Positions 1 to 64,000 of a stretch of DNA of 64,000 nt are shown here, piece after piece. Source of the DNA: Blautia sp. AF19-10LB (lineage in GTDB: Bacteria > Bacillota > Clostridia > Lachnospirales > Lachnospiraceae); contig NZ_QTWS01000008.1 of assembly GCF_003461245.1 (NCBI RefSeq), forward strand, positions 42,660 to 106,659. The letters run 5' to 3'. Position numbers and translations under genes: made by a program. The stretch's first letter is position 1. The number at the start of each line of letters is the position of its first letter. The notes below the pieces were generated by a model. The model saw nothing but the letters and a program-made list of their open reading frames with translations, searched no databases and had not been told where the DNA came from.

Positions 1-2134
1 GACGAACAAGTACCGGATAGCCAAGTTCGTTGGCTGCTTTTTTGGCTTCTTCGGCGGTAAATACGGTATGTCCCTTCGGTCTCGGGATCTGGCATTTCTC
101 CAGGATCTCATCGAAGAGCTCACGGTCCTCTGCCGCGTCAACATCCTCTGCTGATGTTCCGAGGATCTTGACTCCCATTTTCATCAGTGCTTCGGTAAGT
201 TTGATCGCGGTCTGTCCACCGAACTGAACAACTGCTCCGTCCGGTTTCTCGATATTTACGATGTTTTCCACATCTTCCGGTGTCAGCGGCTCGAAGTACA
301 GTTTGTCTGCGATATCGAAGTCGGTGCTGACTGTTTCCGGGTTGTTGTTTACGATGATCGTCTCGTAGCCCTCTTTTTTGAATGCCCAGGTACAATGTAC
401 GGAGCAGAAATCGAACTCGATACCTTGTCCGATACGGATCGGTCCGGAACCAAGGACGAGGACTTTTTTCTTATCATGGGTAGCTACGGCTTCGTTTTCT
501 GTGTCCGGTCCGCCATATACAGAGTAGTAATATGGTGTTGCGGCTGCAAACTCAGCAGCACAGGTATCTACCATCTTGTATGCGGCTGTGATCTTGTAGC
601 CCTGACGGAGAGCCTTGATGTCTGCCTCTGTTCTTCCGCAGAGGTCTGCGATCACGTAGTCCGGGAATTCCATGCGTTTCGCCTCAAGAAGAAGTTCTTC
701 TGTCAGCGGCTGGGTCCTGAGTGCCTGTTCCATCTCTACCAGGATCGCGATCTTGTCGATGAACCATCTGTCGATCTTGGTGATCCTGTGGATGTATTCC
801 TTGGAAATATCTCTGCGGATCGCTTCTGCGATCTTCCAGATACGGCGGTCATCTACAACTGCCAGCTCGTCGATCAGCTCGTCTTCATCAAGTCCTGTAA
901 AATCGTAGGACATCAGGCTGTCCACGTGCTGCTCCAGAGAACGGATAGCTTTCATGAGTGCACCCTCAAAGTTATGGCAGATACTCATAACCTCACCGGT
1001 AGCTTTCATCTGAGTAGTCAGTGTTCTCTTAGCTGTGATGAATTTATCAAATGGAAGTCTCGGGATCTTGACTACACAGTAGTCAAGCATCGGCTCGAAA
1101 CTTGCGTATGTCTTGCCTGTGATCGCATTCGGGATCTCATCGAGGGTATATCCAAGAGCGATCTTTGCTGCAACTTTGGCGATCGGGTAACCGGTTGCCT
1201 TACTTGCCAGTGCGGAAGAACGGCTTACACGAGGGTTTACCTCGATAACACAGTACTCGAAGCTCTCCGGATGAAGGGCGTACTGTACGTTACATCCACC
1301 TGTGATACCAAGCTCTGTGATGATGTTCAGAGCGGAAGTACGGAGCATCTGATATTCCTTGTCTCCAAGTGTCTGGGACGGTGCGACTACGATGGAGTCA
1401 CCGGTATGGACACCAACCGGATCGATGTTTTCCATGTTGCAGACTGTGATGCAGTTTCCTGCACTGTCACGCATTACTTCGTATTCAATTTCTTTCCATC
1501 CTGCGATGCAGCGTTCTACCAGAACTTCTCCTACACGGGAAAGTCTGAGTCCGTTCTCGAGGATCTCTCTCAGTTCATATTCGTTGTTGGCAATACCGCC
1601 GCCGCTTCCGCCAAGGGTGTAAGCAGGACGGAGAACGACCGGATAACCGATGGTTCTGGTAAATGCGACACCATCTTCTACGGTTGTTACGACCTTGGAA
1701 GCTGCGACCGGCTCGCCAATCTTTTCCATGGTGTCCTTGAATTCCTGACGGTCCTCTGCCTTCTTGATGGTCTCTGCAGTGGTACCGATCAGGCGCACAT
1801 TGTGTTCCTTGAGGAACCCTTTTTCTTCCAGTTCCATTGCAAGGTTCAGACCGGCCTGTCCTCCAAGAGTCGGAAGAACGCTGTCCGGTTTCTCCTTGAG
1901 GATGAGCTGTTCTACAACTTCTACAGTAAGCGGCTCGATGTAAACTTTGTCCGCGATATCTTTGTCTGTCATAATGGTTGCAGGGTTGGAGTTCAGAAGA
2001 ACTACTTCCATGCCTTCTTCCTTGAGAGAGCGGCATGCCTGTGTACCTGCATAGTCGAATTCTGCTGCCTGACCGATGATAATCGGACCGGAGCCAATTA
2101 CAAGAACTTTGTGGATATCTTTATTTCTCGGCAT
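1..2134 (-). CDS. carB: Carbamoyl-phosphate synthase large subunit (partial, C-terminus outside window)
   Basis: Makes carbamoyl phosphate from bicarbonate, ATP and ammonia passed on by CarA, for pyrimidine and arginine synthesis. The minus-strand frame from the ATG at 2134 gives 711 readable residues of an expected ~1070 and runs off the left edge. The N-terminus reads [20 protein letters not shown], followed by the first ATP-grasp half ([19 protein letters not shown]) and the start of the second half ([19 protein letters not shown]). The start lies 14 bp inside the end of carA, so the two are translationally coupled. The frame is open with no visible defect. The long plus-strand reading frame over the same bases is antisense shadow. 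Confidence 0.97.
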
Positions 2135-3209
2135 GATCTGTTCCTCCCATCATTTCCATAAATCTGTCAAACAGGTAGCTGGAATCCTGCGGTCCAGGGC
2201 AGGCTTCCGGATGAAACTGTACGGTAAAGATGTTTTTGCCGATGTAAGCCATACCTTCGTTGGTACCGTCGTTTACATTGACAAAAGCAGGTTTCGCGAT
2301 TCCCTTCTGCTCCAGGATATCTGAGTCAACAACATATCCATGGTTCTGTGAGGAAATGTAAACACGTCCTGTCGCAAGATCCTTGACCGGATGATTGCCG
2401 CCTCTGTGTCCATATTTCATCTTGTGTGTATCTCCGCCTGTTGCAAGTGCCATCAGCTGATGTCCGAGGCAGATCGCAAAGATCGGCACATCAGATTCAT
2501 ACAGCTTACGGATTTCTTCTATTATAGTAGTACACTCCTTCGGGTCTCCAGGACCATTGCTGAGCATGATTCCGTCCGGGTTGTCCGCAAGGATCTCTTC
2601 TGCCGGTGTAAGTGCCGGATAGATGGTTACCTGGCAGCCTCTCTCATTCAGGGAACGGGCGATATTGCGCTTCGCGCCGAAGTCCATGAGAGCTACTTTG
2701 GGTCCATTGCCCTTGAGAACGTCCTTCTCACGGCAGGTAACTTTCTCGACTACTTTTCCAGTTGTATATGCTTTTAAGCGGGGGATTATTTCATCTAAGT
2801 TGTAGTTTTCGTTGACTGTGATCATACCATTCATGGTACCTTTTTCACGAAGAATTTTGGTAAGAGCACGGGTGTCAATACCTGCGATACCCGGTATATC
2901 ATGTTTTTCAAGAAAATGCTGGATCGTATCCACGCTTCTGAAGTTGCTTGGGATACGGGATAATTCACGAACAATAAAACCATCGATCCAGGGCTTCCTG
3001 GACTCCTGGTCCTCATAACAGATACCATAATTGCCAATCAGAGGATAAGTCATGCAGACCGCCTGTCCTGCATACGATGGGTCAGTCATTACTTCGAGAT
3101 ATCCTGTCATGGAAGTATTAAAAACAATCTCACTGATGACTTCTCTTGTTGAACCGATACTGGTTCCTTTAAACACATGGCCGTCTTCTAATATCAGAAA
3201 TGCTTTCAT
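2121..3209 (-). CDS. carA: Carbamoyl-phosphate synthase small (glutaminase) subunit
   Basis: Provides ammonia to CarB by hydrolysing glutamine. The 362-residue length is normal. The N-terminal small-subunit domain begins [19 protein letters not shown]. The C-terminal class I glutamine amidotransferase domain has the nucleophile elbow FAICLGHQL and the catalytic His-Glu in [12 protein letters not shown]. The ATG is preceded by GGGAG. It is the first gene of carAB, and the leader from the predicted promoter to the start is only about 35 nt. That leaves no room for a PyrR-type attenuator, so control must act at the promoter or elsewhere. Confidence 0.97.
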
Positions 3210-3246
3210 ATAATCTCCCTTTCTGCTTTTTATCTAAATCTTCAAG

Positions 3247-3275
3247 ATTGTATCATAAGAGTTTTGTTTTTTCAA
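3247..3275 (-). promoter_or_regulatory. Predicted sigma-A promoter of carAB
   Basis: On the minus strand a -35 TTGAAA (3270-3275) and a -10 TACAAT (3247-3252) are separated by 17 bp. They lie about 37 bp upstream of the carA start. Both hexamers match the housekeeping consensus at five of six positions. Confidence 0.7.
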
Positions 3276-3384
3276 CAGATTCCGACACTAAAAATAATTC
3301 AGTTGTACTCAAAAACTTTTCTTTGGTAAATTGTTGCAGTTGAAAAGACAAACCAAAAAATTAAAACTATTTTTGATTTTACTC

Positions 3385-3413
3385 TTGACATTTCATCCCT
3401 CATAGGTTATTAT
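3385..3413 (+). promoter_or_regulatory. Predicted strong promoter of the tRNA-Leu pair
   Basis: A perfect -35 TTGACA (3385-3390) is followed after 17 bp by TATTAT (3408-3413); an overlapping TATAAT begins at 3411. The first tRNA starts 38 bp downstream. Between them, an imperfect inverted repeat AATCAGgcAGTCG / CGACTGATT resembles the inter-tRNA hairpin and may be a processing signal. Confidence 0.75.
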
Positions 3414-3451
3414 AATCAGGCAGTCGGCGAGTTCGACTGATTATATCAAAT

Positions 3452-3535
3452 GCAGAAGTGGCGGAATTGGCAGACGCGCAGGCTTCAGGTGCCTGTGGTC
3501 GCAAGATCGTGTGGGTTCAAGTCCCATCTTCTGCA
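3452..3535 (+). tRNA. tRNA-Leu (anticodon CAG), copy 1
   Basis: 84 nt that fold as a class II tRNA. The acceptor stem is GCAGAAG/CTTCTGC with discriminator A. The anticodon stem is CAGGC/GCCTG with loop TTCAGGT, so the anticodon is CAG and the codon read is CUG. There is an extended variable arm, and the T-loop GGTTCAAGTCC is present. The CCA end is not encoded. It differs from copy 2 at a single acceptor-stem base pair. Confidence 0.96.
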
Positions 3536-3538
3536 TTT

Positions 3539-3557
3539 AATCAGACAATGTCTGATT
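3539..3557 (+). other. Perfect hairpin between the two tRNA genes
   Basis: AATCAGAC, loop AAT, GTCTGATT: an 8-bp perfect stem with a 3-nt loop and no following T-run. This makes it a better candidate for a precursor-tRNA processing site than for a terminator. Confidence 0.6.
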
Positions 3558-3568
3558 CATATTGAAAT

Positions 3569-3652
3569 GCAGGAGTGGCGGAATTGGCAGACGCGCAGGC
3601 TTCAGGTGCCTGTGGTCGCAAGATCGTGTGGGTTCAAGTCCCATCTCCTGCA
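3569..3652 (+). tRNA. tRNA-Leu (anticodon CAG), copy 2
   Basis: 84 nt, identical to copy 1 except for one acceptor pair: GCAGGAG/CTCCTGC here against GCAGAAG/CTTCTGC there. An A-T pair is replaced by G-C on both strands, so pairing is kept. Anticodon CAG, no encoded CCA. It is cotranscribed with copy 1 and followed by T-rich sequence and the hairpin at 3683. Confidence 0.96.
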
Positions 3653-3682
3653 TTCTTTTTTTGTCTTAATATGGTAAATAAT

Positions 3683-3722
3683 ATCCCGCAGCATCTCATC
3701 TCAAAGATTCTGCGGGATTTTT
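3683..3722. terminator. Bidirectional intrinsic terminator between tRNAs and the membrane-protein gene
   Basis: Nine-base-pair stem ATCCCGCAG (3683-3691) / CTGCGGGAT (3710-3718), loop of 18 nt, followed by TTTT on the plus strand. On the minus strand the same stem is followed by an AT-rich tract, so it can end both the tRNA transcript and the convergent gene ending at 3761. Confidence 0.8.
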
Positions 3723-3760
3723 ATTACATTGCAGTCAGAGAAGTATCGGTGACTCTCTTA

Positions 3761-5425
3761 TTATTTACTTCTGATCTGATAAACATCCACATTTCCGATT
3801 GTCTTTATAAACACTGCCTGTGCACTGCTGTCATAATACTGACGGATATACTTCAGTGTCAGGTCAATATTATCATCCACCAGATAAATGCTGTCATTGT
3901 TGATCACATCTCTGTAAGGATTTGTGATCCCATGCGCCTCCATCTTCTGCGTATATCCAGGTGTCCGGCATTCCCATCCGCCAAACCAGTACACATTGTC
4001 CATAAGATTCTCCGGCATCCGGTCAAACGGACCATAACATACGATCTCAGAAAGCATTCCACTCTTTGCCAGATACGTATGCTCCTTATCTGTTCCGAGC
4101 GTTTCCAGAACTGCCCTCTGGCTCACTCTTGCCTCCGGGATAGTCGAAGTCATGATCCTCCAGTCTCTGTACATCAAAAACTGCCCTGCTGCCACACATA
4201 CTATGCACAATACCACAGATATCTTCGCATCCATATGCCTGAGTTTTCCTGCTGAAATGATCCACAGCATCACGAGACATGCGCTGAACCACAGACCGAC
4301 ATCGACACGGTTCACCATATACCGCCCCTGATAATACAGGTAAAAATATACCGCCATGAGCATCATCCACTCTGCCAGCACAGAAAGTACGGAAAAGATA
4401 TCTTTCCGTCCCCAGATCAGCCAGACCAGCACAAAAACAGCAAAAACATAAAACATCGGCATTTTGAGAAGATCAGAAGGATACCGCTTCAGAAATGCCG
4501 TCACAGTCTTTCCTGTCAGCGGACGCTTCTGTTTCAGATCCACCAGTTTCTTCATGACATCTGTATTAAATTTCTCTGTGTCATTGAAATTCCAGCTTCG
4601 GTACAGTTCATAGGCATCCCTGCTGATCCCGAGTTCTTCATAAATTTCCTGATTGCTATCATAATCCGGAAATCCATAGTCCAGAAGCCTGGAACGAAAC
4701 TGGTTGAACTCCTGGTATTCTTTCCACTCCGCACTCTGGTAATTTGAAGCATCCCATCTGTCCACGCCAAACACACACGCCAGAAGGACTCCAAATGTCA
4801 AAACACACAGTCCCAGTCTGCGAAGTTTCCTGCCCTTATATTTCCTGAGATCAAATAAGAAAAGAAGTCCTGCTCCTGCCATCAGACCGCAGCTTGCCCA
4901 GAACTGGTCCTCCCGGTACATATAAGCCATAATTCCGAGGCAGATACCAAAGACAGCCTCAGCCCAGGACCATCTCTCCTTCTCCAGCACATAAAGCAGT
5001 AAAAAAACGGATGCCGCCGCTGCAATTCCTGCTGTCTTGGTAAACTGCAGATGAATGTATCCTTCATAACCAAATCCACATACAAGGATCAGAGAAAGAC
5101 ACAGGCCGGAAATTCCTTCCAGCCTGTTTATTAATACATAAGTCACTGCAGTAAATGCCACCAGAAGAATCACATACTGAAAAATCGTGTACCACGGCAG
5201 TCTGCCTGTCACTGCGTACAGAAACCGGTAGATCACACCCAGCCCGTAATTCTGAAATACCAGGTGTGCATCCTTCACTCCTCTCAGTCCGCTTCCAAGT
5301 TCTGCAAAAACAATATCATCATTTGTCTCAAACGATGGGCGCATTACCAGCACCATCACAAACAGCACCAGAAGATTTGCAGCCAGTGCCATGGATATTT
5401 CTTTGCATTTCTGTTTTAAATTCAT
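3761..5425 (-). CDS. Polytopic membrane protein, possibly a GT-C-type glycosyltransferase
   Basis: About 554 residues with roughly a dozen hydrophobic segments. A short cytoplasmic N-terminus (MNLKQKCKEISMALAANLLV) is followed by a first outside loop with the acidic motif ETNDDIVF. GT-C glycosyltransferases carry an acidic pair in that loop, but no family can be named securely. A soluble stretch between the middle segments (YQSAEWKEYQEFNQFRSRLL) and a C-terminal outside tail are also visible. I prefer the ATG at 5425, which has AGGAA in front of it, to the TTG six codons upstream. It directly follows the serine-hydrolase gene (gap 20 bp) and ends at a shared terminator. The location suggests envelope work. 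Confidence 0.75.
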   Translation of the reverse strand: MNLKQKCKEISMALAANLLVLFVMVLVMRPSFETNDDIVFAELGSGLRGVKDAHLVFQNYGLGVIYRFLYAVTGRLPWYTIFQYVILLVAFTAVTYVLINRLEGISGLCLSLILVCGFGYEGYIHLQFTKTAGIAAAASVFLLLYVLEKERWSWAEAVFGICLGIMAYMYREDQFWASCGLMAGAGLLFLFDLRKYKGRKLRRLGLCVLTFGVLLACVFGVDRWDASNYQSAEWKEYQEFNQFRSRLLDYGFPDYDSNQEIYEELGISRDAYELYRSWNFNDTEKFNTDVMKKLVDLKQKRPLTGKTVTAFLKRYPSDLLKMPMFYVFAVFVLVWLIWGRKDIFSVLSVLAEWMMLMAVYFYLYYQGRYMVNRVDVGLWFSACLVMLWIISAGKLRHMDAKISVVLCIVCVAAGQFLMYRDWRIMTSTIPEARVSQRAVLETLGTDKEHTYLAKSGMLSEIVCYGPFDRMPENLMDNVYWFGGWECRTPGYTQKMEAHGITNPYRDVINNDSIYLVDDNIDLTLKYIRQYYDSSAQAVFIKTIGNVDVYQIRSK

Positions 5426-5445
5426 TCTGTCATTTCCTGTCAACT

Positions 5446-6777
5446 TTATTTGTTCAGATAATTGTATACTGTTCCCGAAATACTTTTGATGCGCGGGATC
5501 GCATAGCCTTCACTTCCGGTTCTTGAAAATACACAGATCACATAATCTGTCTTTTTTCCAAAAACAATTGCCATGTCATGGTCAACACTTGAAGTTTCTC
5601 CTGTCTTGTTTGCAACTTTGACTCCCGATGGAAGCCCTGACGGGATCTTCCATCTTCTTGTCTGTCTCAGAAGAAGGTTCAGCATTGCTCTGGAATAGCT
5701 GGATGACACACAGGTTCCATTATAAATACGCTCCAGAAGAACTCCGCAGTCCTTTGCAGAAGATACATTGCTGCTGCCATCACCGACATAAGAAGAAGCG
5801 GCCGGATGAAGGCTGTGATGACAGCCTGTCTCAGTGTAGCCTTTGGCACTCAGATAGCGGTTAATCGTCCTTGCACCATCGAGGAAACTTCTGGATTTGC
5901 TGTTGTATCGGATCAGCTGATTGCATGCCTCATTATCACTTACTGTGATCATATCTGTCAGAAGGCTTTTTACAGTTGCATTATAGCTTAAATTTCCCCG
6001 CTTGATCTGGTCGAACGTCGATGCCATGACAAATGCCTTGATCGTACTCGCCGGATACATTTGCTGGTCATTCAGATTGATCACGCCGCCATTCTTAAGG
6101 TCTTTGACATAAACGGACCAGGAACCGCCGTAGCTGTTCAGCATCTGACTCAGTTTCTTCTTGAGACTGTTCAGTTTCATATCCTCTCTGGAGCATTTAT
6201 GCCCCTCAAAGTCCACGTAACTTCCGTGCGGTACTTTCTTACTTCTGGCAATAGTTCCGTCTGACTGAAGATAATAGCCGTATCTCCAGCAGTTCTCATA
6301 ACGCTTGCCATAAGGTGTGAGTAGATACTTCTTCCCTCCGACAGTGATCCAGCCTTTCTTCCGGTAGAGACTTCCGTTCTGTCCGCCAAAATAATAGGTT
6401 CCCTTAAACTGCTTTCTGCCAAGTGTCGTGTTTACCTTGTGGAAATGTTTGCCTGTACAGAGACGTCCTCTGTTGTCAAACATATAGTATCCACTCTTTA
6501 ATCGGTTCCCTGCTGGTACTTTGACGTAGTTGAAACCGCCGACACTTCTGCCATTCTTGTCCCTGAGCCACCAGTTATAGCCTGTATCAAGGATATATCT
6601 CCCACTGGAACCCACCAGTTTGATCTTTACCGTCTTTTTTGTCGTTGATGCGGCCTGTGTTTCTGATGTCGGGACTGCCACAAGACCCGCAGACAAAATC
6701 ATAAACAATACTGTAAGCAGCAGACACCTTGCCAGCCTGCCGCCTGATCCTGCCGTCCGTTTTTCTTTCTCTTTCAT
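5446..6777 (-). CDS. Secreted class A beta-lactamase-like serine hydrolase with cell-wall-binding repeats
   Basis: 443 residues. A basic N-terminus and hydrophobic segment ending near ...SETQA form a signal or anchor. Residues ~60-190 hold aromatic/glycine-rich repeats of the glucan/choline-binding type (YYFGGQNGSLYRKKGW, KYLLTPYGKRYENCW). The catalytic domain has all three serine-penicillin-recognising motifs: STIK (S244, K247), SDN (280-282) and KTG (391-393). The SDN motif and size fit the beta-lactamase2 family, which includes wall enzymes as well as lactamases; resistance cannot be inferred. The start is set at the ATG at 6777 because AGGAG lies 8 nt upstream; the GTG three codons earlier overlaps that site. 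Confidence 0.85.
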   Translation of the reverse strand: MKEKEKRTAGSGGRLARCLLLTVLFMILSAGLVAVPTSETQAASTTKKTVKIKLVGSSGRYILDTGYNWWLRDKNGRSVGGFNYVKVPAGNRLKSGYYMFDNRGRLCTGKHFHKVNTTLGRKQFKGTYYFGGQNGSLYRKKGWITVGGKKYLLTPYGKRYENCWRYGYYLQSDGTIARSKKVPHGSYVDFEGHKCSREDMKLNSLKKKLSQMLNSYGGSWSVYVKDLKNGGVINLNDQQMYPASTIKAFVMASTFDQIKRGNLSYNATVKSLLTDMITVSDNEACNQLIRYNSKSRSFLDGARTINRYLSAKGYTETGCHHSLHPAASSYVGDGSSNVSSAKDCGVLLERIYNGTCVSSSYSRAMLNLLLRQTRRWKIPSGLPSGVKVANKTGETSSVDHDMAIVFGKKTDYVICVFSRTGSEGYAIPRIKSISGTVYNYLNK

Positions 6778-6804
6778 AACCGCCACTCCTGTTATCTGAT
6801 TTCG

Positions 6805-7395
6805 TTATTCAGTTTTTTCTTCCTGTACACTGTCTTCTTTCTCTGGAACTTCGTTCGCCTCTGACTCTGATACTTCTCCCTGTACAGTCTCTTCTTTGGA
6901 GAGGCTGACTTTACTCCCTGTCTCCTCTGTGCCGTCTGTCACATCAACTTCTTCGGAAGTTTCCTCGGTCTCATAAATCTCCTCGGCTGTTCCGTCCACA
7001 GTATCACCGGCTTCTTCCTCCGGTTCCGGAATCGGGCAGGCTGCCCCGCATCTGGAACAGAACGCATCATTTCTGCCAATCGGATTACCGCAGGATGGAC
7101 AGAATCTGTTTCCTTTGACACCGTCCATCTCTTCTTTGTATTTGTCTACCTGGGCCATTCTGTCATCGATCTGTTCACAGATTGCCTTCTCCTCTTCGTC
7201 TACCGGAACGCCATCTCTGTAGCGTTTGTAGATGATCTTGCCGAGATCTGCCATCGCCTTGTTGATCTGTCTTTCTTCACCGGAGATCTTGTTTCTGAGG
7301 CGCTGTGTCTCATAGACTTCCTCTGCACGGCCGCTCAGTTCTCGTGCTGTCTTTGTGAGTGTTTCTCCTAAGGTGCCAAAAAAATCCTTTGCCAT
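6805..7395 (-). CDS. Zinc-ribbon protein with acidic C-terminal tail
   Basis: 196 residues, no signal peptide. An N-terminal helical, probably coiled-coil region (residues ~1-95, rich in Glu/Arg/Lys) is followed by a double CxxC zinc ribbon (CPSCGNPIGRNDAFCSRCGA, about 99-118). An acidic low-complexity tail of Glu, Thr and Asp finishes the protein. Such proteins are common in Lachnospiraceae and have no established function. It lies 29 bp after clpX and 27 bp before the serine hydrolase, so it is probably cotranscribed with clpX. Confidence 0.85.
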   Translation of the reverse strand: MAKDFFGTLGETLTKTARELSGRAEEVYETQRLRNKISGEERQINKAMADLGKIIYKRYRDGVPVDEEEKAICEQIDDRMAQVDKYKEEMDGVKGNRFCPSCGNPIGRNDAFCSRCGAACPIPEPEEEAGDTVDGTAEEIYETEETSEEVDVTDGTEETGSKVSLSKEETVQGEVSESEANEVPEKEDSVQEEKTE

Positions 7396-7424
7396 AATAA
7401 AATTCCTCTCTTTCTTATGAAATC

Positions 7425-8849
7425 CTAGTTATTCTCTGTAAGAAGTGGAACTTCCTGCCCGCGGAGCAGGATCTGTGGTCCTCCGGTTCCTTCAATATAT
7501 TCCTTCGTAATGATAACTTCACCAATGCTGTCATCCTTCGGGATCTCATACATGATGTCCAGCATATATTCCTCCAGAATTGCACGAAGTGCTCTGGCTC
7601 CTGTATCCTTCTCCATGGCTTTGGCTGCGATCGCATGAAGTGCACCGTCGTCAAATTCCAGTTTCACCTCATCCAGTGCCAGAAGCTTCTGATACTGCTT
7701 GAGAATTGCGTTACGTGGCTCAGAAAGGATCTTGACCATCATATCCTCATCCAGTCCGTTCAGCGTAAAGATGATCGGCAGACGGCCAAGGAATTCCGGA
7801 ATCATTCCGAAGTTTCGAAGATCCTCTACGGTCACTTTCTCCAGAAGATGTGGATCATTGTCGTATTTGTCCTTCAGGTCCGCATAAAATCCAATGGATG
7901 CCTGCTTGTTCAGTCTCTCCTTAATGATGTCTTCAATATCCGGGAATGCACCGCCACAGATAAACAGGATATTTCTGGTATTTACTGTAGTCAGCGGAAC
8001 CATTGCATTCTTGCTGTTTGCTCCGATCGGAACCTCTACATCAGCTCCCTCCAGAAGTTTCAGCATTCCCTGCTGTACAGCTTCTCCACTTACATCTCTC
8101 TGATTGGTGTTTTTCTTCTTGGCGATCTTATCGATCTCATCGATAAAGATAATACCGTGTTCCGCCTTCTCCACATCGTTGTCTGCTGCTGCCAGAAGCT
8201 TGGAAACAACGCTCTCAATGTCATCCCCAATATAGCCTGCCTCAGTCAGAGAAGTCGCATCCGCGATCGCGAGCGGCACATCCAGAAGCTTCGCCAGTGT
8301 CTTGACAAGATAGGTCTTGCCACATCCTGTCGGTCCGATCATAAGCATGTTGGATTTCTCGATAGCGATATCGTCCATCGTATCTGTTGCAACTCTCTTG
8401 TAGTGATTGTAGACCGCCACAGACATAACCTTCTTGGCATGCTCCTGTCCGATCACGTACTCATCCAGTGTTGCTTTGATCTTGTGCGGTGCAGGGATCT
8501 TCTTAAGATCCAGAACCGGCTCAGCTTTCTTTTCTTTTTTCTTAGGTTTGACCTTCTGATGCTGTGTCGGGTTCTGTAAACTGCTTAAATCAATCATGCT
8601 GATATTCGGCATGTTAAAAAAATCATTATAATTAAAATTGCTGCTGCTCATCTGCTGGTTCATGCTGTCAAAACTCTTCTGCATGCAGTCCGAACAGATA
8701 TGTATGTTATTTGGAAGATCGATCATCTTACCCGCCTGCTTCTCTGATCTGCGGCAGAGGGTACAGAATTTCTCCGATTCATACTTGTTGTCGTCATCCT
8801 CATTTTGAATCTCTTCCTCTATGATATCATCGTTGTATTTATCTGACAT
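7425..8849 (-). CDS. clpX: ClpX-type AAA+ unfoldase, divergent paralogue
   Basis: 474 residues, about 50 longer than typical ClpX. An acidic extension precedes a C4 zinc-binding domain (C29, C32, C52, C55). A long Met/Asn/Ser-rich linker with a Lys-rich stretch follows. The AAA+ core has Walker A GPTGCGKT (172-179), Walker B IIFIDE and arginine-finger region EFLGRLP. The ClpP-docking loop keeps IGF (319-321), so docking is expected. Two substrate loops differ: the pore loop is GYIG rather than GYVG, and the RKH loop is replaced by S279-K280-N281 in an ungapped alignment with E. coli ClpX. No clpP, tig or lon is adjacent. It is likely a second ClpX with different substrates. Confidence 0.9.
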   Translation of the reverse strand: MSDKYNDDIIEEEIQNEDDDNKYESEKFCTLCRRSEKQAGKMIDLPNNIHICSDCMQKSFDSMNQQMSSSNFNYNDFFNMPNISMIDLSSLQNPTQHQKVKPKKKEKKAEPVLDLKKIPAPHKIKATLDEYVIGQEHAKKVMSVAVYNHYKRVATDTMDDIAIEKSNMLMIGPTGCGKTYLVKTLAKLLDVPLAIADATSLTEAGYIGDDIESVVSKLLAAADNDVEKAEHGIIFIDEIDKIAKKKNTNQRDVSGEAVQQGMLKLLEGADVEVPIGANSKNAMVPLTTVNTRNILFICGGAFPDIEDIIKERLNKQASIGFYADLKDKYDNDPHLLEKVTVEDLRNFGMIPEFLGRLPIIFTLNGLDEDMMVKILSEPRNAILKQYQKLLALDEVKLEFDDGALHAIAAKAMEKDTGARALRAILEEYMLDIMYEIPKDDSIGEVIITKEYIEGTGGPQILLRGQEVPLLTENN

Positions 8850-8885
8850 AATTTGCTCCTTTCGGTTTTGGTTCTGTAAAATACA

Positions 8886-8933
8886 GAACGCACAGGCCCC
8901 CGAACCTGATCCTGGTCCAGAGCCTATGCGTTC
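8886..8933 (-). promoter_or_regulatory. Structured 5' leader of clpX
   Basis: A 12-bp stem, GAACGCATAGGC (from 8933) with GCCTGTGCGTTC (to 8886), contains one G-U pair and starts about where transcription should begin. A second hairpin, TTCTGTA/TACAGAA (8872-8888), shares three bases with it, so the two cannot both form fully. The arrangement could control message stability or ribosome access. No known riboswitch class is recognised. Confidence 0.55.
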
Positions 8934-8961
8934 ATTATATCATAACCATCCAAACTGTAAA
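8934..8961 (-). promoter_or_regulatory. Predicted promoter of clpX
   Basis: Minus-strand -35 TTTACA (8956-8961), 16-bp spacer, -10 TATAAT (8934-8939). It lies between htrA and clpX, giving clpX its own start. No CtsR or CIRCE-like operator is seen. Confidence 0.65.
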
Positions 8962-8999
8962 CTAAAGTTTTTATAAAATACTTATCCTATAACCACGCT

Positions 9000-10466
9000 T
9001 CAGTCTCCATATCCTGACTTCGGGCGTTTCCCCAGAGTTACCTGCACAGTCTGTTCCTCGTACTGTCCATCCTCTGCCCTTGAAATCGTCACATCAACCG
9101 TCTCACCGGCTGCATAATAGACCATCTTGCTCTCAAGATCATCCCTGCCAGTAACTGCCTGTCCGTCAAATCCCGTGATGATGTCACCCTTCTGGATCCC
9201 TGCGTTCGCAGCAGCTTCACCTTCGCTTACTTCGCTTACAAAAACACCTACAGGCATGTCAAACATCTCCATTGTCTCAGAAGAAAGATCTACTGGTGTA
9301 ATTCCCAGATAAGACGCTTCCGAGCTGTCTACCTTGTCTCTTGTCTGACGGCTCATCAGTTCCTCCAGGATCGGCTGTGCTTTGGAAATCGGAATAGCAT
9401 ATCCCATTCCTTCTACTGCATTACTTGCAAACTTGGCTGAATTGATTCCGATAACCTCACCCTTCATGTTGAGAAGCGCACCACCACTGTTACCCGGGTT
9501 GATTGCCGCATCTGTCTGAATAAGTCCGGATCCGGTCGTATCATCTGTAGAAATGGTTCTGTTCAATGCGCTGATCCAGCCGGAAGTTACAGACTGTCCG
9601 TAACCAAGCGCATTACCAATTGCAACTACCTGCTCTCCAACATCCAGATCATCTGAAGTGTCAAGCTGTGCGATCTTAATACTGGAAAGTGTATCTGCCG
9701 GAATATCCGACTTCGCAACTGCGATCACCGCCAGATCGTTTGTCTCATCTGTTCCCTTGATCTTGGCACTGACAGCATCCTCTACATTGACATCTCCGGT
9801 GCTGTCAGAAGCAGTCTCTGCTGCTTCCTGCTCTGCGCTGACCACATCATCGCCCATAAAGCAGACACTTAAGGTCGTCGCTCCGGATACTACATGATTA
9901 TTGGTCGCGATCAGGAGTTCGTCGTCATTTTCCCCAACGATAATGCCTGATCCACTGCCCTCACTGGAATACTGCTGTGTGCTTCTGGAAGAAAATCCAA
10001 ATCCGAAATAATACGGAATTTCCTGAATGCTTACTGATGTGATCGCCACGACCGTCGGCATCGCTGCCCTGGCCACACTTGCTACACTTCCTGCTGTTCC
10101 CGTGGCAGCTGTGTCTTCCTGCCCTGTTCCTGAATCAGCAGATGCTTCTGTCACAAGCTGTGCTGTATCTATCTGTTCCTGCACGGTATCTGTCTGTGTC
10201 GTATCTGTTATAAAACCTGCTGCCAGATTCACACCCTGAAAAACAATGCCTGCTACCAGACCAAATACAACTGCAAGTCCAATCGTGGTGCCCAGTCTGT
10301 TCTGTGGTTTCTGTTTTCCTGGAGTCACTCTTTTATCTGATGTTCCTGAATTCTGCGTCGTTGTTCCCTGATGCATATGATAGTGTGCGTAGGAAGGCGG
10401 CACATTCGAATCTTCTACTGTCTTCTCATACTGCGGAGCCGAATTCCATCTTCTTTCATCGTCCAT
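9000..10466 (-). CDS. htrA: HtrA/DegP-family membrane-anchored serine protease
   Basis: 488 residues from the ATG at 10466, chosen because AAAGGAG lies just upstream; the open frame continues 18 codons further without a ribosome site. A cytoplasmic N-terminus (~60 residues) leads to one membrane segment (~61-85). An extracellular trypsin-like domain has the triad H191 (NNHVVSGA), D244 (TNDLAVIAV) and S327 (NPGNSGGALL). A PDZ domain closes the protein (about 385-480; GDIITGFDGQAV). HtrA proteases degrade or refold damaged exported proteins. An insert between His and Asp, rich in Asp, Ser and Glu (~205-235), is unusual. The next gene downstream is clpX, which pairs two quality-control proteins. 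Confidence 0.93.
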   Translation of the reverse strand: MDDERRWNSAPQYEKTVEDSNVPPSYAHYHMHQGTTTQNSGTSDKRVTPGKQKPQNRLGTTIGLAVVFGLVAGIVFQGVNLAAGFITDTTQTDTVQEQIDTAQLVTEASADSGTGQEDTAATGTAGSVASVARAAMPTVVAITSVSIQEIPYYFGFGFSSRSTQQYSSEGSGSGIIVGENDDELLIATNNHVVSGATTLSVCFMGDDVVSAEQEAAETASDSTGDVNVEDAVSAKIKGTDETNDLAVIAVAKSDIPADTLSSIKIAQLDTSDDLDVGEQVVAIGNALGYGQSVTSGWISALNRTISTDDTTGSGLIQTDAAINPGNSGGALLNMKGEVIGINSAKFASNAVEGMGYAIPISKAQPILEELMSRQTRDKVDSSEASYLGITPVDLSSETMEMFDMPVGVFVSEVSEGEAAANAGIQKGDIITGFDGQAVTGRDDLESKMVYYAAGETVDVTISRAEDGQYEEQTVQVTLGKRPKSGYGD

Positions 10467-10590
10467 CTTTCTGCTCCTTTCTCTTATCCTTTTCTTGTAT
10501 GAAAACAGTGTATCAGTCAATTGTGTTCAAAGTGTGATAACTCCTTTAAAAAAGCGTGTGTTGCTGTTTGTTTCCCTTCTCTCAGTCTGG

Positions 10591-11514
10591 TCAGAATGCC
10601 TTCCAGTAATAGGGACTCATTGTACACCACATAACGACTCTGCGAGGAAGTTTTTGATATTTTTTACCTGCCAGATATCCCGCATATTTGCATCCTGACT
10701 GCATGACAAAACCCGGGATCAGCCAGATCTTTCCTCTGGAAAGGAGATAGCGGAATGTCTGCTTCACCAGGCGGATGCCCTCACCTTCTGATTTCACCGA
10801 TGCAAAAATTTCCGGATGCTCTGCCTGTGAAACACCCAGGTCAAAGTTTCTGTGAAACTGCTGCATGCAGGAATAATTGTGAGAATGGATCACCTTTGCA
10901 TCTGCGGCATAGGCGATCCCGTATCCTGCCTGGATCAGATTTCCGGCATAGATCATATCCTCATTAAAGATTGTCCGCTCTACAAAGCCTCCAAGCTTCT
11001 CAAAAATATCTTTCTTATAAGCAGCACATACATTGGAGCAGAAATATGTCTTGATACCATACCTGGGAAGATCAGCCTTCGTCTTAACGCAGGAAATTTC
11101 CGGATAGTTGAAAGATCTCGTGTAACGCTCCACAAAACTACACTCGGCATTCGGAAGCTGTCTGGCATAGGCAGCCCCGATCTGCTCATCAGAACAAAGT
11201 GCTCCTGTCAGATTCTGAATCAGCTCTTTGTCTGCCGGAAGTGCATCCTGTGTCATAAATACCATGATATCTGCCTCAGACAGCGCGGCTGCTTTTTTCC
11301 TGGTGCCGCCGTGATCAAATTCTGCTTTCGGGATATGATGAACTTCCAGAAATGGATATTTCTCATCCCATTCTTTATTCCAGAATTTCTCCTCTGTATT
11401 CATTATGATGATTCTGTGGATCGGGCAGCTCTGTTTCTGAAGACGCTCGATCAGCCTGCCAAATTCTTTTCCCGGGCGATATGTGGGAATGATCACATCT
11501 GTTGTTTTTTCCAT
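10591..11514 (-). CDS. GT2 glycosyltransferase, rhamnosyltransferase-like
   Basis: 307 residues. GT-A fold with the start DVIIPTYRPG and the region MVFMTQDALPADKELI, where a metal-binding acidic motif is expected (TQDALP here). GTRKKAA and IFNEDMIYAGNL fit bacterial rhamnosyltransferase-type GT2s. The ATG at 11514 has GGAG 9 nt upstream, while the one five codons earlier has none. It has no membrane segment and presumably acts at the cytoplasmic membrane face. It lies downstream of the LCP gene, separated by a hairpin (11536-11570), so it may be part of the same polysaccharide operon. Donor and acceptor cannot be read from sequence. Confidence 0.85.
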   Translation of the reverse strand: MEKTTDVIIPTYRPGKEFGRLIERLQKQSCPIHRIIIMNTEEKFWNKEWDEKYPFLEVHHIPKAEFDHGGTRKKAAALSEADIMVFMTQDALPADKELIQNLTGALCSDEQIGAAYARQLPNAECSFVERYTRSFNYPEISCVKTKADLPRYGIKTYFCSNVCAAYKKDIFEKLGGFVERTIFNEDMIYAGNLIQAGYGIAYAADAKVIHSHNYSCMQQFHRNFDLGVSQAEHPEIFASVKSEGEGIRLVKQTFRYLLSRGKIWLIPGFVMQSGCKYAGYLAGKKYQKLPRRVVMWCTMSPYYWKAF

Positions 11515-11535
11515 TGTATAAATCTCCATTTATAA

Positions 11536-11570
11536 CAGAAGGGAATTCCTGCCTGAGAAATTCCCTTCTG
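11536..11570 (-). terminator. Intergenic 12-bp perfect hairpin after the LCP gene
   Basis: CAGAAGGGAATT (11536-11547) and AATTCCCTTCTG (11559-11570) with an 11-nt loop. On the minus strand it is followed by GTTATAAA rather than a run of T. It is therefore a weak terminator or an RNA-processing/stability element between the LCP and GT2 genes. Confidence 0.5.
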
Positions 11571-11596
11571 ATCATCTTATATCATTGTTTCGTAGC

Positions 11597-13132
11597 TTAA
11601 GCTGCTTCTACGGATTCTGTTGCAATGTCTTCACCGCCGCCGTCTCCGCCATAATCAGGTTCGGAGTAATCACCGCCGTCATCGCCGCCGGAAGTATCTC
11701 CTCCGGTTGTATCTCCTCCGCCATAATCATCGCCGCCAGAAGTATCTCCTCCGGTTGTATCTCCTCCGTTATAATCATCACCACCGGAAGTATCTCCTCC
11801 GGTTGTATCTCCTCCGGTGTAATCATCACCGCCAGAGGTATCTCCTCCGGTTGTATCTCCTCCGGTCGTATCTCCTCCGGTTGTATCTCCTCCGGTTGTA
11901 TCTCCTCCGGTGTAATCATTATCAGTGCTTCCACTGTCGTCACTTCCGGCAGTATTTTCCCATGTTGTTCCGTTATTCTCATAAATAACGGTATCATTTG
12001 CACTGTTTTCCTCGGTTACTTTCTGTGTATCATCCAGACTTGCCTCACCGCCGACGATTTCAAGGATTCTCTGGCTGTTTGCAAGTACTGTTGCAGAAGG
12101 TGTATAGTTCGGATCGTCATACAAGAATTTGTGAAGTTCAATAACGTTTGACTCCAGTGAGGTCGGCACGATAACGCTTCCCTTAACATTGGAGAACTTG
12201 AAAGAACTTGGAAAACCGGTTGTATCGTTGACGCTGTATCCGATGAGTGTCGGAAGCATCTGAAGGATCTCTGTCTTGTCCATGGAAGTGGTTACCATCG
12301 GGAATACATCATCCATGATCTTGAAGATCGTGCTCAGTCCTGCTGATTTTGCTTTGTCAACGATCATCTGGATAACTTTTCGCTGACGTTCTGTACGTCC
12401 CATATCCAGGCTTGCTGTATAACGGATACGGCAGTAAGAAGTTGCCTGTACACCGTTCAGATGGTAAGTATACTGGATTTTTTCGATGTCCTCCGGTTCT
12501 TCCGGAAGTTCGATCGGTGTGTAATCTTTTTCTGTTTCTTCTGCGGTTTCCACACAGTAGTTGTTCATATGAACGATCTCTGCATAGGACATATCCATAT
12601 CCAGACCGCCAAGGTCATCAATAATGGTTGTCAGCGCATTGAAGTTTACGGTCGCGTAATCAGAAATATTCAGGTCAAGGTTTGTATTCAGCATGGTGAT
12701 TGCCTGCTCTGCTTCTCCATAAGCATATGCGGCATTTGCCTTAGAATAGGTTTCCTTGTCACTGAATCCCATGTTCAGAAGTGTATCACGGTAAACAGAT
12801 GCAAGTTTAACGTCCTTGGTGTCGTTGTTGACACTTGCAATAATAATTGTATCACTGTTTTCTCCACCAAGAGCAGTGTTCTTGTCACGGTGGTCAATAC
12901 CAAACAGAGCGTATGTGGTATATCCGGTCAGTGTGGAGGTCTCAGAATCAATGGAATCCTGTACTTCCTGGTTTACCTGGATCTTGCTTTCGTCCAATAC
13001 CGGCTGCTGGATCTTGTCCAGTTTGGTATTCAGCTGACCGTAAACATAAAGTCCGCCGATAAATACCAGAAGTACAATGATCTCAACCGCAAAAAGTATC
13101 TTTTTCTTTTTTGATTTTGGTTTTCTTGCCAT
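11597..13132 (-). CDS. LytR-CpsA-Psr (LCP) family wall-polymer ligase with repetitive tail
   Basis: 511 residues. A lysine-rich N-terminus and one membrane segment (11-31) are followed by the extracellular LCP domain: GIDHRDKN, NSDTIIIASVN, LASVYRDTL and RIRYTASLDMGRTERQRKVI contain the conserved Asp/Arg residues that bind the polyprenyl-pyrophosphate group. LCP proteins move finished polymers from undecaprenyl pyrophosphate to peptidoglycan. Residues ~409-487 are Gly-Asp-Thr/Ser repeats, a flexible acidic tail not needed for catalysis in the family. The gene lies 16 bp after the WbaP-type gene, which fits polymer initiation and attachment being made together. Confidence 0.93.
   Translation of the reverse strand: MARKPKSKKKKILFAVEIIVLLVFIGGLYVYGQLNTKLDKIQQPVLDESKIQVNQEVQDSIDSETSTLTGYTTYALFGIDHRDKNTALGGENSDTIIIASVNNDTKDVKLASVYRDTLLNMGFSDKETYSKANAAYAYGEAEQAITMLNTNLDLNISDYATVNFNALTTIIDDLGGLDMDMSYAEIVHMNNYCVETAEETEKDYTPIELPEEPEDIEKIQYTYHLNGVQATSYCRIRYTASLDMGRTERQRKVIQMIVDKAKSAGLSTIFKIMDDVFPMVTTSMDKTEILQMLPTLIGYSVNDTTGFPSSFKFSNVKGSVIVPTSLESNVIELHKFLYDDPNYTPSATVLANSQRILEIVGGEASLDDTQKVTEENSANDTVIYENNGTTWENTAGSDDSGSTDNDYTGGDTTGGDTTGGDTTGGDTTGGDTSGGDDYTGGDTTGGDTSGGDDYNGGDTTGGDTSGGDDYGGGDTTGGDTSGGDDGGDYSEPDYGGDGGGEDIATESVEAA
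11672..11908 (-). repeat. Tandem coding repeat in the LCP tail
   Basis: A 15-bp unit coding GGDTT is repeated. It is built into a 48-bp higher-order unit coding GGDTTGGDTSGGDDY plus one variable residue (T, N or G), present about four times, after extra GGDTT copies. The in-frame copies keep the reading frame if the number changes, so length variation between strains is expected. Confidence 0.9.
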
Positions 13133-13148
13133 CTTTTCTCCTTCTTAC

Positions 13149-14552
13149 TTAATATGCATTTTTGTTAATAAAGCCTTTGAAAATTGTCAGGAACAAAATC
13201 TTTATGTCAAATCCGATGCTCCAGTTCTCAATGTAGTACAGGTCACAGTCTATACGCTTCCTGATGGATGTATCTCCGCGGTAACCATTGACCTGTGCCC
13301 ATCCTGTAAGTCCGGGACGCACCTGATGCTTGACCATGTATCTCGGTATTTCCTCACGGAATTTCTCTACAAAGAAAGGTCTTTCCGGTCTTGGTCCTAC
13401 CAGGCTCATATCGCCTTTCAGAATATTAAAAAGCTGTGGAAGTTCATCGATACTTGTCCTTCGCATGAACTTGCCGATTCCGGTAACTCTCGGGTCGTTT
13501 TTGACCGTCCACGCTTTACGCTCCTCGGCCTCCGGCTGAATCTCCATGGAACGGAATTTGTACATACGGAAAGTCTTGTTGTGAAGTCCCACTCTCTCCT
13601 GCTTATAGATCAGCGGTCCTGGTGAGGTCAGCTTGATAAGGATACACATCAGAAGCATGACCGGCGAAGAAACAATAATCGCCATAATAGAACCTACAAC
13701 ATCCATAGTTCTCTTGACCATGGCATTAAATGTATTACTCAGCGGCACATAACGGATATTGATCACCGGAAGTCCCAGTATATCCTCCGTATATGGCTTT
13801 GTAGGAATGATCTTATTGTAGTCCGGAATAAACTTCGTGTGTACTCCGGATTTCTCGCACATTGCAACGATCTCCTCCAGACGATAATATTCACTTAATC
13901 CCAATGTAATTGCAATCTCATCCAGTCTGTTTGCAGGAAGGATCACGGTCAGATTCGCAATACGTCCGATCACCTTTACTCCATTATAGAGGGTTCCCGC
14001 CGGTACATTGTCATCCAGAATTCCACGGACGATATATCCCCACTGAGGATTCTCCTTAATTCTGTCAATGTACTCTTCCGCTGCACGGCTGTAACCTACC
14101 AGCAGTATCTGCTTCTGGTTCAGTCCCCTCTTTCGCATATCCTTAAGGATAGAATAGATCAGAAGTCTGACTCCCCATTCCATAAAGATGTTAACTACAC
14201 AGAAAATATAGACCGTAAGTCTGGAAAAATCAGGCTCTCCGATCATATAAAGACTGAATACTACAAGAAGAAGTCCCAGAACATTTGCCTTGACAATATT
14301 GGCAAGCACAAGCCGCCGCCCCTGCAGATGCAAAGGTTCATACAAGGTAAACGCCTGGTATAGCAGCAGATAGCCCGGAATAATAAAGATCAGGGCAAAC
14401 ATATACTGCTCAAACGCCAGTGCCCGGACTGCCGAATACGAAAACGGTCCGATAAAACGGATCATCCACGCAAGGACATAAGCAACCGCAATTACAACGG
14501 CATCAATTAACATCTGGAGACGACTGAAATTCTTCTGATTATCCTGAATCAA
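13149..14552 (-). CDS. Undecaprenyl-phosphate sugar phosphotransferase (WbaP/CpsE type)
   Basis: 467 residues. Starts polysaccharide assembly by moving a hexose-1-phosphate from a nucleotide sugar to undecaprenyl phosphate. Several N-terminal membrane helices (~12-125) and a Rossmann-like domain (QILLVGYSRAAEEYI) precede the C-terminal bacterial sugar-transferase domain. That domain has the marks KRTMDVVGS, YKFRSM, RRTSIDELPQLFNIL and GDMSLVGPRPE. The sugar (glucose, galactose or other) is not predictable. The start is a TTG at 14552 with GAGGTGA in front. A 118-bp upstream gap holds TTGAC-A-GTCAA, a small palindrome near TATTATAA that could be a promoter/operator. Confidence 0.93.
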   Translation of the reverse strand: MIQDNQKNFSRLQMLIDAVVIAVAYVLAWMIRFIGPFSYSAVRALAFEQYMFALIFIIPGYLLLYQAFTLYEPLHLQGRRLVLANIVKANVLGLLLVVFSLYMIGEPDFSRLTVYIFCVVNIFMEWGVRLLIYSILKDMRKRGLNQKQILLVGYSRAAEEYIDRIKENPQWGYIVRGILDDNVPAGTLYNGVKVIGRIANLTVILPANRLDEIAITLGLSEYYRLEEIVAMCEKSGVHTKFIPDYNKIIPTKPYTEDILGLPVINIRYVPLSNTFNAMVKRTMDVVGSIMAIIVSSPVMLLMCILIKLTSPGPLIYKQERVGLHNKTFRMYKFRSMEIQPEAEERKAWTVKNDPRVTGIGKFMRRTSIDELPQLFNILKGDMSLVGPRPERPFFVEKFREEIPRYMVKHQVRPGLTGWAQVNGYRGDTSIRKRIDCDLYYIENWSIGFDIKILFLTIFKGFINKNAY

Positions 14553-14670
14553 TTTCTGTCACCTCACTGTTTCATTATGTGTGTTTATCTTATAATAGTT
14601 GACTGTCAAAATCAATAAAATACCAAATTTTATTTTATAAAATTTAGCTCTGCGATCTGTAAATCCGCCT

Positions 14671-15624
14671 TTACGCAGTAAATCTGACAAAAATATTCTT
14701 CCATAATTCCAGCTGAATCCTGGCATAATTTGGCAGATGTTTCATCGAAAACGGGACTTTTCGACCCTTGTGGCTGATGGAAAATCCATTCTTTATACCT
14801 GCCAGATATTCTTTGCCCATGCCCTTGACAGCAAAAAACAAAAACTTGATCAAAAATCCTGCTGCCAGGAACGGAAGATTCAGAATAATCTGAAGCAGCG
14901 GCATATTTTTGTAGATCAGATAAACGTTGTTTCTTGAAGAATATCTGGTCTTGAAATAATTATACCTGGATCCGCTCGTGCCGCTTCCCACATGGTAAAC
15001 GACCGCCTTTGGCGCATACCAGTTCTCGTAACCGTAGATCCTTGCACGGTATCCGATATCCGTATCTTCCAGATATGCAAAATGTTCTTCGTCAAAATAT
15101 CCAATCTTTTCAAAAAGTTTTCTTCTGTAGATCGCAGCACCGCCGCAGGAGGAAAATATCTGTTCTTCCTTCTCATACGTATGGATATCCCTGCCCTTGC
15201 CTCTCGCAAAAGACCAGCCAAGTGCATTGTAGAAATTGCCTGCATCATCCAGGCGGTCTCTGTCATGATACTGCACCATTCTCGCCGCACAGGAAAAAGC
15301 TCTCTTGTGCCTGCGGATCGCGGCGACCATCTCTTCCAGAAAATCCTCTTTCACTTCTGTATCATTGTTCAGAAGAAGGACATACGGTGCTCTGGAAGCT
15401 TTGATCCCTTCATTAACTGCCTTGCAGAAACCATAATTTTCAGGCAGTTCAATGATATGCACCCACGGATAATTGCCCGCAACGAAAGAACAGCTTCCGT
15501 CAGAAGAACCATTATCCACAAAGATCACTTCGAAATTTTTGAGTGTCTGCCCTTCCAGACTTGCAAGTACGCTGTCCAGAAACGCAATTCCATTATAATT
15601 CGGTATGACAACCGATACTTCCAT
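14671..15624 (-). CDS. GT2 glycosyltransferase, rhamnosyltransferase-like with C-terminal membrane-associated segment
   Basis: 317 residues. N-terminal GT-A domain with VSVVIPNYNG, VDNGSSDGS and the metal-binding region LLLNNDTEV. LEDTDIGYRARIYGYENWY fits the acceptor/catalytic region of RfbF-like GT2s. A hydrophobic segment (LLQIILNLPFLAAGFLIKFL, about 241-260) near the C-terminus should attach it to the membrane. It begins 1 bp after the tandem GT2 upstream, so they are coupled. The role is chain extension of the wall polysaccharide, with unknown linkage. Confidence 0.87.
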   Translation of the reverse strand: MEVSVVIPNYNGIAFLDSVLASLEGQTLKNFEVIFVDNGSSDGSCSFVAGNYPWVHIIELPENYGFCKAVNEGIKASRAPYVLLLNNDTEVKEDFLEEMVAAIRRHKRAFSCAARMVQYHDRDRLDDAGNFYNALGWSFARGKGRDIHTYEKEEQIFSSCGGAAIYRRKLFEKIGYFDEEHFAYLEDTDIGYRARIYGYENWYAPKAVVYHVGSGTSGSRYNYFKTRYSSRNNVYLIYKNMPLLQIILNLPFLAAGFLIKFLFFAVKGMGKEYLAGIKNGFSISHKGRKVPFSMKHLPNYARIQLELWKNIFVRFTA

Positions 15625-15625
15625 A

Positions 15626-17491
15626 TTATTTCTCCTTATTCTCCATTCCCCGGATCGGACGAAGGGAGTAATTCCATTTGGTCAGAGACAGATTCTTGTT
15701 ATAGTAAGGATCACCTTTCCTGAGGATGTCGATCCACTGACAGCGCATGTATTCAATTTCTTCCTGAAAACGTCTGACCTTCGCCTCGCTGTCCTCTGCA
15801 CCTCTCGTCTTGGATTCCATATGATATAACTGAACATATGGATCATACACGATCAGACTTCCATTCTTACGAACTTTCAGACACAGATCCACATCGTTAA
15901 ATGCAACAGACAGTTTCTCTGTAAATCCGCCTGCTTCCTCAAATGCACTGCGCTTCATCATCATGCACGCCGCAGTCACAGCACTCATATCCTGAAGGAT
16001 CGAAGCCTTGTGGAGATACCCGGTTCTGTTCGCCGGCATGTCAACAAACATATGGCCTGCAATGCCGCCGATACCGATCACACAGCCTGCATGCTGGATC
16101 GTATTGTCCGGATAGATCAGCTTCACGCCGACCACCCCGACCTCTCCTCGCTGGCAGACACCGAGCATTTCTTTGATCCAGCCCGGTGTGATCACCGTCA
16201 CATCATTGTTAAGGAACAGTAAGTAATCGCCCTTTGCATGGCGGACACCATAGTTGTTGATGGCAGAATAGTTGAATTCCTTCTTCCATCTGAGCAGACG
16301 GATCTTTGGATCTCTGGAGAGTTCTTTGTAATAATGAAAAATCTCCTCGGAAGTACTGTTATTCTCAATGATCAGGATCTCGTAATTCTGATATTCTGTT
16401 TTTTCCCTGATGGATTCTATGCATGCCTGTAAGGATTCCTTCTCATCCTTATTTGGGATGATGATAGAAACCATAGGCTCTCCGTGGACCGGATATTTCA
16501 CGCGGAAAAATCCAAGATCCGGTGTATGGCTTACTTCACCCTCTACGCCCACGCGCTTGAGGTGTGCTTCGATTGCTCTTTTGCCTGCATCAAACGCATA
16601 CATCTTGCTGGCAGGATTATCTGCAGTCGATGCCTTGTGTGTACGCCAATGATAAACGATCTCCGGTACATGTCCGACTCTGCCGGAAGCTTCCTCCACA
16701 CAGCGGAAAATAAAGTCATGATCCTGTGCCCCGTCAAATTCCTGACGGAAACCGCCGACCTTATCCACGATAGTCTTGCGGACTACAAAAAAGTGGCAGA
16801 TATAGTTGTTGGACCTCAGGAGATCCAGGTTGAAATCCGGTTTCAGATGAGGCTGGAAATGTTCACTTAAGTCTGTTGTGACCTTGTCCTCGTCTGTGTA
16901 AACGGCATCCAGTTCTCTGTCCTCATTGAGTTTCTTAACGATCTCATAAAGGGCATTCGGTGCCAGAAGGTCATCGTGATCCAGAAGACCCACAAACTCT
17001 CCTGATGCCATCGTAAGTGCCGCATTGGTATTTCCTGCGATTCCCAGATTCTCGCCCAGATCTCTGACGCAGATCCTCCGATCTGCTGACGCATATTCCT
17101 TAAGGATGGCTGTCATCTCCGTATCATCCGGACTTCCATTTGCAATACAGAGTTCCCAGTTCGGATAGGTCTGGTCAAGAAGTGACTGGATCATCTGGCG
17201 CAGAAAAACCTCCGGTGTACGGAATGCCGGCACAGCAACACTGATCCGCGGTGTGTATGCAAACTTATGTTTCTTCTGCTTCTCAAGTTCCGCCTTATCC
17301 GGAATATACGCTTCATACCACGGACCATAGGGAACTTCTTCCGGCTCAAAACGTTCATGGAGACGGATCCAGAATTCCTTCGGTCCATAGTGCTTCAGAT
17401 AGCGGAAGCCCTTCTGGATCGTGTAGGGATTCAGTTTCTTGAGCATGCGTCCCCACTGGATCCCGCCTCCTGCCTGTTGTTTTTTATTCAT
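15626..17491 (-). CDS. Two-domain (tandem) GT2 glycosyltransferase
   Basis: 621 residues with two GT-A domains. The first (about 83-320) starts ISVAVPAFRTPE and has LLDHDDLLAPNALYE; the second (about 343-590) starts VSIIIPNKDEKESL and has LLFLNNDVTV and VAFNDVDLCLKVR. A short positively charged N-terminus precedes them. The layout matches the two large GTs at 22426 and 24893, which are paralogues. Two active sites in one chain suggest alternate addition of two sugars or linkages. It heads the operon running left to the LCP gene. The 222 bp upstream show no clear promoter. Confidence 0.88.
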   Translation of the reverse strand: MNKKQQAGGGIQWGRMLKKLNPYTIQKGFRYLKHYGPKEFWIRLHERFEPEEVPYGPWYEAYIPDKAELEKQKKHKFAYTPRISVAVPAFRTPEVFLRQMIQSLLDQTYPNWELCIANGSPDDTEMTAILKEYASADRRICVRDLGENLGIAGNTNAALTMASGEFVGLLDHDDLLAPNALYEIVKKLNEDRELDAVYTDEDKVTTDLSEHFQPHLKPDFNLDLLRSNNYICHFFVVRKTIVDKVGGFRQEFDGAQDHDFIFRCVEEASGRVGHVPEIVYHWRTHKASTADNPASKMYAFDAGKRAIEAHLKRVGVEGEVSHTPDLGFFRVKYPVHGEPMVSIIIPNKDEKESLQACIESIREKTEYQNYEILIIENNSTSEEIFHYYKELSRDPKIRLLRWKKEFNYSAINNYGVRHAKGDYLLFLNNDVTVITPGWIKEMLGVCQRGEVGVVGVKLIYPDNTIQHAGCVIGIGGIAGHMFVDMPANRTGYLHKASILQDMSAVTAACMMMKRSAFEEAGGFTEKLSVAFNDVDLCLKVRKNGSLIVYDPYVQLYHMESKTRGAEDSEAKVRRFQEEIEYMRCQWIDILRKGDPYYNKNLSLTKWNYSLRPIRGMENKEK

Positions 17492-17713
17492 ATATTGTGT
17501 CCTCAGACTTTACTTATTTGTTACTGCTCACAGCAACACATATTTTACAATAATTTTACTCATAATCGGCTTTATTTTATCATTCCAGGCCTATTTTTGC
17601 AAGGGGCTATATCATTCTGCTTGAATTGCGTCGAAAAATGGGATATGATATGAATTGATATGTATTTTTTGTTAAAAACGACACACTATTTTATCAGTCA
17701 CAGGAGATAGATT

Positions 17714-18979
17714 ATGAGATTAAAAAGATTATACAGCGGTCTTCTGGCTCTGGGACTTTCTTGTTCTGTATTGTTCCAGACACCGGTCCTGGCCGCCGAG
17801 GAAACAGCCGCAGATACTGCCCAGGCTGCTACTTCTGCTATAACAACAAACAGCATTCCGGGATGGCCTCAGGGACCAGAGATTACTTCCACAGCGGCCG
17901 TAATCATGGAGGACAGCACACAGACGATGCTTTATTCCAAAAACATGGATCAGGAACTGTATCCCGGTGCTACAGTCAAAGTCATGACTGTCCTGGTCGC
18001 TCTTGAAAATTCGCAGCTTACTGATGAAGTCACCATGACAGAAACCGGTGTTTCCGGTGTTACTGACGGAGGTGCCAATATTTCCGCACAGCTTGGAGAG
18101 GTTTTTACAATGGAACAATGCCTCTATGCGATCATGCTCTCCTCAGCAAATGACATCGCACTTCAGGTTGCAGAACACGTTGGCGGTTCTGTTGAAAACT
18201 TCGTTCAGATGATGAATGACCGGGCTGCACAGCTTGGCTGCACCAACACAGTATTTACCAAGTCTACCGGACTTCCAGATGAAAATCAGCATACCACCGC
18301 ACATGACATGGCACTTATTATGAAGGCAGCTATTGATAATGAATCCTTCCTGACCATTTCCAATACAGTTTCTTATACGATCCCAGCGACTAACGTATCC
18401 GGTGGTGAACGTGTACTAACCAACAATTTTCCATTGATGTCTTCATCCAATGCAGCCTATTATCAGTACTGTCTTGGTGGAAGGGAAGGTTATACAGAAG
18501 CCTCCGGCAGCACACTCGTCTGTGTAGCCGAAAAGGACGATGTCACCTTGATCGCTGTTGTTCTTCAGGGTGCTTCCGGTGTAACTACAACAGAAGCAGT
18601 CAGCCTGTTTAACTACGGATTTGATAATTTCCAGATGCTCTCCCTCGGAGACAACGACTTCAACATGGTTTCTGGCGGCAATGTCTACGTACCTGTCGGC
18701 GCCACAGCAGACAGTCTCACTACTGAAGATGGCGAAGAACAGGAAAACGGACAGTACAGCCGTCAGTATTTCTTTGGTGGTACTCCTGTCGGAACAGCAA
18801 CTATGGCAGCCACCCATGAAGACAATTCTTCTTTTTCTACTGAAAGCAACCAGAATATAGAAGCTGCCAGAGAATATTCCGCAGACAGGAACAATCTTCC
18901 ATACATCCTGTTCGGCGGTGCCGGTCTCATACTCTTCCTTCTACTTCTCTGGAGAATCATCAAAGTAGCAAAATCTTAA
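17714..18979 (+). CDS. DacA/PBP5-like protein with destroyed active site (putative pseudoenzyme)
   Basis: 421 residues: signal peptide to about residue 28, D-Ala-D-Ala carboxypeptidase domain, Glu/Ser-rich linker, C-terminal membrane segment (YILFGGAGLILFLLLLW) and a short basic tail. Compared with the paralogue at 33204, the SxxK motif STTK is replaced by A86-T-V-K89, so the nucleophilic serine is gone (codon GCT at 17969). KTG is replaced by R257-E258-G259. The middle motif SAN (144-146) remains. The frame is intact and the fold-defining segments are well kept. That points to a selected non-catalytic role such as peptide binding or partner control. It is the only plus-strand protein gene before 61 kb; the ATG has AGGAG in front. 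Confidence 0.88.
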   Translation: MRLKRLYSGLLALGLSCSVLFQTPVLAAEETAADTAQAATSAITTNSIPGWPQGPEITSTAAVIMEDSTQTMLYSKNMDQELYPGATVKVMTVLVALENSQLTDEVTMTETGVSGVTDGGANISAQLGEVFTMEQCLYAIMLSSANDIALQVAEHVGGSVENFVQMMNDRAAQLGCTNTVFTKSTGLPDENQHTTAHDMALIMKAAIDNESFLTISNTVSYTIPATNVSGGERVLTNNFPLMSSSNAAYYQYCLGGREGYTEASGSTLVCVAEKDDVTLIAVVLQGASGVTTTEAVSLFNYGFDNFQMLSLGDNDFNMVSGGNVYVPVGATADSLTTEDGEEQENGQYSRQYFFGGTPVGTATMAATHEDNSSFSTESNQNIEAAREYSADRNNLPYILFGGAGLILFLLLLWRIIKVAKS

Positions 18980-18997
18980 ATTTTTTTCACTTCTCAT

Positions 18998-19048
18998 AAA
19001 CCAGAAAATCAGCGGTGTGCCCTCAAGCACCCGCTGATTTTCTGGTTT
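18998..19048. terminator. Strong bidirectional terminator between DacA-like gene and yfhO
   Basis: An 18-bp perfect stem (18998-19015 with 19031-19048; core CCAGAAAATCAGCGG) and a 15-nt loop. On the plus strand it is followed by TTTTATTCTTT. The plus-side arm also codes the last residues of the minus-strand YfhO, whose stop codon (19023-19025) lies in the loop, so coding and termination signals overlap. Confidence 0.88.
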
Positions 19049-21560
19049 TATTCTTTCGTATGATCAGGAGCCTGCTCTGTGCAAACAAGATCCAGAACAG
19101 CACACTTCCTATCGTGCCTGCCTTTAATCCCGGTGCCTCGAAGGTAAGAAGGATCGTATGATCTCCCTCTGGCACTTCACATGCAAGGAATCCGATATCG
19201 CCGCGGAGCAGTTCCGCTTTTTCTCCATCGATCGTGAGACTCCAGCCTTTTTCATATGGGATCATAAACAGGGCATATCCATCTGCTTCTGCATGGACAC
19301 TTCCTGTCACAACAGAGTCTTTCTGCGGCGCATCCAGCGTCACGGAAGAATTTTGCTCTGCTGTCTCCTGCTCCTCGGGTTTGAGTGTCTGGATCTCAGA
19401 TGCATCTCCGATCTCCGTTCCATCCTCCAGGGCGATCGCCTCTCCGAGAAGTTCTTCCCTGTTCTCCTCTGTGCAGAGTTCCTTAAGGCTCTCCTCTGAA
19501 ATATCCTGCGTATAGAAATGCGCTGTCTGTGCATCCAGTACATTCTCATGGATATAAAGACTTCCCACCTGATCCAGCAGCTTATATTTTGTCTCGTCCG
19601 GTTCTCCGTTTCCGGAAAGGATGTATTTCACGCCCAGGAAAGCAGCCAGCCAGTTATCGTCCACATTGTTCCAGAACGTATAATGATTGTGATCTGCAAA
19701 AAACAGTTCCGGATAACAGGTCTCGACAAATTCTTTGACATTTCCGTTCATGACAGAATTATAAGTCGAAATCCCGCGGTATCCCTGCCCGGAAGAATCC
19801 ATCGAAACAGTTCCCGAAATATAATCTTTCTCTACACGGTAGAACGTCGGATCCTTTTCTTTGAGATAGTTCAGGCAGTCCGCAAGATCGACACGGTACA
19901 TCTCCCGGAAAAAATCCTGCGGTTTCTCGATCTCTGCGCGGTATTTTATCTCCTTGTCATCAGAAGTCCGCATCTCCTCATAGCGCTGTGTTTCCTGCAC
20001 CATCACTTCTGCCGGAACATCTGTCTTTTTCATGGTGACGCGGTTCTGATAATTTGTTCCGCCCTCAGAAACCACGTTCACGACAAGCACAACGCCCATA
20101 ACTCCTAGGATCACATTTCTTATCTGTATATCCTTCAGGAAACAGAGCAGCGTCAGGCAGACGGCTGTCAGAATTCCTGTGACGGTCAGGATCAGGATAT
20201 TTGTCCTGTATTCCTGGAAACCCGCCTGCTCATATCCGCACCAGTATGCCCAGCCCATGAGGGCAGTCACCGCAAGAATCAGCACAAGGTTCAGCTTGCC
20301 GCCTTTTCGCATGTAATCCCGCATCCACGCCATCAAAAGCAGAAAGACCGTCATCAGCACAAATGTATAACGCTGTGTCGGCAGTGTGAAGTAATTAAAG
20401 ACCGTTCCTCCGACCGGGAGTGCAGTTCCGACAAGGATCAGGGCAGCCACTCCATAGAGTACTCTTTTTGCCCGCTTCGTCATGTCTGCTTTTCGGAGGA
20501 CTGCAAGAAACTGCACATTCAGAAAAACAGCCAGCGTTGAGCAGAAAAGGACTGGATCTTCGTAATAGTTCATCACATACTGCTGCGGTCCTTTTGCCAG
20601 TCCGTAACCGTTCTGTAAGTTGCTTGAGAACATTCTCTTGAGCATGGACAGATAAAACTTCCTTGAATATGGCGTAAAACACTGACGCAGGAAATCAAGG
20701 AGCCCTGTTCCATCGCTTTCCAGTCTGGAAGACACATTCAGGAGAACTTCTGCCATCGGAAGGAACACGACAAGGCTCATTCCCACGCCCATGATCATCT
20801 CCGCGCAGCCGAGCAGAAATCTCTGTATCCTCTCTTTCCAGGTAAGTCCGTCCAGCATCAGGATCCGGAAAAGCAGATACAGCCCGGTCGCCGCCAGGCA
20901 CATGTATGTAAAGTACACGCTGTAGATCCCGCACAGGAATACCATGACCGGAAACAGTGCCTTTCCTTTCTTTTTCTGGATGAACTTCTCACAGAAAAGA
21001 AGCATCAGCGGAAAATAGATCACGACCGTTCCAAACTGGTAATGCTGCCCCCACACCAGGAGAAACCCATTCAGCGCATAAGCATAAGACGTGATCATCT
21101 TTGACGGCACGCTGAAAGAAAACTGTGACAGAAACCAGTAAAAAGCAAACGCCGCCACCATGATCTTGAGGATCTGAATGACATTGATATACAGAAGCAT
21201 ATGTGCCGGTCCCAGAACAACACCGACTCCATAAAGCAGCATCAGGAACGGATCAAACAGGTTAAAGTTAAACTGGTTGATCCCCAGCCCGTTATTAAAA
21301 TCCCAGAGGGAAAAGCTGCCGTCCCGCAGATGGTTCACAATGCTGGTATAGTTCATGATGTACTGCTGCCAGGTATCACTTCCGATATCGTTGAAGATCA
21401 TCAGGTCATTTCCATATAAATAATCCCGGAATATAAAACTACAGCTTGCACTCAGCAGCAGAAATAAAAAACAAAGCGCCCTCACATCAGGGCTTTGACA
21501 AAATCCGGACAGCTTCTGCACTGTCCGGATCTTTGAGCTTGATTTCATCTTTTCTTTCAT
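19023..21560 (-). CDS. YfhO-family polytopic membrane protein (GT-C type)
   Basis: 845 residues. About a dozen or more membrane segments occupy the first ~510 residues. The first outside loop contains the acidic motif NDLMIFNDIGSDTW. A large outside domain (~515-815) and a final membrane helix near the end (GSVLFWILFAQSRLLII) follow. In Bacillus and Listeria, YfhO works with a CsbB-type GT2 and a small flippase to glycosylate wall polymers outside the cell. Here an ArnC-like GT2 and two small EmrE-like proteins are encoded at 35618-37304, which could supply its lipid-linked sugar. It follows rmlD by 4 bp. Substrate specificity is inference. Confidence 0.87.
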   Translation of the reverse strand: MKEKMKSSSKIRTVQKLSGFCQSPDVRALCFLFLLLSASCSFIFRDYLYGNDLMIFNDIGSDTWQQYIMNYTSIVNHLRDGSFSLWDFNNGLGINQFNFNLFDPFLMLLYGVGVVLGPAHMLLYINVIQILKIMVAAFAFYWFLSQFSFSVPSKMITSYAYALNGFLLVWGQHYQFGTVVIYFPLMLLFCEKFIQKKKGKALFPVMVFLCGIYSVYFTYMCLAATGLYLLFRILMLDGLTWKERIQRFLLGCAEMIMGVGMSLVVFLPMAEVLLNVSSRLESDGTGLLDFLRQCFTPYSRKFYLSMLKRMFSSNLQNGYGLAKGPQQYVMNYYEDPVLFCSTLAVFLNVQFLAVLRKADMTKRAKRVLYGVAALILVGTALPVGGTVFNYFTLPTQRYTFVLMTVFLLLMAWMRDYMRKGGKLNLVLILAVTALMGWAYWCGYEQAGFQEYRTNILILTVTGILTAVCLTLLCFLKDIQIRNVILGVMGVVLVVNVVSEGGTNYQNRVTMKKTDVPAEVMVQETQRYEEMRTSDDKEIKYRAEIEKPQDFFREMYRVDLADCLNYLKEKDPTFYRVEKDYISGTVSMDSSGQGYRGISTYNSVMNGNVKEFVETCYPELFFADHNHYTFWNNVDDNWLAAFLGVKYILSGNGEPDETKYKLLDQVGSLYIHENVLDAQTAHFYTQDISEESLKELCTEENREELLGEAIALEDGTEIGDASEIQTLKPEEQETAEQNSSVTLDAPQKDSVVTGSVHAEADGYALFMIPYEKGWSLTIDGEKAELLRGDIGFLACEVPEGDHTILLTFEAPGLKAGTIGSVLFWILFAQSRLLIIRKNKTRKSAGA

Positions 21561-21564
21561 CAGT

Positions 21565-22413
21565 TTACATAATTTCCTTCAGATAACGTCCAAGAGCATC
21601 TTTCCAGTCCGGAAGACGGGTAAATCCATGCTCGTCGAGTTTCTTCTTCTCCATACGGCTGTTGGACGGACGTTTTGCCTTTGCCGGATATTCCGCAGAA
21701 CTTACCGGGAGGACTTTGACATTCATACCTGCCTGAGCGAAGATCTCTTTTGCAAAATCATACCAGGAAATGTAGCCGCCTTCATTTGTTGCATGGTATT
21801 TGCCGTACTCTTCTTTTTCCAGCATATCTACAAGAAGTCTTGCAAGGTCGTAGGTGTAAGTCGGTGTACCGATCTGGTCATTTACAACAGTCAGGGTATC
21901 ATGTGTTTTGCCAAGATTGATCATGGTCTTGATGAAGTTTTTGCCGTTCAGTCCGAATACCCATGCAATACGCACGATGTAGTGCTTCGGAGCATATTTT
22001 TCCACGGCAACTTCACCTTCGTATTTGGACTGTCCATAGACATTCAGCGGCTCTACGACTGGATCATCCGGCTCCCACGGGCGGATTCCCTGTCCGTCAA
22101 ACACATAGTCTGTGCTGATGTATATCATCGGAATGTCGAGTTTTCCACACATCTTTGCAATATTTGCTGTTCCATCCACATTTACTTTGTGGCAGACCTC
22201 CTGGTTATCCTCCGCTGCATCCACAGCAGTCCACGCTGCACAGTGGACAACTTTATCCGGATGAACTTCTGAGATCACTTTTTCTACGGCCGCGCTGTCT
22301 GTGATGTCCATCTCGGCAACATCAACGCCGACTCCTTCGTAGCCTCTTTTTGCCAGCTCGTTCATTACATCATAGCCAAGCTGTCCTTTTACGCCTGTTA
22401 CTAATACTTTCAT
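21565..22413 (-). CDS. rfbD: dTDP-4-dehydrorhamnose reductase
   Basis: Last step of dTDP-L-rhamnose synthesis: NAD(P)H reduction of dTDP-4-keto-rhamnose. 282 residues, a standard length. It shows the Rossmann motif VTGVKGQLG (6-14), the short-chain dehydrogenase YxxxK as YGQSK, and STDYVFDG. The other three rhamnose genes are nearby but dispersed: rfbC and rfbA at 31722-33171 and rfbB at 40726. It lies between the tandem GT2 at 22426 and yfhO. Confidence 0.95.
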   Translation of the reverse strand: MKVLVTGVKGQLGYDVMNELAKRGYEGVGVDVAEMDITDSAAVEKVISEVHPDKVVHCAAWTAVDAAEDNQEVCHKVNVDGTANIAKMCGKLDIPMIYISTDYVFDGQGIRPWEPDDPVVEPLNVYGQSKYEGEVAVEKYAPKHYIVRIAWVFGLNGKNFIKTMINLGKTHDTLTVVNDQIGTPTYTYDLARLLVDMLEKEEYGKYHATNEGGYISWYDFAKEIFAQAGMNVKVLPVSSAEYPAKAKRPSNSRMEKKKLDEHGFTRLPDWKDALGRYLKEIM

Positions 22414-22425
22414 CAGAAAATCCTC

Positions 22426-24870
22426 CTATATACGTCTCAGTGAAAAATCCTGACTCTTTAAGGTCAGATTTGGATTGTAATACGGATCGCCGTTTCTCAG
22501 GATATCCGGCCAGCGTTTCTCAAATATCTGGATCTCTTTGTTGAAACGTGCCACTTTTTCCGGTGTGTCCTCAAGTCCTCTGGATTTGGATTCGTAGTGA
22601 TACAGTTCTGCATATGGATTATACACGATCAGGTATCCGGCTGCACGGAGCTTCATACAGAAATCAATATCATTAAAGGCAACGGCAAGTTCTTCTGTCA
22701 GACCACCTACCTTATCAAATGCTTCTTTCTTCACCATCATGCAGGCTGCTGTCACCGCACTGTAATCCTGCGCGCAGATGATCCTGTGGCAATAGCCTGT
22801 CGTTCCACGAGGCTGGAGCACGAAACAGTGTCCTGCGATTCCACCAAAGCCAATAACTACACCGGCATGCTGGATCGTATCATCCTCATAATACATTCTC
22901 GCACCGACTGCACCTACATCACTTCTCATACAGTAGCCAAGAAGTTCTTCCAGACAGTCATCATTGATGATCTCTGTGTCATTGTTCAGAAGCAGGATAT
23001 ACTCGCCCTTCGCAAAGGATGCGCCGTAGTTGTTGATCGCGGAATAGTTGAACTCTCTGTCCCAGTAAACAACATGTGCTTTCGGGTTGGATGCTTCCAG
23101 TTCCTTGTAATATGCAAAGGTCTTATCATCTGTACTGTTATTTTCCACAATGATGTATTCGTAGTTCTGATACGTTGATTTCTTATCGATTGAATCCATG
23201 CAGCGTTTCAGATCATCAATATGATCCTTATTCGGAATGATGATGGAGATCAGCGGATCATGGTCACGGATAAATCTTGTTCTGTAAAGTCCCAGGAACT
23301 CTCCCTGGTATACTTCCGCATGGATGCCTGTTCTCTCATAATGTGCCTCGATCGCACGTTTTCCTGCCTCAAATGCATACGCCTTGCTCTCCGGATTCTC
23401 GGCCGTGGAGTCCTCATGACATCTCCAGTGGTACAGGATCTTCGGGATATGATAGATTTCTGAATGATCTACCGCCTCAATACAGCGGAAAATAAAATCA
23501 TAATCCTGCGCGCCGTCAAATTCACTGCGGAGAGTACCGACTTTATTAATGATCTCTCTGTCAACCACAAACAGATGGCAGATATAGTTTACGGTACAGA
23601 GAAGATCCGGGTTGTAATCTGGTTTGAAATGCGGCTGGAAGAACTTATGTCCATCCATCGACATCTTATCTTCATCGGAATACAGAACACGGATCCTGCG
23701 GTCTTTATTCAAAGCCTTGACGCACTCAAACAGTGCATGCGGTGTCAGTTCATCGTCATGATCTGCAAAAGCGATGTAATCCCCCGTTGCGATCTCGATT
23801 CCTGCATTGGTATTCTCAGAGATCTGAAGCTGCTGGTCATGAGAAACTACTTTGATACGTTCATCCGATGCTGCAAGCTCCTTAAGGAGTCCTGCGATCG
23901 GTGAATCTGCACCGCTTCCGTCAGAAAGACAGAGTTCCCAGTTCGGATAAGTCTGTGCCTTGACGGTATCAACCAGCTGTCTTAAGTATTTCTCAGGGGT
24001 CTTGTATAACGGGATCACGATAGAGATTTTTGGCTGAAAGTCGAATTTCTCTCTTCTCTGTTTCTCCAGTTCTTTCTGGCTCGGAAGATGCCTGAGGATC
24101 CACTTCTGATATGGAATTTCTCTTGTAGAAGCTGTCTTAACCTTGGCTGCGATTTTGCCCACCAGCGCCACGCTTCCCTGGCTTCTCCAGTAACGTAAGC
24201 CCTTTTTTGCATATTTCTCGACCTTTTTGCGAAGGACGACAGTCGGCTGAAGGTGTGCGATATGGACAGACTTCGTATTTCCTGCATAAAAAACAATATA
24301 GACAAATTTGCCTGTAAGGTTTGTCAGTTCTACAAAGAATCCTGTCTTATCATGGATCTCTGTCTCCTCATAAAGCTGTTCCACGTCGACACGTTCTGTA
24401 CGGAGGATTTCTGCTGAAATCTTCTCTTTATTTTCATCAAAGATCTGAATTTTGACCGGTTCAGATGCCACAGCCCATCCACGTACTCTCAGGAAGCCCT
24501 GCTGCACCTTTTCTTCTTCGATAAAAAACTGCGGTTTGCCTCTGCGTCGTTCCAGTTCTTTGACCGGAACAGAAAACCAGCAGAAGTTTTTGTCCGGCAT
24601 ATCTGCATAAACGGAAAGTTTCTGAAAGCCTTCCAGCGATTCCGGGAGACGGATCTCAGCCGTGATCCTCTCGCCGCGCATCAGATCAGGATCCTTGAAA
24701 CGCTCCAGTGCACTGACCATCTCCAGTTTCTTGATCTCTGCCTTTACTTCTGATCCGTCCAGGCAGGCACGCATTCTTGCTTCTTTTGGCCAGGTTCCCT
24801 GAAGGATGTAACAACATGGATTCTGAAGATGGAACCTGTCCTTGGTCACTTCAAAAATTTCTCTTGCCAT
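22426..24870 (-). CDS. Large tandem GT2 glycosyltransferase with N-terminal accessory domain
   Basis: 814 residues. The N-terminal ~250 residues are a beta-rich accessory region (FLRVRGWAVASEPVKIQIFD). Two GT2 domains follow: the first at about 290-520 (ISIVIPLYKTPE, IAFADHDDELTPHALFE) and the second at about 540-790 (ISIIIPNKDHIDDL, LLLNNDTEI, VAFNDIDFCMKLR). The end NPNLTLKSQDFSLRRI is shared with the GT at 24893 and, more loosely, with the one at 15626. It probably extends the rhamnose-containing polymer on the cytoplasmic side. Gap to the next GT upstream is 22 bp. Confidence 0.88.
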   Translation of the reverse strand: MAREIFEVTKDRFHLQNPCCYILQGTWPKEARMRACLDGSEVKAEIKKLEMVSALERFKDPDLMRGERITAEIRLPESLEGFQKLSVYADMPDKNFCWFSVPVKELERRRGKPQFFIEEEKVQQGFLRVRGWAVASEPVKIQIFDENKEKISAEILRTERVDVEQLYEETEIHDKTGFFVELTNLTGKFVYIVFYAGNTKSVHIAHLQPTVVLRKKVEKYAKKGLRYWRSQGSVALVGKIAAKVKTASTREIPYQKWILRHLPSQKELEKQRREKFDFQPKISIVIPLYKTPEKYLRQLVDTVKAQTYPNWELCLSDGSGADSPIAGLLKELAASDERIKVVSHDQQLQISENTNAGIEIATGDYIAFADHDDELTPHALFECVKALNKDRRIRVLYSDEDKMSMDGHKFFQPHFKPDYNPDLLCTVNYICHLFVVDREIINKVGTLRSEFDGAQDYDFIFRCIEAVDHSEIYHIPKILYHWRCHEDSTAENPESKAYAFEAGKRAIEAHYERTGIHAEVYQGEFLGLYRTRFIRDHDPLISIIIPNKDHIDDLKRCMDSIDKKSTYQNYEYIIVENNSTDDKTFAYYKELEASNPKAHVVYWDREFNYSAINNYGASFAKGEYILLLNNDTEIINDDCLEELLGYCMRSDVGAVGARMYYEDDTIQHAGVVIGFGGIAGHCFVLQPRGTTGYCHRIICAQDYSAVTAACMMVKKEAFDKVGGLTEELAVAFNDIDFCMKLRAAGYLIVYNPYAELYHYESKSRGLEDTPEKVARFNKEIQIFEKRWPDILRNGDPYYNPNLTLKSQDFSLRRI

Positions 24871-24892
24871 AATCTATATCCAACCTCATTTC

Positions 24893-27310
24893 TCAGTCTT
24901 CTCTCAGGGAACAGTCCCCTTCTGTCACAGAAAGATTCGGGCTGTAATACGGGTCCTCCATCTCAAGCTGCTGCGCCCATTTCTCCTGGAATCTCTTTAC
25001 TTCTTTGTCAAAGCGGAACTGTTTTTCCGGTGTATCTTCCAGTCCTCTTGATTTTGATTCATAGTGATACAGTTCTGCATACGGTGTAAAAATGATCTTC
25101 TTTCCTGCCGCACGGAATTTCATGCACAGATCGATATCATTAAATGCCACCTGGAAAGTCTCATCAAGACCGCCCACGGCATCAAAATCGGATTTCTTTA
25201 CCATCATGCACGCCGCTGTCACCGCACTGATCTCCTGCACGCTGATCATACGTCCAAAATAGCCCGGGTCTTCTTTCGATGCACGGCACATGATATGGCC
25301 TGCGATGCCTCCAAGTCCCAGGACAACACCCGCATGCTGGATCGTATCATCCGGGTAATAAAGCTTCGCTCCCACAGCCGCCACGTTTTCCTGCTGGCAG
25401 TTCTGGAGCATTTCTTCCATCCAGTCCGGTGTCAGGATCTCCACATCGTTGTTCAGGAAAAGAAGATACTCTCCCTTCGCTTCCTTCGCAGCGAAATTGT
25501 TGATCGCGGAATAGTTGAATTCTTTTTCCCAGGTCAGTACCCTCGCCTTCGGATAACGGTCCGGGAGTTTTCTGTAATATTCAAAGGTTTCTTCCTTCTC
25601 GCTGTTGTTCTCTACGATCAGGATCTCATAATTGCGATATGTTGATTTCCGTGTCATGGAAAACAGGCACAGCTCCAGATCATCTGTATGATCTTTGTTC
25701 GGAATAATGACAGAAATAAGTGGATTTCCCTGAACCTTCACATGGCTTCGATACCAGCCAGGACGTTCTGTCATCTCCACCTTCGCATCGATGCCCAGTC
25801 TCTGGTAATGCTCACGGACGGCTTTTCTTCCTGCTTCATATGCGTATGCCTTGCTGGAAGGATCTGCCGCTGTGGAGTCCATGTGGCATCTCCAGTGATA
25901 CAGCACTTTCGGGATATGCGTGATCTTCTGCGCCTTTTCGCAGCAGCGTAAGATAAAATCAAAATCCTGCGCGCCGTCAAATTCAGACCGGAGAAGTCCC
26001 GTTTCGTCTGTCAGGCTTTTTTTCACAACAAAAATATGACATATATAGTTGTTTTCCCTCAGACGGAACAGGTTAAAGTCAGGTTTGAAATTCGGGTCAA
26101 AGTAATGCCGGCCGTCCATGCTGACCTTATCCTCATCGGTATAAAGCACATCGGCACCTGTATCGTTGATCGCTTTGACGATCTCATAGAGAGCATCCGG
26201 TTCCAGGGTGTCATCGTGATCGCAGAGCATAAGATACTCGCCTGCTGCCAGCGCGACCGCCTCATTTGTGTTGACGGAGATCCCGCCATTCTCTTCCAGC
26301 TTGCGGTAAACAATACGTTTCTCTCTGCCGTAATGCTTCTCAATGAATTCTTTTGCCTTGTCATCCGGGCTTCCGTCTGCCAGGCAGAGCTGCCAGTTCT
26401 CATAGGACTGTCTGCGGACAGACTCCAGCAGTTCCTTAAGATAAGGAAGCGGTGTGCAGTACAGCGGAATCACAATGCTGATGAGCGGCTTCTGTGCAAA
26501 AGCAGCATGTTTCTGCCTGCGAAGGGTTCTCTTATCCACCTTATGGCGCGCAAGCCATGCTTCATATCCACCTTCTGCCACACTCTCTTTGCCAAAAAGC
26601 CTGCTTAAGAATCCTTTTGGTTTATTTTGTTTCCGAAGTTCCTCGATGTCAATCGTATATGTTTTGGTGACAGAATCACCACAGAAATGAAGAATGATCT
26701 CTCCGCCTTTGATCTCCGGAAGCGCCGCAGAGATCCGGAATCCGATCTCCTGCGTCTTATATTCCTCATCAAGATTCCTTCTCTCGACCACATCCGGTCT
26801 GCGTCCTCTGCTGATCCGGCAGTCCAGAAGTGATGCATCCTCCTGATGTACCGTCACTTCCACGCTTCCTCTCTGATCAACGACCCATCCCTGGATCTCC
26901 AGCATCGTATCATACAGGATCTCAACACAGTCCAGATGATATTGCACAAGATTTTCTTTGATCAATTCATCCAGTTCGTCTGCACTGATCTCCCAGATAC
27001 TGACACGTTCTTCACCGTCGCGGAGAAAAAGTTCCAGACTCTGATATTTCTCTGCCAGTTTCAGTATCTCCGGGATCTGAACGGTAAATCCCGGCAGAAA
27101 ATCCCCGAATTCACATCCAAGAGCCTGTGCGACATCCGGCCGCTCCCGTCTCTGGATCTCTGGCAGTTCTACCGTATCATAGCCATCTCCCAGAAGTTCA
27201 AATCCATATATTTTTCTGTCAGGATGTGAATACCATCCGTCCAGACTCAGCACATGACCATGTCTGTCATCGTAACGTTCTTCATCTATGCTGAAACAAA
27301 AATCACCCAT
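24893..27310 (-). CDS. Large tandem GT2 glycosyltransferase with duplicated N-terminal domain
   Basis: 805 residues. The N-terminal ~240 residues contain two related units, each with an Arg-Pro-Asp-Val signature: RRERPDVAQALGCEFGDFLPG (near 55-75) and RGRRPDVVERRNLDEEYKTQ (near 168-187). This is a domain often seen in front of clostridial polysaccharide GTs, and carbohydrate binding is plausible but unproven. Two GT2 domains follow (ISIVIPLYCTPLPYLKELL with LCDHDDTLEPDALYE; ISVIIPNKDHTDDL with LLFLNNDVEI). It is paralogous to the proteins at 22426 and 15626. A repeat element (27330-27471) separates it from the methyltransferase-kinase gene upstream. Confidence 0.88.
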   Translation of the reverse strand: MGDFCFSIDEERYDDRHGHVLSLDGWYSHPDRKIYGFELLGDGYDTVELPEIQRRERPDVAQALGCEFGDFLPGFTVQIPEILKLAEKYQSLELFLRDGEERVSIWEISADELDELIKENLVQYHLDCVEILYDTMLEIQGWVVDQRGSVEVTVHQEDASLLDCRISRGRRPDVVERRNLDEEYKTQEIGFRISAALPEIKGGEIILHFCGDSVTKTYTIDIEELRKQNKPKGFLSRLFGKESVAEGGYEAWLARHKVDKRTLRRQKHAAFAQKPLISIVIPLYCTPLPYLKELLESVRRQSYENWQLCLADGSPDDKAKEFIEKHYGREKRIVYRKLEENGGISVNTNEAVALAAGEYLMLCDHDDTLEPDALYEIVKAINDTGADVLYTDEDKVSMDGRHYFDPNFKPDFNLFRLRENNYICHIFVVKKSLTDETGLLRSEFDGAQDFDFILRCCEKAQKITHIPKVLYHWRCHMDSTAADPSSKAYAYEAGRKAVREHYQRLGIDAKVEMTERPGWYRSHVKVQGNPLISVIIPNKDHTDDLELCLFSMTRKSTYRNYEILIVENNSEKEETFEYYRKLPDRYPKARVLTWEKEFNYSAINNFAAKEAKGEYLLFLNNDVEILTPDWMEEMLQNCQQENVAAVGAKLYYPDDTIQHAGVVLGLGGIAGHIMCRASKEDPGYFGRMISVQEISAVTAACMMVKKSDFDAVGGLDETFQVAFNDIDLCMKFRAAGKKIIFTPYAELYHYESKSRGLEDTPEKQFRFDKEVKRFQEKWAQQLEMEDPYYSPNLSVTEGDCSLRED

Positions 27311-27329
27311 TCTACATCCTCTTAATTCC

Positions 27330-27471
27330 GTAACTGTTCAGTACCCTCACAGTTACGAGTCAAAATGCATTCCAAATCACCTTCGGTGATGGCATTTTGC
27401 CTTGTATGTCTCGGGATTTTGGCAAAAACATGCCAAAACACCTCGCGGGATACTACCTACTGAATAGTTAC
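27330..27471. repeat. MITE-like palindromic intergenic element
   Basis: 142 bp bounded by 14-bp inverted repeats with one mismatch: GTAACTGTTCAGTA (27330-27343) and TACTGAATAGTTAC (27458-27471). Inside are nested hairpins: CAAAATGC...GCATTTTG around ATCAC-cttcg-GTGAT (27361-27399), and TTTTGGCA/TGCCAAAA (27417-27438). One end abuts the stop codon of the methyltransferase-kinase gene. There is no coding capacity. Terminal inverted repeats plus internal structure suggest a non-autonomous mobile repeat; as RNA it could also be a terminator or stability element. A second genomic copy is needed to prove mobility. Confidence 0.65.
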
Positions 27472-29652
27472 TTAACTTTTTTTAATGATTCGGTACAGCT
27501 TCCAGACTTTTGTGTTTTCCATCTGCTGTATTTTCTGGTTCAGTCTCTGGATCTCCTGCTCTTTCTGTGAAGATACCTGTGAGAATTTCTGCCAGAATTC
27601 TTCCCTTGCTTCCTGCTCTTTCAATACTTCAATCTCGATATCCAGAGTTTTGCCCTGAACATGCTCAATGATAAACTGCGGGTCACCGGCTCCGAAATAA
27701 TATCTTCCATCGCCCATGTCAAATCCGTTACTGTAAAAAACAGCCTTGCTGCCATCATCAAAGGCAAGTCTGTGAAGGAGAAGTCCTCCTGCTGCCTCAC
27801 CAGGATCAAGTCTCAGACGTTTTGCATCCTTCGAAATCGGAATCTTCAGAGAAAGTCCGGTCTTCGCCATCGGATAGACGGCTGAATCGCTTTCGTTGAA
27901 ATCATTTCCTCTGTCATAAAATACCTGCAGTTTCCGCTCTGCACCTGCGATCCGGAGCTGCTCATAATAAGACAGTACATCAACTTTGCCCGGTGAAACA
28001 TCCTCATACATGTCAAGAAGCGGTACATGGCTGCCCTTGATATAATTCTGGAAATTACGCTCCATTGCAGCATAGATCTCCAGTTCTTTCTCTGTCAGAC
28101 CTGCCTTCGTATAGAAATCCATATCCTTGAGCGCACGGCGCTTGCCGTCACTTTCCAGATAATAATGGATCATCCTGTAAATGATAAAGTTGCCCGGGAT
28201 CGGGAAACGGAACGTCCACTCGTAATCGATCACGGAAATCCTGTCATTGTCGATCAGGATATTTGCCGGAACCAGATCGATATTGGAAATTCCACTACAG
28301 GAAAGTGTTCCTTCCTGTGAAACATTTCCGAATACTTTGACAAATTCCGGTGTTTTATAAAAAGCTTCTCCACTGTGGATCCGGCGTACCTTCTCAACAT
28401 AACGGAACAGAAGCTTCTCTGCCTCTTCGTTTCTGCCCTGTTCTACCAGCGCATCGAGATGTTCTTCCAGCGTCTTTCCCTTGAGGAATTCCAGACGGAC
28501 ACCCTGTTTTTCCAGTATGCACTGGTTCAGTTCCAGACCTTCTTTGGCATAGATCCTTGCCATCTCTCTGGAAAGGGATTCCAGATTCCGTACATGTTTC
28601 TCTGCTGTAGTTTCTGTCGGAACTTTTCGAACAAAACGATCTTTTTTGCCTTCTTTGCAGATATCGGTACGAAGGGCGAATTCCGATGATCTCTCATTGG
28701 AAAATTTGGAATATACCGTTGCGATCTCCGGCTTTTCCCTGCCGATCAGAAGAAGGAACGAATTGGAAAACTCCGGGAACAGATCATTGTCCAGAAGAGA
28801 ATCATATACTGGTGACTCCTGGAAAAGCTGCAGGCGCAGTCTGTCATAATTCGTCTCCAGCCTGTTCAGTTCGCCCTTGAACGGAAGACGCTCATCAGAA
28901 TAGATCGTCATTGGAAGTTTGTAGTCCGGAAATGGATAATACCAGGATGCTTTGAGGTCCCCTGCCTCTCGTAAGATGGCATTGAATTCCTTCTTCGTAA
29001 AGGTCTTGACACCTTTTGTCGTCGGATATCCTTCCAGTCCTTCAAAAAGCGTTCCGAAATGATCTTCTGTACAGCCCGCCCAGTATTTCAGTCCAAAACG
29101 GTTTTCGATCGCAAGGACGATCTTGCCGTCCGGTTTGAGATGTCTGGAAATGATCTTCAGGAAATCTACATAAGGAGTACTGCTCTGAATATAAGCCTCT
29201 CCATATTCAAATACACCGATCAGCGTGATGTAATCATACTTTTCGGTAAGATTTTTCTCAATATCCTGAAAGTTGCCCATAAGAATCTTAAGATTATCAA
29301 AGTCCTTATGTCTGTTGGCATTGATCAGGCTTCTCTTGCGTGACAGTTCGATGCAGGTCACGCTCTTTGCCTTCTTGCACAGTGCGCCAGTCACTGCGCC
29401 GCAGCCGGAACCGATCTCCAGGACATTTTCTTCTCCTGTGAATGGAAGCCAGCTTAAGATATTTTCTCTGATATGTGAAAAATGATACAGGATCGGCCAG
29501 CTTTTGCGCTCTGCGATCACCTGATTCCATTTTTCTTCTGGATAAGTCCTGGCGATCTCCAGCATCTCATCTTCGATCGCACCGTCTGTATATAAATCTT
29601 TTCCCGGATAATACGTGTCATCCAGCACAACCTGTCCTATTTTTTCACTCAT
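27472..29652 (-). CDS. Methyltransferase-kinase fusion with C-terminal coiled coil, WbdD-like chain terminator
   Basis: 726 residues. A class I SAM methyltransferase domain (~40-310) has the SAM loop VLEIGSGCG (77-85). A protein/sugar-kinase-like domain (~320-580) has K343 (VRK), catalytic loop D459-L-V-P-A-N464, and metal-binding D476 in IDYEW. A beta-rich domain (~575-670) precedes a short coiled coil (~672-714) and a basic end KVWKLYRIIKK. In E. coli O9a, WbdD (methyltransferase, kinase, coiled coil) caps the polymer and sets its length before ABC export. The same order, directly next to an ABC exporter, supports a similar capping role. Its start overlaps the Wzt stop by 4 bp (ATGA). The phosphate/methyl acceptor is unknown. 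Confidence 0.82.
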   Translation of the reverse strand: MSEKIGQVVLDDTYYPGKDLYTDGAIEDEMLEIARTYPEEKWNQVIAERKSWPILYHFSHIRENILSWLPFTGEENVLEIGSGCGAVTGALCKKAKSVTCIELSRKRSLINANRHKDFDNLKILMGNFQDIEKNLTEKYDYITLIGVFEYGEAYIQSSTPYVDFLKIISRHLKPDGKIVLAIENRFGLKYWAGCTEDHFGTLFEGLEGYPTTKGVKTFTKKEFNAILREAGDLKASWYYPFPDYKLPMTIYSDERLPFKGELNRLETNYDRLRLQLFQESPVYDSLLDNDLFPEFSNSFLLLIGREKPEIATVYSKFSNERSSEFALRTDICKEGKKDRFVRKVPTETTAEKHVRNLESLSREMARIYAKEGLELNQCILEKQGVRLEFLKGKTLEEHLDALVEQGRNEEAEKLLFRYVEKVRRIHSGEAFYKTPEFVKVFGNVSQEGTLSCSGISNIDLVPANILIDNDRISVIDYEWTFRFPIPGNFIIYRMIHYYLESDGKRRALKDMDFYTKAGLTEKELEIYAAMERNFQNYIKGSHVPLLDMYEDVSPGKVDVLSYYEQLRIAGAERKLQVFYDRGNDFNESDSAVYPMAKTGLSLKIPISKDAKRLRLDPGEAAGGLLLHRLAFDDGSKAVFYSNGFDMGDGRYYFGAGDPQFIIEHVQGKTLDIEIEVLKEQEAREEFWQKFSQVSSQKEQEIQRLNQKIQQMENTKVWKLYRIIKKS

Positions 29653-30905
29653 TTTTCTTCTCCGTATTGTATCTCTACCTGTGAATCCATGTCATAAAAA
29701 CCTACGGTGTTCTGTTCGGAAACAACCGTGATGTTGCATGCATCATAAAGTCTGTGGAATACCGTGAATTCTCCATCCTTGTATCCCGTGCAGCCAAATG
29801 CGAGCAGATACTCTCCACCCTGAAGGAACATCTTCTGTGTGAAAGTCACCGTACAGGTGTCACCTTCATCCGAATGCTCGATATGCATCTTTTCGAACAT
29901 GGTATTGGTTCCGGTGATCTCCGTACCCTTGATATCCTTGAAAGTATATGCCATGATCGGCTCCTGGATCGCCTCGTGGAACACAGCTTTCATGCGGATC
30001 TGGAAGGAACTTCCTTTCTCGATGGTATTCGTGGATCTGCCCTTGTCATCGATCACGGCAAAGTCTGTGATCTCCGCAAGCTTACTGCCATATTCCAGCA
30101 TGTTCGGATTGACCTGGAATTCTTCACTCCAGCTTTCCTTCGGCTTCTCTTCCTGCACCTGCTGCTTCGTCGGGTCCTGCCCGACCAGAAGCTGCTTGTA
30201 CATATCTACCATCTGCTTCGGTGATCCCTCTTCCAGCTTCACACCCTTGTTCAGAAGAACGACCCTGTCACAGTATCTCGCGATACTGCTCAGATCATGG
30301 CTTACAAAAAGGATGGTCCTTCCCATCTTCTTGAATTCTTCGAACTTACGGTAGCATTTTGCCTGGAAGAAAACATCTCCTACAGAAAGTGCCTCATCTA
30401 CGATCAGGATCTCCGGATCGATATTGATCGCCACTGCAAAAGCAAGGCGGACAAACATACCGCTTGAATATGCCTTGACCGGTTGGTGAACAAAATCTCC
30501 GATATCAGCAAAATCCAGAATATCCTGCAGACGGGAATCAATTTCTTCTTTTGAAAATCCCATCATGGTTCCGTTGAGATAAACGTTTTCGATCCCTGTG
30601 TATTCCATATTGAATCCGGCTCCCAGCTCAAGAAGTGCTGAGATACGTCCATCTACCGTCACTTCGCCGCCGGTAGGATTCAGTACGCCTGTGATGATCT
30701 TAAGGATCGTGGATTTACCGGAACCATTTGTTCCGATGATTCCCACGGTCTCGCCCCTTCGGACCTCAAAGCTCACATCGCGGAGCGCATAATGCTCCCG
30801 CACCGGAACCTTGAACCCCAGTGCCTCTTTGAGACGGTCTGAGGGTTTGTTATATAATTTGTACATCTTGTCCAGATGTTTTACCTGAATTGCAAATTCA
30901 CTCAT
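29649..30905 (-). CDS. wzt: Polysaccharide ABC exporter ATPase with C-terminal polymer-recognition domain (Wzt-like)
   Basis: 418 residues. The nucleotide-binding domain (1-~245) has Walker A GTNGSGKST (58-66), signature YSSGMFVRLAFA and Walker B ILIVDEAL. Residues ~270-418 form an added beta-sandwich-like domain. In Wzt proteins that use capped O-antigens this domain binds the modified chain end; that function is carried over by analogy. The start is the ATG at 30905, with GGAG 7 nt in front and 13 bp after the permease stop; the ten codons before it have no ribosome site. It is coupled to the methyltransferase-kinase gene. Confidence 0.92.
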   Translation of the reverse strand: MSEFAIQVKHLDKMYKLYNKPSDRLKEALGFKVPVREHYALRDVSFEVRRGETVGIIGTNGSGKSTILKIITGVLNPTGGEVTVDGRISALLELGAGFNMEYTGIENVYLNGTMMGFSKEEIDSRLQDILDFADIGDFVHQPVKAYSSGMFVRLAFAVAINIDPEILIVDEALSVGDVFFQAKCYRKFEEFKKMGRTILFVSHDLSSIARYCDRVVLLNKGVKLEEGSPKQMVDMYKQLLVGQDPTKQQVQEEKPKESWSEEFQVNPNMLEYGSKLAEITDFAVIDDKGRSTNTIEKGSSFQIRMKAVFHEAIQEPIMAYTFKDIKGTEITGTNTMFEKMHIEHSDEGDTCTVTFTQKMFLQGGEYLLAFGCTGYKDGEFTVFHRLYDACNITVVSEQNTVGFYDMDSQVEIQYGEEK

Positions 30906-30918
30906 TTTACTCTCCATG

Positions 30919-31725
30919 TTACAGTACATCTGCAAAGTGTACCTGAAGTTTTTTGAACAGTCTGGTTCCGAAGATAAATACTGCCAGCGTGAATACCCAG
31001 AAATAAAGTGTCAGTACAGGGTGGTCCCAGATCGCCACTTTGTTTATCAGGGAGTCACGATACCCCTGGACAATATAAAACAGCGGATTCAGTTTGAGTA
31101 TTTTCTGAAGGATCCCGCCAAGCCCGAGATCATTGAAGTCCCACATGATCGGAGTCACCCAGACACCTACTTGCAGGGCAATGTTGATGATCTGGCTTAA
31201 GTCGCGGAAAAATACGACTGCCGCACTTGTCATATAAGTCACAGCAAGGATCAGCATAAAAATACAGAAACTGTAGTACACAAGCTGCAGGGCGTACAGG
31301 CTCGGCGGGTATCCCATGCAGGTGTAGATCACCAGAACGATCACTACAAAAAAGCAATGGACAAACACCGCTGAAAATACCTTTACTACCGGCAGGATGC
31401 GGATATTGAATACCACTTTCTTGACCAGATAATTGTATTCCAGAAGTGCATTCGTTCCACCCGTCAGTCCCTCCTGGAAGAAAAACCACGGGATAAGACC
31501 TGCGATCAGCCAGAGTACAAACGGAACGCCCTTGTCAGAACCATTCCGAAGTGCCAGACCAAACACAAACCAGTAGACACAGATCGTAACGATCGGCTGG
31601 ATAAACGCCCATACTGTTCCGAAATAGGAACCGGCATATTTTGTTTTGAAATCATTTTTTGCCAGAGAAAAGACTAATCTTCTGTTTCTGTAGATTTCTC
31701 CAGGCAGCCAGGTATTTTTATTCAA
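30919..31725 (-). CDS. wzm: Polysaccharide ABC exporter permease (Wzm-like, ABC-2 family)
   Basis: 268 residues with about six membrane helices. The typical start is NDFKTKYAGSYFGTVWAFIQP, and the family region LNPLFYIVQGYRDSLI lies near the end. It exports undecaprenyl-pyrophosphate-linked polysaccharide together with the ATPase encoded next. Its first codon overlaps the stop of rfbC by 4 bp. No Wzx flippase or Wzy polymerase is seen in the window, which agrees with the ABC route. Confidence 0.93.
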   Translation of the reverse strand: MNKNTWLPGEIYRNRRLVFSLAKNDFKTKYAGSYFGTVWAFIQPIVTICVYWFVFGLALRNGSDKGVPFVLWLIAGLIPWFFFQEGLTGGTNALLEYNYLVKKVVFNIRILPVVKVFSAVFVHCFFVVIVLVIYTCMGYPPSLYALQLVYYSFCIFMLILAVTYMTSAAVVFFRDLSQIINIALQVGVWVTPIMWDFNDLGLGGILQKILKLNPLFYIVQGYRDSLINKVAIWDHPVLTLYFWVFTLAVFIFGTRLFKKLQVHFADVL

Positions 31726-32291
31726 TCCTTTTTACCCCTGTTTGCAGTGTATTCCTTGAAGCTTCCCCATTTCTGGTCTTTGTCAGAAAGAATCAGTTCC
31801 ATATCCTCCGGGATCGGCCACTGTACGCCGATGTCAGGATCATTGTATGCAAGTCCACCCTCATCATTCGGATGATAGAAGTCTGTACATTTGTATGCGA
31901 ACTCTGCTGTATCAGAAAGTACAACAAATCCGTGTGCAAAATTCTTCGGGATGAAGAACTGTTTCTTATTCTCAGCAGACAGAACAACACCGTACCACTG
32001 TCCATAAGTCTCAGAACCTTCTCTCAGATCAACGGCAACATCAAACACTTCTCCGCTTACAACACGTACAAGCTTGTCCTGCGGATAGTTGATCTGGAAA
32101 TGAAGTCCGCGGAGAACGCCCTTGCGGGAGCTTGACTGGTTATCCTGAACGAATCCCATGTCGATTCCTGCTGCCTTGTAATCATTGTAATTGTATGTTT
32201 CCATGAAATAACCGCGTTCATCTCCGAATACAGTTGGTGTGATGACCTTAAGTCCTTCGATATGACAGGTTTCTACTGTGATCTTACCCAT
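31722..32291 (-). CDS. rfbC: dTDP-4-dehydrorhamnose 3,5-epimerase
   Basis: 189 residues, a usual length for RmlC. Cupin fold with DERGYFMETYN, the catalytic His region LRGLHFQINYPQDKLV, and the Tyr/Asp region KCTDFYHPNDEGGLAYNDP. Converts dTDP-4-keto-6-deoxyglucose to the L-rhamno form. The start is 1 bp after rfbA, and the end overlaps the permease by 4 bp. Sugar supply and export are thus on one transcript. Confidence 0.96.
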   Translation of the reverse strand: MGKITVETCHIEGLKVITPTVFGDERGYFMETYNYNDYKAAGIDMGFVQDNQSSSRKGVLRGLHFQINYPQDKLVRVVSGEVFDVAVDLREGSETYGQWYGVVLSAENKKQFFIPKNFAHGFVVLSDTAEFAYKCTDFYHPNDEGGLAYNDPDIGVQWPIPEDMELILSDKDQKWGSFKEYTANRGKKD

Positions 32292-32292
32292 T

Positions 32293-33171
32293 TTATAATC
32301 CCTCCGCTACTTCGATCAGATATTTGCCATAGGCAGTCTTGAGAAGCGGCTGTGCCAGTTCGACAAGCTGCTCTTTTGTGATAAATCCACGTTTGTACGC
32401 GATCTCCTCGATACAGGAAATATAAAGTCCCTGACGTTTCTGGAATGCCGCAACGAAATCTGCCGCATCAAGAAGAGAATCATGGTTTCCTGTATCCAGC
32501 CATGCAAATCCTCTTCCAAGAGTTTCTACTTTAAGAGTTCCTCTTCTCAGGTATTCGTTGTTGATGCTGGTGATCTCGATCTCGCCTCTTGCGGACGGTT
32601 TCACGCTCTTTGCGATCTCTACAACATCATTGTCATAGAAATAAAGCCCCGGAACTGCATAGTTTGACTTCGGATGCTCCGGTTTTTCTTCGATGGAAAG
32701 GGCTCTGCCGTTTTCATCAAATTCTACAACACCGTATTCTCTCGGGTCTCTTACATAGTAGCCGAAAATAATTGCTCCCTTTTCTTCCTCTGTACGCTTG
32801 TAAGCATTCAGAAGTACTCTGGAGAAGCTCTGTCCATAGAAGATATTGTCTCCGAGGACAAGTGCCACTGCATCATTGCCGATAAAGTCAGCACCGATGA
32901 TGAACGCATCTGCCAGTCCTCTTGGCTGTTCCTGCACTGCATATTCAAATCTCATGCCAAGCTGCTTACCATCTCCGAGCAGTTCACGGAATACCGGAAG
33001 GTCACGTGGTGTGGAGATGATCAGGATCTCACGGATCCCTGCAAGCATCAGAGTTGACAGTGGATAATAGATCATCGGTTTGTCGTATACCGGCATGATC
33101 TGTTTGGAAATTGCTTTGGTCAGCGGATATAATCTGGTTCCGGAGCCGCCTGCTAAAATAATACCTTTCAT
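32293..33171 (-). CDS. rfbA: Glucose-1-phosphate thymidylyltransferase
   Basis: 292 residues. Makes dTDP-glucose, the shared precursor of dTDP-rhamnose and dTDP-4-amino-sugars. Shows the nucleotidyltransferase signature [17 protein letters not shown] (8-24), [11 protein letters not shown] and [10 protein letters not shown]. Normal full length. It feeds both rfbB/C/D and the WecE-type transaminase in this locus. There is a 32-bp gap to the upstream carboxypeptidase gene. Confidence 0.96.
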
Positions 33172-33203
33172 TGATTGTCCTCCTTTTATCTTATAAAAGT
33201 ACT

Positions 33204-34472
33204 CTAATAATTTTTTCTGTGAAGCAGGATCAGAAGAATGATCAGGAGTACACCCATACCAGCCATAACTCCAAGAAGGATTTTGGATGTCTGGGAAAGT
33301 CCCTTTGTTTCCGTCTGGCTGTCCTGTACTGCTGTTTCCGTCTGCTCTGCAGTCTGATCCGTCGAAATGTCTGCTGTCGCTTCCTCCTCATTCTGCGGAG
33401 CCTCCGTAGGTGTCGGTGTAGGATCTGCAGCCACCACATACCCTACATACTGCCCATTGTAATAATAACGGTTCATGGTTTTTCCGTTTCTGTCTACGCT
33501 TTCTGTAGTCAGATCATTGACTGTAGTTCCCGCCGGAACCGTCATCTTTGTTCCATTTACATCAATTGTATCAAAATTATTAAATGCATAGTCAAATAAT
33601 GCAGTACTGTCTGTACAGTTGATTCCCAGATCAGCAGCCCTCATGGTCACTGCAATATAAGTCCTGCCGTTTCTCTCCGCCGCAACAACCAGTGTATGCT
33701 CTGCTTCATTCGCAAACCCGGTCTTTCCTCCGATACATCCTTCATAATAAAGATCAGATTCCTTTGCCATCAGCGGCATATGTGTGTGCATCGGTCTGGA
33801 TTCACTTAAGTTTGTTGCCGGAATCGTGTAGCCGACACTCTCGATCACCTTGCGGAATCTCGCATTCTGGAGTCCTGCACGCATGATCTTTGCGAGATCC
33901 AGGGCACTGGAATAATGATTTTCATCCGGAAGACCGCTGGCATTTGCGAAATGTGTGTGCGTACAGCCAAGCTCTTTGGCTCTCTGATTCATCATATCGA
34001 CAAAATTCGCCTCTGAACCGCCGACATGCTCTGCAATCTGTGCACAGACTTCATTCGCAGACTTAATGTAGGCAGCAAACCAGCAGTCTTTCATTGTCAT
34101 CTGCTCCCCGAGCTGTGCATTGATATTACTGCTGTCCCAGGTCACATCACGGATTCCTGTCTCTGTAAATGTTACAATATCCCTCGGCGAACTGTTTTCG
34201 GTTGCCAGAAGGATCGTCATCAATTTCGTCGTACTTGCAGGATAACGGCATTCATTCATTCCCTTGTCATAAAGAACCGCTCCTGTATCGGCATCGATCA
34301 GAACCGCTGCTTCCGATGTAGTTTCCGGACCAGCCGGCCAGTTCTGAATATTATTGGTCGCAACTGCCGCAGGCGTACCGTTCGTAGTAACAGCAGCTGC
34401 CTGTACGGGTGCAGAAAACGCCAGAAGCAGAGCACTTCCCAACGCAGCCATCTGGCATATTCTTTTTTTCAT
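33204..34472 (-). CDS. D-alanyl-D-alanine carboxypeptidase (DacA/PBP5 type, active-site motifs intact)
   Basis: 422 residues. Signal peptide to about residue 26, then the serine-type carboxypeptidase domain with S80-T-T-K83, SAN and KTG (GGKTGF). A Thr/Glu-rich linker, a C-terminal membrane segment ([19 protein letters not shown]) and a short basic tail follow. Trims the terminal D-Ala of wall pentapeptides outside the cell. It is a paralogue of the plus-strand protein at 17714, which keeps the layout but not the catalytic residues. Its position between the rhamnose genes and wecE ties wall trimming to polymer attachment. The ATG has GGAGG in front. Confidence 0.93.
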
Positions 34473-34486
34473 GGTGTTACCTCCAT

Positions 34487-35614
34487 TTAAAATTCAAATT
34501 GCTGTATTTTTTCTACAATGTATTCCATATCTGTCTCTGAGAGATCGTAGAACATCGGAAGACGCACCAGACGCTCACTCTCTCTTGTTGTATATACATC
34601 CTCGCCGCTGAATCTGCCGAATTTTTCGCCGGCCGGTGAACTGTGCAGCGGAACATAGTGGAATGCTGTACAGATACCATTTTCTTTGAGGTAAGCGATC
34701 AGACGGCTCCTTACGGACAGATCCCTGGTCTTGATATAATACATATGTGCATTATGCACACAGCCTTCCGGCACAAACGGACGCTGGATCTTGCCCTCAT
34801 CCTCAAGATTCTTAAGATTTGCATGATAATAATCATAGATCTCATGGCGTTTGTGATTGATCTTTTCACATTCCTCAAGCTGTGCATAAAGATATGCCGC
34901 ATTCATCTCACTCGGAAGATAGGAAGATCCATAATCGATCCAACGGTATTTGTCTACCTGTCCACGGAAAAATTTGCTTCTGTCAGTTCCCTTCTCACGA
35001 AGGATCTCTGCTTTTTCCTGGTATTCGTCTTTCTGGAAAACGAGCGCGCCGCCCTCTCCCATCGTATAGTTCTTTGTCTCATGGAAACTGTAGCAGCCAA
35101 AATCGCCGATCGTTCCAAGAGCCTTGCCGTGGTAATATGCCTCCACGCCCTGTGCGGCATCCTCAACAACTTTGAGGTTGTATTTCTTCGCAAGTTCCAT
35201 GATCTTGTTCATCTCACAGCCCACACCTGCATAGTGGACAGGAACAATCGCCCTGGTCTTGTCTGTGATCGCCTGCTCGATCAGGTTCTCATCGATATTC
35301 ATGGTATCCGGACGGATATCTACAAAAACGATCTTTGCTCCGCGAAGCACGAATGCATCTGCAGTTGAAACAAACGTGTAGGAAGGCATGATCACCTCAT
35401 CCCCCGGCTGAATGTCACAGAGAAAAGCCGCCATCTCCAGTGCATGTGTACAGGAAGTCGTAAGAAAAACCTGATTTACATCAAAGCGTTTCTTCATCCA
35501 CTCTGAGCAGAGCTTTGTATACTTGCCGTCTCCACAGAGCATCCCCTGCGCCACAGCATCCTGAATATATTTTAATTCATTTCCGACGATCGCCGGTCTG
35601 TTAAAATCTATCAT
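34487..35614 (-). CDS. wecE: dTDP-4-amino-4,6-dideoxyhexose transaminase (WecE/RffA type)
   Basis: 375 residues, a PLP enzyme of the DegT/DnrJ/EryC1/StrS family. Long stretches match E. coli WecE as I recall it (PGDEVIMPSYTFVSTA, IVFVD, RPDTMNIDE). The PLP-binding lysine is K181 (SFHETK), with D152 in EDAAQG. WecE converts dTDP-4-keto-6-deoxyglucose to dTDP-4-amino-4,6-dideoxygalactose (Fuc4N). So the locus should draw a second dTDP-sugar off the rhamnose pathway. It lies 3 bp after the ArnC-like GT, suggesting that this amino sugar is the GT's donor (inference). Confidence 0.92.
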   Translation of the reverse strand: MIDFNRPAIVGNELKYIQDAVAQGMLCGDGKYTKLCSEWMKKRFDVNQVFLTTSCTHALEMAAFLCDIQPGDEVIMPSYTFVSTADAFVLRGAKIVFVDIRPDTMNIDENLIEQAITDKTRAIVPVHYAGVGCEMNKIMELAKKYNLKVVEDAAQGVEAYYHGKALGTIGDFGCYSFHETKNYTMGEGGALVFQKDEYQEKAEILREKGTDRSKFFRGQVDKYRWIDYGSSYLPSEMNAAYLYAQLEECEKINHKRHEIYDYYHANLKNLEDEGKIQRPFVPEGCVHNAHMYYIKTRDLSVRSRLIAYLKENGICTAFHYVPLHSSPAGEKFGRFSGEDVYTTRESERLVRLPMFYDLSETDMEYIVEKIQQFEF

Positions 35615-35617
35615 GTA

Positions 35618-36559
35618 TTACCTCTTTTCTTCTTCGGATGTGATATTTGCCTTATCCCGGATCACGTACTGAGGAGTCCTGTTGATATTCAGCATCAGCT
35701 TACCGAGATATTCTCCGATGATTCCGAGCATCAGGAATGCAATTCCAAAGAGCACCAGCATCGCGCACATCAGAGAAGACCAGCCAATCGCGATCGTCGG
35801 ATCCAGAAGCTTACGGACCAGTACAACGATTGCCCCGATAAAGCCAGCCGCTGAAAACAATGTTCCGAAAAATGTCGACACACGGAGCGGGATCACTGTA
35901 AAATTCAGGCAGGAAAGAAACAGATTCAGTCCCTTGCGGAAGTTATAGTTAGACGTTCCTACCTCACGTTCAAAGTGCTCGATCTCGATATTGGCAATAT
36001 TATGTGTTGTGCGGAAAAACAGTACCTGAAGGAAGATATTGTATCCATCATACTTCACGATCTCATCACGCACATAACGGCGGCAGCACCAGAAACTGCT
36101 CATCTGGATATCCTTCGGACGGTCCAGCAGATGCCACAGAAGAAATCTGCTGACTGCTCCTGTCAGATTCTTGAATGCAGAAAACTTTCGTTCTTTGAAC
36201 ACGCCGAATACAATGTCATATCCCTCCTGGATCTTGTCCAGAAAAAGTGGAATCTGCGACGGATGGTTCTGCATGTCATCATCCATTCCAATGATCAGAT
36301 CTCCCTCCGTATGATTCATAGCCGCCATGATCGCATTGTGCTGTCCGAAATTCTTGGCAAGGTTGATTCCCTTGACATTCGGATGTTTCTCTGCCAATGC
36401 ATGGATTGCATTCCACGTTCCATCCCTGGAATAATCGTTGACCAGCACAAATTCACACTCGTAGTCTTTCAGTTTCTCAAATTCTTCTATAGCCAGTTCT
36501 ACCACTTTGCCGATGGTATGTTCTGAATTATAGCATGGTATGACAATGGATACCAGCAT
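35618..36559 (-). CDS. Polyprenyl-phosphate glycosyltransferase (GT2, ArnC/GtrB/CsbB-like)
   Basis: 313 residues. GT-A domain with VSIVIPCYNSEHTI, VNDYSRDGTW and the metal site GMDDDMQNHP, followed by two C-terminal membrane helices (~230-255 and 265-290) that mark polyprenyl-phosphate sugar transferases. Such enzymes load a sugar onto undecaprenyl phosphate inside the cell. Directly downstream is wecE, and directly upstream are two small EmrE-like proteins. This copies the ArnC plus ArnE/ArnF logic, with dTDP-Fuc4N as the likely donor (inference). Confidence 0.9.
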   Translation of the reverse strand: MLVSIVIPCYNSEHTIGKVVELAIEEFEKLKDYECEFVLVNDYSRDGTWNAIHALAEKHPNVKGINLAKNFGQHNAIMAAMNHTEGDLIIGMDDDMQNHPSQIPLFLDKIQEGYDIVFGVFKERKFSAFKNLTGAVSRFLLWHLLDRPKDIQMSSFWCCRRYVRDEIVKYDGYNIFLQVLFFRTTHNIANIEIEHFEREVGTSNYNFRKGLNLFLSCLNFTVIPLRVSTFFGTLFSAAGFIGAIVVLVRKLLDPTIAIGWSSLMCAMLVLFGIAFLMLGIIGEYLGKLMLNINRTPQYVIRDKANITSEEEKR

Positions 36560-36579
36560 GTCCTATATCCCTCATTTCT

Positions 36580-36924
36580 CTATATGTTAAATATAATAAC
36601 TCCTGCCAGGATCAGTGCAAATCCTGCCAGTTTTCTCTTCGTAAATTTCTCTTTCAGAAAAAAGTATCCCATCACCGACACAAAAATATAACCTGTGGAT
36701 TCCAGGATCGGTGACATGGAAAGCGGCACATACTTAAGTGCCAGCATCGTCAGGATCACAGAGCAGAAAAACATTCCATACGCTCCTATCACCAGCGGAT
36801 TCAGATATTCTTTCAGTGGACTCTCGTAGGTTCTGTTGGCTGCTTTTTTCAGTAAGATCTGGGAAACAGATGAAATAAACACAGAAAAAAGCAGAATGCA
36901 GACAGATATCTCCAGACGGTTCAT
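36580..36924 (-). CDS. Small four-helix EmrE-like membrane protein, putative lipid-sugar flippase subunit
   Basis: 114 residues with four membrane helices, fitting the DMT/SMR fold (ISVCILLFSVFISSVSQILL, then PLSMSPILESTGYIFVSVMG and LAGFALILAGVIIFNI). The family includes drug pumps, but also ArnE/ArnF, the heterodimer that flips undecaprenyl-phosphate aminoarabinose. It overlaps the second small protein by 4 bp (ATGA) and is followed 20 bp later by the polyprenyl-phosphate GT. The pair is therefore read as a flippase heterodimer, though sequence alone does not prove this. Confidence 0.83.
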   Translation of the reverse strand: MNRLEISVCILLFSVFISSVSQILLKKAANRTYESPLKEYLNPLVIGAYGMFFCSVILTMLALKYVPLSMSPILESTGYIFVSVMGYFFLKEKFTKRKLAGFALILAGVIIFNI

Positions 36925-37304
36925 GAATTCTCACCGCCTTTCTCTCCATCCTCTCCTGTTACAAGATAAATCCCGGCAAAGATTACGGCTGCACCTGCGA
37001 TCATATTCCAGGTGACTTTTTCGCCAAAGATCAGTGCTCCCCATATGATTCCCCATATCAGTGTGACCGGACGGTTGGCATAGGCAACAGTCAGCGGCAT
37101 CCGTTTCAGGATCTGCTGCCAGATGATCGCATATCCAAACATGATCACAAAAACAAGCCCGAACCAGAAAATAAAGCTCACAGAGAATATATGATCTGTA
37201 TACCGAGATGCCATTTTGGAGCAGACTCCACTCAGTGAACTGAACAGAAGGCTGATATGAAGCATCAGAAAAATACTTTTTTTTGAACTAATGTAATTTC
37301 TCAT
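36921..37304 (-). CDS. Small EmrE-like membrane protein, putative flippase partner
   Basis: 127 residues, four predicted helices (FLMLHISLLFSSLSGVCSKM, FSVSFIFWFGLVFVIMFGYA, AYANRPVTLIWGIIWGALIF and AGAAVIFAGIYLVTG) and a charged C-terminus. Paired with the 114-residue protein by a 4-bp overlap; different lengths and sequences suggest a hetero- rather than homodimer. It follows the 395-residue ATP-grasp gene by 15 bp. Confidence 0.82.
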   Translation of the reverse strand: MRNYISSKKSIFLMLHISLLFSSLSGVCSKMASRYTDHIFSVSFIFWFGLVFVIMFGYAIIWQQILKRMPLTVAYANRPVTLIWGIIWGALIFGEKVTWNMIAGAAVIFAGIYLVTGEDGEKGGENS

Positions 37305-37319
37305 GTTATTCTCTCACAA

Positions 37320-38507
37320 TCATACCGTAAATTCAATGTTTATTTTCGACAAAATCTCCTGCAGACGTTTCTCGCAGGACTCAAGGCTTTCTCCCCGAAG
37401 GATCACCTGACCCAGCCGGTCTCTGCCGTTTGTGTAGTGATGTACTTCCTCACCCGGTGCAATATTAAAGGAAAGATCCACAATATCCTCTGCCGGTTCA
37501 TTCTCATTGTGGATAGCTTTTACAACACCATCTTTCTCTGAAAGCAGCGTTCTGGAAAGATTTGCCACACCGGATGTTTTGCCACGGAACATCTCTTCCA
37601 CATCCATTCCGAGAGCCAGTCGAACAATCGCCTCGTAATAGTTGATTCCATAATAAATGCTTACCATTTCCGGCAGGCAGGTTCCTCCCGCTCTTCCGGT
37701 GATCTCGATCACATAGATCTTTCCGTCTTTTTCGATCAGGTCGCAGTTGACCGGACAGTTATCAAGTCCCACTGCTTTGATGGCAAGTTCTACCTGATGC
37801 CGGACCTCTGCCCCAAGTTCTTCCTGTTTCCTGTACGGAACGGAATGACCGATCGGAGTCGGCACATAGCTCTGAAAAGCTTCGATATTGTTCGGCAGAC
37901 AGTAAAGCAGTTTTCCATCACGGATCATAGCTTCACATCCGAGCACCTGACCCTCGATAAATTCTTCGACCAGACAGTAGTCCTTTCGTGTTGCTTCCAT
38001 AGTCTTATTATAATAGAAGAAAGTCTCCTCCCTGGTATTGCAGCGAAAGATTCCTCTGCTTCCCATAAGGTCTACAGCCTTGAGGACTACCGGAAATTTC
38101 AGTTTCTCAAGTGCTTCTTCCAGTTCTTCCAGACTGTGGATGCAGATATGTCTCGCGCACTGCACGCCTCCTGCCATAAAAGCTTCTTTCATCTTGAATT
38201 TATCATTGCTAATATCAGCAGCTCTGGCTGACGGACCGATCAGCCCCATCTTCTCACAGGTGTATCCAAGTGCACGCACGCCTGCATCCAGACAACAGGT
38301 TGCAATGCCATCGATTCCCTTTTCCTGTGCTGCTTTAAGGATTGCTTCCGGATTGGTGATGTCTGCATAGACGCTCTCATCTGCCACTGCAAATCCCGGC
38401 CAGTCTCCCGGTGTGCTGGCGGCTACGGTTGCTGCACCAAGCTTCCTGGCAGCTTCATAAAGAGGGAGCTGAGAATAACTCGCTCCCAGGATCATTAATT
38501 TTTTCAT
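37320..38507 (-). CDS. ATP-grasp ligase of unknown substrate
   Basis: 395 residues. An N-terminal pre-ATP-grasp Rossmann-like part (LMILGASYSQLPLYEAARKL) precedes the ATP-grasp core (~115-310) with FPVVLKAVDLMGSRGIFRC (phosphate-binding loop) and the metal-binding end VIEITGRAGGTCLPEM. A small C-terminal domain ends the protein. ATP-grasp enzymes activate a carboxylate as acyl phosphate and join it to an amine or similar group. It resembles amino-acid/peptide ligases and carbamoyl-phosphate-synthase-like proteins rather than a named pathway enzyme. It is only 2 bp from the ATP-grasp/PLP fusion, so they very likely work in one pathway. Confidence 0.85.
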   Translation of the reverse strand: MKKLMILGASYSQLPLYEAARKLGAATVAASTPGDWPGFAVADESVYADITNPEAILKAAQEKGIDGIATCCLDAGVRALGYTCEKMGLIGPSARAADISNDKFKMKEAFMAGGVQCARHICIHSLEELEEALEKLKFPVVLKAVDLMGSRGIFRCNTREETFFYYNKTMEATRKDYCLVEEFIEGQVLGCEAMIRDGKLLYCLPNNIEAFQSYVPTPIGHSVPYRKQEELGAEVRHQVELAIKAVGLDNCPVNCDLIEKDGKIYVIEITGRAGGTCLPEMVSIYYGINYYEAIVRLALGMDVEEMFRGKTSGVANLSRTLLSEKDGVVKAIHNENEPAEDIVDLSFNIAPGEEVHHYTNGRDRLGQVILRGESLESCEKRLQEILSKINIEFTV

Positions 38508-38509
38508 GC

Positions 38510-40630
38510 TTATTTATCCTCTTGTTCAAGAAAGTCAAAAAACAGAGGTGTTCCTCCTGTATGAAGAAACAGGATCTGTTTTCCCTGGATCTGTTTTCCC
38601 TGGATCTGATTCTCTTCCAGATATTTAACCATACCATAAAAAGCCTTTCCTGTATAGGTCATATCAAGAGGGATTCCTTCACTGCCATAGATCTGACGGA
38701 TCAGATCTGCTGCCGGTTCTGACCATGCACCATATCCGCCCTCCATATAGGAATCTGTAAAATGAATATGGTCTTCCAGATCGTCCGGAAGTGTTCTGTG
38801 GAATTTTTCTGCATATTCTCTGAGATTTCCGGTGATGACTTCCCTGCCTCTTGCGGCATTTCGGGAAACGGAGATCCCCACGATCCTGCGGTCATCTCCC
38901 TGACGCAGACTTCCCGCAAGAAGTCCGGACTGTGTCGCATTTGTACTGGATGCAAGAAAAATATAGTCAAAATGAACACCGTGTCTGTTTTCGTAACAGC
39001 AGATCTCGTCATACACAGCTTCGTAGCTTCTCATCGGAACCCATTCTCTGCCCTGGCCCCTGGAATTCCCGTAAATATAATACGGTTTGTATCCCTTTTC
39101 ACGCAGTTCTGCCATAGCCTGTTCCACTGCTGCTGCGATTCCCGCCTTGCCGCATGGGATCTCTACAACTCCCATCTGCCGGATGATACGGCTGTTACTC
39201 GTCTCTCTGTCTTCTTTGATATCCTCAGTATTATGGACCATATAGCACGGGATCTCCAGCTCATGACAAAGCGTTGCAAGGATACGGCAGAGATTGGAGT
39301 GATAATTTCCGTAGATGATCATGCTGTCGCAATGCTCTTCCTGCATATCTTCCACAAACTTCCGCGCAAAACGCACCTTGTTTCCACCAAAAGCAAACGG
39401 AAGAAGATCATCTCTCTTCATAAAAAATGTATTTTTGCCATCATTATAGCGGAGTTTCTGAACCGGTGTGTCAAAAACATGGATTGGATTTTCCCACGGT
39501 CCATGATGAAGGAGTGTTTCCATCTCTTCATAAGACTCTGCCTGCAGGATAAAAAATCCCGGACGGCTGCTGCTGTCTGTGATGCTGGCGGTTTTTACAT
39601 CGCCCTCGATCACAACTTTTTTGAGATTAGATGGATGATTCTGTTTGATATCATTCAAAAGACGCAGGTCATTTTCATTCATCAGGAAACGGATCGCAGA
39701 TATATGCGGCTCATTCGCTTTGATGACAGGCGGATTTCCGGCTGCGGTGTCCACAACCATGCCCACAAAATCCTGTCCGGTCGAAAGAGGTACAAGGTCG
39801 GAACCAATGCAGTCGCCGCCCATACGTGACCCGATCTCTATAATGCGGATCTCGCCTTTTTTATTGATCCTGAGTTCACTGTGTCCCGCTCCAAATTCCA
39901 CTCCCAGTGCATCCAGTGCACGAAATACGGTCTCTTCTACCTGCTTTCTTATATCATCTGTCAGTGGAGCCGGCTGTAAATGACCAACCTCGATATAATG
40001 CGGACTTCCAGTCGTAAATTTCCTGGTAATTGCAAGGCAGGTGTGTTTTCCCTGATAGCTGATCGTTTCCACACTGTATTCTGCTCCGGAAATATATTCT
40101 TCCACGATCGCTTTCTTCTCAAAAGACTGTGCGATCGCGGCTTCGATCGCTGCCGGAAGTTCAGACGGATCTGTGACCTTGGTGATCGCTCTGCTGCCGG
40201 AACGATCTGTCGGTTTGACGATCACCGGGAAATGCTCCGGTTCCACGCTCTCGCCTTCTCCGACGCATGCAAAATACGGAACCGGGATCCCGGCTTTCTG
40301 GAAAGCGCTCCGCATGGCATATTTGTTGGTAGACTGCCTGATACATTCACTGCTGTTTCCCGGAAGTCCCAGTTTCTCTGCCAGATACTGTACCGTGATA
40401 TTCGCAAGATCTGAGCCTATGGTAGCAACTGCATCCGGTTTGATCTTCCGGCATTCTTCCAGGATCGCATCCATCTCCACAATACTGATCTCATAAAAAA
40501 AATCCGCATCCTCCGCACCGGTTGCGCCCTCTCTCCAGGCGAATACGTGCGTTTCATATCCCATTTCTTTTGCTTTTTGAATCAGTGGCTTCTGAAAATC
40601 ATTTGCCCCGATGATTACAATCTTTTTCAT
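38510..40630 (-). CDS. ATP-grasp ligase fused to a PLP-dependent ACC deaminase/D-cysteine desulfhydrase-like domain
   Basis: 706 residues. Residues 1-~385 are an ATP-grasp protein (KKIVIIGANDFQKPLIQKA; FPVIVKPTDRSGSRAI; IIEIGSRMGGD at 264-273). Residues ~390-700 are a fold-type II PLP domain: FGGNK with the PLP lysine K418, the cofactor/substrate loop GNYHSNLCR (S445, N446), and the phosphate loop SSTNATQSGL. That motif set is typical of ACC deaminase and D-cysteine desulfhydrase relatives. The fusion suggests an amino acid is made or changed and then ligated. The ATG at 40630 has AAAGGAT before it, right after a terminator-like hairpin. A short GKQIQ duplication marks the C-terminus. Confidence 0.86.
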   Translation of the reverse strand: MKKIVIIGANDFQKPLIQKAKEMGYETHVFAWREGATGAEDADFFYEISIVEMDAILEECRKIKPDAVATIGSDLANITVQYLAEKLGLPGNSSECIRQSTNKYAMRSAFQKAGIPVPYFACVGEGESVEPEHFPVIVKPTDRSGSRAITKVTDPSELPAAIEAAIAQSFEKKAIVEEYISGAEYSVETISYQGKHTCLAITRKFTTGSPHYIEVGHLQPAPLTDDIRKQVEETVFRALDALGVEFGAGHSELRINKKGEIRIIEIGSRMGGDCIGSDLVPLSTGQDFVGMVVDTAAGNPPVIKANEPHISAIRFLMNENDLRLLNDIKQNHPSNLKKVVIEGDVKTASITDSSSRPGFFILQAESYEEMETLLHHGPWENPIHVFDTPVQKLRYNDGKNTFFMKRDDLLPFAFGGNKVRFARKFVEDMQEEHCDSMIIYGNYHSNLCRILATLCHELEIPCYMVHNTEDIKEDRETSNSRIIRQMGVVEIPCGKAGIAAAVEQAMAELREKGYKPYYIYGNSRGQGREWVPMRSYEAVYDEICCYENRHGVHFDYIFLASSTNATQSGLLAGSLRQGDDRRIVGISVSRNAARGREVITGNLREYAEKFHRTLPDDLEDHIHFTDSYMEGGYGAWSEPAADLIRQIYGSEGIPLDMTYTGKAFYGMVKYLEENQIQGKQIQGKQILFLHTGGTPLFFDFLEQEDK
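38572..38608 (-). repeat. 15-bp tandem duplication near the 3' end of the fusion gene
   Basis: The unit GGATCTGTTTTCCCT occurs twice in a row (38572-38586 and 38587-38601), followed by a partial third GGATCTG. It codes the repeated GKQIQ before the final beta-strand of the PLP domain. In frame and recent-looking, it is likely slippage-prone. Confidence 0.85.
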
Positions 40631-40648
40631 GATTATCCTTTCTAACAT

Positions 40649-40695
40649 CAAAAAATGCCGCAAGCCTCAGAGACTCCTCCGATGCCTGCAGCATT
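40649..40695 (-). terminator. Terminator-like hairpin inside the operon, just before the fusion-gene ribosome site
   Basis: On the minus strand AATGCTGCAGGC (40695-40684) pairs with GCTTGCGGCATT (40665-40654) over 12 bp with two G-U pairs, followed by a T-run to about 40649. The loop carries ATCGGAG, complementary to CTCCGAT upstream at about 40716-40722, so an alternative pairing is possible. Only 8 nt separate the T-run from the ribosome site of the gene at 40630. This fits an attenuator. Confidence 0.65.
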
Positions 40696-40725
40696 TCCAG
40701 CCTCCGTCTGAATGATCGGAGCGTT

Positions 40726-41808
40726 TTATTTGGTTTTGTACATTTCGTTGTAATATTTCTGATAGTCACCACTGGTAACATTCTTCATCCAGTCCTCATG
40801 CTCAAAGAACCACTGGATCGTCAGGCGAATTCCATCCTCAAAACATGTCTCCGGATACCAGCCAACTTCTTCTTTGATCTTGTCCGGTGCGATCGCATAA
40901 CGACGGTCATGACCCTTGCGGTCCTCTACGTAAGTGATCAGGTTTTCGCTTACGAGTTCTTTACGCGGATCTCCCTCCGGAAGCATTTCCTGAAGAGTAT
41001 CAAGAATGATATGGATGATCTGGATATTCTGTTTCTCATTGTGTCCGCCGATGTTATATGTCTCGAACAGACGTCCCTTCTCCTGTACCATGTCGATTCC
41101 CTTGGCATGATCCATAACATAGAGCCAGTCGCGGACATTCTTGCCGTCACCATATACCGGAAGCTTCTTGCCCTGGAGCGCATTGTTGATGATCAGCGGG
41201 ATCAGTTTCTCCGGGAACTGGTATGGTCCGTAGTTGTTACTGCAGTTTGTGATGTTTGCCGGGAATTTGTAGGTATCCATGTAGGATTTTACCAGCATAT
41301 CAGAGGATGCCTTGCTTGCAGAGTACGGGCTGTGCGGATCATATGGAGTTGTCTCATAGAAAAAGCCGCCATCTTCCTCGAGGGAGCCGTATACTTCGTC
41401 TGTGGATACATGAAGGAATTTCTTGTCCGGTTTAAAGGTTCCATCCGGAAGTTCCCATGCAGATTTGGCTGCATTCAGCATGACCAGAGTACCAAGTACG
41501 TTTGTCTTGACAAAGACTTCCGGGTTACGGATGCTTCTGTCTACATGGCTCTCTGCTGCAAAATGAACGACACGGTCAATATCATTCTCATCAAAGATCT
41601 TCATGATAGCTTCGCTGTCGCAGATATCAGCCTTAACGAAAGTGTAGTTCTCTCTATTCTCAATGTCCTTGAGGTTCTCAAGGTTTCCTGCATACGTCAG
41701 CTTGTCTACATTGATGATACGGATCTCGTTGTCGTATTTCTGAAACATGTAATGAATGTAGTTGGAACCGATGAATCCGGCACCGCCTGTTACCAGGTAT
41801 GTTCTCAT
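40726..41808 (-). CDS. rfbB: dTDP-glucose 4,6-dehydratase
   Basis: 360 residues. Extended SDR enzyme with NAD motif VTGGAGFIGSNYI (6-18), active-site region VSTDEVYGSLE and YSASK (YxxxK). Makes dTDP-4-keto-6-deoxyglucose, the branch point to rhamnose (RfbC/D) and to the 4-amino sugar (WecE). The ribosome site AGGAGG (41819-41824) lies directly downstream of the terminator that follows the L,D-transpeptidase gene, leaving no room for a promoter between them. Confidence 0.96.
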   Translation of the reverse strand: MRTYLVTGGAGFIGSNYIHYMFQKYDNEIRIINVDKLTYAGNLENLKDIENRENYTFVKADICDSEAIMKIFDENDIDRVVHFAAESHVDRSIRNPEVFVKTNVLGTLVMLNAAKSAWELPDGTFKPDKKFLHVSTDEVYGSLEEDGGFFYETTPYDPHSPYSASKASSDMLVKSYMDTYKFPANITNCSNNYGPYQFPEKLIPLIINNALQGKKLPVYGDGKNVRDWLYVMDHAKGIDMVQEKGRLFETYNIGGHNEKQNIQIIHIILDTLQEMLPEGDPRKELVSENLITYVEDRKGHDRRYAIAPDKIKEEVGWYPETCFEDGIRLTIQWFFEHEDWMKNVTSGDYQKYYNEMYKTK

Positions 41809-41825
41809 ATTTTCTTTTCCTCCTG

Positions 41826-41856
41826 AAAAACGCCCTCCCCCCAGGGGAGAGCGTTT
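41826..41856 (-). terminator. Intrinsic terminator after the L,D-transpeptidase gene
   Basis: On the minus strand AAACGCTCTCCCC (41856-41844) pairs with GGGGAGGGCGTTT (41840-41828), with loop TGG, followed by TTTTT. The stem is GC-rich and strong. The rfbB ribosome site starts 2 bp after the T-run, so rfbB must be read either by transcription passing this site or from a promoter inside the upstream gene. Confidence 0.82.
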
Positions 41857-41868
41857 ATTTTGTTCTGA

Positions 41869-44493
41869 TTATCTGTTTGCGTAATTCGGGTCTGTCGGGT
41901 CGAAAGTCTTGCTCCCTCTCAGTGGTGTAAGAGGTCTTCTTCCCAGAGGTCCCTTGTAGCATTCATCGGCACTGTATTTACCATCGAATACGCGGAGCTT
42001 GGAACCATTGCAGTTCTCATATACCCATTTCGCGTCTGCAACGCAGGCACGGATACATCCATGAGATGCAGGGCTTCCAAGTTTCAGATATTCGCTTGCC
42101 GGAAGGTTATTTCCATTCATCAGACCACTTGCTACGGAATGAACAAAGATTCCATTTACTACATGAGTACCATACTGTCCCCAGGATGGTCCCATCAGCG
42201 GCTGCCAGCGAAGAGATCTTGTCAGTGTGAAGGTTCCTGCTATAGTCAGTGATGTAGGATTACCTACGGAAACACGGATCGTCTTGATCGGATACTTCTT
42301 GCTGCTGTCTGTGTATACAGTCATAACACCGTTTGTACGGTCACATTCCAGATAATATCTGCTGCGCTTGAACTCGCTGGTTCTGTCATAAACACGGTTT
42401 CCGTATTTATTGAAACGATAGTTTACACCGTCAATCCATGCTGTGGTATTTGTATACCATTTACCTGTTGCCGGGTTGATATAACGTGCCAGGTTTCTGC
42501 TGGAATCGATGGTTACCCATCCTGTTGTAAATCTTCCTCTGCTGTCCAGCCATCCCTTGGTTCCTGCGCGGGTAGCACTTCTGTTTGTCAGTGCTGCACA
42601 ATTGGAGAAGCAGAAGTAATACATCTTACCGTCACATCTGATTCTTCTCCATCCAGAAACCGGAAGAATACCATTGGATGCTGCATAATAATACTTATTA
42701 TTATACTTGATCCAGGTTCCTTTATACATCTGACCACGATACTGTGTTGTGCTGGATCTCTGGAAGAAGTAGTATTTGCCATTTACCTTGGTAACACCAC
42801 TTGCCATACGTCCGTCTTCGAGGAAGTATCTGGAACCACTCCATGCTTTCTGATAGTTGTTACCACCATTTGTAAACAGGAACCATCCGATAAATTTGTT
42901 GTTAACAACTACCTTCTGCATTCCCTTCTTTTCTTCTACACGTCCTGCAACGCTTCCGAAGTAGTAATATCTGCCGTACTTGGTAGAACCTGTTCCTGCA
43001 AGCTGTACCCAGCGATTTCTCCATGTTGCACGACGGCCGTTGGAAGTAAAGTAGTATCTATAGTTTCCAACCTTAACAAGACGGTTTGCATATGCAATAC
43101 CTGAGCTGTTGGACATGTAATAATATCCATCAGCGCCTTTGACCTGTTTTCCTTTGATAAGATATCCGTTTGCATCAAGGAGATACAGCCTGGAGCTGTT
43201 ATTCAGAACCTTGTATGCTCCGACACCTTTCTTTACATAACGTCCGTCACTTCCGAAGTAACGCCATCTGTTGTTGTTGATTCCAATCCAGGTATTTCTT
43301 GCCATCTTACCCGGAATATCCTTTGAACCGGATGCACTCTTGAACCAGTAAAGTCCTGATTTGCCATTGTATGTAGTGCTTTTTTCTCCTATGAACGGCA
43401 CACCGGTGCTCTTGAGATAATAATAGTCACTGTCGATCTTGTAGATTCCCTCTTTTTTGGATTCCAGGACACCTGTCTTGTTAAAGTATGTGAATTTCTT
43501 TCCATCCCATACCCATTTATTTGTCTGCATCTGACCAAGTGCGGAGTTGTATGGAGCTACAACTTCACTGTAAGCACTGTTTACATCCGGTTTTGTGATC
43601 TCTACTTCATCTGCTGTTGCAAAATAATAGCGGTCATCTCCGTTGGTGCCTACAAGGCTTGTTCCTGTGATCAGATAGCCTTTCTCATCAAAAGCGTATT
43701 TTGCGGTGAAAACTGTATTTCCATCTCCATCCAGTGTGGTGATCTTTACCAGACCATCCGTTGCTGTGTAGTAAGATTTTGTTGTACTCACTGCATCTGT
43801 ATCCGTATCTTCGGTAATTTCAGATACTTCTTCTGCTGCATCTGCTGTTTCCTCGACTGTTCCGGATACCTCCGCTGTTTCTCCATCTGTTTCAGATGTT
43901 TCTTCTGCTTCTCCTGCCACATCTGCCTCAACAGCCTCATCTGTTGAAACATCAGCATCTGCTGCATCGTCTGTCTGTACAGCATCTCCTGCTTCCTCTG
44001 CGGATGCTGTCTTGGTTCCACTGATTTTTTCAAGTTTCCATCTAAGCTGTCCACCAACAGTGATTGGCTCCCATCTGTGATAAGAAAGAACTGCCTCTGT
44101 GCTGCTTACTACATTCTCTCCTGTATAAGAAACTGCATCAGCTGTGCTGTCATCAACAACCTGGTCTGCTGATACTGCATCAGAAGTAAAATCTTCTTCT
44201 GGGCTGAAATCTACAACTACTTCATCCTCTGAATCAGCTGCATCTGCCACATCTGCTTCCGGTGTTGTCTCTGCATCATTCTGTTCTTCATCAGATACTT
44301 CACCGTCCTCTATTGTTACTGTAGAATCCTCTACATCCTGACTGTCCGCTGCTTCATCTGCAACAGATTCATCATTATCCTCTGCAGCTGTAATTTCCGC
44401 AGAAAAATCCGCTGCACTGGCAACTGTCGCTTCTGCTGCAGTAGCCATGCACATAGACAAACTCAGTAAAACTGCCACAACTCGTTTCTTCAC
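41869..44493 (-). CDS. Secreted L,D-transpeptidase with cell-wall-binding repeats
   Basis: 874 residues. Signal peptide (MKKRVVAVLLSLSMCMATAA..., ending near ASAAD) and a long acidic Asp/Glu/Thr/Ala region (~30-230). Residues ~260-690 are about twenty aromatic repeats of the glucan/choline-binding type (FTYFNKTGVL, YYYMSNSSGIAY). The C-terminal YkuD domain has the catalytic signature SHGCIRACVADAKWVYEN and the His region GIFVHSVASG. Forms 3-3 peptidoglycan cross-links or attaches proteins outside the cell. It lies 29 bp after the HPr-like gene and ends in a strong terminator. Confidence 0.93.
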   Translation of the reverse strand: MKKRVVAVLLSLSMCMATAAEATVASAADFSAEITAAEDNDESVADEAADSQDVEDSTVTIEDGEVSDEEQNDAETTPEADVADAADSEDEVVVDFSPEEDFTSDAVSADQVVDDSTADAVSYTGENVVSSTEAVLSYHRWEPITVGGQLRWKLEKISGTKTASAEEAGDAVQTDDAADADVSTDEAVEADVAGEAEETSETDGETAEVSGTVEETADAAEEVSEITEDTDTDAVSTTKSYYTATDGLVKITTLDGDGNTVFTAKYAFDEKGYLITGTSLVGTNGDDRYYFATADEVEITKPDVNSAYSEVVAPYNSALGQMQTNKWVWDGKKFTYFNKTGVLESKKEGIYKIDSDYYYLKSTGVPFIGEKSTTYNGKSGLYWFKSASGSKDIPGKMARNTWIGINNNRWRYFGSDGRYVKKGVGAYKVLNNSSRLYLLDANGYLIKGKQVKGADGYYYMSNSSGIAYANRLVKVGNYRYYFTSNGRRATWRNRWVQLAGTGSTKYGRYYYFGSVAGRVEEKKGMQKVVVNNKFIGWFLFTNGGNNYQKAWSGSRYFLEDGRMASGVTKVNGKYYFFQRSSTTQYRGQMYKGTWIKYNNKYYYAASNGILPVSGWRRIRCDGKMYYFCFSNCAALTNRSATRAGTKGWLDSRGRFTTGWVTIDSSRNLARYINPATGKWYTNTTAWIDGVNYRFNKYGNRVYDRTSEFKRSRYYLECDRTNGVMTVYTDSSKKYPIKTIRVSVGNPTSLTIAGTFTLTRSLRWQPLMGPSWGQYGTHVVNGIFVHSVASGLMNGNNLPASEYLKLGSPASHGCIRACVADAKWVYENCNGSKLRVFDGKYSADECYKGPLGRRPLTPLRGSKTFDPTDPNYANR

Positions 44494-44522
44494 AACTTCT
44501 CCTCCTTATTCTCATAACACCT

Positions 44523-44786
44523 TTATTCACCAAGACCATTGCTGATTGCACTGGTCAAAGCTTCCATTGCCGCCTGCTCATCAATGCCATCACAGATAAG
44601 TTCAATCTCATCTCCACATTTCACGCAGGCACCCAGAACGCTCAAAACGCTTTTGGCATTTGCGCTTCCTCCGCTAAAGAGAAATTCAATTCTGGATTCA
44701 TACTTAATTGCTTCATTACACAAATTCCCTGCCGGGCGCAGATGCAGCCCTGACGGATTGCTGACTGTTATCTTCTGACTGATCAT
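44523..44786 (-). CDS. HPr-like phosphocarrier protein
   Basis: 87 residues, one HPr domain. H15 lies in GLHLRPAG, the site phosphorylated by enzyme I. S46 in AKSVLSVL is at the position of the regulatory serine used by HPr kinase. Both are present, so it could act in sugar transport (PTS) or, as for Crh/NPr-type copies, in regulation. No other PTS gene is near. Its position between cdaR and the L,D-transpeptidase gene (gaps 18 and 29 bp) is unusual, as cdaA-cdaR is usually followed by glmM. Confidence 0.9.
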   Translation of the reverse strand: MISQKITVSNPSGLHLRPAGNLCNEAIKYESRIEFLFSGGSANAKSVLSVLGACVKCGDEIELICDGIDEQAAMEALTSAISNGLGE

Positions 44787-44804
44787 CTTCTGTATCTCCT
44801 GTAA

Positions 44805-46085
44805 TTAATTACCTGTATCTGCTGTGGAAATTCTGGAAACTTCCACGCCTGTGGTAACTTCATCTACCAGTTCATATCCCTTCGGAACACTGACATTTAC
44901 CGGAACTTCATAACTGCCCTCTTCCTTGCCATCCAGATCAATAGAAGCTTTGATTTCATCTTCTGTCAGATCATCCAGGCTTTCATCGGATTTCTTTATC
45001 CGGACTTCTATATTGGCGGTATCAAATGCCACCTGCATTCCATCCGGCTGGTTCTCAACAGTAATGTTCTTGGTTGGAACCTCACAGACATTGCTGCCTT
45101 CCGGCAGAATATTCACTCTGACAAAAACATCCTCACTGGAATCACTGGTCAGCTTCAGTCCTTCCGGCAAATAATCTGAAATATTGATCTTTGCCTCAAA
45201 ATCACTGTCCCGACCTGAAATATCAACCGCATTTCCTGATACCCAGATTGTATTATTCTGATCCTTCAGGCTGTCCAGTGCCTCCTCACTTCCTGCGATA
45301 CTGATCACATTCGGAGTCGTACTGACACTCTCCACCTGATATCCACTTGCCGGAGTACCTGTGTATTCCGCACTTATTTTAACATCAGTTTGAACTTTCC
45401 ACAACCTTGCAGTCACATAAACTTTGGAAATATTAAGATAACCTGCATCTGTGTCGGAGAATTCCTCTCCATTCTTGTCAATGATCTTCACTTCTGTTTC
45501 CTGGGTCACATCCTCTGTTGCCCCGTCCACATCAATAGAAGCATTCACTTTATCTATTTTATTAATAAGAGACTTCGGTCCTGTAATCTTGATTTTCTCC
45601 GGATTGGAGGTCAGAGAACCTACCTCATATCTCTTGTCTGGTTTCGTATTATTGGTAGTAACATTTACCACAAATTCCTGTGTATCCTTATCTTCCAGAT
45701 GGAGACTCAAATTATTCGGAGTTACCTCAATATTATTCGGTAAAACCTTCTCACAGGAAACCGTAATCGGCACCATCACAGGATCTGTATCCAGGCTTAC
45801 TGCCTGCTGCAGATCTGCTGTTGCGCGAAGATCCGCGACTGTGAGCTTATCAAGGATCTTGCGCTGTGCCTTGATCGTCACACGGATCGGTGTCTGTTCA
45901 CTGTCCTGTATACACATCTTACCGTCTGCATCAATATATGCCTCATTTAGAAGCTGTACATCTGAAACCACGAAAGACTTCGTCCCGATCGGATTGTCAA
46001 TGTTTACAACCAGGAGCCATACGACTACTGCAATAATAAGAGACAGGATTTTCAGAGAGATATTATTTGCCACTTTTTTCTTCAT
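44805..46085 (-). CDS. cdaR: YbbR-domain protein, regulator of the diadenylate cyclase
   Basis: 426 residues. One N-terminal membrane helix (ISLKILSLIIAVVVWLLVVN) and about four extracellular YbbR repeats (VTIKAQRKILDKL, KIKITGPKSLINKIDKV, VISIAGSEEALDSLKD, and a degenerate fourth). CdaR binds CdaA at the membrane and tunes c-di-AMP production. The start lies 23 bp inside the end of cdaA, so they are translationally coupled. Confidence 0.93.
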   Translation of the reverse strand: MKKKVANNISLKILSLIIAVVVWLLVVNIDNPIGTKSFVVSDVQLLNEAYIDADGKMCIQDSEQTPIRVTIKAQRKILDKLTVADLRATADLQQAVSLDTDPVMVPITVSCEKVLPNNIEVTPNNLSLHLEDKDTQEFVVNVTTNNTKPDKRYEVGSLTSNPEKIKITGPKSLINKIDKVNASIDVDGATEDVTQETEVKIIDKNGEEFSDTDAGYLNISKVYVTARLWKVQTDVKISAEYTGTPASGYQVESVSTTPNVISIAGSEEALDSLKDQNNTIWVSGNAVDISGRDSDFEAKINISDYLPEGLKLTSDSSEDVFVRVNILPEGSNVCEVPTKNITVENQPDGMQVAFDTANIEVRIKKSDESLDDLTEDEIKASIDLDGKEEGSYEVPVNVSVPKGYELVDEVTTGVEVSRISTADTGN

Positions 46086-46956
46086 GCTTCACTCTCCCCT
46101 TAAAAAATTGTCTCAGTTTATTGTTATCTACAATTTTCTTGTTCTGTGCCCTCTCAAGCACTTCACGGAGTTCAGTGCTGCTGACATTCCGCATCAGCCT
46201 TCCTCCCTCTGCCACGGAAACCTGACCGGTTTCCTCAGAAACAATGATCGTCACAGAATCTGTCACCTCACTGATTCCCACACCTGCACGGTGTCTCGTT
46301 CCAAGCTGCTTGCTCAGTTCCATATTATCTGAAAGCGGAAGATAACAGGTAGCCGCCACGATCCGGTTCTTTCTTACGATCACCGCCCCATCATGAAGTG
46401 GTGTATTGTGTTCAAAGATATTGATCAGAAGCTGGCTCGTCAGGATCGCATCTACATTAATACCTGTCCGGATATACTCATCCAGGCGGATCTCCTGCTC
46501 AATTACAATCAGTGCTCCTGTCTTGACTTCACCCATGTCGAAGCAGGCTTTGATCAGTTCGTTAACTGTTTTGTCTGCAAAACGCTCCTTGACTTCCCTG
46601 CCGGAATCAAACGGAATAATAGAAGCCATGATCTTCTTCTGTCCAAGCTGCTCCACAACCTTGCGGAGTTCCGGCTGGAAAATAACCACGATTGCCGTAA
46701 TCAGCGCCCCCGCCAGCCTGGACACGATCCAGAGGATCGTATTCATCTTGAAGATATAAGCGATCACAAGAAAAGCGCCAATGACCAGAAGTCCTTTGAG
46801 CAGGGTATAAGCACGGGTAAATTTGATCCATACCATAAACTGATACACAAAAAATGAGATCAGAATAATTTCTATGATATCAATGATATTCATGGATGGT
46901 AAATTGATATCCGAAAGATACCTTCCCATTATACCCGTGATATTCTGCATAAACAC
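46063..46956 (-). CDS. cdaA: Membrane diadenylate cyclase
   Basis: 297 residues. Three N-terminal membrane helices (~22-95) and a DisA_N cyclase domain with both catalytic motifs, D189-G-A191 and R221-H-R223. Makes c-di-AMP, an essential signal for osmotic and wall balance in Firmicutes. The start is probably the GTG at 46956, 5 nt after AGGAGG; the ATG two codons later is an alternative. A 60-bp gap separates it from the membrane protein upstream. Confidence 0.96.
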   Translation of the reverse strand: MFMQNITGIMGRYLSDINLPSMNIIDIIEIILISFFVYQFMVWIKFTRAYTLLKGLLVIGAFLVIAYIFKMNTILWIVSRLAGALITAIVVIFQPELRKVVEQLGQKKIMASIIPFDSGREVKERFADKTVNELIKACFDMGEVKTGALIVIEQEIRLDEYIRTGINVDAILTSQLLINIFEHNTPLHDGAVIVRKNRIVAATCYLPLSDNMELSKQLGTRHRAGVGISEVTDSVTIIVSEETGQVSVAEGGRLMRNVSSTELREVLERAQNKKIVDNNKLRQFFKGRVKHEEKSGK

Positions 46957-47017
46957 GCTTTCCTCCTAGTCTTTTTATTTGTTGTTATATTCTGTCTGTT
47001 ATAAATTACGGTTCTGA

Positions 47018-48130
47018 TCACAGATCCTTCAGTGATTCTTCCAGTTTCTTTTCGAAATCGATGTCATCGAGATCTGCTTTCTCGATAGCAGCCGTATTTT
47101 CTGTCACATCCGGTTCTGCTTTTTCTTTTTCCGGAGGAACCGCTCCCTGGAACAATGGTGCAGAAAAATTCACTACACGCTCATTCTGTTTCCTGTCATC
47201 GCGTGCAGGCTCGCCGTTGATCTTCTTGATGCTTCTCTCAGAAGTTGCAACCAGCGCCTTCGGCACAGCCTTGACATAATAGTAATAATCATCATCCTCA
47301 TATTCCAGACGCTCTGTTCTTGTATAATCGCCTCCGAACACAAAGAATTCAAGAACAATTCCAAGCAGAACTGCAACTACGGTAAAAATAACCTGTGATG
47401 CAACAGGAACAGAAAATCCAAAATACATGCTACCTGCAAGCATAAGTACAAGATAGAGCACGCCGCCTGCAATGATTGCAATTCTCCATGCATAATCAAA
47501 CTGTCTCGTACGGATCAGCTGGACTGCAAGAATCACAACAACAAATGTAAGCAGTGTCAGCCACATCTCACCATTCTTCATAATGCCATCTGAAAGAAGT
47601 GTCAGTTTGTCTACTATCTGCATATCAGCACTCATAAGTGCCTGGGACTGTACTCTCACATAGCGAACAAAATAGTAAATGATCACGCCACCGCCTGCCG
47701 GAAGTGCAGATACCGGTGAACTCAGAAGGCCGCATCCGATTGGCAGCAATGCCGGAAGATCAAATGCAAATGCCAGTGGCGTAAACACCATTACAATGTT
47801 CTTGCCTGCGCTGAATCTCAGAAACAGAATCAGCATGAAAAGAAGAAGCACCAGCAGGAAACCGGCAACTTCTATTCCGAGTGCATAACAGTGTGCCACC
47901 ATCATCGCACATCCTGCAAAAACAATCATTCCTGTCGGAAGGACACTGCAGACAAGTGCCAGAATCAATACTACAAATATATTATCAAGAGCTTTCACAT
48001 ATCCCATGTTGCTGTTAATCCATATAAAATAAACCAGTGCCAGGATAAATTTCAAAAGAGGCATCACATACACTTCATACTGTGCAAATAAGCCTTTGAT
48101 TTTCTGTTTAAATTCCAGTAATGCTGTCAT
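47018..48130 (-). CDS. Polytopic membrane protein of unknown function
   Basis: 370 residues. About eight membrane helices in the first ~280 residues (LLKFILALVYFIWINSNMG; AGFLLVLLLFMLILFLRFS; SQVIFTVVAVLLGIVLEFFV), then a charged cytoplasmic tail with an acidic-tyrosine stretch (YEDDDYYYYVKAVPKAL). I recognise no catalytic motif; similar proteins are annotated only as hypothetical in Lachnospiraceae. It overlaps the next upstream gene by 4 bp and lies in front of cdaA, so a wall- or c-di-AMP-related role is possible but unproven. Confidence 0.8.
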   Translation of the reverse strand: MTALLEFKQKIKGLFAQYEVYVMPLLKFILALVYFIWINSNMGYVKALDNIFVVLILALVCSVLPTGMIVFAGCAMMVAHCYALGIEVAGFLLVLLLFMLILFLRFSAGKNIVMVFTPLAFAFDLPALLPIGCGLLSSPVSALPAGGGVIIYYFVRYVRVQSQALMSADMQIVDKLTLLSDGIMKNGEMWLTLLTFVVVILAVQLIRTRQFDYAWRIAIIAGGVLYLVLMLAGSMYFGFSVPVASQVIFTVVAVLLGIVLEFFVFGGDYTRTERLEYEDDDYYYYVKAVPKALVATSERSIKKINGEPARDDRKQNERVVNFSAPLFQGAVPPEKEKAEPDVTENTAAIEKADLDDIDFEKKLEESLKDL

Positions 48131-48561
48131 TTCCGATAACCTCCCGCTGTTCCTCTGGCGGACATTTTCTTTTCTTCCCGCGCATAGATCTTATTCAGCT
48201 CTGTAAGCTGGCTGTAATATTCCCGTACACTCTTCTTTGCCTGATAATATTTCACGGAATACTGAATATACGTCAGAATAGAATACGCTGCAAGAACAAT
48301 CACATAACCGATAATCAGATAGATTCCAAGTGTGACCAGATTCATTCTGTGAATATTCTCCAGAAGATATTCTCCAAAATATACCGCTACTGCCGCAACA
48401 ATCAGCACATATCCGATCGTAACCAGGAAAAAATTCTTGATCAGTGCCAGCCCGATATAGTCACTTCTGTAATATCTGCTGACCGGAAGATGTTTCCTGC
48501 CCCTGCCCTGCTCATACATGGCGAGCTTTGTCATTATCTTAACTTTTTCTTCGTTGATCAT
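48127..48561 (-). CDS. Small membrane protein with two helices, unknown function
   Basis: 144 residues from the ATG at 48561, chosen for its AAGGAG; the 23 codons upstream lack a ribosome site. Two membrane segments (ALIKNFFLVTIGYVLIVAAV; LVTLGIYLIIGYVIVLAAYS) are flanked by basic, coiled-coil-like ends (YQAKKSVREYYSQLTELNKI). It is coupled by a 4-bp overlap to the larger membrane protein, and they may form a complex. I do not recognise the family. Confidence 0.78.
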   Translation of the reverse strand: MINEEKVKIMTKLAMYEQGRGRKHLPVSRYYRSDYIGLALIKNFFLVTIGYVLIVAAVAVYFGEYLLENIHRMNLVTLGIYLIIGYVIVLAAYSILTYIQYSVKYYQAKKSVREYYSQLTELNKIYAREEKKMSARGTAGGYRK

Positions 48562-48680
48562 AGTCTGCTCCTTACAAAACCGTATTTCTTTCCACCGGAC
48601 AGAAATACTCATATAGATTAATTGTAACATATATCCATGACCATGAAAAGCCTTTTTTCACCGCCAATGCCCTGCTGTTA

Positions 48681-49376
48681 TCATATCCAGCCCATGCAGA
48701 GAGTCACAAAAAACACTCTGTCTGCACCTGCTCCCTTAAGGACATGAGCCATTGCTTCTATCGTACTTCCTGTTGTGTACACGTCATCCATGACAAGTAT
48801 ACTGAGTCCGTCCATTCTCTCAGTAATCTGAAAGGCCTCTCTCAGATTCTGCTTTCTTTCAGCAGCACTCAGTTTTTTCTGCGACCGGGTATTCTTTGTC
48901 TTTCGTATGATCTGATCCGGTACCGGAATCTTCAGATTTCTTCCGACCCTGTCTGCAATGTCTGCCGCCTGGTTAAATCCTCTCTCCCGCTGCTTCCGCG
49001 GATACATAGGAACGGGAATGATCACATCCGGGTTCCATGCCCGGATGTCTCTTTCCATATATCTGCATATAGAAGCAGCATAGTATTCACCATATTCCCG
49101 GCTCCCATAATATTTGTAGTGAAGCAGCGACTGCCGCATTCTGTTATTATAGAGAAAAACGCCTCTCCCTCTGTCGAACTCTCTGTGCACTTTCCGACAC
49201 TCCGGACAGAATTCCACCTCCGGCGCCACCGGTCTTCCGCATTTGAGACAATAATCCTTTATGATCGGATGCAGCTGGTTCTCACATGCCCGGCAGACAA
49301 GTATTCCCTTTTCAGTAAGGATCTGATGACAGACCGGGCAGCGTCTCGGATACAGGATATTCAAAAATTTCTCCAA
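48681..49376 (-). CDS. comF: ComF-family phosphoribosyltransferase-like protein
   Basis: About 231 residues. An N-terminal zinc finger made of four Cys pairs (CPVCH, CRACE, CLKCG, CPECR) is followed by a phosphoribosyltransferase-type domain with the PRPP loop ILVMDDVYTTGSTIEAM. In competent bacteria ComF helps bring single-stranded DNA into the cell; outside competence its role is unclear. The best start is a TTG at 49376 with AAAGGA 5 nt upstream; a GTG at 49403 would add nine residues but has a poor site. It follows recD2 by 29 bp. Confidence 0.9.
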   Translation of the reverse strand: MEKFLNILYPRRCPVCHQILTEKGILVCRACENQLHPIIKDYCLKCGRPVAPEVEFCPECRKVHREFDRGRGVFLYNNRMRQSLLHYKYYGSREYGEYYAASICRYMERDIRAWNPDVIIPVPMYPRKQRERGFNQAADIADRVGRNLKIPVPDQIIRKTKNTRSQKKLSAAERKQNLREAFQITERMDGLSILVMDDVYTTGSTIEAMAHVLKGAGADRVFFVTLCMGWI

Positions 49377-49405
49377 GTAAGTCCTTTCTCCCCGATGAAG
49401 CACTC

Positions 49406-51640
49406 TTACTCTTCTGTCTCACAGATTCTCCGATCCAGTGAGCTGTATCTCTGCTGTTGTTTCTCATTCCGGATCATTTCCCGGAATGTCTCCTCACTGC
49501 CGACAACGGTTACGCACTTACGCGCCCTGGTGACAGCTGTATAAAGAAGATTTCTGTTCAGAAGCATCCTTGGTCCGGACAGAAGCGGAATTACAACTGC
49601 AGGATATTCAGACCCCTGCGATTTATGTATCGTGATCGCATAGGCAAGTTCCAGTTCATCCAGCTGTTTGAAAGAATATTCTGCCCATCTGCCATCCTCA
49701 AATTCCACCTCGGCTGTCTCGGCAAAGTCATTGATCGTCCTGAGGATTCCGGTATCTCCATTAAATGCACCAATACCTTTCTCAATTGGAATACCATACA
49801 GGCCCCGGATTTCCCATTCCATCTGGTAGTTATTCCGGATCTGCATGACTTTATCGCCCTCGCGGAAAAGTCCGTGTGCATTTTCTCTTTCTTTCTTTGA
49901 TGCATCCGGCGGATTCAGGTATCTCTGGAGAATCTGATTCAGCCGTTCCACGCCAAGAAGTCCTTTCCTCATAGGAGTCAGGACCTGAATATCAAAAGGC
50001 TTCGCCTCTACATATTTCGGAAGTTTTTCCTGAATCAGTGCAATTACCACGCGAATGATAATGTCTGCATCATATCTCTTAAGAAAAAAGAAATCACGGC
50101 TCTTATTGTCAAGAACCACCTGTTCTCCCTTGTTGATCTTGTGTGCATTTACGACAATATCACTCTCTGATGCCTGCCGGAAAATCTTCTTAAGCTCTAC
50201 CACCGGAAATGCCATGCTTCTGATAATGTCGCGAAGTACATTTCCCGGTCCCACGCTTGGAAGCTGATTCTCATCACCTACCAGAATCAGTCTCGTCCCT
50301 GCAATGATTGCCTGGAGAAGTGAATGTATCAGCTGAATATCCACCATCGACATCTCATCAATGATAATGACATCTGCTTCCAGAGGATTCTCCGCATTTC
50401 TCTCAAAATGAACTGCCTGACCACTCTTATTGTCATCCTCAGGCATTCCGGATAATTCCAGGAGTCTGTGAATTGTCTGTGCCTCGTAGCCGGTCGCCTC
50501 TGTCATTCGTTTGGCCGCTCTTCCTGTCGGTGCAGCAAGCCGGATCTCTGCTCCCTCTCCCTCAAAATACTGGATGATCGCATTGATCGTGGTTGTTTTT
50601 CCTGTTCCGGGACCTCCTGTCAGAATAAACAGGCCATGACATGCCGCCTCTGTGACAGCTTTTTTCTGCATTTCATCCAGAACAGTGTCTGTTTCCTTTT
50701 CAATCTGTGCGATTCTCCTGTTGATCATCTCTGGATCTTCCGGATAGAGAATATCCAGTTCCTTAAGCATTCTTGCTGTGTTAAGTTCCAGATAATAGTA
50801 CATGGTCGGATAAACCAGGACCACTCCGTTCTCTTCTTTCTGCACCAGCTTGCGGTCTACAGAAAGATCCATCAGATGTTTTTCCATATAGGAAGGATCC
50901 ACCCCCAGAAGTTCCGAAGCCCTCTGGAACAGTTCTTCCTTTGGAAGATATACATGTCCGTCTCCTGATGCCTGCAAAAGAGTATACATCATCCCGCTTC
51001 GGATTCTGTAATCTGAATCTGTATGGATTCCAATCCTGTAAGCGATCTCGTCCGCAATCTTGAAACCAATACCACTGATATCATCTGCAAGCCGGTAAGG
51101 ATTTTCCTGAAGTACACTGTAGACTGTTTCTCCATATTTCTGATAGATTTTGGCTCCGAGATTCAGAGAAATCCCATATTTCTGCAAAAACATCATTGCT
51201 TTTCGCATGTCAGCCTTCTCAGAAACCTGCGCTGCAATTTCTCTCGCCTTTTTTTCACTGATCCCCTTGACCTCTGCCAGCCGTTCCGGCTCTTCCTCCA
51301 CGATCCGAAGTGTCTCACGCCCAAAACGTCTCACAATCCTTGCCGCCAGTGCCGCACCGATGCCTTTGATCGCGCCTGATCCCAGATAACGTTCCATTGC
51401 CATGGCATCTTCCGGCATTTTTTCGGTAAGAGTTGCTGCCTGAAACTGTTTTCCATAGACCGGATGCTGGATATAATTTCCGGTAAGTTCCACGGAAGCC
51501 CCCATCGTAATCACCGGAAATGATCCGACACAGGTCAGTTCTTCCTCATCTTCTACGCCCTTTAATATCATTACGGTATATCCGTTTTCTTCGTTTCGAA
51601 AAATCACATGATCGATATACCCTGTCACGCTTTCACTCAT
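49406..51640 (-). CDS. recD2: RecD2-type ATP-dependent DNA helicase
   Basis: 744 residues, full length for RecD2. An N-terminal OB-like and helix-hairpin-helix region (IKGIGAALAARIVRRFG; LAEVKGISEKKAREIA; ISGIGFKIADEIAYRIG) precedes the SF1B helicase core. The core has Walker A GGPGTGKT (342-349), Walker B VIIIDEMSMVD and the end motif AYAITIHKSQGSEYP. RecD2 works without RecBC in repair and replication-stress tolerance, moving 5' to 3'. It lies between mreB and comF. Confidence 0.95.
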   Translation of the reverse strand: MSESVTGYIDHVIFRNEENGYTVMILKGVEDEEELTCVGSFPVITMGASVELTGNYIQHPVYGKQFQAATLTEKMPEDAMAMERYLGSGAIKGIGAALAARIVRRFGRETLRIVEEEPERLAEVKGISEKKAREIAAQVSEKADMRKAMMFLQKYGISLNLGAKIYQKYGETVYSVLQENPYRLADDISGIGFKIADEIAYRIGIHTDSDYRIRSGMMYTLLQASGDGHVYLPKEELFQRASELLGVDPSYMEKHLMDLSVDRKLVQKEENGVVLVYPTMYYYLELNTARMLKELDILYPEDPEMINRRIAQIEKETDTVLDEMQKKAVTEAACHGLFILTGGPGTGKTTTINAIIQYFEGEGAEIRLAAPTGRAAKRMTEATGYEAQTIHRLLELSGMPEDDNKSGQAVHFERNAENPLEADVIIIDEMSMVDIQLIHSLLQAIIAGTRLILVGDENQLPSVGPGNVLRDIIRSMAFPVVELKKIFRQASESDIVVNAHKINKGEQVVLDNKSRDFFFLKRYDADIIIRVVIALIQEKLPKYVEAKPFDIQVLTPMRKGLLGVERLNQILQRYLNPPDASKKERENAHGLFREGDKVMQIRNNYQMEWEIRGLYGIPIEKGIGAFNGDTGILRTINDFAETAEVEFEDGRWAEYSFKQLDELELAYAITIHKSQGSEYPAVVIPLLSGPRMLLNRNLLYTAVTRARKCVTVVGSEETFREMIRNEKQQQRYSSLDRRICETEE

Positions 51641-51677
51641 AGTTCCTCTCTTCTGCTTCTCAGAATTCCGTACAGCA

Positions 51678-51718
51678 AAACCAGGACATCCAAAGTAAAC
51701 TTCAGATATTCCTGGTTT
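51678..51718 (-). terminator. Possible terminator between mreB and recD2
   Basis: Nine-base-pair stem AAACCAGGA (51718-51710 on the minus strand) / TCCTGGTTT (51686-51678), 23-nt loop, followed by TTTT overlap and GC-containing sequence. The stem is moderate and the loop long, so termination is probably partial. Confidence 0.5.
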
Positions 51719-51740
51719 CTGTGTTCACGGATCTCTGCGG

Positions 51741-52727
51741 TCATTCTTCCATTCTCGCCATGATCTCTGCATATTTTCCAGTTCCAACAGCTACTACATT
51801 CACTGCATTCTGTACCGTCAGTGTATTTACCCCTGTTCTCTGTTCGATCAGAGTGTCCATTCCACTCAGCATTGCGCCGCCTCCTGCAAGAACAATTCCA
51901 CGGTCCACGATATCTGCTGCAAGTTCCGGCGGTGTCTTTTCCAAAACGCCATGAACGGTCTCTACGATCTGATTTGTGGCATCTTTAAGTGCCACACGGA
52001 TTTCTTCCGAAGTCAGCTTGATGGTCTTTGGAAGACCCGTCAGGATATTTCGTCCCTTGACTTCCATCACTCTCGGATTTGCTTCCTCAATCGCGGTACC
52101 GATCTTGATCTTGATCGTCTCGGCAGTGTCCTCTCCAATAAAAAGTCCATGTGTCCGGCGTATGTAGCTCATGATCGCCTGATCAAACGTATCTCCTGCT
52201 ACCTTGATCGTAGAAGAGACGACAACACCGCCCAGGGAAATCACTGCCACATCTGTCGTTCCGCCTCCGATATCCACGATCAGATTTCCAAACGGTTTCG
52301 TAACATCCACACCGGCGCCGATTGCTGCTGCGATCGGTTCTTCGACCAGAAAAACTTCCCGTGCGCCAGCCTGGAAGGTTGCTTCCTCCACTGCCCGGCG
52401 CTCGATCTCCGTGATCCCGCTTGGCACACAGATGCTGATGCGGGGTTTGCGAAAAGCTCTTCGTCCCATTGCTTTCGGGATAAAATATTTGAGCATTTTT
52501 TCCATTACAATGAAATCCGTGATCACGCCCTGGCGGATCGGACGGATCACCTCTATATTGGAAGAGGCATGTCCCGCCATCTGTTTTGCTTCCTCACCAA
52601 TTGCTTTGATCTTTTCTGTATCCTTGTCATATACTACCACCGTCGGCTCCTTGAGGATCAGACCTTTGCCGGTGGAATAAACCAGACAACTGCTGGTTCC
52701 CATATCGATTCCAATATCATTTGCAGG
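51741..52727 (-). CDS. mreB: MreB/Mbl-family actin-like cell-shape protein
   Basis: 328 residues from the ATG at 52727, which has AAGGAGG 5 nt upstream. Actin-fold phosphate loops are DIGIDMGTSSCLVY and LIVDIGGGTTDVAVISLG, with the adenosine motif GIVLAGGGAMLSGMDTLI. Forms membrane-bound filaments that guide lateral wall synthesis. Instead of the usual mreCD neighbours it lies between uvrA and recD2, so it may be one of several MreB paralogues (Mbl or MreBH type). Confidence 0.93.
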   Translation of the reverse strand, partial: PANDIGIDMGTSSCLVYSTGKGLILKEPTVVVYDKDTEKIKAIGEEAKQMAGHASSNIEVIRPIRQGVITDFIVMEKMLKYFIPKAMGRRAFRKPRISICVPSGITEIERRAVEEATFQAGAREVFLVEEPIAAAIGAGVDVTKPFGNLIVDIGGGTTDVAVISLGGVVVSSTIKVAGDTFDQAIMSYIRRTHGLFIGEDTAETIKIKIGTAIEEANPRVMEVKGRNILTGLPKTIKLTSEEIRVALKDATNQIVETVHGVLEKTPPELAADIVDRGIVLAGGGAMLSGMDTLIEQRTGVNTLTVQNAVNVVAVGTGKYAEIMARMEE

Positions 52728-52753
52728 CATAATAGCCTCCTTCCCAATTTTCT

Positions 52754-55597
52754 CTATTGCTGCAGGTATTTCTTCACATACTGGCCCGTGTAGGATTCCG
52801 GGCACTCTGCGATCTGTTCCGGTGTTCCTGTTGCGATCACCGTACCTCCACGGTCACCGCCTTCCGGTCCCATATCTATAATATAATCTGCTGTCTTGAT
52901 GACGTCCAGGTTATGCTCGATGACTACAACGGTATTTCCACCGTCTGTCAGACGCTTCAGGATCTCAACCAGCTTGTGTACATCCGCGAAATGAAGTCCT
53001 GTCGTCGGCTCATCCAGAATGTAGATCGTCCTTCCGGTGCTTCGTTTGCTGAGTTCTGTCGCAAGCTTGATCCTCTGCGCCTCGCCGCCGGAAAGTTCAG
53101 TGGACGGCTGACCAAGACGGATATAGGAAAGTCCTACATCGTACAGTGTCTGGATCTTACGACGGATAGATGGAACATTTTCAAAAAATCCCAGTGCTTC
53201 CTCGACTGTCATATTCAGGACATCGTAGATACTCTTGTCTTTGTATTTCACTTCCAGCGTTTCTCTGTTATAACGTTTACCCTTGCACACTTCACATGGA
53301 ACATAGACATCTGCCAGGAAATGCATCTCGATCTTGATGATTCCGTCACCGCTGCACGCCTCACAGCGTCCGCCCTTGACGTTAAAACTGAAACGTCCTT
53401 TCTTGTAACCTCTTGCCTTCGCATCTGCAGTCGCGGCAAAAAGATCTCGGATCTGGTCAAAAACGCCTGTATACGTTGCCGGATTGGATCTCGGTGTACG
53501 TCCGATCGGCGACTGATCGATATTGATGACCTTATCAAGCTGGTCAAGTCCCTGGATTTCCTTATGTTTGCCCGGGATAGTCCGCGCACGGTTCAGGTCT
53601 CTTGCCAGAGTCTTGTACAGTACTTCGTTGATCAGGGAGCTCTTGCCGGAACCGCTGACTCCCGTAACACTCGTCATAACGCCCAGTGGGATATCCACAT
53701 TGACCTGCTTGAGATTATTCTCCGCTGCTCCGCGGATCTTAAGCCACCCTGTCGGCTGTTTGCGCTCCGTCGGCACCGGAATCTTGATCCTGCCACTTAA
53801 ATATGCGCCTGTGACAGAATCCGGATTCTGCATCAGTGTCTCTGCTGTTCCGATCTCGACAAGTTTTCCACCGTGTTCGCCTGCCCCCGGTCCGATATCC
53901 ACAACACAGTCCGCAGCACGCATGGTATCCTCGTCATGTTCCACCACGATCAGGCTGTTCCCCAGATCACGGAGGCGCATCAGTGCCCTCAGCAGTTTGT
54001 CATTATCTCTCTGATGAAGTCCAATACTCGGCTCATCCAGGATATAGGCAACTCCGACCAGGCCAGAGCCGATCTGTGTCGCAAGACGGATTCTCTGCGC
54101 TTCCCCGCCGGAAAGTGTCGCAGTCGCACGGCTTAAAGAAAGATAATCCAGACCTACTTCTGCAAGGAACCCAACTCTCGCACGGATTTCTTTGAGGATC
54201 TGCTTTCCGATCAGCTCCTGCTGGCTGGAAAGCTTCAGGTCTTTCAGGAAATCACACAGCTTCTCTATGGAGAGCGCTGTTATCTCATAAATATTCTTAT
54301 CTCCGACTGTGACAGCAAGTGATTCTTTCTTCAGTCTCTGTCCCTTACAGGTCTTACATGGGGTGATGCGCATAAAAGATTCATATTCCTGCTTCATTGC
54401 GTCAGAACCTGTTTCTTTGTATCGCTGCTCCACGTTCTTGATAAGACCCGGGAACGCAATGTCATAAATTCCCTCTCCGCGCTGTCCCTTGTAGTAAACC
54501 TTGACAGAGTGTCCATTAGTTCCGTGGATCAGAATGTTCTTGATTTCTTCCGGATAATCCTGAAATGGAGTATCCAGACTGAAATGGTATTCATTTGCCA
54601 GTGCATCCAGGATCGCTCTTGTAAAACTTCCCTTGTCTGTGCAGGACTGCCATCCCATCACAGTAATGGCTCCCTCTGAAATACTTAAGGATTTGTCCGG
54701 TATCATCAGGTCGACATCGAACTCCATCTTGTATCCCAGACCGAAACAGTCCGGGCAGGCTCCAAACGGATTATTGAAAGAAAAACTTCTCGGCTCGATC
54801 TCGTCAATACTGATCTGGCAGTCCGGGCAGGAAAAACTCTGGCTGAAATTTATGATATTTCCATCCATCGTGTCCACCATCAGAAGTCCGTCTGCAAGAT
54901 CAAGGACAGTCTCGATGGAATCTGACAGTCGTTTCTCAATACCTGGTTTGACTACCAGACGGTCTACTACGATCTCGATATTATGCTTGATGTTCTTGTC
55001 CAGTTTGATCTCTTCGGAAAGTTCATACATGTTTCCGTCGATCAGAACGCGGACATAGCCGCTTCGCTTTGCCTGATCCAGAAGTTTCGCATGGGTTCCC
55101 TTGCGTCCTCGGACTACCGGTGCAAGAAGCTGGATCTTGGTCCTCTCCGGCAGTGACATGATGTGGTCTACCATCTGGTCTACGGTCTGTTTCTTGATCT
55201 CCTTGCCGCACTTCGGACAATGTGGGATTCCGATCCTTGCATACAGAAGACGGAAATAATCGTAGATCTCAGTTACTGTTCCTACGGTAGATCGCGGGTT
55301 TCTGTTTGTGGATTTCTGATCAATGGAGATTGCAGGCGGCAGTCCCTCGATCGACTCCACGTCTGGTTTCTCCATCTGTCCCAGAAACTGTCTCGCATAA
55401 GAAGACAGAGACTCCATATAGCGTCTCTGTCCTTCCGCATAAATGGTATCAAAAGCCAGAGAAGACTTGCCGGAACCACTGACTCCTGTCAGTACTACAA
55501 ATTCATCTCTTGGAATATCTACGCTCAGATTCTTGAGGTTATTTACATTCGCACCCCGAATCCGGATAAATTTCTTCTCAGTTGTATGTCCCGCCAT
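52754..55597 (-). CDS. uvrA: Excinuclease ABC subunit A
   Basis: 947 residues, a normal length. It has two ABC ATPase modules: Walker [16 protein letters not shown] (near 36-50) and [15 protein letters not shown], signatures [16 protein letters not shown] and [16 protein letters not shown]. Zinc-finger cysteines are [14 protein letters not shown] and CEACSGDG...CEVCKG. Recognises bulky DNA damage for nucleotide excision repair. mreB follows after 26 bp. Although uvrA is often SOS-controlled, no LexA box is visible upstream. Confidence 0.97.
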
Positions 55598-55623
55598 AGT
55601 TTCTTATGCTCCTCTGCTTTCTC

Positions 55624-55653
55624 ATTATATCTAATTTGCACTGTTTCTCTGTA
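55624..55653 (-). promoter_or_regulatory. Possible uvrA promoter
   Basis: A minus-strand TATAAT (55624-55629) lies 27 bp before the uvrA start. The -35 candidate TACAGA at 18-bp spacing is poor. An 11-bp direct repeat GTATTACTGTT (55654-55664 and 55689-55699) lies just upstream and could bind a regulator. Confidence 0.4.
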
Positions 55654-55729
55654 GTATTACTGTTCTCAGTAACTCTACTATTGATTCTGTATTACTGTTT
55701 GCTCCGGGAGTTCCAGCTCTCCTCCCGTT

Positions 55730-56869
55730 TCACTCATCCAGCAGAAAATCTGCCAGGACTGGATTGCTCACATGGATTCCTTTCCTTGTAAATCGCCAGA
55801 ACTCACCTGTATGTTCCAGCAGATCCATCTCTTTATATTTTGCCAGAACAGAGCCATAAATATCCTCTATCCTGCATCCAAAATTTCTCTCAAACTGTCT
55901 TTCAGAGATTCCTTCTGTCATACGCAGCCCCAGGAACATGAATTCTTCTATTTCGTTGTTTCTGGAAAGCGCCGTAACATCCTCCCGGATCTTCTCCGGT
56001 TCTGTGCTGTCTGCCAGATACGTCTGCATATCTCTGGTATTGCTGAAACGCTTTCCCTGAAATAATGATGCCGCTCCCAGACCGGCTCCCAGATATTCTG
56101 TGCGCTGCCAGTAACCCTTGTTATGTCTGCACTCGAAGCCGTCACGGGCGTAATTGGATATCTCATATTGATGGAATCCATATTTTCTCAGGATTTCCGC
56201 GGTGTCCTCGTACATCTGGTATTCTTCATCTTCTGTTGGAAGGATCAGTTTCTTCTGTGCGAAAGGCGTTCCCTCCTCGATGATCAGACTGTAAGCCGAA
56301 ATGTGCTCCGGTGAAAGTTCTGCGATGGTTTCCAGATTGTGCTTCCAGTTCTCGCAGGTCTGCCCCGGTATTGCAAACATCAGGTCTACATTGATGTTGG
56401 AAAATCCAGCTTTCCTCGCCCAGTGATAACTCTGGAGAAATTCTTCGTAGGTGTGGATCCTTCCGAGCATGTCAAGTTCCTGCTGCACCGTGGACTGAAG
56501 TCCAAAACTTATTCGATTGATACCGGCTTCGTGGCAAAGTTTCAACTGCTCCGGACTGACTGTTCCCGGATTTGCCTCCATTGTGATCTCTGCATCTTCA
56601 CTCAGAATAAATGCCTGTTTTATCTCATCCATGATCCGGCAAAGCTGCTCTCCACTGAGCACAGATGGAGTTCCGCCGCCGATGAATATAGAAACGACCT
56701 CATATACTTCTTTCTGTGAGATGCTTCTTATCTCCCTGCACAACGCATCTACATAGTCGTCCCGTGTCTTCTGGTCTGACGGTCCGGAAAGGAAATCACA
56801 GTACTGGCATTTGCGGACGCAGAACGGAATGTGCACATATAACTCCAGCGGAATCTTAGTATTCCTCAC
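55730..56869 (-). CDS. hemW: HemW-like radical SAM protein (coproporphyrinogen oxidase family)
   Basis: About 379 residues. The radical SAM cluster motif is C17xxxC21xxC24 in HIPFCVRKCQYCDF, followed by SIFIGGGTPSVLSG, the conserved FGLQSTVQQELDMLGR and a C-terminal HemN domain (MTEGISERQF). HemW is a heme chaperone. The frame stays open 83 codons upstream, but that part lies inside the lipoprotein gene and reads as nonsense. I choose the GTG at 56869, which has GAGGAAG in front and overlaps the lipoprotein end by 14 bp. Confidence 0.9.
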   Translation of the reverse strand: MRNTKIPLELYVHIPFCVRKCQYCDFLSGPSDQKTRDDYVDALCREIRSISQKEVYEVVSIFIGGGTPSVLSGEQLCRIMDEIKQAFILSEDAEITMEANPGTVSPEQLKLCHEAGINRISFGLQSTVQQELDMLGRIHTYEEFLQSYHWARKAGFSNINVDLMFAIPGQTCENWKHNLETIAELSPEHISAYSLIIEEGTPFAQKKLILPTEDEEYQMYEDTAEILRKYGFHQYEISNYARDGFECRHNKGYWQRTEYLGAGLGAASLFQGKRFSNTRDMQTYLADSTEPEKIREDVTALSRNNEIEEFMFLGLRMTEGISERQFERNFGCRIEDIYGSVLAKYKEMDLLEHTGEFWRFTRKGIHVSNPVLADFLLDE

Positions 56870-57341
56870 TGTAATCTTCCTCACTGTCGTCATATTCTGA
56901 ATCATCCTGGCTGCTGTCATCTTCTGAATAATCTTGGCTGTCTCCGCTGTCGGAAGAATCGCCCTCTGTATCAGAAGACATATTTGCATCCGCAGATGTG
57001 CTGTTGTCTGACAAACTGGAATTATCTGCTGTCGAAGCATTATCTGACGTAGTACTGTCTGACACAACCGCAGCTCCACTTGCTGTATTGGCAGATGTAG
57101 ATCCGGCATTCTCATCAAGATAGCTGTTTACCATCGTTACGCCACCACTTGAAACAACTGCTGCAGAATTTACCTGCTCCGGTGCAGTCGTAGGCGTTGG
57201 CTCCGGTGTGATGCTGATCTTGATAACTTCTTCTGTTTCCGGATCTGCTGCTTTCTTCTTGCCGCATCCGCAGCCCGCCAGAAGTGTACACATCAGAAGG
57301 ACTGCACCTGTCAGCAATAAACGTGATCTTGTTTTTTTCAT
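56856..57341 (-). CDS. Lipoprotein with Ser/Asp-rich low-complexity body
   Basis: 161 residues. Type II signal peptide with lipobox LAGC (LLMCTLLAGCGCGKKK), so lipid-anchored outside. The rest is Ser, Thr, Asn, Asp and Glu repeats (SSDSGDSQDYSEDDSSQDDS) ending in Tyr; no folded domain is recognised. It follows lepA by 24 bp, with GGAGG before the ATG. Its 3' end overlaps the start of hemW, so they are coupled. Function unknown. Confidence 0.85.
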   Translation of the reverse strand: MKKTRSRLLLTGAVLLMCTLLAGCGCGKKKAADPETEEVIKISITPEPTPTTAPEQVNSAAVVSSGGVTMVNSYLDENAGSTSANTASGAAVVSDSTTSDNASTADNSSLSDNSTSADANMSSDTEGDSSDSGDSQDYSEDDSSQDDSEYDDSEEDYSEEY

Positions 57342-57365
57342 TATTATCCTCCGATTCCCGAACGA

Positions 57366-59174
57366 TTATTTATCGTCCAGCTTCAGAACACTCATAAACG
57401 CTTTCTGCGGGATTTCTACGTTTCCTACCTGGCGCATACGCTTCTTACCTTCCTTCTGTTTCTCCAGAAGTTTCTTCTTACGGGAAATATCACCACCGTA
57501 ACATTTGGCAAGTACGTCCTTACGCATGGCACGGACAGTCTCTCTGGCGATAACCTTGCTTCCGATCGCAGCCTGGATCGGGATCTCGAATAACTGTCTC
57601 GGAATTTCTTCTTTGAGTTTCTCGCACATCTTACGTCCTCGCTCGTAGGCAGTATCTGCATGTACGATGAAGGAAAGGGCATCGACTTCTTCCTTATTAA
57701 CAAGGATATCCAGTTTGACCAGATCACTGCGCTCGTAACCGCAGAGCTCGTAATCGAGGGAAGCATATCCTCTGGAACGGGATTTGAGTGCATCGAAGAA
57801 ATCATAGATGATCTCATTCAGAGGCAGTTTGTATTTCAGAAGTGCTCTCGTCTCTTCCATATATTCCATTCCGATGTACTGGCCACGGCGTTCCTGACAG
57901 AGATCCATGATTGCGCCGATAAACTCGGTTGTTACCATGATCTCGGCATTTACCATCGGCTCTTCCATGTATTCGATCTCTGACGGATCCGGGAGATTGG
58001 ATGGGTTGGTCAGTTCGATCATATCGCCGTTTGTCTTGTAAACCTTGTAGATAACACCCGGTGCTGTCGTTACCAGATCCAGATTGTACTCTCTCTCCAG
58101 ACGCTCCTGAATGATCTCCAGATGAAGAAGACCAAGGAAACCACAGCGGAAACCAAAGCCCAGTGCCACAGATGTCTCTGGTTCGAAGAACAGGGAAGCA
58201 TCGTTTAACTGCAGCTTCTCAAGTGCATCTCTCAGATCGCCGTACTTGGCACCATCTGCCGGATAAAGTCCGCAGTAAACCATCGGCTGTACTTTCTTAT
58301 ATCCTGGAAGTGCTTCTGCACACGGTCTCTCATTATCCGTTACTGTATCACCGACTCTGGTATCTCCGAGGTTCTTGATACTTGCTGTAATGTATCCAAC
58401 CATGCCTGCTGTCAGCTCGTCACATGGAATGAACTGACCTGCGCCAAAATAACCTACCTCTACAACTTCTGTCGTAAATCCTGTCGCCATCATGCGGATC
58501 TGTGTTCCTTTCTTTACACGGCCATCCAGCACACGGCAGAATACGATAACGCCCTTGTATGCATCATAAATGGAGTCAAAGATCAACGCTTTGAGCGGTG
58601 CATCCACATCACCGTTCGGTGCAGGGATCTTCGTAACGATCTGCTCCAGAACTTCCTCTACATTCAGTCCTGTCTTGGCTGAGATCCTCGGTGCATCGTG
58701 TGCCTCGATTCCGATCACGTCCTCGATCTCATTGACAACTCGATCCGGCTCTGCGCTCGGAAGATCGATCTTGTTGATGACCGGAAGGACATCCAGATCA
58801 TGATCCAGTGCAAGATATACGTTCGCCAGTGTCTGTGCCTCGATTCCCTGTGCCGCATCCACGACAAGAATTGCGCCGTCACAGGCTGCAAGGCTTCGGG
58901 AAACCTCATAGTTAAAATCGACATGTCCTGGGGTATCGATCAGGTTGAAGATATATTCCTCCCCGTCACTCGCCTTGTACACGATACGGACTGCCTGGGA
59001 TTTGATCGTGATACCACGCTCCCTCTCCAGTTCCATATTGTCAAGGACCTGAGACTGCATCTCACGCTCAGTCAGCGTACCAGTCATCTCGATAATTCGG
59101 TCAGCAAGCGTAGACTTGCCATGGTCTATATGTGCAATGATACAAAAATTACGGATTTTGCTCTGATCTATCAT
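57366..59174 (-). CDS. lepA: Elongation factor 4 (LepA), ribosome back-translocase
   Basis: 602 residues, normal length. GTPase domain: AHIDHGKST (P-loop), DTPGHVDF and NKIDLPSA. The LepA-specific C-terminal domain is present ([21 protein letters not shown]). It binds ribosomes and acts on stalled or mis-translocated complexes. The ATG has GGGAG in front. The downstream order lepA-lipoprotein-hemW is compact; lepA-hemW neighbourhood is common in Firmicutes. Confidence 0.97.
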
Positions 59175-59234
59175 TCTTGGATGTGCTCCCTTCTATATAT
59201 ATGTGCTTCACGAAAATTCTCTATATCGTGGGTC

Positions 59235-59264
59235 ATTATAGCATAGCCATTCGCGTTTCGTCCA
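59235..59264 (-). promoter_or_regulatory. Predicted promoter of lepA
   Basis: Minus-strand -10 TATAAT (59235-59240) with a weaker -35 TGGACG (59259-59264), spacer 18 bp, about 60 bp before the lepA start. Confidence 0.5.
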
Positions 59265-59277
59265 GCCATTTAGCCCC

Positions 59278-59562
59278 TTATTCCCGCTCTGTTTCTATAT
59301 TATTTCCATCTCCCCAGCGCCACCTAAGTTCCGACGCGCAAATTGAAATTCCCCTGTAATCTGGAAATTCTTCTTTTGATATGCCATCACAGTCACACCA
59401 GAATATTTTGCCGTCCTCCAATATCAGAGTTACTCCAAGGATTTCACAGGTATATTCTTCATCATACGGAAACAATTTCAGATACTCAATGCCCGAGAAT
59501 TCCAGTTCGACTATATTTTTCCCTCGATTTATGGATTTGCTATTGTATATATCGGACACCAC
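59278..59562 (-). CDS. Small protein of unknown function in the accessory cassette
   Basis: 94 residues, predicted soluble, acidic, aromatic-rich: IVELEFSGIEYLKLFPYDEE and ISICASELRWRWGDG. The GTG start lies inside the preceding gene (23-bp overlap) without a clear ribosome site, so it would depend on translational coupling. No motif is recognised. Small size and position after a membrane protein would also fit an immunity or partner protein, but nothing proves that. Confidence 0.6.
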   Translation of the reverse strand: MVSDIYNSKSINRGKNIVELEFSGIEYLKLFPYDEEYTCEILGVTLILEDGKIFWCDCDGISKEEFPDYRGISICASELRWRWGDGNNIETERE

Positions 59563-60274
59563 AGATTTCGTACAGAACGTATGTAGACCCTATATTTATT
59601 TCTTCTTTTCTACAATACATGACTTTCTTATAGATGTTATTAGTTTTGGTTGTCTTTACAGTATAGTATGTCCTGAAAAAAATCCTGTTTTCCTTTGTTA
59701 TCTCACAATTTCCCAGTTTATATTGTTTCGGCAGTTTTTCACCGATGTTACACCAACCTATATGATATCGAAAATTTTTCCATGTCAGACGTTTGAGCCT
59801 TCTATGCACTGTACGAAACCCAGAAATATATTCCAGACATATAACAGGCACAATGCCATAAAACATTATAAGTGCCGGAGTGCCTTCAATATCTTTACTG
59901 AAGATGCATTCAATCCATAACAAAAGCGTCGCCGCCCCCAAACAGCATACCAATATCCAGACATCAATTACATTTGCCCTGCTAACAGGAATTACATTAC
60001 CTTTATACAGTACTTTGTTACAGATAGATGATGTTCTTAGCTGATCTGGCAAATAATATTCGCCCAGTTGAACATGCTCTCGATGAATTCGCCTCACCCC
60101 ATACAGTCCGCCAGAAAAGAAAAACAATATAAGACACTGTTCACTCAACACGTAGAGTTTTAACACCCAAAAAGCACCACACAACAGCAGACAAATCGTG
60201 GTTACCTTACTGTTCCTGTCAAACAATTCCTTATACAGTTCTTCGTATTTCCTGGCCTTTTCTAACTGTTTCAT
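59540..60274 (-). CDS. Membrane protein of unknown function behind a LexA-like box
   Basis: 244 residues, Lys/Ile/Tyr-rich, unlike the GC-richer neighbours. Two helical hairpins (TTICLLLCGAFWVLKLYVLS...LILFFFSGGLYGV; VIDVWILVCCLGAATLLLWI...LIMFYGIVPVICLEYI), then a soluble C-terminal part (LTWKNFRYHIGWCNIGEKLP). The ATG has AAGGAG. Its promoter (60301-60329) is overlapped by a LexA-like site. I do not recognise the family. It overlaps the 94-residue protein, so the two form one unit. Confidence 0.75.
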   Translation of the reverse strand: MKQLEKARKYEELYKELFDRNSKVTTICLLLCGAFWVLKLYVLSEQCLILFFFSGGLYGVRRIHREHVQLGEYYLPDQLRTSSICNKVLYKGNVIPVSRANVIDVWILVCCLGAATLLLWIECIFSKDIEGTPALIMFYGIVPVICLEYISGFRTVHRRLKRLTWKNFRYHIGWCNIGEKLPKQYKLGNCEITKENRIFFRTYYTVKTTKTNNIYKKVMYCRKEEINIGSTYVLYEICGVRYIQ

Positions 60275-60300
60275 ACATTCTCCTTATCCATTCTTTATTA

Positions 60301-60336
60301 AGTATACTACACTTCCATTTTTCGAACAAGTGTTTT
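60301..60336 (-). promoter_or_regulatory. Promoter with overlapping LexA/SOS-like box (1)
   Basis: Minus-strand -10 TATACT (60301-60306), 17-bp spacer, -35 TTGTTC (60324-60329). CGAACAAGTGTTTT (60323-60336) covers the -35 and fits the B. subtilis consensus CGAACRNRYGTTYG at all positions but the last. It drives the 244- and 94-residue genes. Confidence 0.65.
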
Positions 60337-60354
60337 CTTTGGGCAAATATAGAA

Positions 60355-60387
60355 AAATCAGAGGCAGCAAAAAGTCGCCTCCGATTT
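60355..60387 (-). terminator. Terminator after the 352-residue membrane protein gene
   Basis: AAATCGGAGGC (60387-60377) pairs with GCCTCTGATTT (60365-60355) over 11 bp with one mismatch, followed by TTC and T-rich sequence. It separates the XRE-membrane-protein unit from the second unit, which has its own promoter just downstream. Confidence 0.72.
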
Positions 60388-60391
60388 ATGC

Positions 60392-61450
60392 TCATTCTTC
60401 TTCCCTTGTAGTACTCAATCCCAGGATAGAACTGACTTCTTCTTTCATTTCATCATATTCTTTCTTACCACGCCACTTTGAATATAACGGTAAAATCTGA
60501 ACCTGCGGTTCTTCCTGATGCAGGATAACTACTGGAAGTCTGTATCTTCCCTGTTCTCCATCTTTTTGATCAACGTAGCATAGGCTTAATAAATGCCTCC
60601 TCAGTTCCCGGTTTGCATTTTCTATGCACAAGATTGCAATAACTTTTACTTTTTGTTTTTCCGCACTCAGTTCCTGTTTCCAGAAATGTGCAAAAAATTC
60701 ATTTAATATCTGCATGTTTTCTTCGGAATATTTCTGCATCTGCCCCAACTGTAAAATCTCAACAGACTTCTCCGTTTTCTTCCAGTAAATTATAGAGTGC
60801 ACTTCCTTTTTGCTATATGCTCCTGCAAAAATATATTGCTGCGAAGTACATTCTTGCTCTATTTTGTTCTTAATCTCTTCAAACGGCACACGATAATAAT
60901 AATACGAACTTGCAAATTGAGGATTTCTGGAATATTCCGCTATATTGCTGAAAGGTTTCCATATATGATCCGGTCCCTCTGTGTAACGAAAAGCCTCATT
61001 GTAATACCATTTATAATACAGAGCATAATAACACCAGACCACTTCAACAACCACAAAACAGCCTCCAAATATATAGTCACATATTTTCCAGATATTTGCA
61101 TTCATATATATTTTGCATATAAACGCTATTGCCCAAATCCCACATAACGCAGTTTCACAGTAAAATTTCCCTTTAAGATTCGATAATATATTCTTATCTG
61201 ATGCGTTTTTTCTGAAAAATCCAGCCACATAAAGAGGATTTACTTCACTTATACAATCTGCCCATCGATACTTCATTTCTCTGCCAATATGTATTTTGTG
61301 TCTTCCAATCGGACACAAACAAAAGAATGAAAAAAGTGCACCTATCAATGAAACCGGGGCATCACAAAACAATATTGCTGATGCCAAAAAATATACATAA
61401 AAAAAAGCAATGGCAAATATAATCATTCCTACGCTTACCAGAATTTCCAT
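60392..61450 (-). CDS. Multi-helix membrane protein of unknown function
   Basis: 352 residues from the ATG at 61450 (GGGAG 8 nt before it; five codons upstream are open). Two N-terminal helices (ILVSVGMIIFAIAFFYVYFL; LIGALFSFFCLCPIG), a middle pair (CGIWAIAFICKIY; IFGGCFVVVEVVWCYYALYY) and a large cytoplasmic domain (~180-352) with many Lys/Glu and aromatics. Codon use is AT-rich, which suggests acquisition. Downstream of the XRE regulator by 41 bp and probably cotranscribed with it. No known domain is recognised. Confidence 0.75.
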   Translation of the reverse strand: MEILVSVGMIIFAIAFFYVYFLASAILFCDAPVSLIGALFSFFCLCPIGRHKIHIGREMKYRWADCISEVNPLYVAGFFRKNASDKNILSNLKGKFYCETALCGIWAIAFICKIYMNANIWKICDYIFGGCFVVVEVVWCYYALYYKWYYNEAFRYTEGPDHIWKPFSNIAEYSRNPQFASSYYYYRVPFEEIKNKIEQECTSQQYIFAGAYSKKEVHSIIYWKKTEKSVEILQLGQMQKYSEENMQILNEFFAHFWKQELSAEKQKVKVIAILCIENANRELRRHLLSLCYVDQKDGEQGRYRLPVVILHQEEPQVQILPLYSKWRGKKEYDEMKEEVSSILGLSTTREEE

Positions 61451-61491
61451 CTTTTGTGCTCCCAATCAATATCTATTGACCCAAACTGTAT

Positions 61492-61734
61492 TTATACAAA
61501 ATATTCCTGCTGCCCAATTCCAAGGATGATATTCACCGGTACCTGCAGAACCTCTGACATCTTGATCAGAAGTTCTGCATCAATCTTTGTCATGCCATTC
61601 TCTATCCGGGATATTGTGATAACAGATACATCCAGTTTCTCCGCAAATTCTGACTGACTTCCCACTCTTCTCTTCCGCAATGTACGTATGCGATTCCCCA
61701 TTTCTATACGCTTACTGTCAAACACACACTTCAT
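61492..61734 (-). CDS. XRE-family helix-turn-helix regulator
   Basis: 80 residues, one helix-turn-helix domain: GNRIRTLRKRRVGSQSEFAE, then LDVSVITISRIENGMTKIDA and a short C-terminus. The size is that of a compact phage- or toxin-antitoxin-type repressor. The ATG has GGAGG 10 nt in front. Its own promoter carries a LexA-like box in the spacer, so it may respond to DNA damage and then control the membrane-protein genes. The binding site cannot be read with confidence. Confidence 0.88.
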   Translation of the reverse strand: MKCVFDSKRIEMGNRIRTLRKRRVGSQSEFAEKLDVSVITISRIENGMTKIDAELLIKMSEVLQVPVNIILGIGQQEYFV

Positions 61735-61772
61735 AAAAAAAGCACCTCCTTCGTCTGATAGCTCTTAATGCA

Positions 61773-61801
61773 ATTATACGAACATTAGTTCTTATTTGCA
61801 A
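61773..61801 (-). promoter_or_regulatory. Promoter with LexA/SOS-like box in the spacer (2)
   Basis: Minus-strand -35 TTGCAA (61796-61801), 17-bp spacer, -10 TATAAT (61773-61778). The spacer holds AGAACTAATGTTCG (61792-61779), a GAAC-N4-GTTC palindrome that fits the B. subtilis SOS consensus at 12 of 14 positions. A repressor bound here would block the polymerase. Confidence 0.7.
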
Positions 61802-61825
61802 GTTTTTTTTCATAACTGGCACTTT

Positions 61826-61838
61826 TCACAAAAATGAG
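61826..61838. repeat. Left copy of 13-bp direct repeat flanking the IS element
   Basis: TCACAAAAATGAG, identical to 63561-63573. Lies exactly outside the left inverted repeat of the element, so it is read as the target-site duplication. Confidence 0.78.
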
Positions 61839-61853
61839 GGTTAAATGTATTTT

Positions 61854-61906
61854 TAAATTCTACCTTGCAAGAGTAAATTCTATACCTGTAGAATTTACTT
61901 CTGCAT
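61854..61906. repeat. Left-end AGAATTTA motif cluster of the IS
   Basis: TAAATTCTA occurs at 61854-61862 and 61874-61882, and its inverse TAGAATTTA at 61889-61897, extended as TAGAATTTACTTCTGCAT. The last two form a 10-bp perfect inverted repeat (GTAAATTCTA/TAGAATTTAC, loop TACCTG). Confidence 0.8.
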
Positions 61907-61976
61907 GGATTTTTCCTTCTTCTTTTTATAAAATACTACTGCAGATGATCCCCTGCCTGTGCAGAAGGAGGATAAA

Positions 61977-63317
61977 ATGAATACAGGAAGACCAAAAGGT
62001 AACCAAAAACATCTTGACTTATCTGCACGTATTATAATCGAACAGCATTTAAATAACGGTGATTCATTTAGAAGTATTGCAATAGAATTAAACAAGGATC
62101 CAAGTACCATATCCAAAGAAGTCAGACGTCATTCTATTATCAGGGAAAGAAGTACAGATGCATTTGCCCCTATTCCCTGTGCAAATAATTATGATCGTTC
62201 AAAGCCCCGGACAAATATATGTAATGTCATGCATATGTGCGGTGATAATGAATGCCGGCACAAATGTGTCCTCTGCAGAAAATTCAGATGCAGCGATGTC
62301 TGTAAATTTTATAAACCAAGAGAATGTGAGAAATTAAATAAACCGCCTTATGTGTGCAATGGATGCAGCAAGAAAACGAATTGCATGATGGACAAAAAGA
62401 TTTATTCTTCAAAATACGCCCAGGACACCTATGAAGCCCTTAGGACCACAAGCAGAGAAGGAATCAATCAGACACCGGAAAGTATACAGAAACTGGACAT
62501 CCTGTTGTCACCGTTTCTCAAAAAAGGACAATCTATTGCCCACATCTACGCATCTCATGCTGATGAGATCGCCTGTTCCAGAAGAACCATATATTCTTAC
62601 ATAGACCGTGGCGTTTTTCAAGCCAGAAACATAGATCTGCGCCGTAAAGTGGTATACAAGCAGCGGAAAAGAAAAACTACTGCCAGCCTTAAAGACAGAA
62701 GTTTCCGAAAAGATAGGAGCTATAAAGAATTTCTGGAATATATCGCAGCGAACAAATCTGTTTATGTAATCGAGATGGATACCGTTGAAGGAGCAAAAGG
62801 TACCAGTCCCTGCTTTCTGACTATGTTCTTTCGAAACTGTAGCCTTATGCTTATGTTTCTTTTAGAAGAACAGACCCAGAAAGAAGTAACCAGGATTTTT
62901 GATCATTTAACAGAATTACTTGGAATTGAACTGTTCCAGAAACTTTTCGAAGTGATACTTACGGACAACGGACATGAATTTCAGGACCGGCAAAGTCTGG
63001 AATATAGCAAAAATGGAGAAGTACGCACACGTATTTATTATTGTGATCCCAACCGTTCTGATCAAAAAGGTGCTCTTGAAAAGAATCATGAATATATAAG
63101 GTATGTCCTTCCAAAAGGAACAAGCTTTGAAAAAATGACAGACAAGACAACGCTGCTGTTATTAAATCATATCAACAGCGAAAAACGGGACAGCCTCAAT
63201 GGACACAGTCCATATGAAGTATCCCGTCTCCTGCTGGATAACAGACTTCATAAAGCATTAGGACTGGCAGAGATACCAGCCGATGAAGTCACATTGATAC
63301 CAGCATTAATAAAATAA
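61977..63317 (+). CDS. IS30-family transposase
   Basis: 446 residues from the ATG at 61977, with GGAGG 5 nt before it. N-terminal helix-turn-helix (FRSIAIELNKDPSTISKEVR), then a Cys-rich insert (about 75-130) with CNVMHMCGDNECRHKC, CRKFRCSDVC and CNGCSKKTNC, a probable zinc finger. The DDE catalytic core has Asp in EMDTVEG, Asp in TDNGHEF and Glu in GALEKNHEYIRYVLPKG. This spacing and the final RYVLPKGTSF are typical of IS30. Full length and in frame, so transposition competence is likely. Confidence 0.94.
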   Translation: MNTGRPKGNQKHLDLSARIIIEQHLNNGDSFRSIAIELNKDPSTISKEVRRHSIIRERSTDAFAPIPCANNYDRSKPRTNICNVMHMCGDNECRHKCVLCRKFRCSDVCKFYKPRECEKLNKPPYVCNGCSKKTNCMMDKKIYSSKYAQDTYEALRTTSREGINQTPESIQKLDILLSPFLKKGQSIAHIYASHADEIACSRRTIYSYIDRGVFQARNIDLRRKVVYKQRKRKTTASLKDRSFRKDRSYKEFLEYIAANKSVYVIEMDTVEGAKGTSPCFLTMFFRNCSLMLMFLLEEQTQKEVTRIFDHLTELLGIELFQKLFEVILTDNGHEFQDRQSLEYSKNGEVRTRIYYCDPNRSDQKGALEKNHEYIRYVLPKGTSFEKMTDKTTLLLLNHINSEKRDSLNGHSPYEVSRLLLDNRLHKALGLAEIPADEVTLIPALIK

Positions 63318-63352
63318 TAATAACAATACAGGCACAGGCAAGTTTCATTGCA

Positions 63353-63545
63353 TAGAATTTAGTCTTTCCAACAGACATGTGGAATTTAGTCCTGCACACT
63401 ATTTCCAGATGTCCTTTTATCATGCAAAAAACTATGCTGTTTATGCCGTATAAAAGCATTATATACTAAAAAAATTAAGTTGTGTATCTCCGAAAATAGA
63501 ATTTAATCCCGCATAAAATCAAGGTATGTTAGAATGTAGAATTTA
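63353..63545. repeat. Right-end iterons of the IS
   Basis: Four direct copies of an AGAATTTA-type motif: 63353-63361, 63380-63388 (TGGAATTTA), 63497-63505 and 63537-63545. Two extend to a shared TCCYGCA tail (GTCCTGCAC and ATCCCGCAT), as does the copy near the left end. They are probably binding sites for the transposase. The rest of 63318-63560 holds nothing else I recognise. Confidence 0.75.
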
Positions 63546-63560
63546 CTTTTTCATTCAAGC

Positions 63561-63573
63561 TCACAAAAATGAG
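63561..63573. repeat. Right copy of 13-bp direct repeat flanking the IS element
   Basis: TCACAAAAATGAG, identical to 61826-61838. It lies 11 bp after the stop codon of the peptidoglycan-binding gene on the minus strand. Confidence 0.78.
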
Positions 63574-63584
63574 AAAATTTCAGT

Positions 63585-64000
63585 TCAGTCCGTTTTATTA
63601 CCCATAATGCCAAACAAAGCCGTCCAGGTCTCTTTTCCAACCTCTCCGTCTGGATCAAGCCCATACTTCATCTGAAATGTTTTTGTTGATTTTTTCATTT
63701 CCGTGCCAAACTGTGCATCAATATTTCCCATATACATACCTTCTGCTGCTAGAATTCCCTCTGCTATCGCTGTAAGCGTACCGGAACTTCCGAACGACAG
63801 CACTATTGTCCCAGCAATATTCATGCATTCAGAATCAAAGAGTTCTCCATCAAGAGACAATTTTCCACCATATAAACGATTTACTACATCTTTCCACACA
63901 GTCAGCGAGGCTTTCCTCGTTCTGCTTCCATACTGCCCGTGTGAACTACTCGGCAACTGAGTTACCAGAGCATCTGAAATCTGGCGGGATACCGCCTTTT
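63585..64000 (-). CDS. Peptidoglycan-binding protein, C-terminal part (gene continues beyond window)
   Basis: The frame is open from the right edge to the TGA at 63585, giving about 138 residues. The first visible residues (KAVSRQISDALV) resemble the end of an N-acetylmuramoyl-L-alanine amidase domain, but the catalytic part is outside the window. The last ~65 residues form a PG_binding_1 domain (IDAQFGTEMKKSTKTFQMKY, then GLDPDGEVGKETWTALFG). The TTG at 63956 is unlikely to be the start, since the frame continues upstream without a stop. Probably a wall lytic enzyme, possibly of phage or spore type. The IS sits just behind it. Confidence 0.75.
   Translation of the reverse strand, partial: KAVSRQISDALVTQLPSSSHGQYGSRTRKASLTVWKDVVNRLYGGKLSLDGELFDSECMNIAGTIVLSFGSSGTLTAIAEGILAAEGMYMGNIDAQFGTEMKKSTKTFQMKYGLDPDGEVGKETWTALFGIMGNKTD

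What the first reader, a model, noticed from the sequence alone, without database searches (positions are those of the whole stretch)
27472..31725. WbdD-like methyltransferase-kinase-coiled-coil protein beside an ABC exporter in a Gram-positive: capped wall polysaccharide
The 726-residue protein has, in order, a SAM methyltransferase, a kinase-like domain with intact catalytic residues (K343, D459, N464, D476), a beta-rich domain and a short C-terminal coiled coil. It is coupled by ATGA overlap to a Wzt-type ATPase with an extra C-terminal domain, followed by its permease. In E. coli O9a, WbdD caps the chain by phosphorylation and methylation, its coiled coil helps set chain length, and the Wzt C-terminal domain recognises the capped end. 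The same architecture here predicts end-capped, length-controlled, ABC-exported polymer that is then joined to peptidoglycan by an LCP protein. I know of no described Gram-positive example. The coiled coil is much shorter than in WbdD, which may mean short chains or another use.
Basis: partly seen in the sequence, partly recalled or inferred. Interest (0 to 1): 0.88.

Follow-up and report, generated by a model that had tools for sequence, protein, structure and literature searches.

The report
Sugar-chain end-capping enzyme, gut bacterium
A gut bacterium with a Gram-positive cell wall carries an enzyme that probably puts a phosphate-type cap on the end of a rhamnose-rich sugar chain so that the matching pump exports it; relatives of this enzyme are known from Gram-negative bacteria, and its presence here makes cap and chain-length control testable in common gut commensals.

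Summary
Observation confirmed: window 27472-29652(-) encodes a 726-aa protein (methyltransferase, kinase-like domain, beta-sandwich, short C-terminal helices), joined by ATGA to a Wzt with a cap-binding-type C-terminal domain, whose permease precedes it. The interpretation needs correcting. The better template is not WbdD but Klebsiella O7 ORF6, a methyltransferase-kinase shown in vitro to put methylphosphate on terminal rhamnose. A Pseudomonas protein carries six published ORF6 SAM-site residues at the published numbers; its family aligns to the window family over residues 20-634 (E 6e-60), and its second half matches the two neighbouring GT2 proteins. Wzt lies upstream in 70 of 71 loci with enough DNA; 118 of 298 sampled family genomes have the gene. 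Relatives split and fuse the modules. The ruler claim is not supported: the coiled coil is short, and tails vary from 15 to 114 residues. "No Gram-positive example" is too strong: Geobacillus (methyl) and C. difficile Ox247 (phosphate) have end-capped glycans assigned to ABC export. Most likely: an O7-type terminator for a rhamnose wall polymer, perhaps LCP-anchored. Kinase activity and cap chemistry are inferred.

The parts
27472..29652 (-). Methyltransferase-kinase-beta-sandwich protein with short C-terminal helices (726 aa); predicted chain terminator
   Evidence: ORF; Pfam MTase; model; conserved residues; profile match to Pseudomonas proteins of the O7-ORF6 layout
28738..29652 (-). MTase module, residues 1-305 (E79-x-G81-x-G83, Y21, Y56, E102, Y150)
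27937..28731 (-). Kinase-like module, residues 308-572 (K343, D459, N464, D476)
   Evidence: weak: 75; a separate gene or fused to GT2 in some relatives
27625..27936 (-). Beta-sandwich, residues 573-676 (comparable to the Ig-like CBM reported for O7 ORF6)
   Evidence: secondary structure; its first part aligned
27475..27618 (-). Short helix 679-712 and basic last helix 715-725 (W717 and Y720 invariant, K718 at least 90% in A1)
29649..30899 (-). Wzt-type ATPase with Wzt_C domain (ATG start at 30899 chosen; a TTG at 30935 is also open); ATGA overlap with the gene above
30919..31725 (-). Wzm-type permease
   Evidence: ABC2_membrane
24893..27310 (-). Dual GT2 protein (805 aa); its GT2 part is 42% identical to the C-terminal part of the fused Pseudomonas protein P0121
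22426..24870 (-). Dual GT2 protein (814 aa); 43% identical to the same part
21565..22413 (-). RmlD-like; assigned by reading the sequence, no family search run
   Evidence: query
31722..32291 (-). RmlC-like; assigned by reading the sequence, no family search run
   Evidence: query
32293..33171 (-). RmlA-like; assigned by reading the sequence, no family search run
   Evidence: query
40726..41808 (-). RmlB-like; assigned by reading the sequence, no family search run
   Evidence: query
13149..14552 (-). Initiating sugar-1-phosphate transferase (Bac_transf)
   Evidence: 1.2e-72
11597..13132 (-). LCP protein (LytR_cpsA_psr)
   Evidence: 5.7e-29
14671..17491 (-). Two GT2 genes (317 and 621 aa) of the same stretch
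19023..21560 (-). YfhO-family membrane protein, possible side-chain transferase
   Evidence: 6e-59
35618..36559 (-). GT2 nearest to PgfS and ArnC-type models (below their cut-offs)

Best explanation
The protein is a chain terminator that works like Klebsiella O7 ORF6. Inferred course: a rhamnose-rich chain is started on a lipid carrier by the Bac_transf enzyme and extended in the cytoplasm by the two dual-GT2 proteins from dTDP-L-rhamnose. The kinase module phosphorylates the non-reducing terminal sugar (most likely O-3 of rhamnose, as in O7) and the MTase module methylates that phosphate, which stops growth. The Wzt C-terminal domain recognises the capped end and Wzm/Wzt exports the chain; YfhO- and PgfS-like proteins may add side groups, and the LCP protein may join the chain to peptidoglycan. 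Shown here: predicted domains, conserved residues, gene linkage, homology. Shown by others for the O7 relative: the chemistry. Inferred for this organism: acceptor sugar, cap chemistry, need of the cap for export, LCP anchoring. Chain length is probably not set by a long coiled-coil ruler.
For: Profile-profile match of the window family (A1) to Pseudomonas MT-kinase-GT2 proteins (A2): E 6.4e-60, residues 20-634, with D459/N464/D476 on D443/N448/D461. The Pseudomonas protein P0121 has Y28, Y66, G91, G93, E112 and Y158, invariant among 22 aligned proteins, at the numbers printed for O7 ORF6. O7 ORF6 phosphorylates and partly methylates a terminal rhamnose in vitro, and D441A abolishes it. Linkage: wzt including its C-terminal domain within 3.5 kb upstream in 70 of 71 loci with that much DNA; gap at most 300 bp in 64; both Gram-negative relatives have wzm-wzt before the MT gene. 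Modules: of 80 loci, MT-kinase in one gene 63, MT-kinase-GT2 4, MT apart with kinase-GT2 5 and with a long kinase protein of unidentified C-terminus 1 (L072), MT and kinase as two genes 6 (L039 cut by its contig end), kinase not seen 1 (L020). At least 2 of 4 rml genes in 43 of 55 loci with 9 kb or more upstream and 10 kb or more from the gene start. WbdD is the top fold hit over 570 columns.
Against: Kinase fold is not proved by sequence: the kinase-region profile has no significant PDB match (best JAK1, E 0.14); Pfam Choline_kinase in 2 of 28 members, best 0.002, place in the protein not shown; no kinase family in any of 5 stand-alone kinase-region proteins. VIA rows are MTases only, one domain filling the list. 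WbdD superposes poorly as a whole (TM 0.19/0.29, rmsd 18). The kinase module folded alone without an alignment gave pLDDT 35 and tells nothing. K343 is His or Arg in the two Gram-negative relatives. The O7 ORF6 sequence itself was not obtained; the printed D441 is two residues off P0121's D443. L018 has no wzt upstream. A match to the window's LCP protein was found in 5 and to Bac_transf in 21 of those 55 loci, so LCP anchoring rests mainly on this window. No polysaccharide structure of this organism is known to me.
Confidence: 0.7

Rival explanations
1. It is a true WbdD: mannose-type kinase-methyltransferase with a coiled-coil ruler that sets chain length.
For: Same domain order; WbdD is the best Foldseek hit.
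Against: Rhamnose-type genes around it; no WbdD chain among the 60 rows shown; close to the O7 type; WbdD has residues 460-708 for its coiled-coil part, here one 34-residue helix.
Confidence: 0.05
2. Phosphate-only or cyclic-phosphate cap: the kinase caps and the MTase does something else, as would fit the 2,3-cyclophosphoryl rhamnose end of C. difficile Ox247.
For: A phosphate-type end on a rhamnose glycan with its own ABC transporter genes is published for a member of the Clostridia; MT and kinase are separate genes in some relatives.
Against: The SAM site is kept: G81 and G83 in 84 of 84 rows that reach them; MT and kinase genes stay side by side in the split loci.
Confidence: 0.2
3. Methyl-only cap: the MTase caps a sugar hydroxyl (as in E. 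coli O8 or Geobacillus) and the kinase-like domain only binds substrate.
For: No significant kinase match by sequence; a Wzt of this type binds a 3-O-methyl cap (PMC9445017, passages).
Against: D459 and N464 in 83 of 83 rows, D476 in 81; the corresponding domain of O7 ORF6 is an active kinase.
Confidence: 0.13
4. Not a terminator: it modifies side groups or works on a second polymer.
For: The window holds several other GT and possible decoration genes.
Against: Near-constant linkage to wzt with its C-terminal domain and fusion to GT2 modules in some relatives.
Confidence: 0.07

Closest known systems
Klebsiella pneumoniae O7 ORF6 (methyltransferase, kinase, CBM, coiled coil, two GT2); PMC11231755: abstract passages, first part of sections 11 and 13, other passages read
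   Same: Order of modules; SAM-site residues; catalytic Asp; wzm/wzt and rml genes in the cluster; GT2 pair
   Different: GT2 modules in separate genes here; coiled coil short; Gram-positive host with an LCP protein nearby; in the parts I read the paper names orthologs in alpha- and gammaproteobacteria, cyanobacteria and Methanoculleus. Its sequence was not compared directly
E. coli O9a WbdD; PMC3482155: abstract, Results and Discussion read
   Same: MT then kinase, terminator for an ABC-exported chain; top fold hit
   Different: Not in the PDB rows found by sequence; mannan; long C-terminal coiled-coil part
Pseudomonas asturiensis plasmid protein P0121 and Citrobacter braakii plasmid protein P0122 (uncharacterised)
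   Same: wzm-wzt-MT order; homologous MT and kinase-like region
   Different: P0121 is fused to two GT2; P0122 has no residue at the DP motif of the beta domain and Glu for D476
Geobacillus stearothermophilus WsaE with Wzm/Wzt; PMC2943079: passages read
   Same: Gram-positive, rhamnan with a terminal cap predicted to be bound by Wzt for export; overlapping wzm, wzt, wsaE
   Different: 2-O-methyl cap, no kinase mentioned; linked to S-layer protein
Clostridioides difficile Ox247 S-layer glycan; PMC6254364: abstract, passages, sections 5, 11, 12 and 14 read
   Same: Gram-positive, rml genes, ABC transporter genes, phosphate at the non-reducing terminal rhamnose
   Different: Reported as 2,3-cyclophosphate; capping enzyme not named in what I read; protein-linked
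Ruminococcus gnavus glucorhamnan; PMC12413058: section 12 and passages read
   Same: Lachnospiraceae rhamnose wall polysaccharide
   Different: No end cap described in what I read; presence of this gene there not tested

Membership tests
O7 ORF6-type methyltransferase-kinase terminator | N-terminal class I MTase with the published SAM-site residues | tested here: met
   Y21, Y56, G81, G83, E102, Y150 align with Y28, Y66, G91, G93, E112, Y158 of P0121, the numbers printed for ORF6; position 102 is Asp in 41 of 84 rows
O7 ORF6-type methyltransferase-kinase terminator | Kinase module with catalytic Asp, homologous in sequence | tested here: met
   Profile match runs through the module, D459 on D443 of P0121; tested against P0121's family, not ORF6 itself; activity not testable
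O7 ORF6-type methyltransferase-kinase terminator | Ig-like CBM after the kinase | tested here: inconclusive
   Beta-sandwich in the model; profile alignment ends inside it at residue 634; its fold was not searched alone
O7 ORF6-type methyltransferase-kinase terminator | Extended coiled coil (ruler) after the catalytic modules | tested here: not met
   One 34-residue helix; tails of 15-114 residues, median 53, in 66 rows. No coiled-coil predictor was run
O7 ORF6-type methyltransferase-kinase terminator | GT2 polymerase modules fused or adjacent | tested here: met
   Adjacent here; fused in 4 of 80 loci
O7 ORF6-type methyltransferase-kinase terminator | Methylphosphate on terminal rhamnose | not testable with these tools
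   Needs enzyme assay and NMR
WbdD (E. coli O9a) | Homology to WbdD | tested here: inconclusive
   Fold hit 4azs; not among the 60 rows shown of 64 by family profile
WbdD (E. coli O9a) | Long C-terminal coiled-coil part (residues 460-708 in WbdD) | tested here: not met
WbdD (E. coli O9a) | Phosphate-site residues H132, H133, R203 of the MTase | not tested
   WbdD sequence not at hand
Cap-dependent Wzm/Wzt exporter | Wzt with C-terminal carbohydrate-binding domain | tested here: met
   Wzt_C 1.6e-43; 8dku over residues 4-392
Cap-dependent Wzm/Wzt exporter | Export depends on the cap | not testable with these tools
   Needs mutants

The most novel reading that the evidence does not exclude
A large Gram-positive branch of kinase-methyltransferase terminators (in 118 of 298 sampled genomes of one family) caps rhamnose wall polysaccharides with a phosphate or methylphosphate that serves as export ticket, and stops growth without a coiled-coil ruler: chain length follows from competition between the terminator, held at the membrane by its basic tail, and its GT2 partners, whose modules have been fused and split several times. 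The phosphate end reported on the C. difficile Ox247 glycan would then be made by the same enzyme type.
Probability: 0.35. Interest if true: 0.65.

Novelty: new variant of a known kind. Interest (0 to 1): 0.52.

Why it matters
It would carry a termination-and-export check so far worked out mainly on Gram-negative O antigens into common gut commensals with a Gram-positive wall, give a testable account of how their wall-polysaccharide length is set, point to an end group that structural work on such polymers could have missed, and offer a gene for the phosphate end of a published Clostridia glycan whose capping enzyme was not named in the parts I read.

Tried and rejected
WbdD as closest relative: set aside in favour of the O7 type. 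Ruler function: not supported for this protein. Kinase by sequence alone: not reached; phmmer with the whole protein listed RIPK1 kinases at E 0.05. VIA comparison: MTases only; kinases are absent from that list, which one domain fills. The 'pdb' fold search was run once, on the whole model; no usable model of the kinase or beta-sandwich alone was made. E. coli genomes searched with the Citrobacter gene: no match. Whole genome of the window: none held. Rfam: two tRNAs only.

Ten literature searches: no listed title or abstract start described a Gram-positive methyltransferase-kinase terminator. The library is open-licence PMC only, so this is weak evidence of absence. Passages of PMC11754754 (S. 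mutans wall polysaccharide) and PMC6814731 (C. difficile RT023) gave no end cap and no cap enzyme.
Full report
What is there. On the minus strand lie, in transcription order, rmlA- and rmlC-like genes, a Wzm-type permease (30919-31725), a Wzt-type ATPase (29649-30899), the 726-aa protein of the finding (27472-29652), two dual-GT2 proteins (24893-27310, 22426-24870), an rmlD-like gene and a YfhO-family membrane protein (the rml names are my reading of the sequences). The 726-aa gene overlaps the stop of wzt by ATGA. Further along the same strand are two GT2 genes, an initiating Bac_transf enzyme and an LCP protein. The nearest named relatives are Blautia, so I infer a Gram-positive Lachnospiraceae host.

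Domains. Pfam sees only the methyltransferase. The AlphaFold2 model (28 sequences, pLDDT 85) adds a kinase-like domain, a beta-sandwich (573-676) and two short helices. D459, N464 and D476 are invariant in 28 sequences and present in 83, 83 and 81 of 83 rows of a wider set in which two proteins occur twice. Foldseek's best hit is WbdD over 570 columns, E 3.6e-11, just ahead of an MTase-only chain at 1.1e-10; as rigid bodies they superpose poorly (TM 0.19/0.29, rmsd 18). Direct sequence evidence for a kinase is weak: JAK1 at E 0.14, with the conserved Lys on the JAK1 'VAVK' Lys, RIPK1 at 0.05, Choline_kinase in 2 of 28, none in 5 stand-alone proteins.

The better template. The 2024 study of K. 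pneumoniae O7 (PMC11231755; first part of sections 11 and 13, and passages) describes ORF6: MTase, an unannotated kinase domain, an Ig-like CBM, a coiled coil, two GT2 modules. Full-length ORF6 phosphorylated and partly methylated a repeat-unit mimic at O-3 of its terminal rhamnose; D441A was inactive. tblastn with the window protein found two relatives among 72,556 plasmid records at E 1e-4: P. asturiensis P0121 (1457 aa, after wzm-wzt-type genes) and C. braakii P0122 (649 aa, rmlBACD genes, then an ABC permease and ATPase, then P0122). P0121 bears Y28, Y66, G91, G93, E112 and Y158, the six residues printed for ORF6, at the same numbers, and they are invariant in 22 aligned proteins, the named ones Pseudomonas. 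The window family matches that family from residue 20 to 634, E 6.4e-60. The C-terminal part of P0121 is 42-43% identical to the two window GT2 proteins. P0121 thus looks like the window terminator fused to a window-type GT2 protein. I did not have the ORF6 sequence itself.

Linkage and architecture. Of 71 with more than 3.5 kb upstream, 70 have wzt including its C-terminal domain within 3.5 kb; the gap is at most 300 bp in 64, 403 bp in one, and five have about 2.5 kb with one GT gene between. The exception, L018, has an unrelated ORF upstream. wzm was detected in 62 of 65 loci with more than 6.5 kb upstream (missed in L018, L021, L030), and a GT2 relative somewhere downstream on the same strand in 55 of 68 with more than 8 kb. 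Architectures over the 80 loci: MT-kinase in one gene 63; MT-kinase-GT2 4 (L014, L021, L029, L030); MT apart with kinase-GT2 5 (L013, L019, L025, L026, L036); MT apart with a 1419-aa kinase protein whose C-terminus did not match the window GTs 1 (L072); MT and kinase as two genes 6 (L037, L038, L074, L075, L078, and L039 cut by the contig end); kinase not seen 1 (L020, hidden in my ORF list). A quick tree of 82 kinase rows needs 9 changes of architecture at the least; its well-supported branches alone force fewer, 1 to 4 per class. At E 1e-50 the family is in 118 of 298 genomes of the family of the L001 Blautia genome and in 12 of 398 of its phylum, the centre genome counted in both.

The ruler. 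Klebsiella and E. coli terminators have an extended coiled coil held to measure the chain. Here the helix has 34 residues with about two clean heptads by eye (I701, L704, I708, M711), and among 66 unfused MT-kinase rows (the window, 63 loci, and the Citrobacter protein twice) the stretch after the conserved DP is 15-114 residues, median 53; some of the shortest values may be alignment slips. No coiled-coil predictor was run. A basic tail end is common by eye. I therefore do not file it as a ruler-type terminator; it may work like one in the other respects.

Gram-positive precedents. Geobacillus caps its S-layer rhamnan with 2-O-methyl rhamnose through WsaE, and Wzm/Wzt is predicted to bind and export it (PMC2943079, passages). 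C. difficile Ox247 carries a 2,3-cyclophosphoryl rhamnose end on a glycan with its own ABC transporter genes, and its authors suggest a role like that of the O9a phosphate (PMC6254364). Its orf10, labelled a glycosyltransferase, is by number next to the ABC genes; whether any ORF there holds an MT-kinase was not checked. Aquifex Wzt binds 3-O-methyl-capped ends (PMC9445017, passages); that 8dku is this protein is recalled.

Verdict. Observation confirmed; interpretation right in kind, wrong in template, ruler and priority. The most likely reading is an O7-type terminator, short of its ruler, on a rhamnose wall polymer. Confidence 0.70 for a phosphate-based cap made with the help of this protein; exact chemistry, export dependence and LCP anchoring are inferences (LCP relatives were seen in 5 and Bac_transf relatives in 21 of 55 loci). 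On re-checking I lowered this from 0.72 because one of the fused architectures (L072) proved unidentified and LCP linkage is thin.

Noticed in passing
27311-27471: The stretch between the terminator and the first GT2 gene is a palindromic element (RNA fold z -3.5) with near-complementary ends; about 30 bases of one end recur in L042, L044 and L052, suggesting a small mobile or repetitive element inside the operon.
   Followed up: partly
17714-18979 (+) and 33204-34472 (-): Two D-Ala-D-Ala carboxypeptidase genes (Peptidase_S11) with similar N-terminal stretches lie on either side of the terminator genes.
   Followed up: no
36580-40663 (-): ATP-grasp domain fused to a PLP-dependent (PALP) domain, then a second ATP-grasp with an L-amino-acid-ligase C-terminal domain and two half-size EamA proteins; perhaps an amino-acid decoration pathway inside the cluster.
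   Followed up: no
41869-44493 (-): YkuD L,D-transpeptidase domain with choline-binding-type repeats.
   Followed up: no
3451-3653 (+): Two tandem tRNA-Leu (cag) genes.
   Followed up: no
61959-63317 (+): Protein with HTH_38 that looks like an IS30-type transposase (name recalled).
   Followed up: no
L060: A bin named Gastranaerophilales (Melainabacteria) carries a locus that sits among Lachnospiraceae in the tree; misbinned contig or transfer.
   Followed up: no
L018:8241-9872: The one locus of 71 without wzt: an unrelated ORF lies directly upstream of an open terminator gene.
   Followed up: partly
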